A stretch of DNA of 64,000 bases from Xestospongia bergquistia (taxonomy: Eukaryota; Porifera; Demospongiae; Haplosclerida; Petrosiidae), in NCBI GenBank assembly GCA_963965975.1, contig OZ014411.1, positions 9,487,501-9,551,500 on the forward strand, written 5' to 3'. Positions 1 to 64,000 of the stretch are shown piece after piece. Below the pieces are notes generated by a model. It was not told the DNA's origin. It did not search any database and was given only the letters and a program-made list of their open reading frames with translations. Numbering within the stretch: position 1 is the first letter of the stretch; each line of letters opens with the position of its first letter. Position numbers and translations under genes: made by a program.

Positions 1-340
1 TATCAATTTATTAAAATCAATGGAACATGTTATCCTCAATGTGATAGTTTTGAACAGAGTCCACATGATGTTATCGTTGCCTTAACAATTATACGAATGT
101 TTGCTGCTTGTTATAGTTTTGTTGTTGAAATTGTTGTTCTTGTCTTATCATTTGTGAATTGGAAAACAATGCATGTTGATTATAATGTTATACTTGATTT
201 GTGGTGGTGAATTTTTGTACAGATTTTTTTCCCTTCAATTTTTGTAGTTTACATGACGGTAGGCCATTGTATTGTTGGTAAGCAAGCACTATATCTGTGC
301 TCTTTTCAATGTCTTTCTCTCTCTCACTTCTCTCTTTCTT

Positions 341-428
<88 letters not shown>

Positions 429-1544
429 TTCTGTCAGCTTTTTTTATAATTGTTTCACTAATTGATAGATTTAAATTGTATTGTAATTCTATCACTCTAA
501 CAAAAGAAAATTTCAAAGATTCAACTTTTGTCATATATCAGGTGGGATAATTGTTTTCTGTATACATGATTAGTTTAGACTTAAACTGATACTCATATAT
601 GTCTCTTTTAGGAGCAATATTTCATTATTTTATAGTCAACATTACATTGTGGTAGTTCTTCCATGTTTGTTCAATATTCTATAAAATTATGTTTCCTTGA
701 CATCTAAACAATATCAGAAAAAAGAAAAATACTTCCATATAGTTTTGTTAGCTAGTTACTAGTATGTTTCACTGTATGTACAATTTATGAATTTAATTAA
801 CAAATTACACTGGTTGTCTCATTCCAATACTAGGTATCTTCATTCCCATACCTGGAGTATTACTAGCACTTTTAGTTCTTGATTGGGGTTATGTAGTTAA
901 TGAGTTTCCTTAGTTTTTTATGTTCTTCTCAAAATCTACATCTTTCATATTATCTAGTGAATTTTGCTCTTAACATTTTAACAGTTGTTGGGGGCTTTTT
1001 ACTTGTACCAATGTTCTGGAAACTTCATAAAGTAAGAATAATAACACTCACTCATTTTAACATTCCTTCTCTATGCAGCATCAAGGTATATTTCATACCA
1101 GGAAAAATAGCAGTCTTATCATCAGTACAGCAGAGAAAAAGATTCTTTTTGTGCTGTGTTATTATGTTATATTTACTGTGGTTATGTTGGTGTATTTTGG
1201 ACTCATTACAGCAGATACTGATTTATTTAAAACAAGCTCTAGAGACATATTTCCATTGTCAAGCATTAGGACATCTACCCAATCAAACATCACAATGTGA
1301 TCCAAAGGAATATCAACAATCTATCTATCCAGAGCTTGCAGTAACTACCTATTTTTTAATGACATTTATTACTACAGCAAATTTAACCTTTGTGATCAAC
1401 TGGAGCACTGTTACCAAATTCTGTTCACATTATTATCACAAGAAAGAAAAATCATATGTGTTATACTATTTACTCCACATTTACCAGTTGTGCCTCTCAA
1501 TTGCAATAATTGTACTTTTAGTATTTGTGTTTCATTATTATTAA
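1..1544 (+). pseudogene. Frizzled-like 7TM receptor, decayed copy (5' end outside window)
   Basis: This is a broken paralogue of the intact receptor at 4006-7639, and matching exons can be followed in order. The cysteine linker plus TM1 exon (1-170) reads openly (…FIKINGTCYPQCDSFEQS). The TM2-TM3 exons lie near 232-280 and 437-540. The WW-containing exon (612-760) has a TGG-TAG where the intact gene has TGG-TGG, and a 1-nt loss near 692. The next exon (833-1028) has a premature TAG in the segment after the conserved DWGYVVNEFP. The last exon (1078-1544) gains one base after TADTDLF, so its two halves lie in different frames. The GT donor after the TM1 exon is GC here. At least four independent lesions make translation of a full receptor very unlikely. 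It represents the 3' two-thirds of the gene. Confidence 0.85.
342..426. repeat. (CT)n microsatellite in a dead intron
   Basis: This is an almost pure CT dinucleotide tract with one TTT interruption. It lies just before the 3' splice acceptor of the TM2/TM3 intron of the decayed Frizzled-like copy. In the intact paralogue the same place (6320-6340) holds only an ordinary pyrimidine tract. The apparent Ser/Leu and Glu/Arg ORFs here are translations of the repeat. Confidence 0.95.
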
Positions 1545-1875
1545 TTGTTTTGTTTTAATATTTTTCTTGTAAACTAACATGAGTGTTCTTTTGAAATGTG
1601 ATTATAATTTGCATTGTAGAGTTATTGACTACTTTCTAAATTACGTTCATCACATGTAATCCTAGTATCACTGGTTGTTAAGCTACAATTGTTTATAGTT
1701 ATTAAAAAGTATATGAGTATATGAGTAAGCATATTTATTGGTCATACTCAAATGTTAATAACATTGATAATCTTTCATAAGATAAGCAAAATAATATCAA
1801 ATAAGTTGTTAATAATAATGATTTTTCTAAAGCAATGTATAAAAATTATCATTTGATATATTTAGATAATAAATC

Positions 1876-1884
1876 ATATATATA

Positions 1885-1924
<40 letters not shown>
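1876..1924. repeat. (TA)n microsatellite
   Basis: A near-perfect TA run lies between two Frizzled-like remnants. No gene is visible in 1545-1960 apart from this tract. Confidence 0.95.
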
Positions 1925-1927
<3 letters not shown>

Positions 1928-1961
1928 TAAATAGTAAGAATATATTGAACACTACATGTAA

Positions 1962-2640
1962 ATAGCTGTTTGGGTCATATTGTGTACTGAAACCTTCATA
2001 AAGTAAGGGTCATAATACTGTCTTGTTTTAACATTCCTTGTCTAACACAGCATTGAGGAAAAAAAGGATCAGTATTATCATCAGTATGAAGAGAAAAGAC
2101 TCCTATTGCACTGTGTTATTATGTTATATTTGCAGTGGTTATGTTGTTGTATTTTGGATTCTTTACAGCAGAAGCTATATCATTGGTATTATTTAACAAA
2201 TTTATCTCTTAATGTTTTAATAGCTGTTTGGGTCATATTGTGTTCTGGAAACTTCATAAAGTAAGGATCATAATACTGTCTTGTTTTAACATTCCTTGTC
2301 TACACAGCATCAAGGTATGTTTCACATAAGGGAAAAAAGCATCAGTGTTATCATCAGTACAAAGACAAAAAGACTCTGATTGCATTGTGTTATTGTGTTA
2401 TATTTGCTGTGGTCATGTTGTTGTATTTTGGACTCGTTACAGCAGATACTGATTTATTTATAGAAGCTCTAGAAACATATTTCCATTGTCAAGCATTAGG
2501 ACATTTATTCAATCAAACATCACAGTATGATCCAAAGGAATATCAACAATATACCCAGGGTCTGGACTACTACACCTGCTCATGATATTATTGTATAAAA
2601 GAAAAATCATCAAATGTTATGCTCCCTAACACACTTTGAC
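1962..2640 (+). pseudogene. Frizzled-like last-exon fragments, internally duplicated
   Basis: Two successive copies (about 1962-2190 and 2220-2640) of the end of the penultimate exon and the start of the last exon of the Frizzled-like gene. Each begins with the same text leading to ACTTCATAAAGTAAG (exon end plus donor) and continues into the CATnnnGG last-exon start. The second copy keeps an open stretch at 2385-2585 covering TM6 and the ECL3 cysteines (FHCQALGHLFNQTSQ) but stops before TM7. No upstream exons are attached. It is a tandem-duplicated non-functional tail. Confidence 0.8.
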
Positions 2641-2892
2641 CTGTGATGTCTGATATCACAGATAGCTCTCATTTACAATTATTATTATTGAAGTATTTGT
2701 GTCTCATTCTTGTACATTACCTTCTTTTAAGCCTATTTTTTAAATAATGTGAGTTTTTTTTTAAATGTGATCACTACAGGCCTTTGTTTTAGACTTATTA
2801 ACTACTTTCTAAATGACATTCATCAACTTTTATTATTAGCACTGGTTGATATGTTGTAGCATTTAGTTATTGTTAATTTTATTCTTAATTTC

Positions 2893-2942
2893 CAGGTAAG
2901 GGAATGAAAATACCTAGTATTGGAATGGGACAACCAGTGTAG
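2893..2942 (-). pseudogene. Inverted scrap of a Frizzled-like exon
   Basis: Read on the minus strand, this gives the acceptor and first codons of the penultimate Frizzled-like exon (CATTCCAATACTAGGTAT, then the codons for FIPLPG), nearly as at 6935-6965. Only about 50 bp is kept, in the orientation opposite to its neighbours. Confidence 0.65.
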
Positions 2943-4005
2943 TTGTTTTTATTTTTTAATCTTATTTTACTTCATTTATAATCTGCATATTTTCACTCTT
3001 TTCTGCAAAGATGGTTGATGATTGTACCAACAATGGGACAAAAAAGCACAAGATTATTTTTACATCATATTTACTGGCCTTACTTCAATGTCTGTAATCT
3101 TGATTCTATTTGATAATATAAACAAAACATTATCAAATGGATATTTCATAATAATGACATTTTCCAAAGCAATGTAGAAAAAGTGTCAGACACATATCTT
3201 TAGAACCTATTTGGTACATCAATTAATCATACATAAACATACATTAAATAGTAAGAATAGTGAATTTTACAGTTATTTTACAATGTTTGTTCTATAAATT
3301 AATTCTAGAGTTTATGTTAGAAGGATATAAATGTACGTATGTATATTAAAGATTAAAGAAATAATATTCAATGCTTACATACAAAGGAAAGAGATGATAC
3401 AATAAATAATACATTGTATAATTGTGTGGGTTGGGATGACAAAGTTGCTTATGACAGATGAGACATGTGTTAAGTTCAGAAACTCAAAGATACAGTAAAT
3501 AATAATAAGAACCTAAAGTTGACATACAGGAACTGACATTGAAATCATGATCATTAGATCATACTTGATTATTGAAACACAGAATAGAATATTAAGTAAA
3601 CTATTAAAATAACTAAAACCACTGTTTTAATATTATATTATAATCTGTTACACAACCAAGTCTCAGTGTCGTATTGACACTTTTTTGTCAGTGGTTATAA
3701 CAGATCTCATTACTAAAGTAGAAATAAAAATTCAATACTTTTCATATACAGCAGATGAGAAATGTATATACAGTTGATGGTGTGCAGCTTCATGTGTATA
3801 ATATCAGGTGTGCTGACTTGCAACACTTAGACTTTGTCCTTAGAGGTAATTGATACAATCAATGAATGTTATTAGCAAATACTATAGTCACAACAATGAG
3901 TATTACTATGACAACACATACCTGTCAAACCAGTTTATGATACCAGCTTTTGAATAATTCTAATTCTAATCGTATTTTGTAGTCACAGTGTCTTGCTGAT
4001 AAATT
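2943..4005. other. Intergenic, upstream of the intact Frizzled-like gene
   Basis: AT-rich sequence with no ORF of note and no recognisable gene fragment. It must contain the promoter of the gene starting at 4006, but no single core element is convincing. Confidence 0.6.
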
Positions 4006-4283
4006 ATGGAGGAGACAGAAGTTAGAGACGATTCTACATTTGCATATAATTCAACTCAAGACACAACTGCCAAACCTAGTATTAAGAAAAACAAAGAGAA
4101 GAGCTGGCTGTCTAGTTCACAAGATGATACCACTACCTGCTGTTGTTGTAATATTTCATCTAAAGTTGCAAAATATCTTGAATTATCAGGACTTATTATT
4201 GGTATAGTCATTGTACTGATGTTGTTATCTATTCCCATAATAAGTCATTTTGCTCTAGTAAGTATTTAAAATATACTGAGATT

Positions 4284-4325
<42 letters not shown>

Positions 4326-4535
4326 TAGATAGATAGATAGATATAGATATATATCATTAATTGATTTTTAGTTTTCTTGTTATGGTTATAGAAAGTGAAG
4401 GGTAGAGAGATCAACATGAACAATGCTAATACATCAGATATTACTGTAAGTGTTCTGTAATTTAATTCTATCATCAGCATTTTATTTGAAACCCTCTCAA
4501 AAAGAAAATACAAGCATACATACATGCATACATAA

Positions 4536-4572
<37 letters not shown>

Positions 4573-7500
4573 AGCTAGATAATCAGAAGCTGCTGTTAGT
4601 CATGGCTGAGGCAGTGTAGGCATTTTAAATCAAAACTATGACCACATTTTATCTATTTTCCCTTAGTATATCTACTTGGAACTAGTCTCTACTTGGAACT
4701 AGTCTCAGTATAGTTCAAAATATTGTCCTAATAAAGATTGTTTCAATAGTGTTAATGCCTATTTCAGTAAAATTAGGTAATTCTCTGCAAAACTCTTTAA
4801 CAATCCAGCTCATTGATGTAGCCCTGTGGTGTTAATAATCAAATTCTTGAAAAAGTCACTTGGTTAATAATTAGGTTGGTAGTTTATACATGACATACAC
4901 CACACATCCTAGGGCCAACCCAATTCAGGTCACAGTCAGGCCACTGATCTAACAGATAGATAACTTGCATCTTAATAATTTGTATAGTCTATACATGATT
5001 TATAGAAGCTATAGAGTAAGTTTACTTGAAGGTAAACAGTTTGGTATGATAGTTACTCTGTGTTGGTTTTTCCTACTCGTATTATAATACCAGATTTTAT
5101 AACATGACACTCATTAATGTCATGTTATTTTGAGGTACATGATTGAGACTACTATGTATATCACTGCTCCAGCCAGTATCTGACAACAGAACCTAGATAT
5201 TAATGCAAAGAATTATAATAACAAAAGTCTATTACTTTGATTTTGGTTAAACATCTTTGACTTTTGCATGAAGATTTTCAAAGTACATGTTTGTCTATTT
5301 ATAATTAAGATCAAACCTTTTGAGAAATTGTTTATTTTTTATTCTTTCTTTTGTATTTCTAGTGTTACAGTTATGGACTACAGTATTGTTCACATAAAAA
5401 CTTAACATGGAGTTTTGTCCCTGCTATTAGCAATATTTCTAAATTTCATGCCAAATCATATTCTGGAAATGCTTGTTTCTCTTTCTTCTCAAGTTGGTTA
5501 ACATGTGCACTAGGTGGATCAACATCAGTGTTTGTAAATAACTCTGGTATATTACCAGAAGAGATTATTACAAAATTAGGTAAGTCTAATAAATAACACT
5601 GTGATATTGTTATAGATATCTTTTTATTTAACAGCTAGCCTTCTTGTCACTTATTCAGCTTGCAATGAAGCCAATATGCCTTTTTTCTGTCAATTTGTTT
5701 TCCCTCTTTGTGATTGTAAAACTGGAAATTTATATTCATCACAAGAGACTTGTGAAGAAGTTAGCACTGTTATATGTAGGATATTGTGGCCACTACTGGA
5801 ACAACTGATCCAGCCACTTAAGTTACCACATTGTTCTGTGTTACCTATGTCTACCAATGTACCAGGTATATACATGTAAATGGTTATATGGAATAAGTAC
5901 ATTTCTATGTACACATGTAGATATCAGTGGTTCTGGTAACTCAGATATTAGTCCTACAACTGTTAATTCATGTTTGTCTCAAGAGACAGTTTGTGCTGAC
6001 CAATTTGTTAAAATCAATGGAACATGTTATGCTCGATGTGATAGTTTTGAACAGAGTCCACATGATGTCACTGTCTCTGTACAAAGTATACAACTGTTTG
6101 CTGCTTGTTATGGATTTATTATTGGAACTATCTTTCTTATCTTATCATTTGTGCGTTGGAAAACAATGTATGCTAATAATAAATTTTTGCTTGCTTTAAG
6201 TTGTGCATTGTTTTTTTCTTTTTTAGGTTGTTTTTTCCTTCTATTTTTTTAGTTTACATGACAGCCGACTATTGTATTGTAGGTAAGCAAATATTATGTG
6301 CATTAATTTTGATATCTTACTGTCTCTTTCTTTCTTTGAGGTTTTTTTATAATTGTGTCACAAATTGACAGATCCAAATTGTATTGTAATTCTGTTGCTA
6401 TAACAAAAGAAGATTTCAATGATTCAACTATATTTTGTCAAGTAGCAGGTGGGTCATATTCTATATACATAATTAGTCTAGACTCAAACTAATACTCATA
6501 TATATGTCTCTTTTAGGAGCAGTATTTCATTATTTTATAGTCAACATTACATTGTGGTGGTTCTTTCATGTTTGTTCAATATTCTATAAAATCATGTTTC
6601 CCTTGACAGCTAAACAATATAAGGATAAAGAAAAGTACCTCCATATAGTCTTACTTGTTATTGGTATGTTTCACTGCATCAAACAATCACATGAAATTAA
6701 TTTATAAATTCAATCAGCAAGTTATACCTATAAAACTTGTATGTTATGCATCCTAACTAGTTGCATGTGTTCAATAGTTTTGTGTATACTTATAAACATA
6801 ATGTCCTTATAAAAGGTACATTGTCTACATTTTGCAAATAACTTGCAAGCATATGTTCATTTCATTCAATTATAATAGACTTTATAGCAACATAATTTAT
6901 GACACTGCTCTATATCCCACATTTGATGTTGTCTCATTCCAATACTAGGTATCTTCATTCCCCTACCTGGAGTATTGCTAGCACTTTCAGTTCCAGATTG
7001 GGGTTATGTAGTAAATGAATTTCCTCCTTTTTTATGTTCTACTCAAAATATAAATCTTTGGTATTATTCAGCAACTTTACCTCTTAATATATTAATAGTT
7101 ATTGGAGTGTCATTGTTTGTTCTTATGTTCTGGAAACTTCATAAAGTATGAATAATAATACTCACTCATTTTAACATTTAGTTTCTTGGTCCATATAGCA
7201 TCAAGGTATATTTCACAATAAGAAAAAAAGTGATATCATCAGTACAGCAGAGAAAAAGATTATGATTGCACTGTGTTATTATGTTGTATTTACTGTTGTC
7301 ATGTTGTTGTATTTTGGACTTAATACAGCAGATACTGATTCATTTATAGAAGCTCTAGAGACATATTTCCGTTGCCAAGCATTAGGACATCTACCCAATC
7401 AAACATCACAGTGTGATCCAAAGGAACATCAACAATATATCTACCCAGAGCTAGCAGCAATTACCTATTTTTTAATGGCATTTGTTACCACAGCAAATTT

Positions 7501-7639
7501 AACCTTTGTCATCAACTGGAGCACTGTTGCCAAATTTTGTTCACGGTGTTATCCTAAGAAAGAAAAGTCATCAAAGTTAATGGTTTCTAATCCACTTTTT
7601 CCTGGTGTGTCTAATGTCAATGACTCTCATTTACAATAA
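4006..7639 (+). CDS. Frizzled-like class F receptor, 10 exons, intact
   Basis: Exons: 4006-4257, 4392-4445, 5363-5579, 5635-5865, 5921-6167, 6227-6282, 6341-6448, 6517-6663, 6949-7145, 7199-7639. All junctions are GT-AG and in frame, giving 1950 nt and 649 aa. Residues 1-50 are hydrophilic with a CCCC cluster. About 54-84 is a hydrophobic signal-anchor-like helix instead of a cleavable signal peptide. A Frizzled-type cysteine-rich domain follows (CNEANMPFFCQFVFPLC, then ETCEEVSTVIC and LPHC). A cysteine linker leads to seven membrane segments. Class F landmarks include the TM3-4 segment with LWWFFHV, HLI-type TM4, FWKLHK before ICL3, and an ECL3 with paired cysteines. The position of the Dishevelled-binding KTxxxW motif reads STVAKFC, and the tail is short. 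The likely role is a cell-surface receptor of the Frizzled/Smoothened family; the ligand is unknown. The family and exon structure are clear; the subfamily is not. Confidence 0.86.
4287..4354. repeat. (AT)n-(GATA)n microsatellite in intron 1
   Basis: An AT run (to ~4322) passes directly into GATA units (~4322-4354), all inside the first intron of the intact Frizzled-like gene. Confidence 0.93.
4537..4570. repeat. (TA)n microsatellite in intron 2
   Basis: A TA run lies inside the second intron of the Frizzled-like gene. The rest of this 917-nt intron (4446-5362) shows nothing else except a small direct duplication near 4672-4703 (two copies of a CTACTTGGAACTAG unit). Confidence 0.9.
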
Positions 7640-8272
7640 ATTTGATTGAAGTTTTTATGTTTTACACTTTGCTTTGTTTTAAAAGACTTTTTAAAAGATA
7701 ACATGAGTGTTTTTTTATAAATGTGATTATAACAAAATTAACTACACTCTGAATTACGTTGACTAAGCTTTATTACTAGCAATGGTTGGTATATTGTAGC
7801 ATTTAGTTGATTGGCATTAGTTTATTTCTAATCTAAATATTTTCATTCTTATCTGTGAAGATATTTGTTGATTATATTCCATTTTTGTCAACACTGGGAC
7901 AATACAAATAATTCACTGACTGTGTTTACATGTAGCCCTTCCTCAAATGTCAGCAATACTGATTCCATTTGATAATGTGAAATGAATACAATATTATGAG
8001 CAAGTGAATCATTAACATTTATTGTGGTGTTTGCAAAAGCAACGAAAAAAAACATGACTTTGTTTAGTACAAATTACAGAATCCATTATTTATAGGTTTA
8101 TAAACGAAAATTTATATCTAAATTAAGGCTATTGTATACTGCTGCACATATATCCAGTCCAAGTTACTTGTTTACATTGTGGACAATTGAATAGCAAATT
8201 TATTAAGCTAATGTACACAGCATTTTTATAAAAAATATAAGTAATTATATAGCCATTATGTATTATAAAAAT
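7640..8272. other. Intergenic between convergent receptor genes
   Basis: The Frizzled-like gene ends at 7639 and the GABA-B-like gene on the other strand ends at 8273, so this 630-bp spacer holds two 3' UTRs. Nothing else is recognised. Confidence 0.6.
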
Positions 8273-11200
8273 TCAAGTCATCATATCTGGACTGTCTCTT
8301 GTATTGCAGTCAGTGTTTATGTCGAAAACTAAAAAAGTGTTTTCATTGGCTTCTGTATGCTTAGAAACTGCAGCCAAGATTGCCTCAATCTAGATATTTG
8401 GATAATAAACATAAACTTCAAAGTAAAAGCATACAAATATAAGTTATGATATTTTTAGTGTATGTCGCAAGCTCATGTACATACAAGTTGAATATAGTTT
8501 TTGATATATATATATAATCATGGAACTCACTTTTAATATTGATGACTTTAATTGATTTACTTCTTCACATTTTTGAAAGTAGAGCTGCTTTGTAGTTAAT
8601 GTTCTTTGTAGACGTGCTTCCTGTTTTGCTTTCTTCAGGTCATTAGCAATGGCTACAAACTGAATAAAGCAATTACAAAATATTATTAATAGTAAGTGAT
8701 ACATTTTACCTTTGGTAGGTACAATGTAGTTAATGAGAATGTACCAATTAATGCTACAAGGCATGTAAAAAATATAACGCCATATTCAAGTCTGACTGAA
8801 GAAGTAAAGAGTGTCTTTGTGATAAACGAAAAAAAGAAAGTAAAAAATAAAAAAGTAACAATTATCAGACTAGACAGTTCTCCTTCCTTCTTGAAATATG
8901 AAATGATTTTGAGATTATGAAGTGCTAATGCTAAAATTGTTATGAAAAGAATTATTAAATAAATATCTACTATCAGATTCCACAAATCATGAGGTTGACT
9001 TGAGCAATGATATTCTATCTTTTTTGTTATATCCTGGACATTCTGCAAAAAAGGTGGGATCAATCAATAAATGAAGAGCTACTTAAATACAAACATTTCA
9101 CTAAAATATAACAATCCCAGACTAGGATTTTAATGATAAATAATACTCACTGCATCTGGACAATCAACTTCTATATATTGTGGTATGATAAAACGTGGAC
9201 TGACAACCATTCTTGAGACAACAATTGCGATCACAGGAAACAGAAAAATGATTATTAATAATAACAATACCCAGTCCGAAAGATACTTCTAAATAAATGA
9301 TATAAGCATATAAACAGTAGGAGACATTATCACAATGAGTGCATTTTCATTGTTTATACTTACCCTGTGTCTGATTCTTGGATTACGAAATATGCGATAA
9401 ATTCGCCAATTTTTAACCAATAAAGTAGAACAAAATGCTGTAAATGATACATACCATAAGCAATAGGATGCCTACATAATGGCAAGAAATTATCACAAAA
9501 ACTATTAAAAGACCAACACTAGACATACGTCACAGAGAGGAGGCAATGTTTTTTTATAGTTTTCCTTGTTTCCCATGTAGAAGATTACCAGTAATATTAA
9601 GCCATCAACAAACATGCAACAGCACGACAAATTAAGAATAATGTTGAATTTTGGAGATGAAGCTTTGATGTGCCTAGTAAAGTACAAATATAGTAATTAG
9701 GTATTATCATTACATTGCTAAAAACTAACTTGTTTTGTCTCCATACAAATGTAACTACTAATAGAGCAAGACCAGCAAAAATTCCAACTAAATTCCATAT
9801 TGCCATTATAACTACAGTTGCCAAGAAACTCATTGGTACAAATGAGCAGTTATATGGACTACCATCAGTAGGTAAATAACCACCTGTATTAATAATTATA
9901 TATAATGGTTATTGTAAACATTGTAGTTATGGTTACATTACAGATGTAAATATAGATGAATAATGATAGATACATAAACTACAACAATTCTTTGACTTGC
10001 TTCTAACATGACCTATTTGTGGCTGTTATCTGTACTGTGCATACATCATTTCTTAATACAGACATCTTGTTTGCACATCACTACATATATATATAGAATT
10101 GATACTATTAAGACATTAAATTAACCACACAATGATATTATCATGTATTGTCATCACATATGACACCGAAATTAAAGCTTTAAACATGTTAGAATTCAAA
10201 ACAGCCATGATCATCATGTTTCTAGTCATTTTTCCTTCAACATAACCACCTCATTTGTTAACTACCAAACATGAGATATTTTTAAATCTAGTTGTGAAAT
10301 TGGCAGCAAATATGCATCCTGTTGGTATATCTTTCTACACTCAAGTTCCCCATGCAAAGTCTTTCCTTTATCTATAGCTCTATTGCTCCTATACATCACT
10401 TGTTTCTTGTAGTTGTTACCCTATGTTATCACAAATGCTATCTAGAGAACTAAGATAAGTCAATTCCAAAGAATTCATACTTGATAATAACTATAAATAA
10501 TTGTAATGATTGAACATTCTTCTTTAGGAAGAAACATCACTACTTCTAAAGCGTACATGATTTGTAAATGGAGCAATTTATTTTCATTTATAGATAACAA
10601 AAATGAGGACACTAGTAAGAAGTAATCACAGAAAAACTATTAATGAAGCTTAAAATAGAGAATATAACAAAGCCAGTCAACCTTAAAAACGACATGTAGT
10701 AACCTCATAAAACAATCAGTATGTATCATAGCTAAACAATTGATAGTATTAGTTGAAACCACATATCTTCATATTACATTATATAGTTAAATTTACTTGA
10801 AAAAAAAACTACCAAAATATTTAAATTTGAACATACCTTTCCATGAAACATCACAGCAACGAGAGCTATTTTTACAAACATTGTAAACTAGTCTTTGCTC
10901 TCCTACTATCGAATCAAAACTTCCCAAAATACATTCTGTCTTTCCTTTAACAAAAGACACATACATTTTGCTGACAAAAAACTTACCAGATAATTGTGTC
11001 ACTAAACCGTGACCATCATTACTTCTACTAGTAGAATTATGAAAGTTTTGAATACCCTAATATGAAAGAAGTAAACTATAATATATAAATACATTAAATC
11101 AACTAAGTGAGACAGTAAAACCTAAGTACTTACTGCAAGTCCATTATAAGGACTAAGTGAATTCTTTAAACTATCTTCAAGAAGTTTGATAAGACATGGA

Positions 11201-14200
11201 TAAGACCATGGATTATCAATAATAGAAAAGATGTCATCATTCTGAAATTCATTCTCAATTTTAGTAAGACTTGCATTCCATGTCAGAGCTAAAGCAATAG
11301 TAGCATCATATGCATTTAATAACTTAGAATGAATAATAAGAGAATAATAATCCTCCATTGTCATATCAGCTGACATATTCACTACTGTATTATAAAATAT
11401 TTTAGAAAGAATTTCTTTTGCTTCCTGCAGAAATTATAGATTAATCAAGTAATTTGACAAAGCTAAATTACAAAACTGACATTTTTCTTGTTCATATTAA
11501 ATGGAAAAGTATCCACAAATAGTGTAGAATTGATAGCTTCCAATATTTCTTCATTAGTACAATTAGAATTGGATCTATTCTCTTCCAAGTACCACCAACT
11601 AGTGCCATACATACCAGGTAAGATCCAAACATGGTCTGCAGTAGTAAGTTTGAGATGGTATGCCTAAAATATTATCATGACAAATATATTTAGAGTATAA
11701 TAACTTACAACACAAAATACAGTTCTAGCATGCAATTCTCCAAGCATCAGTAAAAATATTCTGATATCTTTATCCTGAACATTGAAAAAGATAACTTATT
11801 GAAGAACTCAACAATAAATATGATTATTTGCAAATTGAAAGATGTCAATTTAAGGTGTTCAAAACTAACTAAACCAGCAGTTACAAGTTTATTAACTTAT
11901 AACAACAAGACACTTACTTTTGCATCTTTTAAATTTCTTTCTGGTGATGTTTTGAAAGAACCAAGATCAAAAACAGTCATATTGCTATTACTTCTTTTTA
12001 AGCTATTTGATAACAACTCAGCAACCTGTATAAATTCAAAGCCAGAAACAAACACCATCATATCATTTTGCTGACTATACTATTTAAAAATGATTACCTT
12101 CCTACACATTTATAATAATACAGAACATCATTTTTTTTAAAATTAGTGCTTGTAAATCAGTGCAATGGGAAAAAGCATGCACTGGATATACTATTCTTTG
12201 ATATAGTGCATTAATAATTGTATTAGTATTATATATTCTTAGTACTTACTGACACATAGTATTCTTCCTCTACTGATAAAATACCCACTCTTCTCCAACT
12301 AAAGTGTTCTAATAAGTATCTTCTTACTTTATTTATAAAGTGATCATTTGGTATTGTAGCATAGAAATAAGGGTATCTACTGGTCTCCTCAAGTGACACA
12401 TCAGTCACTGAATATGATATCTAACAAAAGAGTTCATGAGTTACAGTTTCATTGAATATATCATTCTATGATGACAATAGCAGGTTTTACTTTTTCGAGC
12501 TATAAGAAATTTAATTTACACATGTGTTAAATTTTAATTTATAAAAAATTAAGCAACATTCCCAATCTACCTGTAAAAGATTCAATCTTCCACAAATGTA
12601 CCCAATACTTTTAGCAATGTTAGGATGATCGGGACCAATAACTCCATGAAAAGGATACTTTGCATATCTCCTTATTATTATTCGATAAGGTTCAGTTGGG
12701 TCCTATATAATATATATGTATATGAGAAATTATATAATATGATGTAAAATAGACTTAACATTGTCTAACAAGATGCAGTTATTGCTTAGTAATGATAAAT
12801 TCAATTAGCAAGTAATTTAGAGAATTAGTTATCATTTCAAAACAATTTTTGGGAGTCACTAAAGACATCATACTTCATTTGTATTGTTTACAAATGCCAT
12901 CCATAACTTTTAAACCCAAACATATACCACCAATTGTGTAGGTTCTACTAATGTGTGGTCATTTTTAATACATAGCAGCCCCAAGTTTTTGATTTAGTAA
13001 ATTTTAACTAATGTTGATTCATCACATCTTCAAAGTTAGAATGGATAATTGACTTTTCTAATGGGAAATCATTTTATAACTTTTTAAATATCATTTATTT
13101 GTTCTACATGGAGATGCCATACAGTGTACTACCACAGATTCAATAATTAAGGGATGGTCTGCTTAATTTTGCTTTTCTGTGTGTTCATATTAGTGAGGTT
13201 AATACTGTTGCTTTAATTGAAATAATGGTTGCTAGCTATATCACATGAGAAGGGCTACAATGTGTGCATAAAAGTTCAAACAGTTTTATTCAAAGTTAAT
13301 TTTAATTTTTTGAAAAAATTTATAAGATTTCAAGTTACACATAACTTGTGTTAATTGCTCTTAATTGACCAGAAATAGAGCAGAAAGACAATATATGAAA
13401 ATAGTTGTTTATTTATCATATTATATACAGAGCAATGAAGTTAGGAATGTACAAGTGATTTGTGATTTTAGAGTTAAGGAAAAGTATAAAACTATAAGCT
13501 GAAATGATTTTAAGGAAAAATTAAAGAAAAAAAACATGAAGACGTTTTATACAACTGACATACTATAAGAGATTTGTAAGACTTAAAAAAACATAATGTG
13601 TTATGGTTTTCACTAAGTAGACATTTTTGTAACAAATATTTTACTGTATTTATTACATTTAATCACTATATATGTGATTCAGTTACTGTGAATCAAAAGT
13701 TCAATACATTCAGTGTATGCTTTACAAAATCTATGAGTGAATGTTTTACTTGGATTAAAACAACTTTCAAAATAAACTTAACATATTATAACACTTACTA
13801 ATACAGATAAAACAGTAAACATACAATTGACAACTGAAAACAACACTATTTGATCTATTATACATTAAATAACACTGAAAGTGTATGTACACTCATGCAT
13901 TAATTATTAGCATGCAAATTATGTAAACTTAATAATTAATTATAATATAATTTAATACATGTTCATCATTGCATAGTCAAAAGCTAATGTACTACACTAT
14001 AATTACATGGTGACAAAATTTAAACATGACTTTTTCTCATCATTCAAAATCTAAACCAAACATTCCATCTACTTCGATTGAGTCACAATTGAATTATAGT
14101 GGTCACTCAGCTCTGTAATATGATCTAACCTGTACAGGATCTTTTACAAATACAGGCAATAGTTCCAGCTTAAAACAACTTAATATATGAGGATCCTGAT

Positions 14201-14399
14201 TGATCTTGTCCATAGCTAACTCCACTCCACTCATAGTAAGCATGTCGCACTCGTTTAGATCTCTGTATGGACAAGGAAAAAACCCGAGGAAACGAAGAGA
14301 ATGTTTAACATCTTCTGATGTACAGTTATACGAAATATGGTGGGAAATACTGCTCGTTAACAGTACGAACAACACACACCAGGAAAAAAGTGTCTTCAT
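8273..14399 (-). CDS. GABA-B-like class C GPCR, 15 exons, intact
   Basis: Exons in transcript order: 14399-14130, 12702-12571, 12420-12250, 12025-11918, 11774-11709, 11663-11481, 11424-11134, 11056-10837, 9883-9730, 9673-9529, 9471-9364, 9288-9151, 9042-8710, 8659-8531, 8389-8273. Joined they give 2565 nt in frame, 854 aa. Residues 1-19 form a signal peptide. About 20-480 is a Venus-flytrap ligand-binding fold; the exon 3 product with YPYFYATIPND and FSWRRVGIL matches the GABA-B receptor pattern. Seven membrane helices span about 497-770, with the IKASSP loop after TM1 and NWRIYRIF after TM3, both GABA-B hallmarks. Exon 14 (774-816) is an alpha-helical coiled coil, as used for subunit pairing in GABA-B receptors. 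The likely role is a G-protein-coupled receptor for an amino-acid-like ligand; the ligand is not predictable. The first intron (1.4 kb) could hide a small exon. Confidence 0.88.
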
Positions 14400-14829
14400 G
14401 TTTTTACGTTTTCGTTGTATGACCGGATGAGGAGGAGACTACCACCCGCAGAGGATTAGCCTGAAAGTAGTGGAGACTGATAACGATGATAAGTACGGTA
14501 CTAGTTTGGACAGTGGATACATTCTTCCAGGCACGATTAATCTCTACTAAAGCTACACTTTAAAAGGCCTATCTCATTTAATGGCTGAAAATGACAACAG
14601 GACCAGATCACTTTAACTGACCTTGGTTAGCTAGTATGTCGGAAATGTTTTCTCATTCACCTGAGAACACATTGCAGAGGACCACTGGAATAGCTAAGCA
14701 TATTAAAAGCAGACTCGAGTTTGCTGTAATAATAATAATAATAATGAATTATCCTGAAGCTAAAGTGTCACCTTTAATAATGCAATTTTATCATCTATAT
14801 CTTTATAAAGGATTTATACCACTTAACTA
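14400..14829. other. Upstream region of GABA-B-like gene 1
   Basis: The slightly more GC-rich stretch 14400-14520 matches the sequence upstream of the second GABA-B-like gene (38390-38520), including a shared CCGGAxGAGGAGGAGACTAC segment. It probably contains the promoter or 5' UTR of the gene starting at 14399. No TATA box is obvious. ORFs in 14636-14830 look spurious. Confidence 0.5.
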
Positions 14830-14835
14830 ATATAT

Positions 14836-15000
14836 GGTATATTCACTACTGCTCATTACCTAGTTTGGCTGCACAAAAAACTATTATATATACCTGTCAA
14901 ACCATTCTGTTATATGTCTGTATAATTATATCAAATTCACACCTTGCAGTGAAGAAAATAGAGCCAACAAATGTAAAAGTAGACTAATAAGGAGAACAGG
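14836..15000. repeat. ~165-bp dispersed repeat, copy 1
   Basis: This segment, from GTATATTCACTACTGC to the AATAAGGAGAACAG end, recurs at 18736-18900 with small changes. It contains no ORF. In both places it adjoins a rearranged gene fragment, so it marks a duplicated junction block. Confidence 0.75.
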
Positions 15001-15039
15001 TATAAGAGAAGTAGAGAGTAGGTGGAAAAATACATTTGA

Positions 15040-15440
15040 AAAGACCCCTACCACCTATCATTGACGGGTGTGGCTTACACAAAAAGTCTTCAGGAATTAG
15101 TCTTTATAGCAACATAATTCATGACACAGCTCTATATCCCACATTTGATGTGTTCTCATTCCAATACTAGGTATCATCATTCCCATACCTGGAGTATTAC
15201 TAACACTTTCAGTTCCAGATTAGGGTTATGTAGTAAATTTATTTCCTCCATTTTTATGTTCTCCTCATAATCTAAATTTTTAGTATTATTCAGCAAATTT
15301 ACCTATTAATATTTTAATAGGTATTGGAGTCTGACTAATGATCTGGAAACTCATAAAGTAATAATAATACTGACTCATTTTAAAAATATAGTTTCCTTTT
15401 CCCACAGCATAAAGTTATATTTCGCACAAGGAAAAACAGC
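15040..15440 (+). pseudogene. Fused GH3 and Frizzled-like fragments
   Basis: Positions 15040-15100 match the end of GH3 exon 2 (codons for PYHLSLMGVAYTK, compare 41740-41800 on the minus strand). From about 15105 the sequence switches to the Frizzled-like gene: intron text, the acceptor CCAATACTAG (15161-15170), and the exon coding for PGVL…VPD, where a TAG replaces the TGG codon. The same two-gene fusion is seen at 20430-20860. Neither part is coding. Confidence 0.75.
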
Positions 15441-15459
15441 AGTCTTACTACCATAAGAT

Positions 15460-16605
15460 CAAACCATCAACGCAAAACTTATAATTGTACCACTCTACTT
15501 TTTGTACCTAACATAACAAGCATCCAAAACATCACTCAATTGATGTATACGAATATTTTAAATGTTTTCTTCTTATACATGCATGGCATCTAAACCTAGC
15601 TTGGACCAAATAAAAGCCTTACTAGTCTTTATACATTATAAAGGTGTAGGTATTTAAATAAACTTGTAGAATTGAACGATTTAAGCAAAATTTATAAAAT
15701 ATCATTTGTCAAATTCTTTCAACAGGGTTATCCCTACTGTACTACTGCACCATTTATGTTATTGCAAGTTAACTTGTCCTGCTTATATTAGGTCATCTAA
15801 TAGTTAATTTGTATTGTTTTTCCAAAGATCATTAAACAGTTTTTATTGACAGTTTACTCTTTTCTATGAAAACATAGTATGTTTACTTATGATAATATCT
15901 GTTACAATTAAAACAGATACTTCCACAATAACAGTTATTGTATGGTAAAGTAGAATAATAGCCAAGAAATAACAATTATGTAGTCTATTGAACTTCCAAC
16001 TTTGTTTGTTTCTGAAATAAACTTCACATATGTACTTACAATGATAATATAATATTATTCTCATGGTCTGTATGAAAAGAAGACACAGTAATAACATATC
16101 TGTCCTGTTATTTCTCTGTGTTGGTTTGAATCATTATGTTAACTATATACCATTTTTGATAAAGAAGATCTAATTCTTTTCCATATAAGATGGTGTACCT
16201 TTAGTTTAAACTTATCATTTGAATTATGTCTTCAGTTATATAGTTGTTTTATAATATGAAAATATATTGTGTTAGGAAACTGTTGTATCTACAGTAGATT
16301 AATGCTAAACAACATATAATTTCAAATCCTAATATTTGTCATGTGAGTACAATTCATAATATCTTTGATGACATTATACTATCAAGTTACACTGTTGAAG
16401 CCTTTTCGATGCTTATTTTCCTAATATAGAAGAGCATCAAAAATAGCTTCAAAAAATACTGTCATAATGGACAGTTGTTTACAAAATTCTTTTGTGGTAA
16501 TTTTACGGTAATGTCTGGTCCAACTAGAATATATAGATGATACCGCTCATATATGAACAGATAGACAAAAGACAAGATTCTTAGAAGCAAATTAGCTATT
16601 CAAAT
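15460..16605. repeat. ~1.1-kb segment, copy 1 of 3 (upstream of the beta-helix pseudogene)
   Basis: The sequence from about 15460 to 16600 recurs at about 20880-21690 and 22010-23165. All three keep features such as CAACAGGG(C/T)TATCCCTACTG, CTTTTCTATGAAAACATAG-like text and ATGATAATATAATATTATG. Copies 1 and 3 end at the start codon of a beta-helix gene. An ORF at 15864-16097 (minus) lies in this repeat and has no recognisable domain. Confidence 0.75.
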
Positions 16606-18490
16606 ATGAATAAGACTATGCTTTCTGTTCTCTGGTTTCTCTTACTAGTGTCCTGTTCAACATCAAATCTGTCTCATATTCATTCATTAAACAAACCTGG
16701 TGATCTAAACAAATACATCTGTGATCCAGATCATCCTCTTCTAACAAACACTCAGCTAATCCTCTCTCCTAATGTGAATCACATCCCGTCTTCAACTTCA
16801 TTTTGTTTGGTGAGTAACATATTAAATATCACTTTACGTAGTACATCAATAACTCCTGCTATTATAACTTGCAGACATTATAATAATAGTTATGAATATT
16901 GTTGGGTTTGGTTTTTATAATATTAGTGAGTTGATGATTGAAAATGTACATATAACACAGTGTGGAGGACCTATGCCATCAACTAGTACTCTATATCCTA
17001 ATGATACAACTTTCTATTTTTATGAGAGTCAATCAGTGACATTGTTTATCAGTTACTCCTCTTATATCATGTTGTCTGGGGTTAATATTAACAAATACTA
17101 TAGTTTTGCTATTCTTTTAATTAATATCAATAACACAATACTACCCTTAATAATGTCAACATCACCTCTGCATCTGGCAGTGCTCAGTGTTATAAAAACG
17201 TGGCTCCCAGTTGTGGTGGATCAGGACTTATATTGTACTTTAGTAATTTTGACAATAGAATAGGATTATTAGAAGCACATGTGTTTGTAAAAAATACGGT
17301 TGTAGAAGGCAATCGGAACATTGTAACGTATACTGACATTAACATTGCAGCTCAAACTAAAGAGCCTAAACCAATTAGTGCATTTGCAGCTGGTATGACA
17401 GTTATCTTTAGCCTAGGAAACTACAGTGCTAATGTACTATTGTCACATGGATATTGGCATGAAGGTGCGGGTGGTGTCTTTGATGGTTTAGCAATTATTT
17501 TCAATAATGCACCATTAAGAAATACTTCTGTTACAGTTACTAGCTCCTATTTTAACCACAACATGATTAATGGAATAATTGACAAAGTTTGAATAGGTTG
17601 TTTAGTCACTACAACCTTTAACATTGACAGTACCCATCATGCACCATGGAATATATTAACTATTTCACATAGTCACAATAGTGATTCATATTTTGATTCC
17701 TATACTAATAATGATTTCAACTCTCATATTACTACAAATCATTTTCAACTCTCATATTACTACAAATCATTATAATCACTCAATTATATATATTATTACA
17801 TCAACTAATGCATCTGTTAATTTCAAAATACACCTAGATCATTTAGAATATGAGCAAATATACGCCGGAATACGAAATCCATTTATCCTCTCAGAATCAA
17901 AAGGCCATAAAAATTTAGAAATCAGTTTAGTCTAAATCTTTATAATGTATATTCAAGCATGCCTTTAATAATTGCTCTTAATTCTGCCATAATGGTGTTT
18001 GTAAGTGTAAATTCTGTTTATGGAGAAGGTAGTCTTTTTAAACAAATAACAGGCTCAGTAATACAAGCATATAACAGTGACATTCATTTAAATGGTACAC
18101 TTATTTTTAATAATAACAAGGCCAGTCATAGAGCTGCTATCAGACTTGATTCATCATCACATCTCTTTATTCATGAGTTAACTAATGCATCTTTTATTAA
18201 CAATCATGCTTACTTTTATGGTGGTACAATTTACTCAGATAAGGAGATAAAGTTTCCCAAAACAAACCCACTATGTTGTATTCAAGTAGTAAGTCATAAC
18301 ATTTCTCATTTAAATGCTACATTGTTTTTTAAAAAAAACACTGCCCAATTGGCTGGAAATTCCGTCTACATATCTCTATTGTATGACTGTCAACAGTTGT
18401 ACTTAAAAAAATAAATTCCAGTAATGTATATAAAGCATTATTTCACTTTGATGTCAAAAACAATGATCATTGGTTCACTGAAATATCTGC
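16606..18490 (+). pseudogene. Beta-helix membrane protein, frameshifted and truncated copy
   Basis: This is a close paralogue of the intact gene at 23166-26915, beginning with the same signal peptide (MNKTMLSVLWFLLLVSCSTS). A 1-nt gain near 16892 breaks the frame after NNSYE. Further lesions include an in-frame TGA near 17590, a duplicated segment at about 17720-17770, loss of bases after ISLV near 17930, and a shift near 18410. Similarity ends abruptly at about 18490, so the Cys-rich and membrane part is missing and is replaced by an intron fragment of a GABA-B-like gene. It could only make short N-terminal fragments. Confidence 0.87.
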
Positions 18491-18499
18491 TGGTATGTT

Positions 18500-18720
18500 T
18501 TTGAAGTTTTGCATAACAGGAAGTGAGCTTTTTTTAGGTAGTAGTTATCTATTTATCTTTCCTGACTATTCAAAGTTACAAGAAAGATGATAAAGTGAAT
18601 TAACCCTTTTTATATACCAATATATATGTGTAAATGAATTTGGAAAAGTAAAGGCAAGAAAAAAAGAAATGGAAATCAAATGAAGTCTGTTGTAACAACT
18701 CAGAAATTTGTAAGACTTAA
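18500..18720 (-). pseudogene. Scrap of GABA-B-like intron 1
   Basis: This matches the first-intron sequence of the GABA-B-like genes (compare 27700-27870 and 37400-37565), including TGATAAAGTGAATTAACCC and GAAGTCTGTTGTAACAACT. It is fused directly to the truncated beta-helix pseudogene on its left and the 165-bp repeat on its right. It has no coding content. Confidence 0.6.
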
Positions 18721-18735
18721 CTTGAAAAATAATAT

Positions 18736-18900
18736 AGTATATTCACTACTGCCCATTACCTAGTCCAGCTGTGCAAAAAACTATTATACCTGTCAAACCA
18801 CTTTGTTATATGTCTGTATATAACAAAGTCAAACAAACATTGCAGTGAAGAAAATAGAGCCAACAAATGTAAAACTAGACTAATAAGGAGAACAGCTAAG
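18736..18900. repeat. ~165-bp dispersed repeat, copy 2
   Basis: Second copy of the block at 14836-15000, differing by scattered substitutions and a short indel. Confidence 0.75.
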
Positions 18901-19729
18901 AGGAGAAGATTAGGATCTCTACTTTACTTACAGTATCACTACTACCTGCTGCTGTTATCATAGGGGTAGGAAGGGGGGGGGGGGGCATGAGGAGCTGAAG
19001 CCCCCCTGATTTGCACTCAAGACTATGTACACAATAACCTTATTGTGTTAGTTTGTGTACATTAACAATCAATCACCACATTATTGTGTGGTGAACTGAT
19101 GCTACCTTCTGTAAAATTAATTACTATAACAAAATTATTAATAGAACAGAATGCACTTTTTCATTCTTACTCCAACTATAAAATTACCTACAAAGTACTA
19201 TGACCCAAGAACAACTAAACCATGTCATGCTGTTACATACACATAAGGACCGTATTGATAACATGAACTTATTAGAAATAGCTAAAGAGTTTGTTCCCTT
19301 TAACGACAGACGAATTAATTTGTTTGGTGATTTTTGATGTTTAATAAAATAATGCAACTAAATATAAGGTCATCCCTCCCAACTTAAACTTCATTCCTAC
19401 CCTCCTGACTGTTATAACACTTCATTTACTGCTTCTAAATGTTTGGTTACAGCAATTACTATCAGTCACCATATTCTAATGTTATTACTATAGCTATTAA
19501 TAATAACACATATTGGCTGAGTAAGTAATCATGGTACTCTGTAGGAAATGTCATTTTCATCTTGTATTAAATCTAATAGAAACAAAAAACTAAAGGCAAT
19601 CATTAGTATTACTAGTATATCTAATAAGGATATAAGTATGTAGAACAAACTATCAGCCATTCTGACTTATTCTAATTTTCAGTTTAATTAAAATTAATTC
19701 ATATATGTTACTTTTCCTTAATTACAACA
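18901..19729. other. Non-coding stretch with a 13-base G run
   Basis: No gene is recognised. Positions 18973-18985 are an uninterrupted run of 13 G, unusual in such AT-rich DNA. A short GTTATTGT…ACAATAAC-type inverted motif occurs near 19035-19085. The rest is AT-rich spacer. Confidence 0.55.
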
Positions 19730-19771
19730 TATACAGTCAAATGGAAACTATAGTTTCCATTTGACTGTATA
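19730..19771. repeat. 42-bp perfect palindrome
   Basis: The two 21-bp halves are exact reverse complements with no spacer, centred between 19750 and 19751 on CTATAG. It sits next to the only long Frizzled-like fragment in inverted orientation, so it may mark a fold-back rearrangement junction. No transposase or direct repeats are seen beside it. Confidence 0.97.
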
Positions 19772-19789
19772 AATTATAATTATATTATA

Positions 19790-20145
19790 CAAAAGATTGT
19801 TGACTACTACAGTGATTACAGTAAACATATAGTGTAACTTCCTGATCAAATTTATAATTTGATGTATGATTAGCTCATGCAGTGAAATGTACCAGTAAGT
19901 CATAAATCTATATGGAAGGACTTTTTTCTGATATTGTTTAACTGTTAAGGGAAACATAATTTTATAGAATATTGAAAAAACATGAAAATTATCAATTTGT
20001 GGAAAAATCATGGATAAAATTCAAAGAGACAGATCAAAAGAAAGACACATAGTATTTGTTTCCCTATAATACAATAGTCTATAATGCAAAAAATGTACTA
20101 GATCAAACATTGAGCATAACATGTTCCATTGACTTTAATAAATTG
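19790..20145 (-). pseudogene. Inverted, internally deleted Frizzled-like fragment
   Basis: Read on the minus strand it begins (about 20145-20105) with the Cys-linker exon (codons for QFIK then VNGTCYAQC). It jumps to the end of the TM2 exon (GACTATTGTATTATAG then the donor-like GGAAACAAATA), and later shows the TM3-4 exon (FSIFYKIMFPLTVKQYQ) around 19905-19990. Whole exons between these are missing and the parts are in different frames. Confidence 0.72.
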
Positions 20146-20249
20146 AATATTTTAAAACATAGATGATTTCAGTCTTATTATCAATACATGTACTTATGAG
20201 TTGACATAATCATCAACATTGAATATTGTAATAGTTACATATATTTACT

Positions 20250-20510
20250 ATTGTAGGACTTGGAGCCATGTTTGATATGGATTTAATTCAGAGAATAGGT
20301 GAAATCACTGCAGATGAAGGTCAGCCATTACATAATATTATGAAAACTCAATTCAGTGGTTCAAGTAGTGAGCCTGGTGGTCTTAATTGTTTCTCTCCCA
20401 ATGTTAATCTTTTTTGAGATCCACAATAGGGACGTGGAAAATAGACATTTTGAAAAGACCCCTACCACCTATCATTGATGGGTGTGGCTTACACAAAAGG
20501 TCTTCAAGAA
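20250..20510 (+). pseudogene. GH3 glycosidase exon 2 fragment
   Basis: This matches exon 2 of the GH3 gene (41738-42005, minus strand) but lies on +. It starts with GLGAMFDMDLIQRIGEITAD and includes the LNCFSPNVNLF segment. It then has TGA in place of the Arg codon of FRDPRWGRG and a TAG two codons further on. No other GH3 exons flank it; it runs directly into a Frizzled-like fragment. Confidence 0.85.
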
Positions 20511-20860
20511 ATAGATTTTTAGCAACATAATTCATGACACAGCTCTATATCTCACATTTGATGTTGTCTCATTCCAATACTAGATATCTTCATTCCCATA
20601 CCTGGAATATTACTAGCACTTTTGGTTCCACATTGGGGTTATGTAGTAAATTTATTTCCTCCATTTTTATGTTCTCCTCAACATCTAAATCTAGAGTATT
20701 ATTTAGCAAATTTACCTATTAACATTTAAATAGCTATTGGAGTCTCATTGTTTGTTCTTATGTTCTGGTTGCTCATAACGTATGTAATAATAACGATATT
20801 GACACATTTTAATATTTAGTTTCCTTTCCCACAACGTCAAGGTATATTTTGCATCAGGAA
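20511..20860 (+). pseudogene. Frizzled-like penultimate exon fragment
   Basis: It contains the intron end and acceptor near 20582, the codons for FIPIPGILLALLVPHWGYVV, and the end of the exon (ATTGGAGTCTCATTGTTTGTTC). The stretch after YVV diverges by one base, so the frame is lost. No other exons are attached. Confidence 0.75.
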
Positions 20861-20879
20861 AAACAACAGTCTACTATCA

Positions 20880-21684
20880 TATGATAAATCCATTAACATA
20901 AAGCTTACAACTGTACCACTTTACTTTTAGTACGTACACATTGGAACATAACAAGCATCCAAAACATCACTCAATTGATATATACAAATATTTCAAATGT
21001 TTTCTGCTTATACATGCATGGCATCTAAAACAAGTTTCTGACCAAATAAAGGCATGGTAGTTTTAATACATTATAAAGGTGTAGGTATTTAAATAAACTT
21101 GTAAAAATGAAAGATTTGAGGCAAAATTTATAAAGCAACATTTATTATATTCTTTCAACAGGGCTATCCCTACTGTACTACTGCAGCATTTATATTGTTG
21201 CAAGTTAACTTGGCCTGCTTATATGAGGTCATCTAATAGTTAAATTTGTACTCTTTTTCCAAAGATCATTGAACAGTTTTTATTGACAGTTTACTCTTTT
21301 TTATGAAAACATAGTATGTTTACTTATGATAATATCTGTTATCAATTAAGACAGATACTTTCACAATAACAGTTATTGTGTAGTAAAGTAGAATAACTGC
21401 CAAGCAGTAACAATTAGGTAGTCTATTGAACTTCCAACTTTATTTGTTTCTGAAATAAACTTCACATATGTACTTACAATGATAATATAATATTATTCTC
21501 ATGGTCTGTATGAAAGAAGACACAGTACTAACATATCTGTCCTGTTATTTCTCTGTGTTGGTTTGAATCATTATGTTAACTATATACCATTTTTGGTAAT
21601 GAAGATCTAACTAATTCTTTTCCATATAAGATGGTGTACTTTTAGTTTAAACGTATCATTTGAATTATGTCTTCAGTTATGTAG
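20880..21684. repeat. ~1.1-kb segment, copy 2 of 3 (3' part missing)
   Basis: Same segment as 15460-16605 and 22010-23165. In this copy it is cut off at about 21684 and followed directly by another Frizzled-like exon fragment instead of a beta-helix gene. Confidence 0.7.
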
Positions 21685-21975
21685 TTGTCTCATTCCAATA
21701 CTAGATATGTTCATTCCCATACCTGGAGTATTACTAGCACTTTGGTTCCACATTGGGGTTACATAGTAATGAATTTCCTCCATTTTTATGTTCTCCTCAA
21801 CATCTAAATCTAGAGTATTATTTAGCAAATTTACTTATTAACATTTAAATAGCTATTGGAATCTCATTGTTTGTTCTTATGTTTTGGATACTCATAATGT
21901 ATTAATAACAATACTGCATGACTCATTTTAATATTTAGTTTCCTTTCCCACAACATCAAGGTATATTTCACATCA
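21685..21975 (+). pseudogene. Frizzled-like penultimate exon fragment
   Basis: This repeats the fragment at 20565-20850 (acceptor near 21705, PGVLLAL codons, last-exon start near 21955). It has a single-base loss before GTTCCACATTGGGG and another after the YV codons. It is non-coding. Confidence 0.72.
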
Positions 21976-22009
21976 GTAAAAACAGCAGTCTACAATCATA
22001 AGATCAATC

Positions 22010-23165
22010 CATTAACATAAAGCATATACAACTGTACTACTCTACTTTTAGTATGTACTCATTAGACCATAACAAGCATCCAAAACATCACTCAATTGAT
22101 ATATATGAATATTTCAAATATTTTCTTGCTCATACATGCATGGCATCTAAACCTAGCTTTGGACCAAATAAAGACCTGCTAGTTTTTATACATTATAAAG
22201 ATGTAGATGTTTAAATAAACTTGTAAAAATGAAAGATTTGAGGCAAAAATTGTAAACAACATTTGCCATATTCTTTCAACAGGGCTATCCCTACTGTACT
22301 ACTGCAGCATTTATATTGTTGCAAGTTAACTTGGTCTGCTTATATGAGATCATCTAAAAGTTAAATTTGTATTTTTTTTCCAAACATCATTAAACAGTTT
22401 AAATTGACAGTTTACTCTTTTCTATGAAAACATAGTATGTTTACTTCTGATAATGTCTGTTATCAATTAAGACAGGAACTTTCACAATAACAGTTATTAT
22501 ATGGCAAAGTGGAATAATTAACAAGCAGTAACAATTAGGTAGTCTATTGTTTGTTTCTGAAATAAAGTTCACATATGTACTTAATATAATGATAATATAA
22601 TATTATGTTAATGGCCTCTGTGAAAAGAAGACATTGTACTAGTATATCTGTTCTATTTAATGTCTGTCCTGGTTCGAAAATTAACAACTAATCAATACAT
22701 GAACTATATCCCATTTATGATAAAGAAGATCTAATTCTTTTCCATATAACATGGTGTACCTTTAGTTTAAACTTATCATTTGAATTGAGTCTTCAATTAT
22801 ATAGTTGTTTTATAATGTGAAAATATATTGTGTTAGGTAACTGTTGTATCTACAGTAGATTAATTTTGAACAACATGCAATTTTAAATCCTAATGTTTGT
22901 CATGTGAGTACAATTCAAAGTGTCTCTGATGTCATTATACTATCAAGTTACCCTGTTGAAACTTTTTGATGCTTATTCTCCTAGCATAAAATAACATCTA
23001 AATTAGCTTCAAGAAATACTGTCATAATGGACAGTTGTTTACAAAATCCTTTTGTGGGACTTTTGCTGTAATATCCTGTCCAACTGGTATATATAGATGA
23101 TACTGCTCATATCTGACCAGATATACACAAAAGAAAACTCTCGTAAGCTAATCAGCTATTCAAGT
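22010..23165. repeat. ~1.1-kb segment, copy 3 of 3, including the beta-helix gene promoter
   Basis: Third copy of the segment, ending at the intact beta-helix gene. A TATATATAG motif at about 23088-23096, 70 bp before the start codon, is a plausible TATA box; the pseudogene has AATATATAG at the matching place (about 16527). Confidence 0.6.
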
Positions 23166-26100
23166 ATGAACAAGACTGTGGTTTTTGTGCTGTGGTTTCT
23201 CTTACTAGTGTCCTGTTCAACATCAAATCTGTCTCATATTCATTCATTAAACAAACCTGGTGATCTAAACAAATACATCTGTGATCCAGATCATACTCTT
23301 CTACCAAACACTCAGCTACTCCTCTCTCCTAATGTGAACCACATCCTGTCTTCAAATTCATTTTGTTTGGTGAGTAACATTTCAAATATCACTTTACGTA
23401 GTACATCAATAACTCCTGCTGTTATAACTTGCAGACATTATAATAGTAGTTATGAATCTGTTGGCTTTGGTTTTTATAATGTTAGTGGGTTGATGATTGA
23501 AAATGTCCATATAACACAGTGTGGAGGACCTATGCCATCAACTAGTACTCTATATCCTAATGATACAACTTTCTATTTTCATAAGGGTCAGTCAGTCACA
23601 TTGTTTGTCAGTTATTCCTCTCATATCATGTTGTTTGGGATTAATATTAATACCTATTTTGGTTTTGCTATTCTTTTAATTAATATCAATAACAATGTCA
23701 CACTTAATAATGTCAACATCACTTCTACATCTGGCAGTGCTCAGTGTTATAAAAAAGTGGCTCCCAGTTGTGGTGGATCAGGACTTATATTGTACTTTAG
23801 TAATTTGGATAAGAGAATAGGAGTATTAGAAGCACATGTGCTTGTAAACAAGACAGTTATAAAAGGCAATTGGAACTTTGTACCGTATACTGACATTAAC
23901 ATTGCAGCTCAAGTCCATACTAAAGAGCCTAAACCAATTAGTGCATTCGCAGCTGGTATGACAGTTATCTTTAGTGTAGGAAACTACAGTGCTAATGTAC
24001 TATTGTCACATGGACATTGGAATACAGATACAGGTGGTGTCTTTGATGGTTTAGCAATTATTTTCAGAGATGCACCAGTAGGAAATACTTCTGTTACAAT
24101 TACTAATTCTTCTTTTAGCCACAACACGATTCATGGAGATTTTGAAATGGTTAGAATAGGTTGTTTAGTCACTACAACCTTTAATGATGGAGGTACCCAT
24201 CATGCATCATGGAATATATTAACTATTTCACATAGTCTCATTAGTGATTCATATATTGATTCCTTTACTATTAATGATTTCAACTCTTATATTACTTCAA
24301 ATCAATATAATCACTCAACTATACATATTATTACATCAACTTATGCCTCTGTTAATCACAGAATACATCTAGATCATTTAGAATATGCGCAACTATACGC
24401 CGGAATACGAAATCCATTTATATTGTCAGAATCAAAAGGGCATAAAAATTTGGAAATCAGTTTAGAATCTCTAAATCTTCATAATGAATATTCAAGCACG
24501 CCTTTAATAACTGCTCTTGATTCTGCCAAAATGGTGTTTGTAAATGTAAATTCTGTTTATGTTAATGGAGAAGGTAATCTTTTTAAACAAATAACAGGCT
24601 CAGTAATACAAGCATATAACAGTGACATTCATTTAAATGGTACACTTATTTTTAATAATAACAAGGCCAGTCATGGAGCTGCTATCAGACTTGATTCATC
24701 ATCACATCTCTTTATTCATGAATCAACTAATGCATCTTTTATTAACAATCATGCTTACTTTTATGGTGGTGCGATTTACTCAGATAAGGAGACAAAGTTT
24801 CCCAAAACGAACCCACTATGTTGTATTCAAGTAGTAAGTCATAACATTTCTCAATTAAATGCTACATTGTTTTTTAAAAATAACACTGCCCAATTAGCTG
24901 GAAATTCCGTCTACATGTCTCCATTGTATGACTGTCAACAGTTGTACTTAAAAAAAATAAATTCCAGTGAAGTATATGAAGCATTATTTCACTTTGATGT
25001 GAAAAACAATGATCATTGGTTCACTGAAGTATCTTCAGTAGCTGTTAGCACTTATCGTTGCAATATCAATAACATTAGCAATAATAATGACCAGATCAAA
25101 GTATATCCTGGTGAAACAATAACAATTGGTCTACAAGCTTGTGATATGAATGGTAATCCAACTTATGCTCAAATTTTTACCAGATTAACTAAAGTTGGGA
25201 AACGATGGCATCATAATCATAGTCATCATTTCTCAGAGGACATAACACACCTGTTACCTGTTATGCAACAAATTCAAACTGTCTACACCAATTGTACACC
25301 TTTACATTTTACTATATTTTCACAAAGTATTAGTGATATAATGTATTTACACTTTGAAGTCTTGGGATATATTCCTACAGCAAAAGTTAAACTTATTTCA
25401 AAACGTTGTCCACCAGGATTTATTTATAGCAGTGATAGCAAAGCATGTGTATGTAGTTCATTTGTAAAAAGATTTAGGATTACACAATGTAACATTAATA
25501 CATCAGCTATAAATATTTCACCTCAATCATGGCTTGGTATTATAAATAATGGTACTATCATTGCTTATACTGAACACTGTACTCCTGATTACTGTCTACC
25601 AAATACAACTATTAATATAAGACAGTCTGACGTCATGTGTAGAGGGAATCGTATGGGATGGCTTTGCGGTCAGTGTAAAGAAGGCTATAGTATTGTTTTA
25701 GGGAGCATTGATTGTTACCAGTGTTCTAATACACTACATACAGCACTTGCTATATCATTTGGTATACTAGGCGGTATAGTGTATGTATTAGTGTTGTTTA
25801 GTTTGAGATTGACAATTGATTTGGGTACACTTGGGGGCTTTATATTTTGGTTAAATATTATATGGCCATTTTCTGAAGTGGACATCAAGAACACACCTTT
25901 ACAATATATGGTGTATTTGCTTACTTCCATCAAATATCAATGGAATATACCTCTGTGTATAACAAGTGACTTAAATGAACTTGGGAAGACTGCAATATTA
26001 TATTTTTTTTCACTTTACTTTTGGTTAATTGTTGCTATCATTGTTCTCTTAAGTAAACATTCAACAAGATTTGCTAACCTTATTGTTAGGTCCTCTGTGC

Positions 26101-26915
26101 AAGTACTGGTAACATTGATGTACATCTCTTACTCAGATTTGTTATCCATCTCATTGCTTGTTCTCACACCAACATTAATTTATTTTAATAGCACTAATAG
26201 TTCTGGTAAGTTATTGGTTTGGTATAGAGATGGCAGTGTACTTTATGGTCAAAATCCTTACCACATTGTTTTATTATGTGTTAGTATTGCAGCACTATCA
26301 CTTTTTATTATACCTTTTACATTAGTTGGATTATTTGGAGTTAAAATGTTGAGGATTGCTTGTATTTCAAAATACTTTCGTCCATTTATTGATGCTATTC
26401 ATGGACCTTACAAGGACAACTTGAGATACTGGTTTGGTTTGAGGTTGATAGTCCTATCTCTCATCTATATTATCACTGCTATATTTCAAGGTAGCAATAT
26501 GACATTACAGCTTTTACTGATTATATTTGTTCTGGTATTTTATACTATTGCTCAAACTTTTGTCTTACCTTACAAGAACAAGATATTGAATATACTTGAA
26601 TTATGGTTTATGGTACTTCTTCTGGTCAATTTTATTATAAATCTTCCTTACAATGTATCAGATTATCATACTTCAATCAATATTGTGACCACACTTGAAA
26701 TTGTTCTTTGTTTTGTCACTTATTGTATTATCTTGTTATATCATGGATATATTTCAATGAGTCATCTGCGTTGTATTAGGAAGTGTGTACAATATCTCAA
26801 AATTACTAACTGTATTTTATATAAAAGGATCAAGAAACTAGTGAAGAGTGATAATAATAATGAAGTTCTTGTACCATTACTAAGAGATGAAGATTCTTTT
26901 GAGTATGAAGAATAA
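23166..26915 (+). CDS. Large membrane protein: GGAI-type beta-helix ectodomain plus ~9 TM helices
   Basis: One uninterrupted exon of 1249 aa. The ATG at 23166 is chosen because a signal peptide follows at once (VLWFLLLVSCSTS); an upstream in-frame ATG at 23097 would bury it. About residues 25-740 are rich in N-glycosylation sites and beta-strand/turn repeats. FINNHAYFYGGAIYS combines the FxxN and GGAI signatures of parallel beta-helix repeats, as in chlamydial Pmp proteins and other pectin-lyase-fold surface proteins. About 748-855 is Cys-rich (GWLCGQCKEGYS, CYQCS). About 856-1215 holds some nine hydrophobic helices, then a ~35-residue charged cytosolic tail. The likely role is a cell-surface receptor, adhesin or channel-like protein. 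I do not recognise a named family for the whole architecture. Single-exon structure contrasts with its many-exon neighbours. A truncated paralogue lies at 16606-18490. Confidence 0.85.
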   Translation: MNKTVVFVLWFLLLVSCSTSNLSHIHSLNKPGDLNKYICDPDHTLLPNTQLLLSPNVNHILSSNSFCLVSNISNITLRSTSITPAVITCRHYNSSYESVGFGFYNVSGLMIENVHITQCGGPMPSTSTLYPNDTTFYFHKGQSVTLFVSYSSHIMLFGININTYFGFAILLININNNVTLNNVNITSTSGSAQCYKKVAPSCGGSGLILYFSNLDKRIGVLEAHVLVNKTVIKGNWNFVPYTDINIAAQVHTKEPKPISAFAAGMTVIFSVGNYSANVLLSHGHWNTDTGGVFDGLAIIFRDAPVGNTSVTITNSSFSHNTIHGDFEMVRIGCLVTTTFNDGGTHHASWNILTISHSLISDSYIDSFTINDFNSYITSNQYNHSTIHIITSTYASVNHRIHLDHLEYAQLYAGIRNPFILSESKGHKNLEISLESLNLHNEYSSTPLITALDSAKMVFVNVNSVYVNGEGNLFKQITGSVIQAYNSDIHLNGTLIFNNNKASHGAAIRLDSSSHLFIHESTNASFINNHAYFYGGAIYSDKETKFPKTNPLCCIQVVSHNISQLNATLFFKNNTAQLAGNSVYMSPLYDCQQLYLKKINSSEVYEALFHFDVKNNDHWFTEVSSVAVSTYRCNINNISNNNDQIKVYPGETITIGLQACDMNGNPTYAQIFTRLTKVGKRWHHNHSHHFSEDITHLLPVMQQIQTVYTNCTPLHFTIFSQSISDIMYLHFEVLGYIPTAKVKLISKRCPPGFIYSSDSKACVCSSFVKRFRITQCNINTSAINISPQSWLGIINNGTIIAYTEHCTPDYCLPNTTINIRQSDVMCRGNRMGWLCGQCKEGYSIVLGSIDCYQCSNTLHTALAISFGILGGIVYVLVLFSLRLTIDLGTLGGFIFWLNIIWPFSEVDIKNTPLQYMVYLLTSIKYQWNIPLCITSDLNELGKTAILYFFSLYFWLIVAIIVLLSKHSTRFANLIVRSSVQVLVTLMYISYSDLLSISLLVLTPTLIYFNSTNSSGKLLVWYRDGSVLYGQNPYHIVLLCVSIAALSLFIIPFTLVGLFGVKMLRIACISKYFRPFIDAIHGPYKDNLRYWFGLRLIVLSLIYIITAIFQGSNMTLQLLLIIFVLVFYTIAQTFVLPYKNKILNILELWFMVLLLVNFIINLPYNVSDYHTSINIVTTLEIVLCFVTYCIILLYHGYISMSHLRCIRKCVQYLKITNCILYKRIKKLVKSDNNNEVLVPLLRDEDSFEYEE

Positions 26916-27229
26916 GGGCAAAACGTTTGCAGACGATGTCATGTTATATTAGTTTTGTATTTAATATAATTATTATTTTTAATATAAAAAAACACATGTA
27001 AATAGAATTAATTTTGTTGTGTATACAGAAATCCCTATGTCTGTGTTTTTTGTTTTGATTATTAATAAAAATGTTTGTTTTAGAAATACAATTACAATGA
27101 TAACACTTCTTTAATACTGACCACTGTATATAAAATATGAAATCTTGGAGTACAGATATTTACTTCACTTGTGCTCAATATTACTAAGAGGTACAGTTAT
27201 AGTAAGTTATTAAAGCTATCATTAAAATT
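26916..27229. other. 3' flank of the beta-helix gene
   Basis: AT-rich 3' UTR-like sequence with an AATAAA-type signal at about 27063. No gene is seen. Confidence 0.5.
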
Positions 27230-28405
27230 ATTATTATTTGCAAATTAAAAGACTTCAAGGTGTGTAGAAACAAACTAAGCTGGTAGTTAAAAGTTTATTA
27301 ACTTGTAACAACAAGATATTCACTTTTGCATCTTTCAATTTTTTCTGGTGATGTTTTAAAAGAGTACAGATCAAAAACAATCATATACTGTTATTATTTC
27401 TTGGTAAACTATTTGACAATAGCTCAGAAACCTCTATGCATTCAAAGACAAAAACAAATGACTAAAGATATAAATTGATTTACATAACACCATCATATAA
27501 TTTAACTACATGACTATATTATGTATGTGGAACATGTGCAAAATATAACTACTGACTAAACAATAATTACTTCCCGTTTTGTAAAAACTTCAAAAAAACA
27601 AACCAGCAAGCAGGTAAAACATACTGTCATATACAAAACAAGTAATATCTTCAAATTCCAAAGCAAAATAGAGTAGATACCTATGTGAAACTATGCCTAT
27701 TCCTTGGCTATTCAAGGTTACGAGAAAAATGATAAAGTGAATTAACCCTTTTTATATACCAATGATACATATATATGTGTAAATGAATTTGCAAAAGCAA
27801 AAGCAAGAAAAAGAGAAATGGGAATAAAATGAAGTCTGTTGTAACAACTCATATGCCATAGAGATTTGTAAGACTTGAAAAATAGATCTATCATAATTTT
27901 TCACTAGATAGACAACTTTTGAAAAATTAGCCTCTATGTGATTCAGTTACTGTGAATTGAAAGTTTAAGGCACACTTTGCAAATTAATGTGTGAAATGTT
28001 TTAACTTTCAAAATAAACTTGACACATTATAACACTGACAGATAGAGATGAAACAGTAAACATATAATCAACAACTGAAAACAACACTATTTGAACTATT
28101 ACACATTAAATAACATTGAGAGTGTATGTACACTTATGCATTAATAACATACAAATCATGTAAACATTCATTTTAATTATTATTTCAAATTAAATTTAGT
28201 GCATGTTTATCATTGCATAGTCAATAGCAAATGTACTACACTATAATTATATGGTGACAAAAATTAAATATGGCTTTTTCTCATCATTTATAATCCACTC
28301 TCAACATTCCATCTACTTTGTTTGACTTGTAGTTGAATTATGGTGGTCACTTGGCCCTGTTATATAATCTAACCTGTACAGGATCATTAACAAATACAGG
28401 CAATA
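27230..28405 (-). pseudogene. GABA-B-like receptor, third copy, mostly deleted
   Basis: The exon 4 region is recognisable at about 27325-27440 (codons around LFDNSSE/SFKTSPE, frame broken). Intron 1 sequence follows from about 27600 to 28330. The end of exon 1 is at about 28375-28405 (codons for LPVFVNDPVQ on the minus strand). Exons 2 and 3, present at 36081-36537 in copy 2, are deleted. The remnant is joined to a GH3 fragment at its upstream side. Confidence 0.75.
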
Positions 28406-28429
28406 CATTACCATTTAGATTATGGATAG

Positions 28430-28745
28430 AGCTGTTTCTAACTGACAGCTAGTATGTTGGTGATTATCGATGGGATACCAATGTAGTTAGACAATAGTGA
28501 CATTTGCTAATGGACTAACAACAGCAAGTTTCTTAGCTTTCAAAATATTAATTGGCAATTTGTTTTGAGCATTCTTTAATAACACAATAGATTCATGTAA
28601 AGACAATAGATTAGTTTTAGCATTTTCATTTATATCAAAGTGACCTGCTTCAATATATTGGTAAAGTACAGAACCATGTGGATCAAAATTACTGAGTTGA
28701 ATACGTAGATAAGAGGTCTATACTACCTCTTGAATAATTGTCTAT
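28430..28745 (-). pseudogene. GH3 glycosidase exon 3 fragment
   Basis: On the minus strand this matches part of GH3 exon 3 (40440-40740), with recognisable pieces SLHESIVLLKNAQNKLPI and KKLAVVSPLAN. A stop interrupts it near 28720, and it diverges after the N-V-T segment. Only about 100 codons of a ~790-codon gene are present. Confidence 0.82.
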
Positions 28746-29750
28746 GGAAGTTAAAACAAGCTTTATATCACAATAATTCAGTTGACAGTGAAAAATGAAA
28801 GTAGATGCTTTAGTTCATTATAGTAGCTTCTTATTTATCAGAATTAAAATTGTGATTTCAGTCATTTCTCATTATTAAAGTACTATATTATCCCATATAA
28901 TAACATGTTGTTGAGGTATATAATAATGATAATAGCAGAATTGATAGGGTTTTCTTTTTCAGAGAGGAAGTAAAAAGATGATATGCTGAGTTAATTGTGA
29001 GTTTCGTTCACATTTGGTGGTATTTAGTCCAAAATAGGATGGAATAAGATACTCCTCCACTAACAATGTGTCACAAAGGGTACATAATCTGGCATTTAAT
29101 TTGGTCTTGAAAATATCCTATTTCTGCAGCAAGTGACAGATAATCTCCCACTTACATACAACAGTCATTATATTTCACCTCTTGGTAATCAGATTAGCAT
29201 ATACATATCTGAAAATGCTTTCAGTAACCCCATATACAAGAATCATGCATATTCTAAAATTGTAGCTAGTAACAATTTATGAAACAACACATTTGAATCA
29301 TGAAATTCTTTATAATATATAGAACGTGCATGCACATATCCCTACCATGGCAGCTTTCCTGATTGATCTCAATATATATTTCTGTGGATATATATTTGTC
29401 ACCTGTTTGTCTCTTCTTGTTCTATTTGTATTGCAATTCCTTCATTTATAGTATTCATATTTCACTGCACATTTACATTATAATTGTAATACAGTTTTAT
29501 TGAAAGTCTGTATCTATCAACATGATTTGCAAAAAGGAACCGTTATTTTTAAAAAATATCCAAAAACATTCAGTTGATATGTACACAAGTTACACAACCA
29601 TACATTTTTCACTGGGTGTTTACTAAATTATATCTCAGTTTAGAAGATAACTTGAATGCAAATCTGGTCATGTGGTGGGAGCAGCTCTCGTTGCACAATT
29701 AGGGAATTGGCTACAACTATATATGTGACTTCATTTGCAATAAGGCACCA
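28746..29750. other. Intergenic
   Basis: No ORF or duplicate of a neighbouring gene is recognised in this kilobase. Confidence 0.55.
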
Positions 29751-29751
29751 G

Positions 29752-29870
29752 ACAACTGTTAAAATATCTTAAAAATCAGTTTTGTATACATACAGTTGCT
29801 ATATGTGACAACTATTCATGGTAATTGCATGTATGTATACAAAACTGTTCTTGAACTGTTTTAACAATGA
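29752..29870. repeat. MITE-like imperfect hairpin
   Basis: Perfect 18-bp inverted arms at 29777-29794 and 29830-29847 enclose a 35-bp loop. The symmetry continues outward imperfectly to a second matched pair (TGTTAAAA near 29758 and TTTTAACA near 29864). About 120 bp in all, non-coding. It resembles a small terminal-inverted-repeat element. It lies 250 bp before the next gene's first exon. No clear target-site duplication was seen. Confidence 0.7.
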
Positions 29871-30036
29871 GTCTTTTTCATAAACCACTTCACAAATGTT
29901 TTGACAGACATGCACGGGTCACATGGGTCCAGTGGTCATATAGTGTATAATATAGTATATTTAACAACGATTTTAATTTTGCAAGTTCTCTGAAAAGCTA
30001 GTTTCTGCCTTCGCATTTGTGTATAGAGGAGAAATA

Positions 30037-30114
30037 GTAAGTATTTAAAAAGTTGTTTCTGACGTCGCTAATTATGTTTCGGAAAAAAATGTTTATTTTT
30101 TTCTGAACAAACAG
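30037..30114 (+). other. 5' UTR intron of the coiled-coil gene
   Basis: A GTAAGT donor at 30037 and a polypyrimidine tract with a CAG acceptor ending at 30114, four bases before the ATG at 30119, define a 78-nt intron in the leader. This supports the ATG choice, because the exon then opens with GAAAATGG. Confidence 0.6.
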
Positions 30115-30118
30115 GAAA

Positions 30119-30799
30119 ATGGCAGTGTTTGAGGTGTCTAATAATTTAGAAGATTACAGAAGACTTATTGCCAATTTCACTACAAAAATCAAACAAGGTG
30201 AGTTGTCTTATTTGGAGGAGTTGACCAAAAGTGTGGATGACACCATTGCTTTAATCAAAAGTTACCATGATGATAATTTGACCAATGTAGTGGTTATACT
30301 TGACTCTCTGAAGGAGACAATCAAACTTTTGTCCTATGTAAGTGATCATAATCTGTCAAAAAAGTTTGAACGTTTAGAATCAAGGGTGAAAACATTAGAA
30401 GAAAAGTTAAAGACGATGGAAGCATCCTTAATTATTGGCCAAATTTGCTTGAAAGTTGAACAAGAAGTTAAACGTCTACTATTTGAGGGAACTGCAGTTG
30501 AAAAAAGAAAGTACAGTTGCTTGAACTTACATGATATTCAGAGTGCCATTCATGATCAGAACTCACATCTGTCAAAGAAACTTTTTCCCTTAGATGAAGA
30601 GAGACTACATGCAATGAAACAACTTGAAGAGTTGGAAAAGTCTCTTAATATTGATTTCGTAGTTTTTAATGCTACTAAAGAATTGAAGACTCAAAGAAAC
30701 ACTTTGGCTCACCCCAATAAGAGTACTGCAGAAGCACATGAATTTTTACAGAAAGCTTTCTACATCCGAGAAGAAGATCAGCAGATCGATGAGTCTTGA
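30119..30799 (+). CDS. Coiled-coil protein with HEPN-like Rx4H motif
   Basis: Single coding exon, 226 aa, no signal peptide or membrane segment, so probably cytosolic. Residues about 80-125 form a heptad-rich coiled coil (LESRVKTLEEKLKTMEASL). The C-terminal part is helical and contains QRNTLAHPN. The R193-N-T-L-A-H198 spacing fits the Rx4-6H signature of HEPN domains, many of which are RNA-cleaving or nucleotide-related. The base composition is less AT-rich than that of its surroundings, as expected of a real gene. It has no paralogue in the window and is the only intracellular-type product among the recognised genes. The HEPN assignment is tentative; the short motif could occur by chance. 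Confidence 0.78.
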   Translation: MAVFEVSNNLEDYRRLIANFTTKIKQGELSYLEELTKSVDDTIALIKSYHDDNLTNVVVILDSLKETIKLLSYVSDHNLSKKFERLESRVKTLEEKLKTMEASLIIGQICLKVEQEVKRLLFEGTAVEKRKYSCLNLHDIQSAIHDQNSHLSKKLFPLDEERLHAMKQLEELEKSLNIDFVVFNATKELKTQRNTLAHPNKSTAEAHEFLQKAFYIREEDQQIDES

Positions 30800-31747
30800 G
30801 CTATTGGAGATATTAAGACACATGGGAATCACAAACCTTCAAACTTAATTCTTAATATATGAATACATGTCATATATATTTTCATCTTAACAAAACCCAA
30901 GACTTGATGTTTAAGTAGTTATTTCTAGCATATACAGGGCTTATTTATGAATGACACAATTTTGCATTTTTGTGTTAAAAATTTAACATTTTAGGTTTAA
31001 CATTTTGCATTGAATTTATACCATAATAAGTTTGAATCTACACTATCAAATTCTTTCTTGAAGTTAATGAAACATGTGAATATTGTCTTTTATGCCACGA
31101 AGTGAACAGTACCAGGATGCTAAAGGCAGTTATGAATTCATTAAAAACGTGATTGTTCTTGCATAGTAAATTACATTGGAGGGCGATACTCTTATAATTG
31201 AGAAGTGAAAGTCTCTAAAATTGTCTGATTTATATAGGAATTAGTAAAACAACTGAACTTTATTGTATAATTATTGTAATTTACATTCATTAGGCTTTAA
31301 AGCTAACACTCATTGGTACGTTGCTGGATTTAGTTGTTTTAATGTTACATTATTTATAATCTAGACATTTCCAATCTTATCTGATAATAATCCTTGTTGT
31401 CAATACAAGACACTTCATTGACTGTGTTTACATGCAGGTACCTGTTTCCTCAAATGTTATTGTAGTTTTTGCAAAAGCAACGCAGAAAACAGTCAACTAT
31501 GACCCTGTATAGACATTGTCAGTACAAACTTTCAGAATCCATCATTTTCTGTTTTTATAAATAAAAATATACATCAACTTTTACACTATTGTATTATTCA
31601 CACATCTATCTAATCGAAAGGCAGTGTTTATAATATGATCAATTGAGTAGTGAAGGTAATGAACTCAACATTTTTAAAGTCATACAACAGGAATAAAAAG
31701 TATATAGAATTAAAAGTGAGTAAATAGCAATAATATAATATAAACAT
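30800..31747. other. Intergenic, 3' flanks of two genes
   Basis: From about 31260 the sequence resembles 7740-8270 (the region downstream of GABA-B-like gene 1), so it belongs to the GABA-B duplication unit. No coding potential. Confidence 0.55.
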
Positions 31748-34159
31748 TCAAGTCATTGTGTCTGGACTGTCTCTTGTATGGTAGTCAGTGTTTATGTCAA
31801 TAATTGACACAGTGTTCTCATTATCTTCAGTATGATTAGAAACAGTAGCCAAGGTTTCCTCAATCTAAATATTTGTATAATGAATATTAATTTCAAAGTA
31901 AAAGCATCCACAGAAAGTTTTGATACTTTCAGTGTATGTTACTAGCTTAGGGATATACAAGTTAAATATACATTTTTTGATGTATAAATAATCAAGGAAC
32001 TCACTTTTATTATTGATGACTTCAATTGAATTATTTCCTCACATTTTTGGAAATAGACTTGCTTTTTAGATAATGTTCTTTGTAGTTGTGCTTCCTGTTT
32101 TGCTTTCTTCAGGTCATTTGCAATGGCTACAAACTGCATGAAGCAATTACACAATATTAATAGTAATATGTTATACATTTTACCTTTGGTAAGTACATTG
32201 CAGTTAATAAGAATGTACCAATTAATGCTACTAAGCATGTGTAAAGCATAACACCATATTCAAGTCTGAATGAAGAAGTAAAGAGTATGCTTATGATAAA
32301 TGAAAATAAAACAACAAAAAATGTAAAAGTAACAATTATTAGACTAGAGAGTTCTCCTTCCTTCTTGAAATAGGAAATGATTTTGAGATTATGAAGTGAC
32401 AGTACTAAAATTGTTATGAACAGAATTAATACATAAATATGTATTGTCAGATCCCATAAATCAGATTGACTTAAGCAATAATATTCTATCTTTGTTGAAT
32501 CCTGGACATTCTGTAAAAAGAGACATTAATCAATATAAATGAAGAGCTAAAGAAACACGGATTAAGATTGTAATTATAGATAGTACTCACTGCATCTGGA
32601 CAATCATCTTCTATATATTGTGATGCGATAAGGTGTGGACTGACAACCATTCTTGAGACAACAATTATAATTACAGGAAACACAATAATGATTATTAATA
32701 ATAACAACACCCAGTCAGAGAGATACCTCTAAAAGCAAAAAATATAATTTCTAAACAGTAAACAGTAAGAGATATCATCAAAGTACAGTACTATGAATTA
32801 CAAATGCACTTTTATCATATATACTTACCCTGTGTCTAATTCTTGGATTACGAAATATGCGATAGATTCGCCAATTTTTAACCAATAAAGTAGAAAAAAA
32901 TGTTGTGACTGATACATACCATAAACTATAGGATGCCTACATAATGGCAAGAAATATTATTGAAACCAAATTAAAAGAACAACACTAGACATACATCACA
33001 GAGAGGAGGTATTGTTTTTTTATAGTTTTCCTTGTTTCCCATGTAAAAAATTACCAGTAAAATTAAACCTTCAACAAACATGCAACAGCACGACAAATTA
33101 AGAATAATGTTGAATTTTGGAGATGAAGCTTTGATGTGCCTAGTACAGTACAAATATAGTAATTAGGTATTATCATTACATTGCTAAAAACTAACTTGTT
33201 TTGTCTCCATATAAACGTAACTACTAATAGAGCAAGACCAGCAAAAATTCCAACTAAATTCCATATTGCCATTATAACTACAGTTGCCAAGAAGCTCATT
33301 GGTACAAATGAACAGTTATATGGACTACCATCCGTAGGTAAATATCCACCTGTATTAATGATTATATATAATGGTTATTGTAAACATTGTAGTTATGGTT
33401 ACATTACACATGTAAACATAGATGAATAATCATAGATTCATAAACTACAAGAATTAGTGACAGTATCTGTGCTGTGCATACATCATTTTTTTAAATACAA
33501 ACATATTGTTTATATATCATTACAAGAATATAAAAATTGATATTATTAAGACAGTGCATATAATGCAAAGGACTTTTTATTTAATAGGAATATTAAGTAA
33601 TATTGCTTACAAATAATTAAAAACAATTGTACGTAATTTTAATAAATTAACCAATGAGAAAAACAACATTATATGTGTGAAACCACAGAGGCATTGAATT
33701 AAGTTCACTTTGAGTTACTATGTATTGTCATCACAGATATATGATACTAAATTGAAACTTTAAACATGACAGAATTCCGAAAAAATCTCAAGTTTTATAA
33801 AATAGAGTCAAAAGGAGCTAAGCTTGCATTAAGCATAGAAAAAAGGAAGGTATAACACCCTTATCCTTAATATAACCATCATATTTCCAGCCTTTTTCTC
33901 TCTTCAACATAATCACCTTGTTGCTCTTCTCTAACTACCAAATATTAGCTATTTTTATATCTTGTTGTAAATTATGTGTCAATTGGGACTACATGGTTGG
34001 GATATACCATTAGTACATCCTTTTACACTCAAGTAACTACTACAAGTCTGTGTGTGATTTATCAATAAGTCCTAATGTTTCCAGTATATTGCTTGTTTCT
34101 CATAATTGTTGCTTTATGTTATTACAGTTGCTATCTACAGAACTAAATTAAGTCAACCC

Positions 34160-34215
<56 letters not shown>

Positions 34216-37200
34216 AAATGCTTAATGATACCAATATAAATAACTGTAAAATTGAACATTCTTCTTGAGGAGGCAAACATTGCTACTTCTGGAACTTATA
34301 TAATTTGTCACAGAAGCAACACATTTTCATTTATAGATAACAAAAATGAGTAATACCAGAATAACTATTTCTGAAGCTTAAAATAGAGAATATAGCAGAG
34401 CCAGTCAACCTTAAAAATCACATTACTCATGAAACAAATGAGCTGCATCACAACTAACTCTACTGGGAATGTTAGCTGTAACCACATATCTTTAAATTAC
34501 TCTATGTAAATTTGAACATACCTTTCCATGAAACGTCACAGCAATGAGAGCTATTTTTACAAACATTGTAAACTAGTCTTTGCTCTCCTTTCGAATTAAA
34601 ACTTCCCAAAATACATTCTGTCATTCCTTTAACAAAAGACACATACATTTTGCTGACAAAAAACTTACCAGATAATTGTGTCACTAAACCGTGACCATCA
34701 TTACTTCTACTAGTAGAATTATGAAAGTTTTGAATACCCTAATATGAAAGAAGTAAACTATAATATATAGATATGTAAAATCAACTAAGTGAGACAGTAA
34801 AACCTAAGTACTTACTGCAAGTCCATTATAAGGACTAAGTGAATTCTTTAAACTATCTTCAAGAAGTTTGATAAGACGTGGATAAAACCATGGATTATCA
34901 ATAATGAAAAAGATGTCATCATTCTGAAATTCATTCTCAATTTTAGTAAGACTTGCATTCCATGTCAGAGAAAAGCAGTAGTTGCATCATATGCATTTAA
35001 TAACTTAGAATGAATAATAAGAGAATAATAATCCTCCATTGTTATATCAGCTGACATATTCACTACTGTATTATAAAATATTTTAGAAAGAATTTCTTTT
35101 GGTTCCTGTAGAAATTATAGATCATTAAAGTAAATTGACAAATTTTAAGGCGAAAACTGACATTTTTCTTATTCGTGTTATATGAAAAAGTATCCACAAA
35201 AAGTGTAGAATTGATAGCTTGTAATATTTCTTCATTAGTACAATTGGAATTGGACCTAATCTCTTCCAAGTACCACCACCTAGTGCTATACATACCAGGT
35301 AAGATCCAAACATGGTCTGCAGTAGTAAGTTTGAGATGGTATGCCTAAAATGATATTATTATGCTAAAATATTTCAGATTATAATAACTTACAACACAAA
35401 ATACAGTTCTAGCATGTAATTCTCCAAGCATCAGTAAAAATATTCGGATATCTTTAGCCTGAACATTGAGAAAGATACTTTAATAAAAACTCATCACAAC
35501 AAATATTTTATTTGCAAATTAAAAGATATCAATTAAGGTGTGTGTAAAACAACTAGTTTATTAACTTATAACAAGACACTCACTTTTGCCTCTTTCAAAT
35601 TTTTCTCTGGTGATGTTTTAAAAGAACCCAGATCAAAAACAGTCATATCGCTATTATTACTTTTTAAGCTCTTTGATAATAGCTCAGCAACCTGTATGAA
35701 TTCAAAGTCAGAGACAAATAACTAAAGATATAAATTGATTTACACAATACCACCATATATCATTTAACTGCATGACCATATTATTGTGGGAACATGTACA
35801 AAATATATAACTATTGACTGAAAAGATGATCACTATCTTGTATTGTACTCAACATTGATATCTAGAAAGTACTACCACTAAGTATCATGGATACAAAAAA
35901 TATCTTCCTGTACATACATAATAATGTAGAACAACATTTTTATAATAAGTACTTAAAAACAGTGCAACACTTAGAAGTATCAATTCTAATGAAAGCCACT
36001 AACATAACTTGCATGGATGTACTATTCTTTAATAAAGTGCATTAATAATTATATTAGTTTTATATATTTTTAGTACTTACTGACACATAGTATTCTTCCT
36101 CTACTGATAAAATACCCACTCTTCTCCAACTAAAGTGTTCTAATAAGTATCTTCTTACTTTATTTATAAAGTGATCATTTGGTATTGTAGCATAGAAATA
36201 AGGGTATCTACTGGTGTCCTCAAGTGACACATCAGTCACTGAATATGATATCTAACAAAAGAGTTCATGAGTTAAATATTTTCATTGAATATATCATTCT
36301 ATGACAATAATAAGTTATTAAGCTCTTACTTTTTCGAGCTATAAGAAATTTAATTTACACATGTGTTAAATTTTAATTTATAAAAAAGCAACATTCCCAA
36401 TCTACCTGTAAAAGATTCAATCTTCCACAAATGTACCCAATACTTTTAGCAATGTTAGGATGATCAGGACCAATAACTCCATGAAAAGGATACTTTGCAT
36501 ATCTCCTTATTATTATTCGATATGGTTCAGTTGGGTCCTATATGTATATAAGAAGCAATATAATATGATGTAAAATTAGATTAAGATTGTTTAACGAGAT
36601 TCAGTTACTGTTTAGAAATGATAACATGTTTTAACATCATCCATTTGTTCTACATGGTGATGCTATATAGTGGACTACCACAGATTCAATAATTACAGGA
36701 TAGTCTGCTTAATTTTGCTTTGTTGTGTGTTCACATTAGAGAGGTTAATACTGTTAGTTTAGTTAACATAACAGTTGTCATATCACATGAGTAAGGGTTA
36801 CAGTGAGTGCATCAGGCTGTGTTGTAGCATACAGTTTCATTCGATTATAATTCATTATATATTTTATATAATACATGTCCCTTCAGCAAACAGAACATCA
36901 AAGCAATGACTTTTATATAGTCAGTTATAACAAAGACATTCTTTTTAGAGCGTTTGTATATTCAATATGAAAATATTTGTAAACATTAATTAGCTATTTT
37001 AACAAACAAATTTGTAGCTTACATTGGTGGATTACTACATAATCCAAAAGTTGTTAAGTGAATAAACAAATAATACAGTGAGTAACAATTCACATGAACT
37101 ATAGATTTTATAGTAATCAATCCACTAATATAAACGACAAAGCGATTGTTAAAATTGATAACTGCTTAATTTTAAAGTGCATTATTATGGGAGTTTTATA

Positions 37201-38385
37201 GACCATTAAAAGCTTTACATGTCAACTTCATGGTGGTAACAAAACAATAGCAAGTACTTTTTATAGTACCAAGCAAAACTATTTCAATGTATAACATTAC
37301 CAGCAAGCAGGTAAAACATACTGTCATATATAAAACAAGCAACATCTTTGAATTCCAAAGCAGAACAAAGTGCATGGCTACCTTTATGAGACTATGCCTA
37401 TTTCCTGGCTAGTTACAAGAAAGCTGATAAAGAGAATTAACATTTTTAGATATCATTAATACAAATGTGCATATCTTAATTTACAAAAGTAAAGACATGA
37501 AAAAATTGGAATCAAATGAAGTCTGTTGTAATAACTGATATGCCATAGAGATTTGTAAGACTTGAAAAATAGAAGTGTTTATGGCTCTTCACTGGGTAGA
37601 TATTTTTCAAAACATATTTACCATATTTATAATTAGGGCATTTAAACCACTATATATGTAATTTAGTTACTGTGAATTTAAAGTTTAATACATTCAGAGT
37701 ATATGCTTTACATATTAATGTGTGAAATATTTTACTTGGCCAAAAAGTAAACTTAATATATTATAATACTGACACTGACAGATACAAATGAAATAGTAAA
37801 CATACAAACAACAACTGAAAATAACACTATTTCAACTATTATACATTAAATAACACTGAGAGTGTGTGTTCACTCATGCATTATAATATAATGCAGTTTA
37901 TGTAAACATTCATTTTAGTTACTTAATTTAGTGCATGTTTATCATTGCATACCCAAAACAAATGTACCACAGTATAATTATATGGTGACAAAACTTTTAT
38001 GTGACATTTTCTCAGCATTCAAAACCCAAACTCAACATTCCATCTACTTTGCTGAGTCAGATTTATAATTGAATTATGGTTGTTTCTCTTTTATATAATC
38101 AAACGTCAATCTAACCTGCACAGGATCTTTAAAAAATACGGGCAATAGCTCCAGTTTAAAACAACTTAATATATGAGGATCCTGATTGATCTTGTCCATA
38201 GCCAATTCCACTGCACTCATGGTAAGTATATCACACTCATCAAGATCCCTGTACGGACAAGGAAAGAACGCAAGGAAACGAAGAGAATGTTTAGCATCTT
38301 CTGATGTACAGTTATATGAAATACATTGGAAAATACTGTCTGTTAATAAAGCCAACAGCACACACAACCAAAAAAGTGACTTCAT
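31748..38385 (-). CDS. GABA-B-like class C GPCR, paralogue 2, 15 exons with one frameshift
   Basis: Exons in transcript order: 38385-38116, 36537-36406, 36251-36081, 35691-35584, 35458-35393, 35344-35162, 35105-34816, 34738-34522, 33349-33196, 33139-32995, 32936-32829, 32728-32591, 32510-32184, 32133-32005, 31864-31748. The exon order, phases and most lengths equal those of the gene at 8273-14399, so the two are a recent duplication. It has the same signal peptide, Venus-flytrap domain, IKASSP loop, seven helices and coiled-coil exon. Exon 7 is 290 nt instead of 291: one base is missing near 34970, in the region coding for a Thr-Ala-Leu-Thr-Trp stretch. This puts a TGA in frame and would remove the membrane domain. 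It is either a recent pseudogene or an assembly/allelic error. The start at 38385 matches paralogue 1; ATGs up to 27 bases upstream are also in frame. Confidence 0.82.
34162..34212. repeat. (AT)n microsatellite
   Basis: An AT run inside the 1.2-kb intron between exons 8 and 9 of the second GABA-B-like gene; absent from the same intron in paralogue 1. Confidence 0.95.
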
Positions 38386-39405
38386 TTTTTGAGCCGACGG
38401 ACACAACATCACATACCGGTACTTACTGTAGGGCGTAACCGGACGAGGAGGAGACTACTGCCCACACTGTTTGATAAAGTAATTGCTCCCAGGCACGATT
38501 AACTTCTACAAGCCCAAATCTCATTAAATTAATGACTGAAAAGACAACAGGACCAGATCAAGGGAATGGCACTCTAGTTGATCTTGTGAGATATGTTTTA
38601 ATACGCCATTCACTTGAGAATACCATGCAGGGAACCACTGTAATAACTGCTAGGTTATTGCTAAGTACATGTTACTATATAAAAGTATACTCTAAGTTGC
38701 TTTTTGGGTAGTAATAAAATTTATTCTGATTATGAAGATGAAGTGTTTATCTTTAATAATGCCATTTTGTCAAAAGTAAGGAAGGATGTATCATATATAG
38801 TATATTTATGTACAGTTTAAGATATTTATCTTGCCTATTACCCAGTCTGGCTATACCAGACCACCCATCACTATTAATAGTTATAAGACAAAACCACAAA
38901 TAGATAACTTACATATAAATACAGGTATAACAGTATAAATAAAAAATTCCACTTCATGAGCATATTTTAATATAATACTTTATTACAATTGGTACCATTC
39001 AATAATATTGCCTTTTAAATTTTAGTAGCCATTGAGTTTCTTTGTTTGTTCTCATGTTCTAGAAGAGTCACAGTATAATCTCAATATATGAAATAACATT
39101 CAGGAAGTCACAATAAACAGTGCATGAGAATCACATAAATGTTTCTAGTTCTATCAGTGCCATAGCCAAATGCAACATTTAAGGAATAAAATAATATCAT
39201 TTCTACTTAGCCAGCAGCATAATAGATGTCAAAATTACAACTTAGATAACTTAACCCTACACTGAGAGTTTAATATAAGTGCAAAATAAATATATTCAAT
39301 TATTTCACAGAAAGACAATGCACAAAATAGCAAAACAAAATTTAATTTTTAATACAATAAATGATCGTCTTACGTATGAAATAATCTAATAGGTTATCTT
39401 CAATA
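38386..39405. other. Intergenic with a small Frizzled-like scrap
   Basis: Positions 38390-38660 are the duplicated upstream region of the GABA-B-like genes. At about 39010-39065, text resembling the end of the penultimate Frizzled-like exon occurs on + (GTTTGTTCTCATGTTCT). Nothing else is recognised before the GH3 stop codon. Confidence 0.5.
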
Positions 39406-42400
39406 TTAACAGGCTAGACACGGTGGTACATTTTGACAACTATGAACAGGGACAGGTTCAGTACCAATTATAAGAAATGATGCTATAACATTAGTATCTT
39501 CACCAACTAATGCATTCCCGGGTGATCTCCCACCAATACTCAACATGTACAGACCAGAATAAATATAACGTATTCCTTTAGAGTCAACTAGAGACATAAG
39601 ATATGGTGATAACTTGAATTCAATGCTTACATTTTGTGATGGTTTTATATACCTAACACGTTTAAATCCTACCAACTGTATATAAGGATGTTCTAAATCA
39701 TTTATTTGAGGATATATTATGTAGACTTGAACTACTTCATCACCAGCAACATCTCCTGAGTTTATAACAGATACCGTCATCTTAATGGTCTCACAAGGTT
39801 TTATTTTATCAGTTGGAACAAGACTAACATTGCCGTATGTAAAGTTAGCATAACTGAGACCATAGCCAAAAGGAAATAATGTCTGCCCTTGAAAATAGCG
39901 ATAGGTTCGACCTGGTTTGGGAGACATGTGATAATCTTCTGAGTCTCGTAAATCTGAACTACTTATTAGTGTGGTCACCGACATACGACCAGCAGGATTA
40001 TACTGACCGAACAAGACATTAGCTATACCCAGTCCTCCTAAAGCTCCAGGATAAAAGGCTTCAACGATAGCCAACACTCCCTCATCATTATAAAGCTCAG
40101 GAATACTTAGAGGACCACCATTGACAAGAATAAGGATGATGTTAGGATTTGTTTCCAATAAAAGTGTTAAGAGTAAAGACTGACAACCAGGAAGATTAAG
40201 AACATCTACCTTAGTATCATTCAGACATATAGTAACTTTCCTATCATGACCTTCTCCCTCCAATGTGTCATCAAGTCCCATTACTGCTATAACATAGTCA
40301 GCACCTCGAGCTGCTATTAGGGCATCAGGAAACCCAGTTGTGTTAGGACAGGCAGGATCTATACAACCTGATCCATATGTTAGTAATGTATTAGCATTCA
40401 AGTTATTAATAAAGTTGTTTATACCTGACAGTATACTAGTTATATTGGATGGGATGCCAACATAGTTAGATAAGAGTGTATTAGTGGCATTTGCTAATGG
40501 ACCAACAACAGCAAATTTCTTAACTTTCAAAGGGTCAATTGGTAAAGTTTTTTGTGCATTCTTTAACAATACAATAGATTCATGTACAGACAACAGATTA
40601 GTTTCAGCATTTTCTTTTGTATCTAAGTGACTTGCATCAATATGTTGGTAAGACACAGACTCATATGGATCAAAATCACCAACTCGAATACGAAGATAAA
40701 AACTCCTCCATACAGCTTTCTGAACAGTTGTCATATGAACATAACCTTCACTAATAGCTAAAGGTAGGTATTGTGTATACACATCATCATATATTAAGTC
40801 CAAATCAGTAGTAGCATTCATACATACAGCAGCTGCCAGAACCAGACTAGGCACATAGTGATGTGCTGTATAAACTTGTCCTATTGCTCCATTATCTGAA
40901 ATGGTCGATATCAATGGTCGATTGAACTCAGTACGTAAAACTGTCTTTAGTAAGAATGGATTTGCAGCATCAGGAGCACCATCTTCTTGGAATATTGTTC
41001 GAGTACCGCTTAATGCAGGCATGATCTGTGCCACCTTAGCAGCCATAGCCTGTGACTTAAAAGCTGGTAGAAATGTGTCATATAAGTCATGTAGACTGAC
41101 ATTGGCTGAGAAGCTATTTCTGATGTCCTCTGGTCCACTATGCACAGCAAAATGTTTAGCACAAGCTGCTATTTTTAAATACCTAGAATAAACATTTGAA
41201 ACATCAAGGGATTTACATAAGTAGCCCATCAATATATAATTATGTAACTATTTACGACTTATATAACTATCAAAAAAAACACTAGATACATTAATAAAAG
41301 TACTCGTAATACAAAATGTATGACAAATGGTGTTGGAAAGACTTAGTTCTAAACAATAAAACTCAACCTAACCTCAAGGCTTGTGTTTATAAGTAGTCTA
41401 TAATCAAAATAATTTGATCTAAGTTTTAAATTGAGCTAAAGTTACAAACAGTTAAGATAAAAAATATTGACTAATACTGATTTTTTACAATACTTGAATC
41501 TATTCAATTCTATGATTGATACAATTTACTGCTTTGTATTAGTCTGAAGTATTGCTATTTCTATTTCTTAGTGATAGATACCACGTTTCAATTTGATGGT
41601 AGAAAAAGTGACAACAAATAGCTTGTTTACAAAATGAAACTGCTTTATCAATGCCATAAATGTCAAAAGCACATTGCAAAGTCCGTATTGTCTGTGTGAA
41701 ATGAAACAAACTGTGCATACAAGTAACACTTTCTTACTGAGGATCTTCACCTTCTTGAAGGCCTTTTGTATAAGCCACACCCATCAATGATAAGTGGTAG
41801 GGGTCTTCACCAAATGTCTCTTTTCCTCGTCCCCATCGTGGGTCACGAAATAGATTAACATTGGGAGAAAAACAGTTAAGACCAGCGGCCTCAGTACTTG
41901 AACCATTGAATTGAGCTAACATAATATTATGTAATGCCCGACCTTCATCAGCAGTGATTTCACCTACTCTCTGAATTAAATCAACATCAAATGTGGCTCC
42001 GAGTCCTACAGTAGTAAATAGATGCAACTAATATGATATTCAATGTTGACGATTATGTCAACTTATAAGTACATGTATTGACAATAAGAATGCTAATCAA
42101 ATCATCAATCTTTTGATATATAAGGTTTCATGTTATGTTAAATAGGTATGTATTTGAAGTTATATACACTTACTTTACTACTATTTACAGTTGTGTAAAT
42201 AAAATTATTTAATAAACATTTCCTCTAGCTATGTATATCCACAGTGAACATGCAACTACCAGTTACATGAATAAGTTAAATTATATATGTAATATACAAG
42301 TACATGTACATAATGGAATAGAGTCACTCACCTAAAGGTGTTGGAAACACAGTCCAAGTAATCCCCTCTGGCCAATGTCCTCCAGATAAGGCCCAGCCAT

Positions 42401-42659
42401 GTATACAGTTAGATCGCCAATTGTAGTCTTTAATACCTAATCTAGGAATGGCTTTAGCATTAGCAGCACATTGACTATATAGCTCATCATCTGTCAGTCT
42501 TGATACTAGGTCAGTTGCTCTATCTTCTGGTGATAGGGTTGGATTACAAAAAGGATAATTGGCCTGAGGCAGACTAGTGCAGTCTACAGATCGGGTAGAA
42601 CTACTAATAACGGGAGTAAAAAAAGACAGTAGGACCAGGCAATAGATGAGGTTAACCAT
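39406..42659 (-). CDS. GH3 glycosidase, beta-xylosidase-like, secreted
   Basis: Exons in transcript order: 42659-42332, 42005-41738, 41182-39406; phases join cleanly to 2373 nt, 790 aa. A signal peptide (about 1-20) is followed by the GH3 N-terminal barrel: GWALSGG, NLFRDPRWGRGKETFGEDP, ACAKHFAVHSG, and ISDNGAIG with the expected nucleophile Asp near residue 295. The second GH3 domain carries LEGEGHDR near residue 506, the likely site of the acid/base Glu. A C-terminal fibronectin-III-like domain (VINSGDVAGDEVVQVYI) completes the usual beta-xylosidase / arabinofuranosidase layout and length. It probably removes terminal xylose or arabinose units from beta-linked glycans outside the cell or in lysosomes. 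At least three broken fragments of it lie elsewhere in the window. The exact substrate cannot be told. Confidence 0.93.
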
Positions 42660-43458
42660 AATGGTTGGAAGGTGTGGCTCTAATTCTAGTAAAAGAGCAT
42701 GCAGACGAGTTCAAAGGTCTTAACTGTATATATATTCAGTATTAATACTTCAGATACAGATTATACTTCACAAGGTAATTTAGTATCACAAGATCAATAT
42801 AAATTGAATCAAGTATGTAGCAATATTATTATTGCTATTATATAAACGTAATGTACAGAGTAACTAATGAAATTAAGCAACATACTGTCATGCATTAATA
42901 TCTACATGATGAGATAAGTAGCTTAACACTACCTAGTGGAAATATTTAATTGAACAAGCATGTCACCCAAAATAATCATAACAATCATAACATATTGCAA
43001 CACTCATTTTCTTGTTTCTTATAGTAACATTATCATAGAGTTAATGATTAAAAGTACTCCAATATAAGCAAATTTAGAAGGGACAAAAATTTATGGCATT
43101 AGCCATAATTTTGGAAGGTGTGGCTGTAATTCTAGTAAAAGAGAATGTAGATAACTTCAAAGATTCTAAAAATTTAAAAGTTTTTCACATCATGGTATAT
43201 CTAGTGAATGTTCTCCAAAGCTAGCACTCATTTTGTGACTCTATTTAACTTTAAGACAAGGTTTACACAATAATAATTCAGTTAGCTTTTTTACTTTATT
43301 AATCAGGATTATGTTGTACATATATTGTACCTGTTTACTAGTTCATTAGCTTATTCATAACTACATATAGAAAATAATAGGTGTCATGCTCATAGTTGTG
43401 GAAGTTTTACATAACAATTTTATAGGTTAAAATGACACATCACCTATAACATTGACTT
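42660..43458. other. Upstream of GH3, with a duplicated leader
   Basis: Positions 43100-43170 repeat the GH3 start region and leader at 42650-42720 (GGAAGGTGTGGCT then AATTCTAGTAAAAGAG). This points to a partial tandem duplication of the promoter side of the gene. The rest shows no gene. Confidence 0.6.
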
Positions 43459-43496
<38 letters not shown>

Positions 43497-43528
43497 AACA
43501 ATCACACACACACATACATAATATAACT

Positions 43529-43564
<36 letters not shown>

Positions 43565-43570
43565 TATATA
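43459..43570. repeat. Compound (TA)n-(CA)n-(TA)n microsatellite
   Basis: TA run, CA run with an AACAAT break, then a second TA run. Non-coding. Confidence 0.95.
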
Positions 43571-43819
43571 ATATTATTTAAATATAATACATATATTTAT
43601 TGATACATACAAACTTAATGGAAGTCAATCAGTTAGTATATAAATCTTCTTTTTAATACACTAAATGCACTGACTGCAGTTTAGACACTGCAGTACTATT
43701 ATTATACCAGCACTCAATGTGTAATGGATATTGTAGAAGTAATTAAAAAATAATGTATCTTATAAGAGATTCATTGAATGTTAAATATAAACTTGTACAC
43801 ACTTCATCTTTTCTTTAAT

Positions 43820-44570
43820 TGCTTAGTGCTTTAGTTATGGGTCCCAGACTTGTTCACAAGAGGATTTATCATAGAATTTGGTTCCTTCCATTAAGGATGT
43901 TTCAGAATGTCACCCTAAAGTATATTTGGAAAGCTTTTGTTCCTCTTTCCTCTCAAGTTGACAATCCTGTGTACTAGGTGCATCAACATTAGTGTTTGTA
44001 AATGACTCTGCTTTATTATTAGAACAAAAAATTGTGACAATAATACCTAAATTATTATTTTTAGTTACTGTGATGTTGATGGTTTTTATGGATCAACTTC
44101 CTTCCTCTTATTCAACCTGTAAAACAGCTGGTATAGTTTTTCTCTGTTATTATGTTTTCCTCTTTTTGACTGCATAATTGGTGATTGATATTTACCTTCA
44201 AGAGAAACTTGTCAAAATGTTAGCACTGTTACATGTTGGACATTGTGGCCACTACTAGAACAACTGATCCAGCCACTCAAGTTACCAGATTGTTCAAAAT
44301 TACCTAGTGCTATATCCCCTTTGGGTACAGTGCACAGTTAACTGATATAATTTATTGTATTCTTTTTAGATTCTAGTGGCCATGGCTCAGGTAACTCCAA
44401 CCCTAGTCTTACTACTGATAACTCATCTTTGCAACAAGATACAGTTTGCGATGACCAATTCATTAAAGTCAATGGTATATGTTATGCTAGACATGATACT
44501 TTTGAACAGACTCCACATAATGTCTTTGGAAAAATACTATGGACAAAATTACCTCTTTTTTAATCACCAA
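43820..44570 (+). pseudogene. Frizzled-like receptor, N-terminal exons, decayed
   Basis: Three consecutive exons of the Frizzled-like family can be followed: the first CRD exon (43830-44035, with TGA in place of TGG in the SSWLTCALGG segment), the second CRD exon (about 44080-44330, matching CEEVSTVIC and LWPLLEQLIQPLKLP but frame-broken), and the Cys-linker exon (about 44370-44530, codons for DDQFIKVNGICYARHD, where a Cys is lost). Similarity ends before TM1. It covers the part of the gene missing from the copy at 1-1544. Confidence 0.8.
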
Positions 44571-46235
44571 GTTCAAAAGGGTCGTATGGAGACAACCTAC
44601 TCTACCATCCATTCTTAATAAGACATCTGGTGAATTCATTGCAGTCAGTAACTCTTGAAGACTAATTGACATTAGACTAATTAACATTGATTATTTTTCC
44701 CTGTGATAAACATTTTAAAATATATTTTCATCCATTCCAGTTTCTGTTTATCTTTCTCTTTTTTTCGGATCTTATCACATACTGATCAATTCAAATTATT
44801 TTGCAAATCCAAAAGATACTTTTAACAATACTTGATGCACCACAACTGCTTAATTCGTTATACATAGTTGATAGAAGCATCAATTTTCTATAATATCTTA
44901 TATGTCTATTTAAAAGACAGCAATTGGAGAAGTTATTTTATCTTCAATATACATTTATAAGAAGAAGGGTCCACTTACAAACAAACTTGTTATTTAAAAA
45001 CAAGTATAACATAGATTGTATGTGGAAAAAGTTTACATTAAGATTTTCATTAGTTATTGATACACATCTATATGCTTATTTTAATACACTAATGCTTTCT
45101 TATGCAACAATGATATCAGTGAAAAACATATGATCTCTTTCTATACAATATGAATACAAAAGTGAACAAATGATTAGTGAAATTTTCATGTGAGCAGTCA
45201 TTACAAACAATTGGTTTCTCTAAATTATTCTTATTTATGGAAAATGACCTAGACAATAGTTTTTGACAGTAATATACACTGGCAAGTGCTAAAGAACAAC
45301 ATATATTATGATCAATGAACAGTTAAAATATTCCATTATTAATTTTATTCAATAAGAATTAATGAACATGTTCATTGAATCACACAAAATCTGAAATACC
45401 TTTCAACAAATATTAACATGCAACAAAAAATGTTCCATTAATAGTAATCACATTGATACATCAGAGCTACTTAATTAAACTATAACAATTATTACATAGA
45501 TATTATTTAAAATGACTAAACGTAATAGTTCTAAGTAAAGATGTATATATGCATGGAGTGTCAAGTACAACATATCAATATATTCTAATTGATTATTCAT
45601 ACGATAATTCTTTTCTCAAGTTAGCAAAACATACAAACTTGTATGTATTTTGATTGTCAAAAGTGCTGCTTCCTGAATGATATGGGGCTTATTTTTTAAA
45701 AACATAGTCTTACAAACTAGACCCAACCCATGCAATTGAACCATGGACGAGGAAGGATCTGTAATAGAGCAACTTCTGCAATAAAAATGGCTGGGACTGA
45801 AAATTTGATAATATAATATATCATGATTTTTCAAAACAACACACACACACACACTAATCTATAACAGGTATTATTTAGAAAATCTACTAAACTAAAATGA
45901 TGGCACTGAATCAACTTCTTTGTCCTTTTTCTTAGATATCTATTAAAGATACAAACAATACACATATTAAATATGTTATAAATTATATAATAATATACTA
46001 TAATACTGAATGATATTTTTACTCTGTAGTAAAATAATTGTCAATGACAACTTTATCTTTAATGAGTATCATAAATAACAATAGAATTATTGATGACAAA
46101 ATTGTCTTTGAAAGGTGCTTTAAAATATTCTAGTTAGATAGTAACTCTTCGATCTAATTTTTACTATCAAAATCATACTATGGTTATATGTAATGATAAA
46201 CTTATTATTATATTATGTTGACAATATATACACTT
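44571..46235. other. Intergenic
   Basis: AT-rich with no recognisable exon. The ORF at 45616-45852 (minus) has no homologue elsewhere in the window and no domain I recognise; it looks spurious. Confidence 0.55.
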
Positions 46236-47794
46236 ACAACAGCTCTCCTATGTACTGAGTTATAGCCATCTTTAAGAAGACAATATGGAAATCATGACTA
46301 TAACAAATCACAAGTCAAAAAAGGGGACTTTGCTACAAACTAAATCACAGAACAACGTACAACCTACTACACTTACTAAATCCAATAGAACTTAGATGGT
46401 TTCTATAGCTTTGGGGACAACTTTCTCATGATTAACTTCATTGGCAAGTGTCATAACACAAGATGAAGTCAAGTAGGAGTTAAATAACATATACATACAA
46501 TGAATATATCCCTGTAATTAAGTCATTACTATGACATTGTCAATGTACTATAATAGTCAACTAGTATATATGTACTGACAATAATGAACACTTTTATTCT
46601 ATATTGTTTTTATTGTTCTATATAGAATACAAACATAGTTCACAAAAGCCATTCTATTTCTATTATATCAAATTCCACCTAGCGAGACCCTCTTCAACAG
46701 AACATTATTATACCTACAGGATAGAATATATATATATACATATATATTATTTATACGATAATCACATAATCTCATTAATAATCCAGTTGATATATACAGT
46801 CTAACACATGTACTTACATATATGTAGTATACTAGAGTACTAGTGCCTGTATATATACTCATTGTACATTGTATACTTGTAATATTATAACTCTACACTA
46901 TATACTGACTATACTATTGTATGCTGTTATACTAGTTCTCTTACTATACAATTCTAGACTTCTCAATGTAGATATATAGGATTGAATATGGAACAGAAAT
47001 TCTGAGGTCTTGCTATCTTTTAAGTCTCAGAATTATAGTTTATCATATCTTCAACGTTTCTAATAACAAGTAACACTAAACATTGTGTGATATATGACTT
47101 ACCTTATAAAGACATCTTCTAAATGTGAGAGAAGATGTTGCCTTTAAGTAAAGGTGTGATCCCAGCCAGATATAGAAGGAAGTCACAGTAAAACACAGCA
47201 ACACCAGAACTACCCAACAGATCAAGTACATGTACATGTGCACAGAACAGTAGGAGATAACTTCCTTTTTGTTTACAAGCTCTACAATACCTCTCCTGTC
47301 AGGACAGGCTTCTTACAGTGATACTTTATGTCTTCCTTTACTCTTTATCTTCGTTAAATGTTAAGCCAAATAATCACCTGTTCCTTAAGATAAATGTAAC
47401 TAAAATAAAGAAATATTTAGAACAATGTAAATTGGTAAATAATATAATACTACATGTATAGATATTAAACTGTTCAGTATTAGATACTAAAATACAACAA
47501 TGTATTACTAACCATTTCATCTCTCTTGCCGTGATTAGCTAACAACTTTCCCATAAGAGCTTCATAAAAGAAGAAACTACAAGTTAAAATAATAAAACAC
47601 AATGGTATTTTATTAGTAATTCTTAGTGTGCATATTTTAGTAAATATTAATGTGTATGTACATGTATATGTGATGAACACACTTTCAAATCTTACCAAAT
47701 ATATTCAAATGATTGTTCTGAATTACTTTACAATATTTCCTCAACAAAGCAGAATAAAGAAAATAAAGCTGATACATGCTAGTGGATGATATTG

Positions 47795-47820
47795 ATCTTT
47801 GAAACAGCTGTTTCAAAGAT
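47795..47820. repeat. 26-bp perfect palindrome
   Basis: The two 13-bp halves are exact reverse complements around CAGCTG. It lies where copy 1 of the unrecognised gene diverges from copy 2, so it coincides with a rearrangement point. Confidence 0.95.
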
Positions 47821-47874
47821 AAGTCCAGGTGGAGCTACGTCTGAACTAAGTGCTAGCAACACTGTAGCAATCTG

Positions 47875-47910
<36 letters not shown>

Positions 47911-47911
47911 G
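47875..47911. repeat. (GA)n microsatellite
   Basis: A GA run with one GGG interruption. Confidence 0.93.
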
Positions 47912-48269
47912 ATTAATTAAGCCTTAAATCACATGATATGTACTATACTTACCTTAGGTCCTAGTAATATTCCAGATTGATCGAATACATTTCATTCAAA
48001 GTTTTAAAAAAGATTACTCCATCATTCACATTGTAAAGGACTACTAGTATAATAATGAGATGAAACATTATACATGAGTATTATTGAGTACATGTAAAAC
48101 AAGTGTGTAGTATTGTAGCTTACACATTTTGTAACATTGAGTTTAATTGATCTTGTGCTTCATGTTTTTGATCTCTGGCAAAAGATAAGAACACGAGGTA
48201 TTTTCATTATACAATATACAATGTTTTTCTTTTTATTAATGATTTTGAACTAATAAACCATATATTAGT

Positions 48270-48600
48270 AAGATAACATTCTAAATCAACATGTCCTTTG
48301 ACTTAAGTCTTCCCTGACCAAGTAACCTAACCACTGTATTGATAACAACTATATCTGTGAGTTAAGGGAAGGTCTTAACGTATATACTGTCATCATAGAG
48401 GATGGTATTTCCCAACCTTGTTTCTTTCAAGTAGCCTAACCACTGTAATGATAACTAATTCATTAGATAGACAGGGGAAGATCTTATCAACTCGTCTGTC
48501 ATCTATTAACAGACTGGGAAGGGTTTTCCCTGACCTCAACCTTTGACATATCTGTCTTCTTGTCTCCTTTGGTAAATTTATCAAAGGCATGAGGGAATGG
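48270..48600. repeat. ~110-bp minisatellite, array 1
   Basis: About two and a half diverged units carrying motifs CTAACCACTGTA, AAGGGAAGGTCTTAAC and CATCATAGAGGATGG. Similar arrays lie at 57350-57725, 59475-59835 and 62080-62430, each a few hundred bases upstream of a short-chain collagen promoter. The minus-strand ORF here (with FPCLSN) is the translated repeat. Confidence 0.82.
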
Positions 48601-48633
48601 CTTCATTACTCACAAACGTGTTAATACATTAAA

Positions 48634-48700
48634 ACATGATCAAAATTGTCAACAACTAATGATTATATAAAGAACTGGCAGACAGACACTTAAATATAAA
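48634..48700 (+). promoter_or_regulatory. Conserved TATA promoter block, collagen copy 1
   Basis: The block contains CATGATCAAAATTGTCAACA, then TATATAAA at 48664-48671, then AGAACTGGCAGACAGACACT. It is nearly identical in the other collagen modules and lies ~110 bp before the start codon. The start site is expected ~30 bp after the TATA box. Confidence 0.7.
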
Positions 48701-48780
48701 ACAAATTCTTTTAAAATTGAAGTAAAGTGAACTATCAAGCTTTTCAAGGAAACGTCTCCTACATCTAACTAACTTTCAAG

Positions 48781-49646
48781 ATGATAATACAGATACTATA
48801 ACTGTGGGTTGTCCTCTTACTAATTGTAGAACAACGTACTACAGCTGCTATACAAGGTAATCATATTGTTTTAAAACAATTCAATTCCAATCTATTTATT
48901 ATAGAAACCAGTTGAGATAAGAGATGTACCTCTCCTACACCAAATGTCACTACCAACACACCTTATATTCAAATATTTCAAGGACATGATGGTCGTGATG
49001 GCATACAAGGTCCTCCTGGACCATTTGGTCCACCTGGAAAAGATGGAATCAATGGTAAAGATGGCAGTAAAGGAGAACAAGGAGAACCAGGACCAAGAAA
49101 TGGGGGTGTGGTCTTTACTAGATGGGGCTGTACCACCTGTCCTACAACCAATGATACTGATTACTCTACAAAGGGAAAGCTGCTGGAAGTCATTATGATC
49201 AAACTGAAGGAGGAGCTAACTACATTTGTCTACCTGATGAACCTGAGTTTCTCTCCTATACACCTGGTATATCCACTACTCAGTCCTACATCTATGGAGC
49301 AGAGTACGAAGCTTACAATGGTCCTTTATCATCACTTAATGAACATAATGTCCCCTGTGTTGTATGTTATGTTTCCACTAGAGTATCATATCTAATGATA
49401 CCAGCAAAGATTACATGTCCTGAAACATGGACCACAGAATATCAAGGTTACCTCCTGACAGAATACTTCACTCACAAACATAATTCAGTCTATGAATGTG
49501 TTGATAAAGATGCTGAATCTATTCCTGGAAGTTCTGCTGATACTAATGGTGCTATATTCTATCATGTTCAAGCTCAATGTAATGGTATTCTATGTCCTCC
49601 TTATGACAGGGAGAAAAAGTTAGCCTGTGTGGTATGTACCAAGTGA
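48781..49646 (+). pseudogene. Short-chain collagen C4-like, dead copy 1
   Basis: Paralogue of the intact gene at 57947-58828. A stop (TAA) follows six codons in the signal peptide. A TGA replaces the CGA codon after the second-exon start (near 48910). A 1-nt loss near 49160 shifts the frame in the NC1 domain. About 14 Gly-X-Y triplets (48984-49092) and most of the NC1 domain, including KITCPETWTTEYQGYL and AQCNGILCPP, are still readable in pieces. A candidate 48-nt intron (48857-48904) is conserved. Confidence 0.85.
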
Positions 49647-51172
49647 ACAAAACTATTATCAAAATTGCTTAACATTGATGTTGATTTTGAGTGATTTAGT
49701 AATTTGTCATTTATGATAACAATTTTTGAAATAGAAACTTTTACATTTGTTATAAAAGCTGTCAAATGCACATGCGAAGTATATTATAGTCATGGATAAT
49801 AAGTATTTATATTAAATACATTACTTGGCTGTTATTAGTCACTGAAATATGGTTGACTTATTTAAGTAGTGGTAAAATGAAATTGAAAACCCATAGTATT
49901 GTACCAAGACACTTTCTGATCCAAGGAAAGCCCTTTCTCACTTAATTAAGTGGGTGGACATATGAGTCTGGCTAGACACTATAAATTTATGATATTCATA
50001 CTCAAAAAGATAGTCTATTGGCTAAGCTGTCTTAAAGTATAGCTCTAAAGTACATTTTTACAGCTCTAATAAAAAGTATAGGATCGAAATTTTGAACAAA
50101 CTTGCTAAATATATGTTCAATAATTTTGTAAGTTAGCCTTTTAAAATAGTGGCTTATTAGTTAGTTAAAACAGCTTATATATTCTCAAAGTATAAATTTT
50201 GATAGACTTTTTAATAAGGCCTTGATACAGTTTTGTTTTGTAAACATGGCATTTCAATATGAAATTGTTAACGCTTAAAAAGTAAAGATCTATCAAATAT
50301 ATTTGTTATGGAGATTTTGAAAGAACAAACACAGACAGATCCAATGAGAAACTATATACTCGTTTGGAAGACTATAGTCACTCCAATGTACCGTTAATGT
50401 TTAGAGACCTTGTATATGAAACAATTACACTTAGTCTAAACAAATGGTTTATCAGTATACATCTACAAGGAGAGATTAACTTTATTTAATCTCAAGGAAA
50501 TAGCAATGATTAAAAATCCTGACAATATTACTAAGTCATTTATTTTATCTTATACTCTATTCAGTTTCACATTTGCAATATTCATGCTCTTACAGTAGTG
50601 TTATAGATTATTGTACTGCTATATGCTCTTACAGTTACTTATATGGTTCCCTACCTCTACCTCTAAACCTTCCTAAACACTAAAGCATATGACTAGTATA
50701 GTACTAGTACAGTATAGTGAACACAAGTACAATAATGTTGGTAAGGACTTCCATAAACATTAGATTGATGATGTTCACATTAGTCTACAAATTCCATCTT
50801 ATCGTAGTATTATGGTTACATTATTGATAGTATGAAGTACTCACTCTACCTTATTTTTAACATGGAGCAGGATTTTATTTCTCATTAACATTAAAAGGAA
50901 TTATTCATATATTATGATTTAACATAGCAAGGCCTAAAACAATTACTAGCATGTGAAGTAAACTAGTCAATAATGTTTTTTGTATATATTTTGATTATCA
51001 AATTTACATCTATTTTCTATTAGAGTGTATTTATCTGATGATGATATGGAACCATTTTGTATAGAAATAAATAACATTTCTAAGAGAAAACATATCAAAG
51101 ACTTTCTGTCATATAATTATTTTATAACAACACTATCTTCATTAATTTAGTCATGATATATAACAATAATAC
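49647..51172. other. Intergenic
   Basis: No recognisable gene or duplicate. The first ~200 bp resemble the 3' flank of the intact collagen gene (58829-59030). Confidence 0.5.
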
Positions 51173-51235
51173 CTTTGATAACAGTTGGAACACCTCCGTC
51201 ATGTGATATTTGCCTAATTTCATGAATTAACATCT
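51173..51235 (-). CDS. Orphan candidate exon
   Basis: On the minus strand, a TTTAG acceptor, 63 open bases coding MLIHEIRQISHDGGVPTVIK, and a GTATTA donor give a tidy small exon. It lies downstream of the minus-strand gene at 52.3-56.7 kb and may be one of its 3' exons. No family is recognised and there is no second copy in the window to confirm it. Confidence 0.3.
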
Positions 51236-51603
51236 CTAAAGAGGAGAGAGAACAATTTATTATTAATAAGTGATCTCAATATGTTATTAATTATTACGAG
51301 TCTTTATATAATTCAAAATTTGTATCAATTCAAATGTGAAGATGAACAAGATCAAAGACTAAGTTAGAAGGTAGGCATACAGAAATTATGCCACAAAAGA
51401 GAGAGATTACTTTATCCTGGACAGAGTAAGAGATCAAAGTCACATTAGTCATTAAATTTAGCCTATCACTGTGTGAGGCAAACCTGCCCATTCATGTATT
51501 TACACCTAAATATTTCGAAGACATTCTCTTAAAATTGAAGTAAAGTAAATTTATAAGTTCTTCAAGGAAATATCTCCTTCTATAACAAACTATAACTCTT
51601 AAG

Positions 51604-52290
51604 ATGATGATACAGATACTATTACTATTGGTTGTTGTCTTGTTACTAACAACAGAACAGTGTACTATAGATACTTTAAAAGGCATATATGCCATACTAA
51701 GTTTTAATTATGTTTACACCTTGTATTTTAAAAACCAGTTGAGATAAGAATTGTACCTCTCCTACACCAAATATAACTAATAAAGCAATTAATATTTAAG
51801 TATTTTAAGAATGTGACAACATACTTGGTCCTCCTGGACAAACTGGTCCACCTGGAAGGGATAGTACAAACAGCAATGATGGAATGAAAGGGAACAGAGG
51901 AGAAATGGGACTACAAGGACCTTCAGGACTATGAAGAGATGGTATCAATGGTAAAGATGGCAATAAAAATGGAACCAGGACTAAAAAATAAAGGTGAGGT
52001 CTTTACTAGATGGGGACATTGCACCTGTCCTATAATCAATGATGGAGAATTGCTCTAGAAAGGGAAAGCTTCTGGGAATTTTTGAGATCAACCTGGAGGT
52101 GGAGTTAACTACATTTTTCTAACTGATAAACCTGAGTTTCTCTCCTACATACCTGGTATATCAAATGACCAGAATTATGGTATCTATAGGCAAAACTGTA
52201 TTATTGTATTAAAATTCGAGTAGGTAAACCTGGAGTAGGCGAATACAGCATAACTCATATTTCTCATTAAATCAAGCCCATCACTACAAA
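51604..52290 (+). pseudogene. Short-chain collagen C4-like, dead copy 2
   Basis: The signal peptide exon is open (start at 51604, LLLLVVVLLLTTEQC). The next segment differs from the 48-nt intron of the other copies and carries the CCAGTTGAG form with TGA. The Gly-X-Y stretch is broken by a TGA after GLQGPSG. The NC1 part is frame-shifted and cut off near 52190. The TGA and the 3' break are shared with copy 5 at 62850-63480. Confidence 0.8.
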
Positions 52291-52319
52291 AGGCAAACCC
52301 TGCATATCAATGTAATCCT

Positions 52320-53974
52320 AGCATTATGTCTATAACATATATACATACTTACAACAGGTCTCTTGTACACTGAGTTATAACCATCTCTAAATAGACAATA
52401 TGGAAAACATGACTACAAACATATCATATGTCAGGAAAGGACACTCTGCTACAAACTAAATCAAAAAACAATGTTACGATAGTAACATACACTAATCTAT
52501 TACACTTACTAAGTCAAGTAGAACATATATGGCTTATATAGCTTTGGTGGATATCTTTCTCACAATTACCTTATTTGGCAAGTGACATAATACAAGATGA
52601 AGTTAACTAGGAGTTAAAAAACAAAAGTACAATGAGTACATCTCTATAATTAAGTCATTTCTATTATATTATCAATGTGCTATATTGTGTTACTAATAGT
52701 TTACTGGTATGTACTTACAATAATGAAATCTTCATTCTATAATTATGTGTTTGTTTTCTATAGAAGTTAAACACAGCTCCAACAATAGCACATGGACTAT
52801 ATGGTATTGATAATGAGAGAATGTACCTTCAAAACTTGGTAGAAATTGTGACTCTTGTTTCATTGTTAATTCCGGTAAATATACACCCAAAAATATAAGA
52901 AAGAGAACATGTTTGTCATTTATACTTTTATCTACAGTGGAGAGGAAAAGATGAAGAAATAGAGATTAACCTTTTTGGCAAGTGTCATGACATGAGATGA
53001 AGTCAACAACGAATTAAGTAACATATAATTACAATAAGTATATCATTATAATTATAGTCATTGCTATTATATTATTATTACTACATCGTGTTACTAATAG
53101 TTAACTGACAATAATGAATTTTATAATTCAACATTTTGATCTTTTTCTCCATAGAATACAAACACAGTTAACAAAACCCATTCTAGTTTTACTGTATCAA
53201 ATTCCACCTAGAGAGACCGTCTTCAACACAACATTATTCAATCTACAGGATATACATAATATTAATATGATAATCACATAATCTTATTACTAGTCCAGTT
53301 GATATATATTTAGTCTTAAACTCTAAATACATATACTTACCAGGTGGTATAAGTACTAGTAATAGTAACCTCTCCATTGTTGTCTAATGATTGAGTTTCT
53401 TGTAAGAGAACTGATGTTAAAAACTCAAGTCATTTCAACATTAACTATAGAAAATATGTATATAAACATTTCTAAAAAACATTATACGTAAGAATGGCAG
53501 TAAAAACATCTCAAACAAGAGTAAAGTAGGAATGACAGTATGGATATCCCTACATAGTAGTCACAATATCAAGGGCATAATGCTTTGTAGCAACAGTTGT
53601 ATGAAGCAAAAAGTCCTATAAGAAGTCTAAAATAAAAGACTGTTTAGTTAGATAGAAAGTGAGGATTTTGGTTAAGAAATATTTTGACAATGGTGAAAAA
53701 TATAGCTTAAAATTATATAAATTATGGTCAGGTACTTTTGCGTGGCTACTATGTAAGGATGGCTATACTGTCATTCCTAACTTAGGTTTCTTTGAAATGT
53801 TTTACTGCCATCCCTACATCTAATGATTTTTAGAATTTCTTATTTACTTGCTTGTGTTATTTTCATTTCAATTATAAATTATTTATAGTATCTTCATAAG
53901 TTCTTTTCTTTATTATTACAGGTTAAATGAATATACTCAGGATATACTGTACAAAAGGATATTGCTATAATAAG

Positions 53975-54021
<47 letters not shown>

Positions 54022-55500
54022 CAAGCAAGAAATGACTAATTTATATGGTAATGATATAATTTATATGATACATGTTTCTTGACTGTTAGAAAACAAGAGA
54101 AAATTAGTCTCCTTAAAAAAAACTGGAACAAAGGTCACTGATAAACAACACAAGTCAATATTATATAGAAAAGGCCTTGTGGTAGAATAGAACACTGAAC
54201 ATATAAACTTCTGTTAATGACCTCCATGTTTTTAAGAATAATTATGAGTATAACTCATAAAGTGGCATCTCTTACAGAGGCTACAAGCCTTACCCAAACC
54301 ACTACTTTCATTACAAAATGTGCTCAAGTAATACTCCTAAAAGAGGATACATCATGTAAAAACATACCTTTATATGGAAGATAATCTTCACAAGACTTCT
54401 ACATTTGTAGTTATCATGGTGTAAAAGGAAGAAGATACCTGATACAAAACAATAATTATCATTTACATACATATAGTATACTAAAGTACTATTGTCTGTA
54501 TATATACACATAGTACATAGTAGATTGTGATATTATAACTCTACATAGAGTGATATACTATTCTATGTTGTTATACTAGTTCTCTTACTGTACAATTTAA
54601 AACTATGTGGATATACAGGACAAATATGTCAACAGAACTACTGTTATCTCTTGAGTCTCAGAATTGTAGTTCTTCATATCTACAACATTTCTAGTAAGAA
54701 CGAGTAACACTTAACATATATGACTTACTTTAAAAAGAGATCCTCTAGATGTGAGAGAATATATTCCTTTGGAGTAAAGATGTGATCCAATGCAGATATA
54801 GGAGTCACAGTATGACACAAGTTAATTAATCTTGTCAAAGCAACATCAGAACTACACAACAGATCAAGTACATGTACACGTACTTAAAACAGTAGGAGAT
54901 ACCTTGTTCTTTCTTCATGAGCTCTACGATAATTGTTCTGTCCAAGATGGACTTTATGTAATTGTGATGGTACTTTAGGTCCTCCTTTAATTCCTATTTT
55001 AGTTGAGTTACATAAGGCCAATTTCTTCAGATACATGTAACTATAATAAAGTAAATATGTAGGACAATGTAAACTGGTAAATAATATAATGCTAAATGTA
55101 TAGATATTAAACTGTTCAGTATTAGATACTACAATATAATAATGTATTACTAACCACTACAATTCTCTTGTTATGATCAGCACACAACTGTCCCATAACA
55201 GTCTTTACTTCTTTAACAATCTATTCCTGAAATCCATTAACAGAATTCACAGCTTTCTCATTAATTTGAAGTAATTATCAAATATGTATAAAAAACTAGT
55301 CAACAACAGACATTAACGAATTGAATTACGTATATTTATTAGTTAATATAGTGAGTAATATTACCTTTTCAGGACAAAAGTATGTAGCATAGTTCAAAGC
55401 TTACCATAGGAAATGATATCAGCTATTGTTATTGTTGAGAATATTTTTGACAACGTCCAAATTCTTGTTCCAGTTGACAAAAGAAAAAACTACAAGAGAA
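52320..55500 (-). pseudogene. Unrecognised multi-exon gene, copy 2, downstream remnants
   Basis: Minus-strand blocks match copy 1: near 55440-55490 (FSFVNWNKNLDVVKN-like, diverged); 54725-54920 (the membrane exon, now with stops after LICCVVLMLL); near 52500-52600 (the LAN…PKAIE block, frame-broken); and 52346-52382 (DGYNSVYKRPV with acceptor and GTAAGT donor, intact). Because the membrane exon is broken, this copy probably cannot make the same protein as copy 1 once did, unless splicing differs. Confidence 0.45.
53975..54018. repeat. (GT)n microsatellite
   Basis: An uninterrupted GT run of 40-plus bases. Confidence 0.96.
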
Positions 55501-55733
55501 AAGAATAAAACACAATAATATTTTATTAGTAATTCTTAATGTACATATTTTAGTAAATATAAATGTATATGTACATGTACATGTGATGAACATATATTTA
55601 TCATATCTCAAAGTTGTCAATACATCAAGTATGAACAGATACCATATTTATAGTTCAGGCAAATGACAATTAGTTTGTTCCTTTAAGCTACACAATGTGA
55701 TTTTATAAATCACTTTATAGATCATGTACTTAC

Positions 55734-56712
55734 CTTAAAGGACCTTTATAGACACTGGCTAGTACATAGTCCAAATAATCTTCAGAGTCAGGTTTGTATT
55801 TTCCTTTGGGTGTGGTCACATAGCCATGTTTCATTATCCAATGTATCTTGTCTTTGGCTAACGTAAGTACTAGCAACATTATAGGTATCCAGAGAGGCTG
55901 TAAAGATCATCTCTCATAAATCACATGATATTTTATACTATTACCTTAGGTCCTAGTAGTCCAAGATGATCTGTTAGGAACAGATATAACCCATTCAAAG
56001 CTCTACATAGATAGCATCATCATTCACAATGTAAAGGACCACTAGTTTCATGATGATACAAGAGATTATTACATCAGTATTATTGAAGTATGTGTACAGG
56101 TAGGACATAACACTGAGTCTAGTTGATCTTGTGTTTCACTTGCACATTTTTGATTCCTGACAAAAGATAAAAATATGAGGTATTTACAATATAGAAGGTT
56201 TCTCATTGATTAATAATTTAAATTAATAAACCATATATTAATAACTAACTCTTTAGTTTTAAACTCTTGTAAAAACTCTCAAATATACTATGAATTAAAA
56301 GACATTCATCTCTGAACATGGCCATCTTGAGGAGTTACTTCCTAGAGATCAGAAGCTCTTTAACTACCAATTGATAAGGACTACAGAAATCAGAACACAA
56401 TATCATTGATAAAATGTTAATTGTATTAAAATTACAATATCATTATTGTCAGTTAGACTACTATACTAATATAACTTATAATAAGCACATGTACAATTAT
56501 TCTTACATAACATCCATCTTGTCATAGCTTCTAATTAATGACAGAGTCTCACAAGGTTGTTCACCACTCAAATTTGAATTGAGGACAGTCAGAGGAGAAT
56601 CTAATTGATTTAGTACTTGTTGTTGTCTAAGTTGATTTACTGGTAAGTTATGTCTCAAGAACACATACTGTATACAAAGATAAGACAGCTTGAGTAATAA
56701 TCTAGAGGACAT
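55734..56712 (-). CDS. Unrecognised gene, 5' exons (copy 2)
   Basis: Three well-formed exons on the minus strand: 56712-56507 (starts MSSRLLLKLSYLCIQYVFLR, ends at a GTAAGA donor, phase 2); 56002-55945 (ALNGLYLFLTDHLGLLGPK, phase 0 end); and 55897-55734 (PLWIPIMLLVLTLAKDKIHW then a charged stretch ending VYKGPL, GTAAGT donor). A small exon near 56165-56115 (NQKCASETQDQLDSV) probably links the first two, but its donor is weak here. The third exon starts with a hydrophobic helix. No known domain is recognised. It is divergently arranged with the collagen gene at 57947, 1.2 kb away. Whether the gene is still alive depends on its 3' exons, which look damaged. Confidence 0.48.
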
Positions 56713-57349
56713 ATTAGGAATATATTAATAAACATGTTGATGGGTATTTTTATTGTTATTGTAAATTTAGATAATAATTTAAAAATAACTTTAAAAGTTA
56801 AATGATAATTGTAATTTAATAATGTGGTGACTACACTAATTAATAAATTGTATTGAAGACAATGATGTTAATGAAGAATAAGTAAAATTAAAAGATGTAT
56901 TATGATTATATTATTATGACACAATCACAACATAATAATGATTCCTTTGATTAGTGTTTTAATTCACTGACAAGACATTCTTGAGCTCTTCTTTACTCAA
57001 TATTTTAATAAACAACCAATAGTACTCACAAAGTAATGTATATTGGGCCTTAAAGACATTGTACCAGTATATATACAAAGAAAATAGTAAACACAGAAAT
57101 AAATAGGTTTATTATTAAGGATTGAGACAGAAGTATCCAATGTTACTATGTTTATCCTTTATATAGAATATATCATTCCTTCAAGATCATCAATAATAAA
57201 TTATTAACAAGAAGCATATCACACTTTGTGTAATTGTTTTCTACTAATGTACTATAAGCTAGGTTAATAGTAAAGTAATACTGTATACATTTAATAATTA
57301 ATTCATATAAGGTTGAATATTATCAAATGATTTTATGACAAAGACAATA

Positions 57350-57725
57350 CTCTAAATCAACATGTCCATTGACTTAGGTCTTCCCTGACCTAAGTAACGT
57401 AACCACTGTATTGATAATAACAACATCTGTGAGACAAGGGAAGGTCTTAACATATACTTTGATGGCTTTCCTAATTTTATTCTTTAAAGTAATCTAACCA
57501 CCTTACTGATAACTAAATAATCATACAGACAAGGGAAGGTCTTAATGTATACATTGTTATCATAAAGGATGGCTTCCTCTAACCTTTTTCTTTCAAGTAA
57601 GCTAATCATAGCAGTGATAACAAATTCATAAAGAAGACAGGGGAAGATCTTATTCACTCCTCTCCCATCTACCAACAAATAGAAGATGGTTTTCCCTGAC
57701 CTCAGCCTTTGATGTATCAGTCATC
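57350..57725. repeat. ~110-bp minisatellite, array 2
   Basis: About three units with the same internal motifs as array 1 (AGGGAAGGTCTTAA, CATAAAGGATGG), beginning at the shared border CTCTAAATCAACATGTCC. It lies upstream of the intact collagen gene. The minus-strand ORF in it is the translated repeat. Confidence 0.82.
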
Positions 57726-57800
57726 CTGTCTCTTATCGTAATGTTATCAAACCAATAAGGAGATGGCCTCTTTACTCATAAACATTTTTATACTTTAAAA

Positions 57801-57860
57801 CATGATCAAAGTTGTCAACAACTGATGACTATATAAAGAACTGATGGACAGACATTAAAA
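57801..57860 (+). promoter_or_regulatory. Conserved TATA promoter block of the intact collagen gene
   Basis: CATGATCAAAGTTGTCAACA, TATATAAA at 57830-57837 and AGAACTGATGGACAGACAT, 110 bp before the ATG. The block is kept in modules at 48.65, 59.9 and 62.7 kb. Confidence 0.75.
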
Positions 57861-57946
57861 TATCAGAAAATTAAAACTCAAGTAAAGTGAACTTTCAAAC
57901 TCTTCAAGGAAATCTCTCCTTCCCCATCAAACAAACTCTCAAAATA

Positions 57947-58828
57947 ATGATACAGATACTATCATTGTTGGTTGTCCTCTCACTAAGAATAGAACAATGT
58001 ACTACAGCTGCTGTACAAGGTAATCATAATGTTTTAAAACTATTCAGTTCCAATCTATTTATTATAGAAACCAGTCGAGATAAGAGATGTACCTCTCCTA
58101 CACCAAATATCACTACCAACACACCTTATATTCAAATACTACAAGGACGTGATGGTCGTGATGGTATACAAGGTCCTTCTGGACCACCAGGTACACCTGG
58201 AAGGGATGGTATCAATGGTAATGATGGAAGTAAAGGAGACAGAGGAAAACCAGGACTACAAGGATTTCCAGGACCAAGAAATGGAGGTGTGGTCTTTACT
58301 AGATGGGGACGTACCACCTGTCCTACAACCAATGATACAGAATTACTCTACAAAGGGAAAGCTGCTGGGAGTCATTATTCTGAAACTGGAGGTGGAGCTA
58401 ACTACATTTGTCTACCTGATGAACCTGAGTTTCTCTCCTATACACCTGGTATAGCTGAGACCCAGTCCTACATCTATGGAGCAGAGTATGATGCTTATGG
58501 TGGCCCTCTATCCCCACGTAATGAACACAATGTCCCCTGTGTCGTATGTTATGTTTCCACTAGAGTATCATATCTAATGATACCAGCAAAAATTACATGT
58601 CCAAAAACATGGACCACAGAATATCAAGGTTACCTTATGGCTGAGCATTATTCCCACAAACGTAATGCTGTCTATGAATGTGTTGATAAAGATGCTGAAT
58701 CTATTCCTGGAAGTGTTGCTAACACTAATGGTGCTTTATTTTTTCATGTTCAAGCTCAATGTAATGGTCTTCTCTGTCCTCCTTATAACAGGAAAAAAGA
58801 GTTAGCCTGTGTTATATGTACCAAGTGA
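57947..58828 (+). CDS. Short-chain collagen C4-like protein, intact
   Basis: Secreted matrix protein: signal peptide (residues 1-22, LSLLVVLSLRIEQC), a short linker, about 15 Gly-X-Y triplets (residues 67-111 unspliced), then a ~180-residue Cys-rich C-terminal domain with VVFTRWGRTTCP, GGGANYICLPD, VPCVVCYVSTR, KITCPKTWTTEYQGYLM, YECVDKDAESIPG and LACVICTK. This domain is the one known from sponge short-chain collagen C4, a non-fibrillar collagen. A 48-nt stretch (58020-58067) has GT and AG ends and is removed in phase 1, but is also open and a multiple of three, so products of 277 or 293 aa are possible. The ATG at 57947 is chosen because the signal peptide starts there; the longer open frame upstream has no ATG. 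It is the only undamaged member of five copies. Confidence 0.92.
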   Translation: MIQILSLLVVLSLRIEQCTTAAVQGNHNVLKLFSSNLFIIETSRDKRCTSPTPNITTNTPYIQILQGRDGRDGIQGPSGPPGTPGRDGINGNDGSKGDRGKPGLQGFPGPRNGGVVFTRWGRTTCPTTNDTELLYKGKAAGSHYSETGGGANYICLPDEPEFLSYTPGIAETQSYIYGAEYDAYGGPLSPRNEHNVPCVVCYVSTRVSYLMIPAKITCPKTWTTEYQGYLMAEHYSHKRNAVYECVDKDAESIPGSVANTNGALFFHVQAQCNGLLCPPYNRKKELACVICTK

Positions 58829-59474
58829 ACAAACTATTTTCTAAATTGTTTGACTATGATTTGATTATAAACGATTTAGTAATTTGCAATTTATGATACA
58901 ATTTTTGAAATAGAAACTTACATTTGTTATATAAACTGTCAATTATGGTATATGATACTCATGGATAATTACTCACATCTTATTGGTCATTGAGATATGA
59001 TTGACTTATCTTATTAAGTAGTAGTAAGATGGAATTGAGAAACTATAGTCTTATACCCAGACATCATCTGGCTAAATGCACTTTCACATAACTATATAAG
59101 ACAATGATGTTACTGAGGAGTAAGTAAAAACTATATTAGATATATTATGATTACATTATTATGACACAATCAACAGACATTGTACCAGTATATATACAAA
59201 GAAAATAGTAAACACAGAAATAAATAGGTTTATTATTAAGGATTGAGACAGAAGTATCCAATGTTACTATGTTTATCCTTTATATAGAATATATAATTCC
59301 TTCAAGATCATCCATAATAAATTATTAAAAAGAAGCACATCACAAAACATAATGGTTTCTAATAGTTTAATATAAGCTAGGTTAATAGTAAAGTAATACT
59401 GTATAAATTTAATAGTTAATTCAGATAAGGTAGAATATTATAAAATGATTTTATGCAAAGACAATACTCTAAAT
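58829..59474. other. Spacer between collagen modules
   Basis: Positions 59100-59475 repeat 56880-57355 closely (for example TTGTACCAGTATATATACAA), showing that the module from about 56.9 to 59.0 kb was duplicated in tandem. No gene is present. Confidence 0.65.
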
Positions 59475-59835
59475 CAACATGTCCTTTGACTTAAGTCTTC
59501 CCTGACCAAGTAACGTAACCACTGTATTGATAACAACAACATCTGTGACACAAGGGAAGGTCTTAACATATACTTTGTCACCAAAGAGGATGGGTTTCCT
59601 GATTTTATTCTTTAAAGTAATCTAACCACTGTACTGATAACTAAATAATCAGACAGACAAGGGAAGGTCTTAACATATACTCTGTCATCATAAAGGATGC
59701 TTTCCTCTAACCTTGTTTCTTTCAAGTAAGCTAACCACAGTACTGATAACAAATTCATAAGGAAGACAGGGGAAGGTCTTATCCACTCCTCTGCCATCTA
59801 CCAACAGATAGATGGTTTGCCTAACCTCAGCCTTT
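59475..59835. repeat. ~110-bp minisatellite, array 3
   Basis: Three units very like array 2, same left border (CTCTAAATCAACATGTCC). Upstream of collagen copy 4. Confidence 0.82.
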
Positions 59836-59880
59836 GATGGTGAACCAATAAGGAGATGGCCTCTTTACTATACTTTAAAA

Positions 59881-59942
59881 CATGATCAAAGTTGTCTACA
59901 ACTGATGACTATATAAAGAACTGACAGACAGACACTTAAATG
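59881..59942 (+). promoter_or_regulatory. Conserved TATA promoter block, collagen copy 4
   Basis: Same block as at 57801-57860, with TATATAAA at 59910-59917 and AGAACTGACAGACAGACAC. It is intact although the gene it serves is broken. Confidence 0.68.
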
Positions 59943-60033
59943 TCCCAAGAAATTCTTTTAAAATTGAAGTAAAGTGAACTTTTGAAATTTTCAAGAATAT
60001 TTCTCCTTCTACATCAAACTAACTCTTAAGATA

Positions 60034-60872
60034 ATGATACAGATCCTATCACTGTTGGTTGTCCTCTTACTAACTGTAGAACAATGTGCTACTGCTGCTG
60101 TACAAGGTAATCTTATTGTTTTAAAACTATTCATTTCCAATCCATTTATTATAGAAACCAGTCGAGATGAGATGTACCTCTCCTACACCAAATGTCACTA
60201 CCAACACACCTTATATTCAAATACTACAAAGACGTGATGGTTGTGATGGCATACAAGGTCCTCCTGGACCAGCTGGTACACCTAAAAAAGATGGTATCAA
60301 TGGCAAAAATGGCATTAAAGGAGACAAAGGAGAGCCTGGACCACGAGAACCTCCTGGACCAAGAAATAGAGGTGTGGTCTTTACTAGATGGGGATATACC
60401 ACCTGTCCTATAACCAATGATACAGAATTTCTTTATAAAGGGAAAGCTGCTGGGAATTCTTGGGACAAAACTTGAGGTGGAGCTAACTACATTTGTCTAC
60501 CTGATAAACCTGAGTTTCTATCCTATACACCTGGTATAACTGATGACCAATCCTACGTACATGGAGCAGAATATTATGTTAACAATAATGATGCTCTAGC
60601 AACACTTCACAATCACAATGTCCCCTGTGTTGTATGTTATGTTTCCGCTAGAATATCATATCTAATGATACCAGCTAAGATTACATGTCCAAAAACATGG
60701 ACCACAGAATATCAAGGTTACCTCATGACCCAGCATTATGCCCACAAACGTAATGCTGTCTATGAATGTGTTGATAAAGATGCTGAATCTATTCCTGGAA
60801 GTATTGCTCATACTAATGGTGCTTTATTCTACTGGCACAAACAAGTATATATACCAGCTATCAGAATCACTT
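60034..60872 (+). pseudogene. Short-chain collagen C4-like, dead copy 4
   Basis: The signal peptide (start 60034) and 48-nt candidate intron are intact. A 2-nt loss at about 60165-60172 (GATGAGATGT for GATAAGAGATGT) shifts the frame. A TGA replaces GGA in the GGGANY motif (near 60473). The gene ends in unrelated sequence after GALFY (near 60832), losing the last cysteines. The collagen triplets (about 60233-60365) also contain a Gly-breaking TPKKDG. Confidence 0.87.
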
Positions 60873-61079
60873 AAATAATATCAATGATATGTTATATATT
60901 TGTGCTATTATGTACGAATGATCCAATTGCCATTCCTAATATCTTGTTGTATTCTTTGTATTGGACTAATATTGGCCATCCCTACATTTATTTCATCTTT
61001 AGGAAACATTTTTATTTACTTCTTACATGTACAATATAAACACATGTATTATGTATTATATAAAACATGTGTAGTATTG

Positions 61080-61475
61080 TAACTTACATATTTTGCAATA
61101 CTGAGTTCAGATGATCTTGTGTTTCACTTGCATGTTTTTGATCTCTGGTGGAGACATACCAAAATCTAACTTTTAAAAAAAGAACACTGTATCAAATTTA
61201 AAATGTAAATGTATTAAATTAGAATATCATTACTGTCAGTTAGACTATTATACTAACTTAACATATAATATGTACATGTGTAATTATTCTTACATACTAT
61301 CCATCTTGTCATACGTTCTAATGACAGTGTCTCACAAGGTAGTTCACCACTCAAATTTGGATTGAGGAGGAGAACCTGACAGATTTAGTACTTGTTATTG
61401 ATGAAGTTGATCTGTTGTGTCTAAAGAACACTTACACAAATATAAGTCAGCTTGAGCAACAATCTAAAGGAGATA
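61080..61475 (-). pseudogene. Unrecognised gene, copy 3, two 5' exon remnants
   Basis: On the minus strand, about 61470-61300 is a degenerate version of the first exon at 56712-56507 (pieces around LSGELPCETLSLERM, with deletions). About 61145-61085 is the small second exon (RDQKHASETQDHLNSVLQN) with a good GTAAGT donor. No later exons follow; the sequence to the left is the truncated collagen copy 4. Confidence 0.6.
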
Positions 61476-62079
61476 AAGGAATGTCAAAATAGGTATGTTT
61501 AATGCTGTCTTGAAAAGTTAAAACATTAACCTTAAGTATACATACTTAAAGCTACAAATGATTGTGTCTATTAAATACACTCACTTTAAAACAATTTATG
61601 AAATAAAAGTTTTTAGAGTACTCACATTTAGTAAATATTAATTTAGTTGCTAAAAATGCTAAACTTAGCACACAGAAATAATTGTAGATATAAACCAAAT
61701 AAGGTAGAAGTGATCACTTTAAGAAAAACAGCTAAAAAGTAATAAAATACATATATTGATTAGTTAATAGATTATGTTCTCCTAAAATAGTAAACTATAG
61801 CTATAGAAATAAATATAAACCTAAAAATGTCAATTATAATAATGTTTGTTGTAGAGACAGATAAACTTTTATAATTACACATTATCTATTTTTATTGATT
61901 GACATGAAAGATGACAAAAAAGGTGTTGAGCCTTAGACAAGTTTTGACTCCAAGGCAAAATAAATCAACAGAGATTTAGTAAAAGTAACTCATTTAGCAA
62001 GAAACACAATATAAACTGTAAACACTAAAATGATAATTCTGATATGATATTATTGAATAATTATATGATAAGACAACAC
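61476..62079. other. Intergenic
   Basis: AT-rich spacer, no gene or repeat recognised. Confidence 0.5.
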
Positions 62080-62430
62080 TCTAAATCAACATGTCCTTTG
62101 ATTTAAGTCTTCCTTGACCACTTAACCTAACCACTGTACTGATAACAACTACATCTGTGAGACAAGGGAAGGTCTTAATGTATACACTGTCATCATAGAG
62201 GATGGTTTTCCCTGACCTTGTTTGTTTCAAGTAACCTAACCACTGTACTAATAACAAATACATCTGTGAGACAAGGGATGGTCTTAACATATACACTGTC
62301 ATCACAGAGGATGGTTTTCCCTGACCTTGTTTCTTTCAAGTAACCTAACCATTGTACTAATAACAACTACATCTGTGAGACAAGGGATGGTCTTAACATA
62401 TACACTGTCATCATAGAGGATGGTTTTCTC
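62080..62430. repeat. ~110-bp minisatellite, array 4 (best preserved)
   Basis: Three consecutive units of about 110 bp, each holding CAAGTAACCTAACCA, CATCTGTGAGACAAGGGA and CATATACACTGTCATCA. The last two units are nearly identical, so expansion here is recent. The units also occur in arrays 1-3. Confidence 0.9.
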
Positions 62431-62699
62431 TTTAACATATCTATCCTTTTATCTCTTTTGATCAAGATATCCAACCCATAAGGAAATGGCTTCTTTCACT
62501 CACACTCTTTGCTCACACCTAGTCTTTAACATAACTAACCTCCTGCTTCCTTTGGTCAAGATAAGGGAATAGCCTCTTTCATTCACTCTTTTTGCTCATA
62601 CCAGCTTTAATGTACCTCTCCTTCTGTCTCCTGTCTCCTTTGGTCACAACGTCAAACCCATAGGGGAATGGCTCACAAACATGTTTACATCTAAAATTT

Positions 62700-62762
62700 T
62701 GGTCAAATTTGTCAACAACCGATTACTATATAAAGAACTGACAGACAGACACTTAAATATTC
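62700..62762 (+). promoter_or_regulatory. Conserved TATA promoter block, collagen copy 5
   Basis: Same block with TATATAAA at 62727-62734 and AGAACTGACAGACAGACACT, about 115 bp before the start codon of the dead gene at 62850. Confidence 0.65.
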
Positions 62763-62849
62763 AAAGACATTCTCTAGAAATTGAAGTAAAGTAAATTTAC
62801 AAGTTCTTCAAGGAAATATCTCCTTCTACATCAAACTATAACTCTCAAT

Positions 62850-63483
62850 ATGATGAAACAGATACTATAACTATTGGTTGCTGTCTTGTTACTAACAACA
62901 GAACAATGTATTACAGCTACTCTAAACGGTATATATGTCATATTGAGTTTTATTTATGTTTACACCTTGTATTTAGAAACCAGTTGAGATAGGAATTGCA
63001 CCTCTCCTACACCAAATATCACTATTAAAATACTTTATATTCAAATATTCCAAGGATATACTAGGTCCTCCTGGACAAGCTGGTCTACCTGGAGGGGATA
63101 GTACAAACAAAAATGATGGAATCAAAGGGGACAGAGGAGAACTGGGACTACAAGGACCTCCAGGACCATGAAGTGATGGTGTTAATGGTAAAGATGGCAA
63201 TAAAGATAACAAAGGAGAACCAGAACTAAGAAATGGAGGTGTGGTCTTTACTAGAAGGGGACGTGCCACCTGTCCTATAATCAATGACAGAGAATTACTT
63301 TACAAAGAGAAAGCTGGTGGAAGTTTTAGGGATCAATCTGGAGGTGGAGCTAACTATATTTGTCTAACTGATAAACCTGAGTTTCTCTCTTATATACCTG
63401 GTATATCTATTCAACAGTCATATTTCTTATTAAATCAAGCCCATCACTACAAAAGGCAAACACTGCATACAATGTTATCTTAG
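62850..63483 (+). pseudogene. Short-chain collagen C4-like, dead copy 5
   Basis: The signal peptide is cut by a TAA seven codons in. The CCAGTTGAG (TGA) form is present near 62984. A TGA follows GLQGPPGP in the collagen region (near 63170). The NC1 domain is open from 63241 (VFTRRGRATCP, GGGANYICLTD) but ends near 63430 at the same break as copy 2, after PGIS. At most a fragment could be made. Confidence 0.85.
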
Positions 63484-64000
63484 CATTATGTCTACAACAT
63501 ATATACTTATAGCAGGTCTCCCTTATACTGAGATATAACCATCTCTAAGTAAATAATAATGGAAAACATGACTACAACAAAACATGTTTCAGAAAAGGAG
63601 ACTCTGCTACAAACTAAATTAATGTTACCATAGTAACAGTATTTTTGATATACACTAATCTATTATACTTACTAAATTCTGTAGAACATATATGGCTTCT
63701 ATAGCTTTGGGGGAAATCTTTCCCACAATCACCTTATTTGGCAAGTGACATAATATGAGATGAAGTTAACTAGGAACAAATAAGTATAATGAGTATATCC
63801 CTATAATTAAGTCATTACTATTATATTATCAATGTGCTATATTATGTTACTAATAGTTTACTGGTATGTACTTACAATAATGAAATCTTTCATTCTATCT
63901 TTATATGTTTGTTTTATATAGAATTTAAACACAGTTCCAACAATAGCATTGACATTAATAGCAAGACAATGGACATTATTTTCATGACCTACATTATATA
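63484..64000 (-). pseudogene. Unrecognised gene, copy 4, 3' exon remnants
   Basis: On the minus strand, 63500-63540 matches the small DGYNSV exon (with a stop), and about 63660-63760 matches the LAN…PKAIE block (frame-broken), in the same order as at 52.35-52.6 kb. The gene would continue beyond the window edge. Confidence 0.45.

Follow-up and report, generated by a model that had tools for sequence, protein, structure and literature searches.

A beta-helix-like ectodomain joined to a predicted nine-helix membrane domain in a very large gene family of the sponge Xestospongia bergquistia

What kind of protein carries a beta-helix-like ectodomain and a multipass membrane domain in one exon, and does it stand alone in its genome? 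The locus that raises these questions lies in a 64,000-nucleotide stretch of Xestospongia bergquistia DNA, analysed here as a whole (the window); all gene features described below are on its forward strand. As originally predicted, an uninterrupted ORF at 23166–26915 encodes 1249 amino acids and a stop in one coding exon. A second in-frame ATG is present at 23097, and the signal peptide begins at the ATG at 23166. Searches for RNA genes returned no Rfam family at 15000–29000 and no tRNA within the window.

A search of its own 146-Mb genome places the gene among many relatives. Seven C-terminal queries gave at least 591 match rows, and 234 typed rows merged into at least 224 distinct, intact-looking places, counted as those with no stop inside the match and an open frame of at least 1100 aa. 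At least 171 of the 224 have another such place within 30 kb. The window gene is thus a member of a very large family with this membrane core, and no singleton. A single long frame is also seen in many other members, so the loss of introns, if there was one, is probably older than much of the family. The searches ignore introns and long frames were chosen, which could have left members with introns under-counted. A full-length uninterrupted frame like that of the window gene is found in 22 paralogs picked for having one, and frames are broken or shorter at 10 of the 34 paralog loci retrieved from the genome.

Upstream of the intact gene, at 16606–18491 (+), lies a decayed tandem copy of the ectodomain half, interrupted by frameshifts and a stop, with the membrane half absent. 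The duplicated block (15154–18488) is 86.9% identical to 21688–25034, non-coding upstream DNA included. In that non-coding DNA, 1245 of 1430 ungapped bases are identical, indicating that the upstream copy arose by DNA duplication. An ectodomain half on its own is what one might expect if two separate genes had been read as one, but this copy is decayed, and homology picks up again at 18559 (equivalent to 27700, past the end of the intact gene), as after a deletion. The continuous ORF common to the 22 chosen paralogs also argues against two fused gene models, and given this and the long frames at the 224 or more places we rejected such an artefact, whose probability we put close to nil. The stretch where homology resumes is short and also resembles 37411–37571, which makes it a weak sign of deletion.

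The lack of introns had been taken to hint at retroposition or lateral entry. As an account of local events this finds no support, since the shared upstream non-coding DNA points to DNA duplication; recent retroposition was rejected because the upstream copy carries that flank. Recent copies were multiplied by DNA duplication, and retroposition may have occurred before the family arose.

The hydrophobic N-terminal segment MNKTVVFVLWFLLLVSC (about residues 1–21; 23166–23228) agrees by hydropathy with the expected signal peptide, and a hydrophobic N-terminus is seen in the other 22 members, whose start Met was selected by hydrophobicity. The protein has 31 NxS/T sequons, 27 of them before residue 826. 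Residues 22–378 (23229–24299) form an N-terminal ectodomain within the fastest-evolving stretch, and a profile search of residues 20–378 found no family match close to a cut-off. A beta-helix-like region follows at about residues 379–666 (24300–25163). Its assignment draws on a divergent paralog, L043, which scores 52.2 bits to PF13229 Beta_helix (cut-off 25.9), with 32.6 bits for its residues 330–610 alone. The L043 ectodomain aligns with a family profile built without it, over approximately residues 379–666 of the window protein, at an hhalign Prob of 99.6, against at most 0.5 for one reversed and five shuffled controls. Residues 379–666 are hence homologous to a region that passes the Beta_helix cut-off, although searching the window protein directly against PF13229 gives no match at E≤10. 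L043 has no match to PDB chains at E≤0.01.

Profiles of chlamydial Pmp proteins point the same way in part. The piece at 24300–25025 scores 27.3 bits to Chlam_PMP (PF02415; cut-off 20.6), a match that stays under the cut-off for the whole ectodomain (15.5 bits) and the whole protein (8.3 bits). The TIGR01376 repeat reaches 24 bits in the window protein (cut-off 15) and is found at E≤0.01 in 20 of 23 family members. These profile comparisons support a putative beta-helix over about residues 379–666. The original prediction of an N-glycosylated beta-helix of some 700 residues is therefore confirmed for the sequons and supported for this portion, but not over its full length. A single-sequence AlphaFold model of the ectodomain was mostly strands, with a pLDDT of 32.7, too poor to interpret.

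The FxxN and GGAI signatures first noticed in the sequence fare unequally. GGAI occurs once. FxxN occurs seven times in residues 20–742 (shuffle mean 3.94; at least seven in 165 of 2000 shuffles) and by itself does not clearly exceed chance. A pattern defined post hoc, after inspection of the sequence, combines the two into the coil unit [FY]xxN-x(4,5)-G[GAN][AGS][ILVM]. This unit occurs three times, where shuffles average 0.010, and chance was rejected for it as none of the 2000 shuffles reached three. The units are FNNNKASHGAAI (residues 496–507; 24651–24686), FINNHAYFYGGAI (residues 525–537; 24738–24776) and FKNNTAQLAGNSV (residues 570–582; 24873–24911). At least three are present in 18 of the 23 members, two in 2 and one in 3.

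This arrangement, FxxN with a GGA(I/L/V)-type motif 4–5 residues further on, is the likeness to chlamydial Pmp (PF02415, TIGR01376), in which about 57% of FxxN motifs are reported to have that spacing (PMC11166332). The Pmp-type coil motif and the single coding exon of the members examined as full-length would fit a bacterial Pmp-like gene gained laterally or by retroposition long ago, with membrane helices fused to it later. Yet the copy in the window spread with its flank by DNA duplication, and scans of GTDB prokaryote genomes, IMG/VR viral contigs, phages and plasmids turned up no relative of the C-terminal half. Viral contigs, the sole collection scanned for the ectodomain half, held no relative of it either; these scans rely on short exact peptide matches, which miss remote relatives. 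Unlike chlamydial Pmp, the window protein combines a signal peptide and N-glycosylation sites with a Cys-rich stalk and a helical nine-TM domain; it has no match to an autotransporter beta-barrel, its C-terminus being hydrophobic and helical with nine TM predicted. We regard a bacterial origin of this kind as very unlikely.

Polysaccharides are the substrates of many right-handed beta-helix proteins, and by analogy the beta-helix might cut or hold glycans while the membrane part transports them or serves as an anchor. Against such an enzyme or transporter, neither the window protein nor any piece of it scores above cut-off for an enzyme family, and the 18 invariant ectodomain columns, all Cys, Gly, Phe, Leu, Asn or Thr, include no acidic or basic residue; we consider it improbable. 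Profile searches of PDB sequences yielded nothing beyond weak phospho-beta-glucosidase hits, with best E values of 0.25 and 0.074, which were judged to be chance. In whole-protein searches of NCBIfam, Pfam and PHROGs, and of the PDB by phmmer, the POMP repeat was the sole match. What sets the window protein apart from right-handed beta-helix proteins (PF13229), with which its residues 379–666 are linked through part of L043, is the joining of the beta-helix-like region to a polytopic domain. That junction within one exon had been anticipated and is supported, and the whole carries no known family name.

Between the two halves lies a Cys-rich stalk (residues 743–855; 25392–25730), also as foreseen, in which 10 Cys are invariant in the 23 members and the sequence GWLCGQCKEGYS occupies residues 831–842. 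The same Cys-rich module, GxLCGxC..GY..C..C directly before TM1, characterizes DUF7630 (PF24633), which weakly matches residues 825–853. The window protein scores 8.9 bits whole and 14.9 bits as a C-terminal piece, under the cut-off of 27. Among the 23 members, 15 have a match at E≤1, the best being 0.0016. A genome search for DUF7630 found three places above the cut-off, including L053 (27.7) and L054 (27.3); both align to the family's C-terminal profile and score 21.4 and 21.5, respectively, in whole-protein hmmscan.

Family-averaged hydropathy of the C-terminus gives eight clear segments, or nine if a weaker TM2 is counted, which fits the loop charges and the original estimate of about nine helices. 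The C-terminus is best read as nine TM, N-out/C-in: TM1 (25737–25811), TM2 (25818–25880; weak, needed for topology parity), TM3 (25971–26051), TM4 (26088–26168), TM5 (26253–26321), TM6 (26427–26489), TM7 (26499–26567), TM8 (26586–26648) and TM9 (26673–26747). The TM5–TM6 loop (26322–26426), containing KYFRPFIDAIHGPYK, is predicted to be cytosolic (family mean 6.0 K/R), as is the tail (26748–26912), which ends in PLLRDEDSFEYEE; PLL falls within the last 30 residues in 15 of 23 members. All four sequons past residue 1000 (1008, 1011, 1111 and 1163) are in predicted outside loops. The membrane domain scored above cut-off for none of the Pfam families and matched no solved structure. Its single-sequence AlphaFold model (pLDDT 42.1) was too poor to interpret.

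A helical bundle with a large outer domain recalls GPCRs, from which the family differs in having nine predicted TM rather than seven and no 7tm family match in the 23 members. The signal peptide, the size of the outer domain and the nine predicted TM in N-out/C-in orientation also recall fungal TRP-like/Flc proteins. On this analogy, and with conserved polar residues within predicted TMs or at their margins (K941, Q979, H1033, R1093, Q1130 and H1193), the protein could be a mechanically or ligand-gated ion channel of TRP- or polycystin-like layout, its outer domain and stalk gating a nine-helix pore. However, the 23 members together match 12 Pfam families at E≤1, and neither PF06011 nor any other channel family is one of them; profile searches of PDB sequences gave no channel. 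We rate this as rather unlikely.

Rates of evolution bear on a different role. In three close-paralog sets (11 of 14 close members), dN/dS for residues 20–450 versus 856–1200 is 0.91 versus 0.30, 0.51 versus 0.24 and 0.45 versus 0.23. Of the 15 pairs, which are not independent, 12 reach Fisher p<0.05 without correction and 3 show no significant difference. With every pair below dS 0.6 taken together (35 pairs from the 14 close members), the values are 0.52 versus 0.26. The best-supported coils (residues 451–600) are slow (0.30–0.35), so the fast-evolving part falls largely outside the fold-supported region. For residues 190–450 the ratio is as high as 1.14 in the C8 set, against 0.57 and 0.43 in the two remaining sets, and the high values may reflect relaxed constraint. 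Segments have been exchanged between paralogs; gene conversion distorts dN/dS ratios.

Tandem expansion and, with these exceptions, an ectodomain faster than the membrane part are both observed, the latter being the pattern expected of recognition receptors. What we tentatively favor, at somewhat less than an even chance, is that the gene encodes a cell-surface recognition or adhesion receptor, from a very large family expanded in this lineage. The protein would sit at the cell surface, where its rapidly changing N-terminal ectodomain (about residues 20–450) would bind ligands that vary, the likeliest being glycans or other molecules on the surface of microbes or neighboring cells. The conserved coils and disulfide-rich stalk would act as a scaffold that couples this ectodomain to the membrane. 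A common signal might then be passed inside by the conserved membrane core with its predicted cytosolic TM5–TM6 loop and tail. More doubtful is the broader proposal of a new animal receptor class, in which a disulfide-bearing, beta-helix-scaffolded sensor and an unclassified nine-helix domain, in copies that number several hundred, are mostly single-exon and have diversified through tandem duplication and paralog module exchange, would form one of the main recognition repertoires of an early-branching animal. Other roles also give rise to large tandem families, which counts against a receptor, as do the slow rates of the best-supported coils.

It is an open question how self, symbiont and prey are told apart in animals that lack adaptive immunity. 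If the receptor reading is true, the family would be a new sponge recognition candidate of size comparable to those known, with a faster outer domain and a constant membrane core for which the libraries searched hold no described fold that is similar in sequence. The sponge candidates known so far are the SRCR and NLR repertoires; Amphimedon has 296 SRCR-SF (PMC10855680) and 135 NLR (PMC7308585). Like these, the window family is a receptor-like repertoire expanded in tandem; it differs in having nine TM, long single frames and no SRCR or NLR domain match. Its tandem arrays and mosaic copies make tests of allele diversity and expression straightforward. An animal gene family of this architecture is apparently undescribed: the literature searched, in which subscription journals are thinly covered, yielded no account of a beta-helix/nine-TM family. 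A table in PMC3386278 lists an 18-segment putative novel domain cluster, two of whose proteins have a pectin-lyase-like fold, and this cluster is a possible earlier sighting of the family.

An uninterrupted frame at 23166-26915 encodes a protein of 1,249 residues (the window protein) with the signal peptide, sequons and Cys-rich stalk that had been predicted for it: the signal peptide is hydrophobic, there are 31 sequons, and the stalk (residues 743-855) carries GWLCGQCKEGYS at residues 831-842. About nine membrane helices had been proposed. Similarity-weighted hydropathy averaged across 23 aligned family members gives eight clear hydrophobic segments and a weaker one, TM2, at 885-905, and a count of nine fits the loop charges. 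With TM2 included, hydropathy and loop charge predict an N-out/C-in topology: family-mean K/R is 1.9, 6.0 and 1.5 in the inside-placed TM3-4, TM5-6 and TM7-8 loops and 9.7 in the tail, compared with 1.4, 1.4, 0.2 and 0.7 in outside-placed loops; the TM1-2 loop, also placed inside, is two residues long and has no K/R. Leaving TM2 out would put the tail outside, contrary to its charge. All four sequons past residue 1000 lie in loops predicted to be outside. AlphaFold run without an alignment returned helices for the C-terminus and mostly strands for the ectodomain, both at low confidence (pLDDT 42.1 and 32.7).

The FxxN and GGAI signatures of the original prediction are convincing in combination but not singly. 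In residues 20-742, the seven FxxN motifs do not clearly exceed chance (mean 3.94 in shuffled sequences; 165 of 2,000 shuffles score as high), and there is a single GGA[ILV], a count that 44 of 2,000 shuffles attain. A combined coil unit, [FY]xxN-x(4,5)-G[GAN][AGS][ILVM], defined after the sequence had been viewed, starts at residues 496, 525 and 570; the shuffle mean is 0.010, and none of 2,000 shuffles reached three. Its x(4,5) spacing is one reported for bacterial Pmps, in which 122 of 214 FxxN motifs have a 4-5 residue gap from FxxN to GGA (PMC11166332). Eighteen of the 23 family members have at least three units (in one of these members, two starts overlap), two have two, and three have one, a count equaled in 20-28 of 2,000 shuffles. 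TIGR01376 scores 24 bits in the window protein (cut-off 15) and matches 20/23 members at E ≤ 0.01. Chlam_PMP reaches 27.3 bits in the piece encoded by 24300-25025 but stays below its cut-off of 20.6 for the whole protein (8.3) and the whole ectodomain (15.5), so its score depends on the piece submitted. Further evidence comes from L043, a divergent paralog in the same genome (26% overall identity), in which PF13229 Beta_helix scores 52.2 bits (cut-off 25.9). Residues 330-610 of L043 alone pass both cut-offs (Beta_helix 32.6, Chlam_PMP 32.1). With hhalign, this segment aligns to a family profile from which L043 was left out, at about residues 379-666 of the window protein (Prob 99.6; none of six controls, five shuffled and one reversed, exceeded 0.5). 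The proposed beta-helix of ~700 residues is thus supported for about 379-666; a profile scan of pieces found no such support for residues 20-378.

Of 34 loci considered for the family alignment, 22 with a single long frame joined the window protein in it, ten whose frames were broken or shorter were set aside, and two (L053 and L054, chosen for passing the DUF7630 cut-off) were compared separately. The C-terminal alignment has 28 invariant columns, 11 of them Cys, ten of these within the stalk; PLL occurs in the final 30 residues of 15/23 members. At E ≤ 1, Pfam gives 12 families across the 23 members, and only Chlam_PMP (17/23, best E 0.00011) and DUF7630 (15/23, best 0.0016) occur in more than two. 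The family C-terminal profile aligns to L053 (Prob 99.7) and L054 (99.0), no control for either (three shuffled, one reversed) scoring above 0.5, and L054 matches the window protein's C-terminus by blastp (E 2e-7). None of the at least 79 places matched by the L054 query coincides with a place of the window type, so the L054 link rests on the profile alignment and blastp. Solved structures gave no convincing match, either in profile searches of PDB sequences or with L043 against PDB chains.

In the 146.5-Mb genome from which the window comes (21 contigs), the C-terminal half matches at least 87 places, and 49 of these 87 lie in open frames of at least 1,100 residues with a stop-free match. Six divergent-member queries gave at least 79, 88, 83, 89, 86 and 79 rows. 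Each search scored 78-92 of 401-934 candidates, and family counts are therefore lower bounds. Merging 234 of 591 rows, all with frames of at least 1,100 residues and stop-free matches (for three of the six queries, only rows judged new and a few repeats), yields at least 224 distinct places, or at least 192 when the L054 query is omitted. The merge does not cover rows that had a stop or a shorter frame, many of which are fragments or decayed copies, nor any intron-bearing members, which would appear as short frames. A neighbor lies within 30 kb at 171 of the 224 places, and the biggest arrays hold 15, 14, 14 and 9; near-identical neighbors could be assembly duplicates. At G000:C1:10623600-10686350, window-type (minus) and L043-type (plus) members seem to alternate, same-type copies lying ~20 kb apart through recent amplification or assembly duplication. 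L043-type frames of 1,843 residues (G000:C11:1126574) and 1,943 residues (C11:1303024, with a stop in the match) suggest that ectodomain length is variable. Amphimedon queenslandica is reported to have 296 SRCR-SF genes (PMC10855680), 135 NLR genes and 220 GPCR genes (PMC7308585); with more than 200 members, the present family would match the largest receptor families reported for that species in scale. A GPCR survey (PMC12716839) mentions neither pectin nor beta-helix in its main text, and a gene-family study (PMC6040629) contains none of four terms sought.

Substitution is uneven along the protein. Over 35 pairs with dS < 0.6 among 14 close intact members, mean dN/mean dS is 0.52 across residues 20-450, 0.28 across 451-600 and 0.42 across 601-742; the stalk has 0.30, the membrane domain 0.26 and the tail, from 34 pairs, 0.41. 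Three close-paralog sets drawn from 11 of the 14 members give, for residues 20-450 versus 856-1200, 0.91 versus 0.30 (four copies on contig C8), 0.51 versus 0.24 (window set) and 0.45 versus 0.23 (third set). The two regions differ in 12 of 15 pairs and not in the other three (Fisher p < 0.05, uncorrected, pairs not independent). In the same order, ratios are 1.14, 0.57 and 0.43 for residues 190-450, and 0.35, 0.34 and 0.30 for 451-600. Hence conservation marks the best-supported part of the beta-helix, and most of the fast part has no assigned fold. Segment trees conflict: L027 joins the window clade over residues 1051-1249 (support 0.91), its third-position identity to the window gene being 0.91 and 0.83 in the final two blocks and 0.54-0.77 earlier, and L030 falls in that clade for the other three segments and outside it over 1051-1249. 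Such a conflict is as expected from exchange between these paralogs, judging from the sequences.

The window protein is best read as a surface recognition or adhesion receptor, for which we infer the surface position, ligands and signaling. A variable outer part would sit on a conserved scaffold of beta-helix and disulfides, and the constant membrane core would signal. The main rival is a channel with a TRP-like layout, but the Pfam scan of the 23 members gave no sequence match to one. Scans of GTDB genomes, IMG/VR, phages and plasmids (collections without animal genomes) turned up no relative of the putative receptor's C-terminal half, and a scan of IMG/VR, the sole collection searched with the ectodomain, turned up none for that half. 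Other animals have similar uncharacterized proteins.

Retroposition or lateral entry long ago had been hinted at; as a local event, this is not supported. A tandem copy at 16606-18491 shares non-coding upstream DNA with the intact gene (1,245 of 1,430 ungapped bases identical). The copy is decayed by insertions, deletions and a stop (dN 0.083, dS 0.100 against the intact gene over 622 codons) and ends near residue 624. Beyond it, 18559-18731 matches 27700-27884, past the end of the intact gene, as would follow from loss of the membrane half by deletion; this short stretch is also similar to 37411-37571.

The frame at 23166-26915 is flanked by what is, from the nucleotide alignment, apparently a segmental duplication: paired copies of a multi-exon minus-strand gene at 8019-14404 and 31457-38390 (blocks 68-92% identical), which we take to resemble class C GPCRs; three exons scanned gave no Pfam match. 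The window also has collagen, Frizzled-like and glycoside hydrolase family 3 genes, a content that fits an animal genome. Collagen-like genes are tandemly repeated at 48320-49911, 57487-59063, 59615-60831 and 62623-63407 (PF01391 27.7 bits for 57875-58825, cut-off 27.2; 25.0, below it, for 48916-49392). A glycoside hydrolase family 3 gene lies on the minus strand at 39409-41247 (C-terminal domain 143.8 bits), and a short stretch at 28407-28712 is related to it. Repeated blocks at 813-7732 contain a Frizzled-like membrane region (PF01534 at 7199-7636, 24.4 bits, cut-off 22.3), and related DNA recurs at 15.1 kb and 20.5-22 kb.
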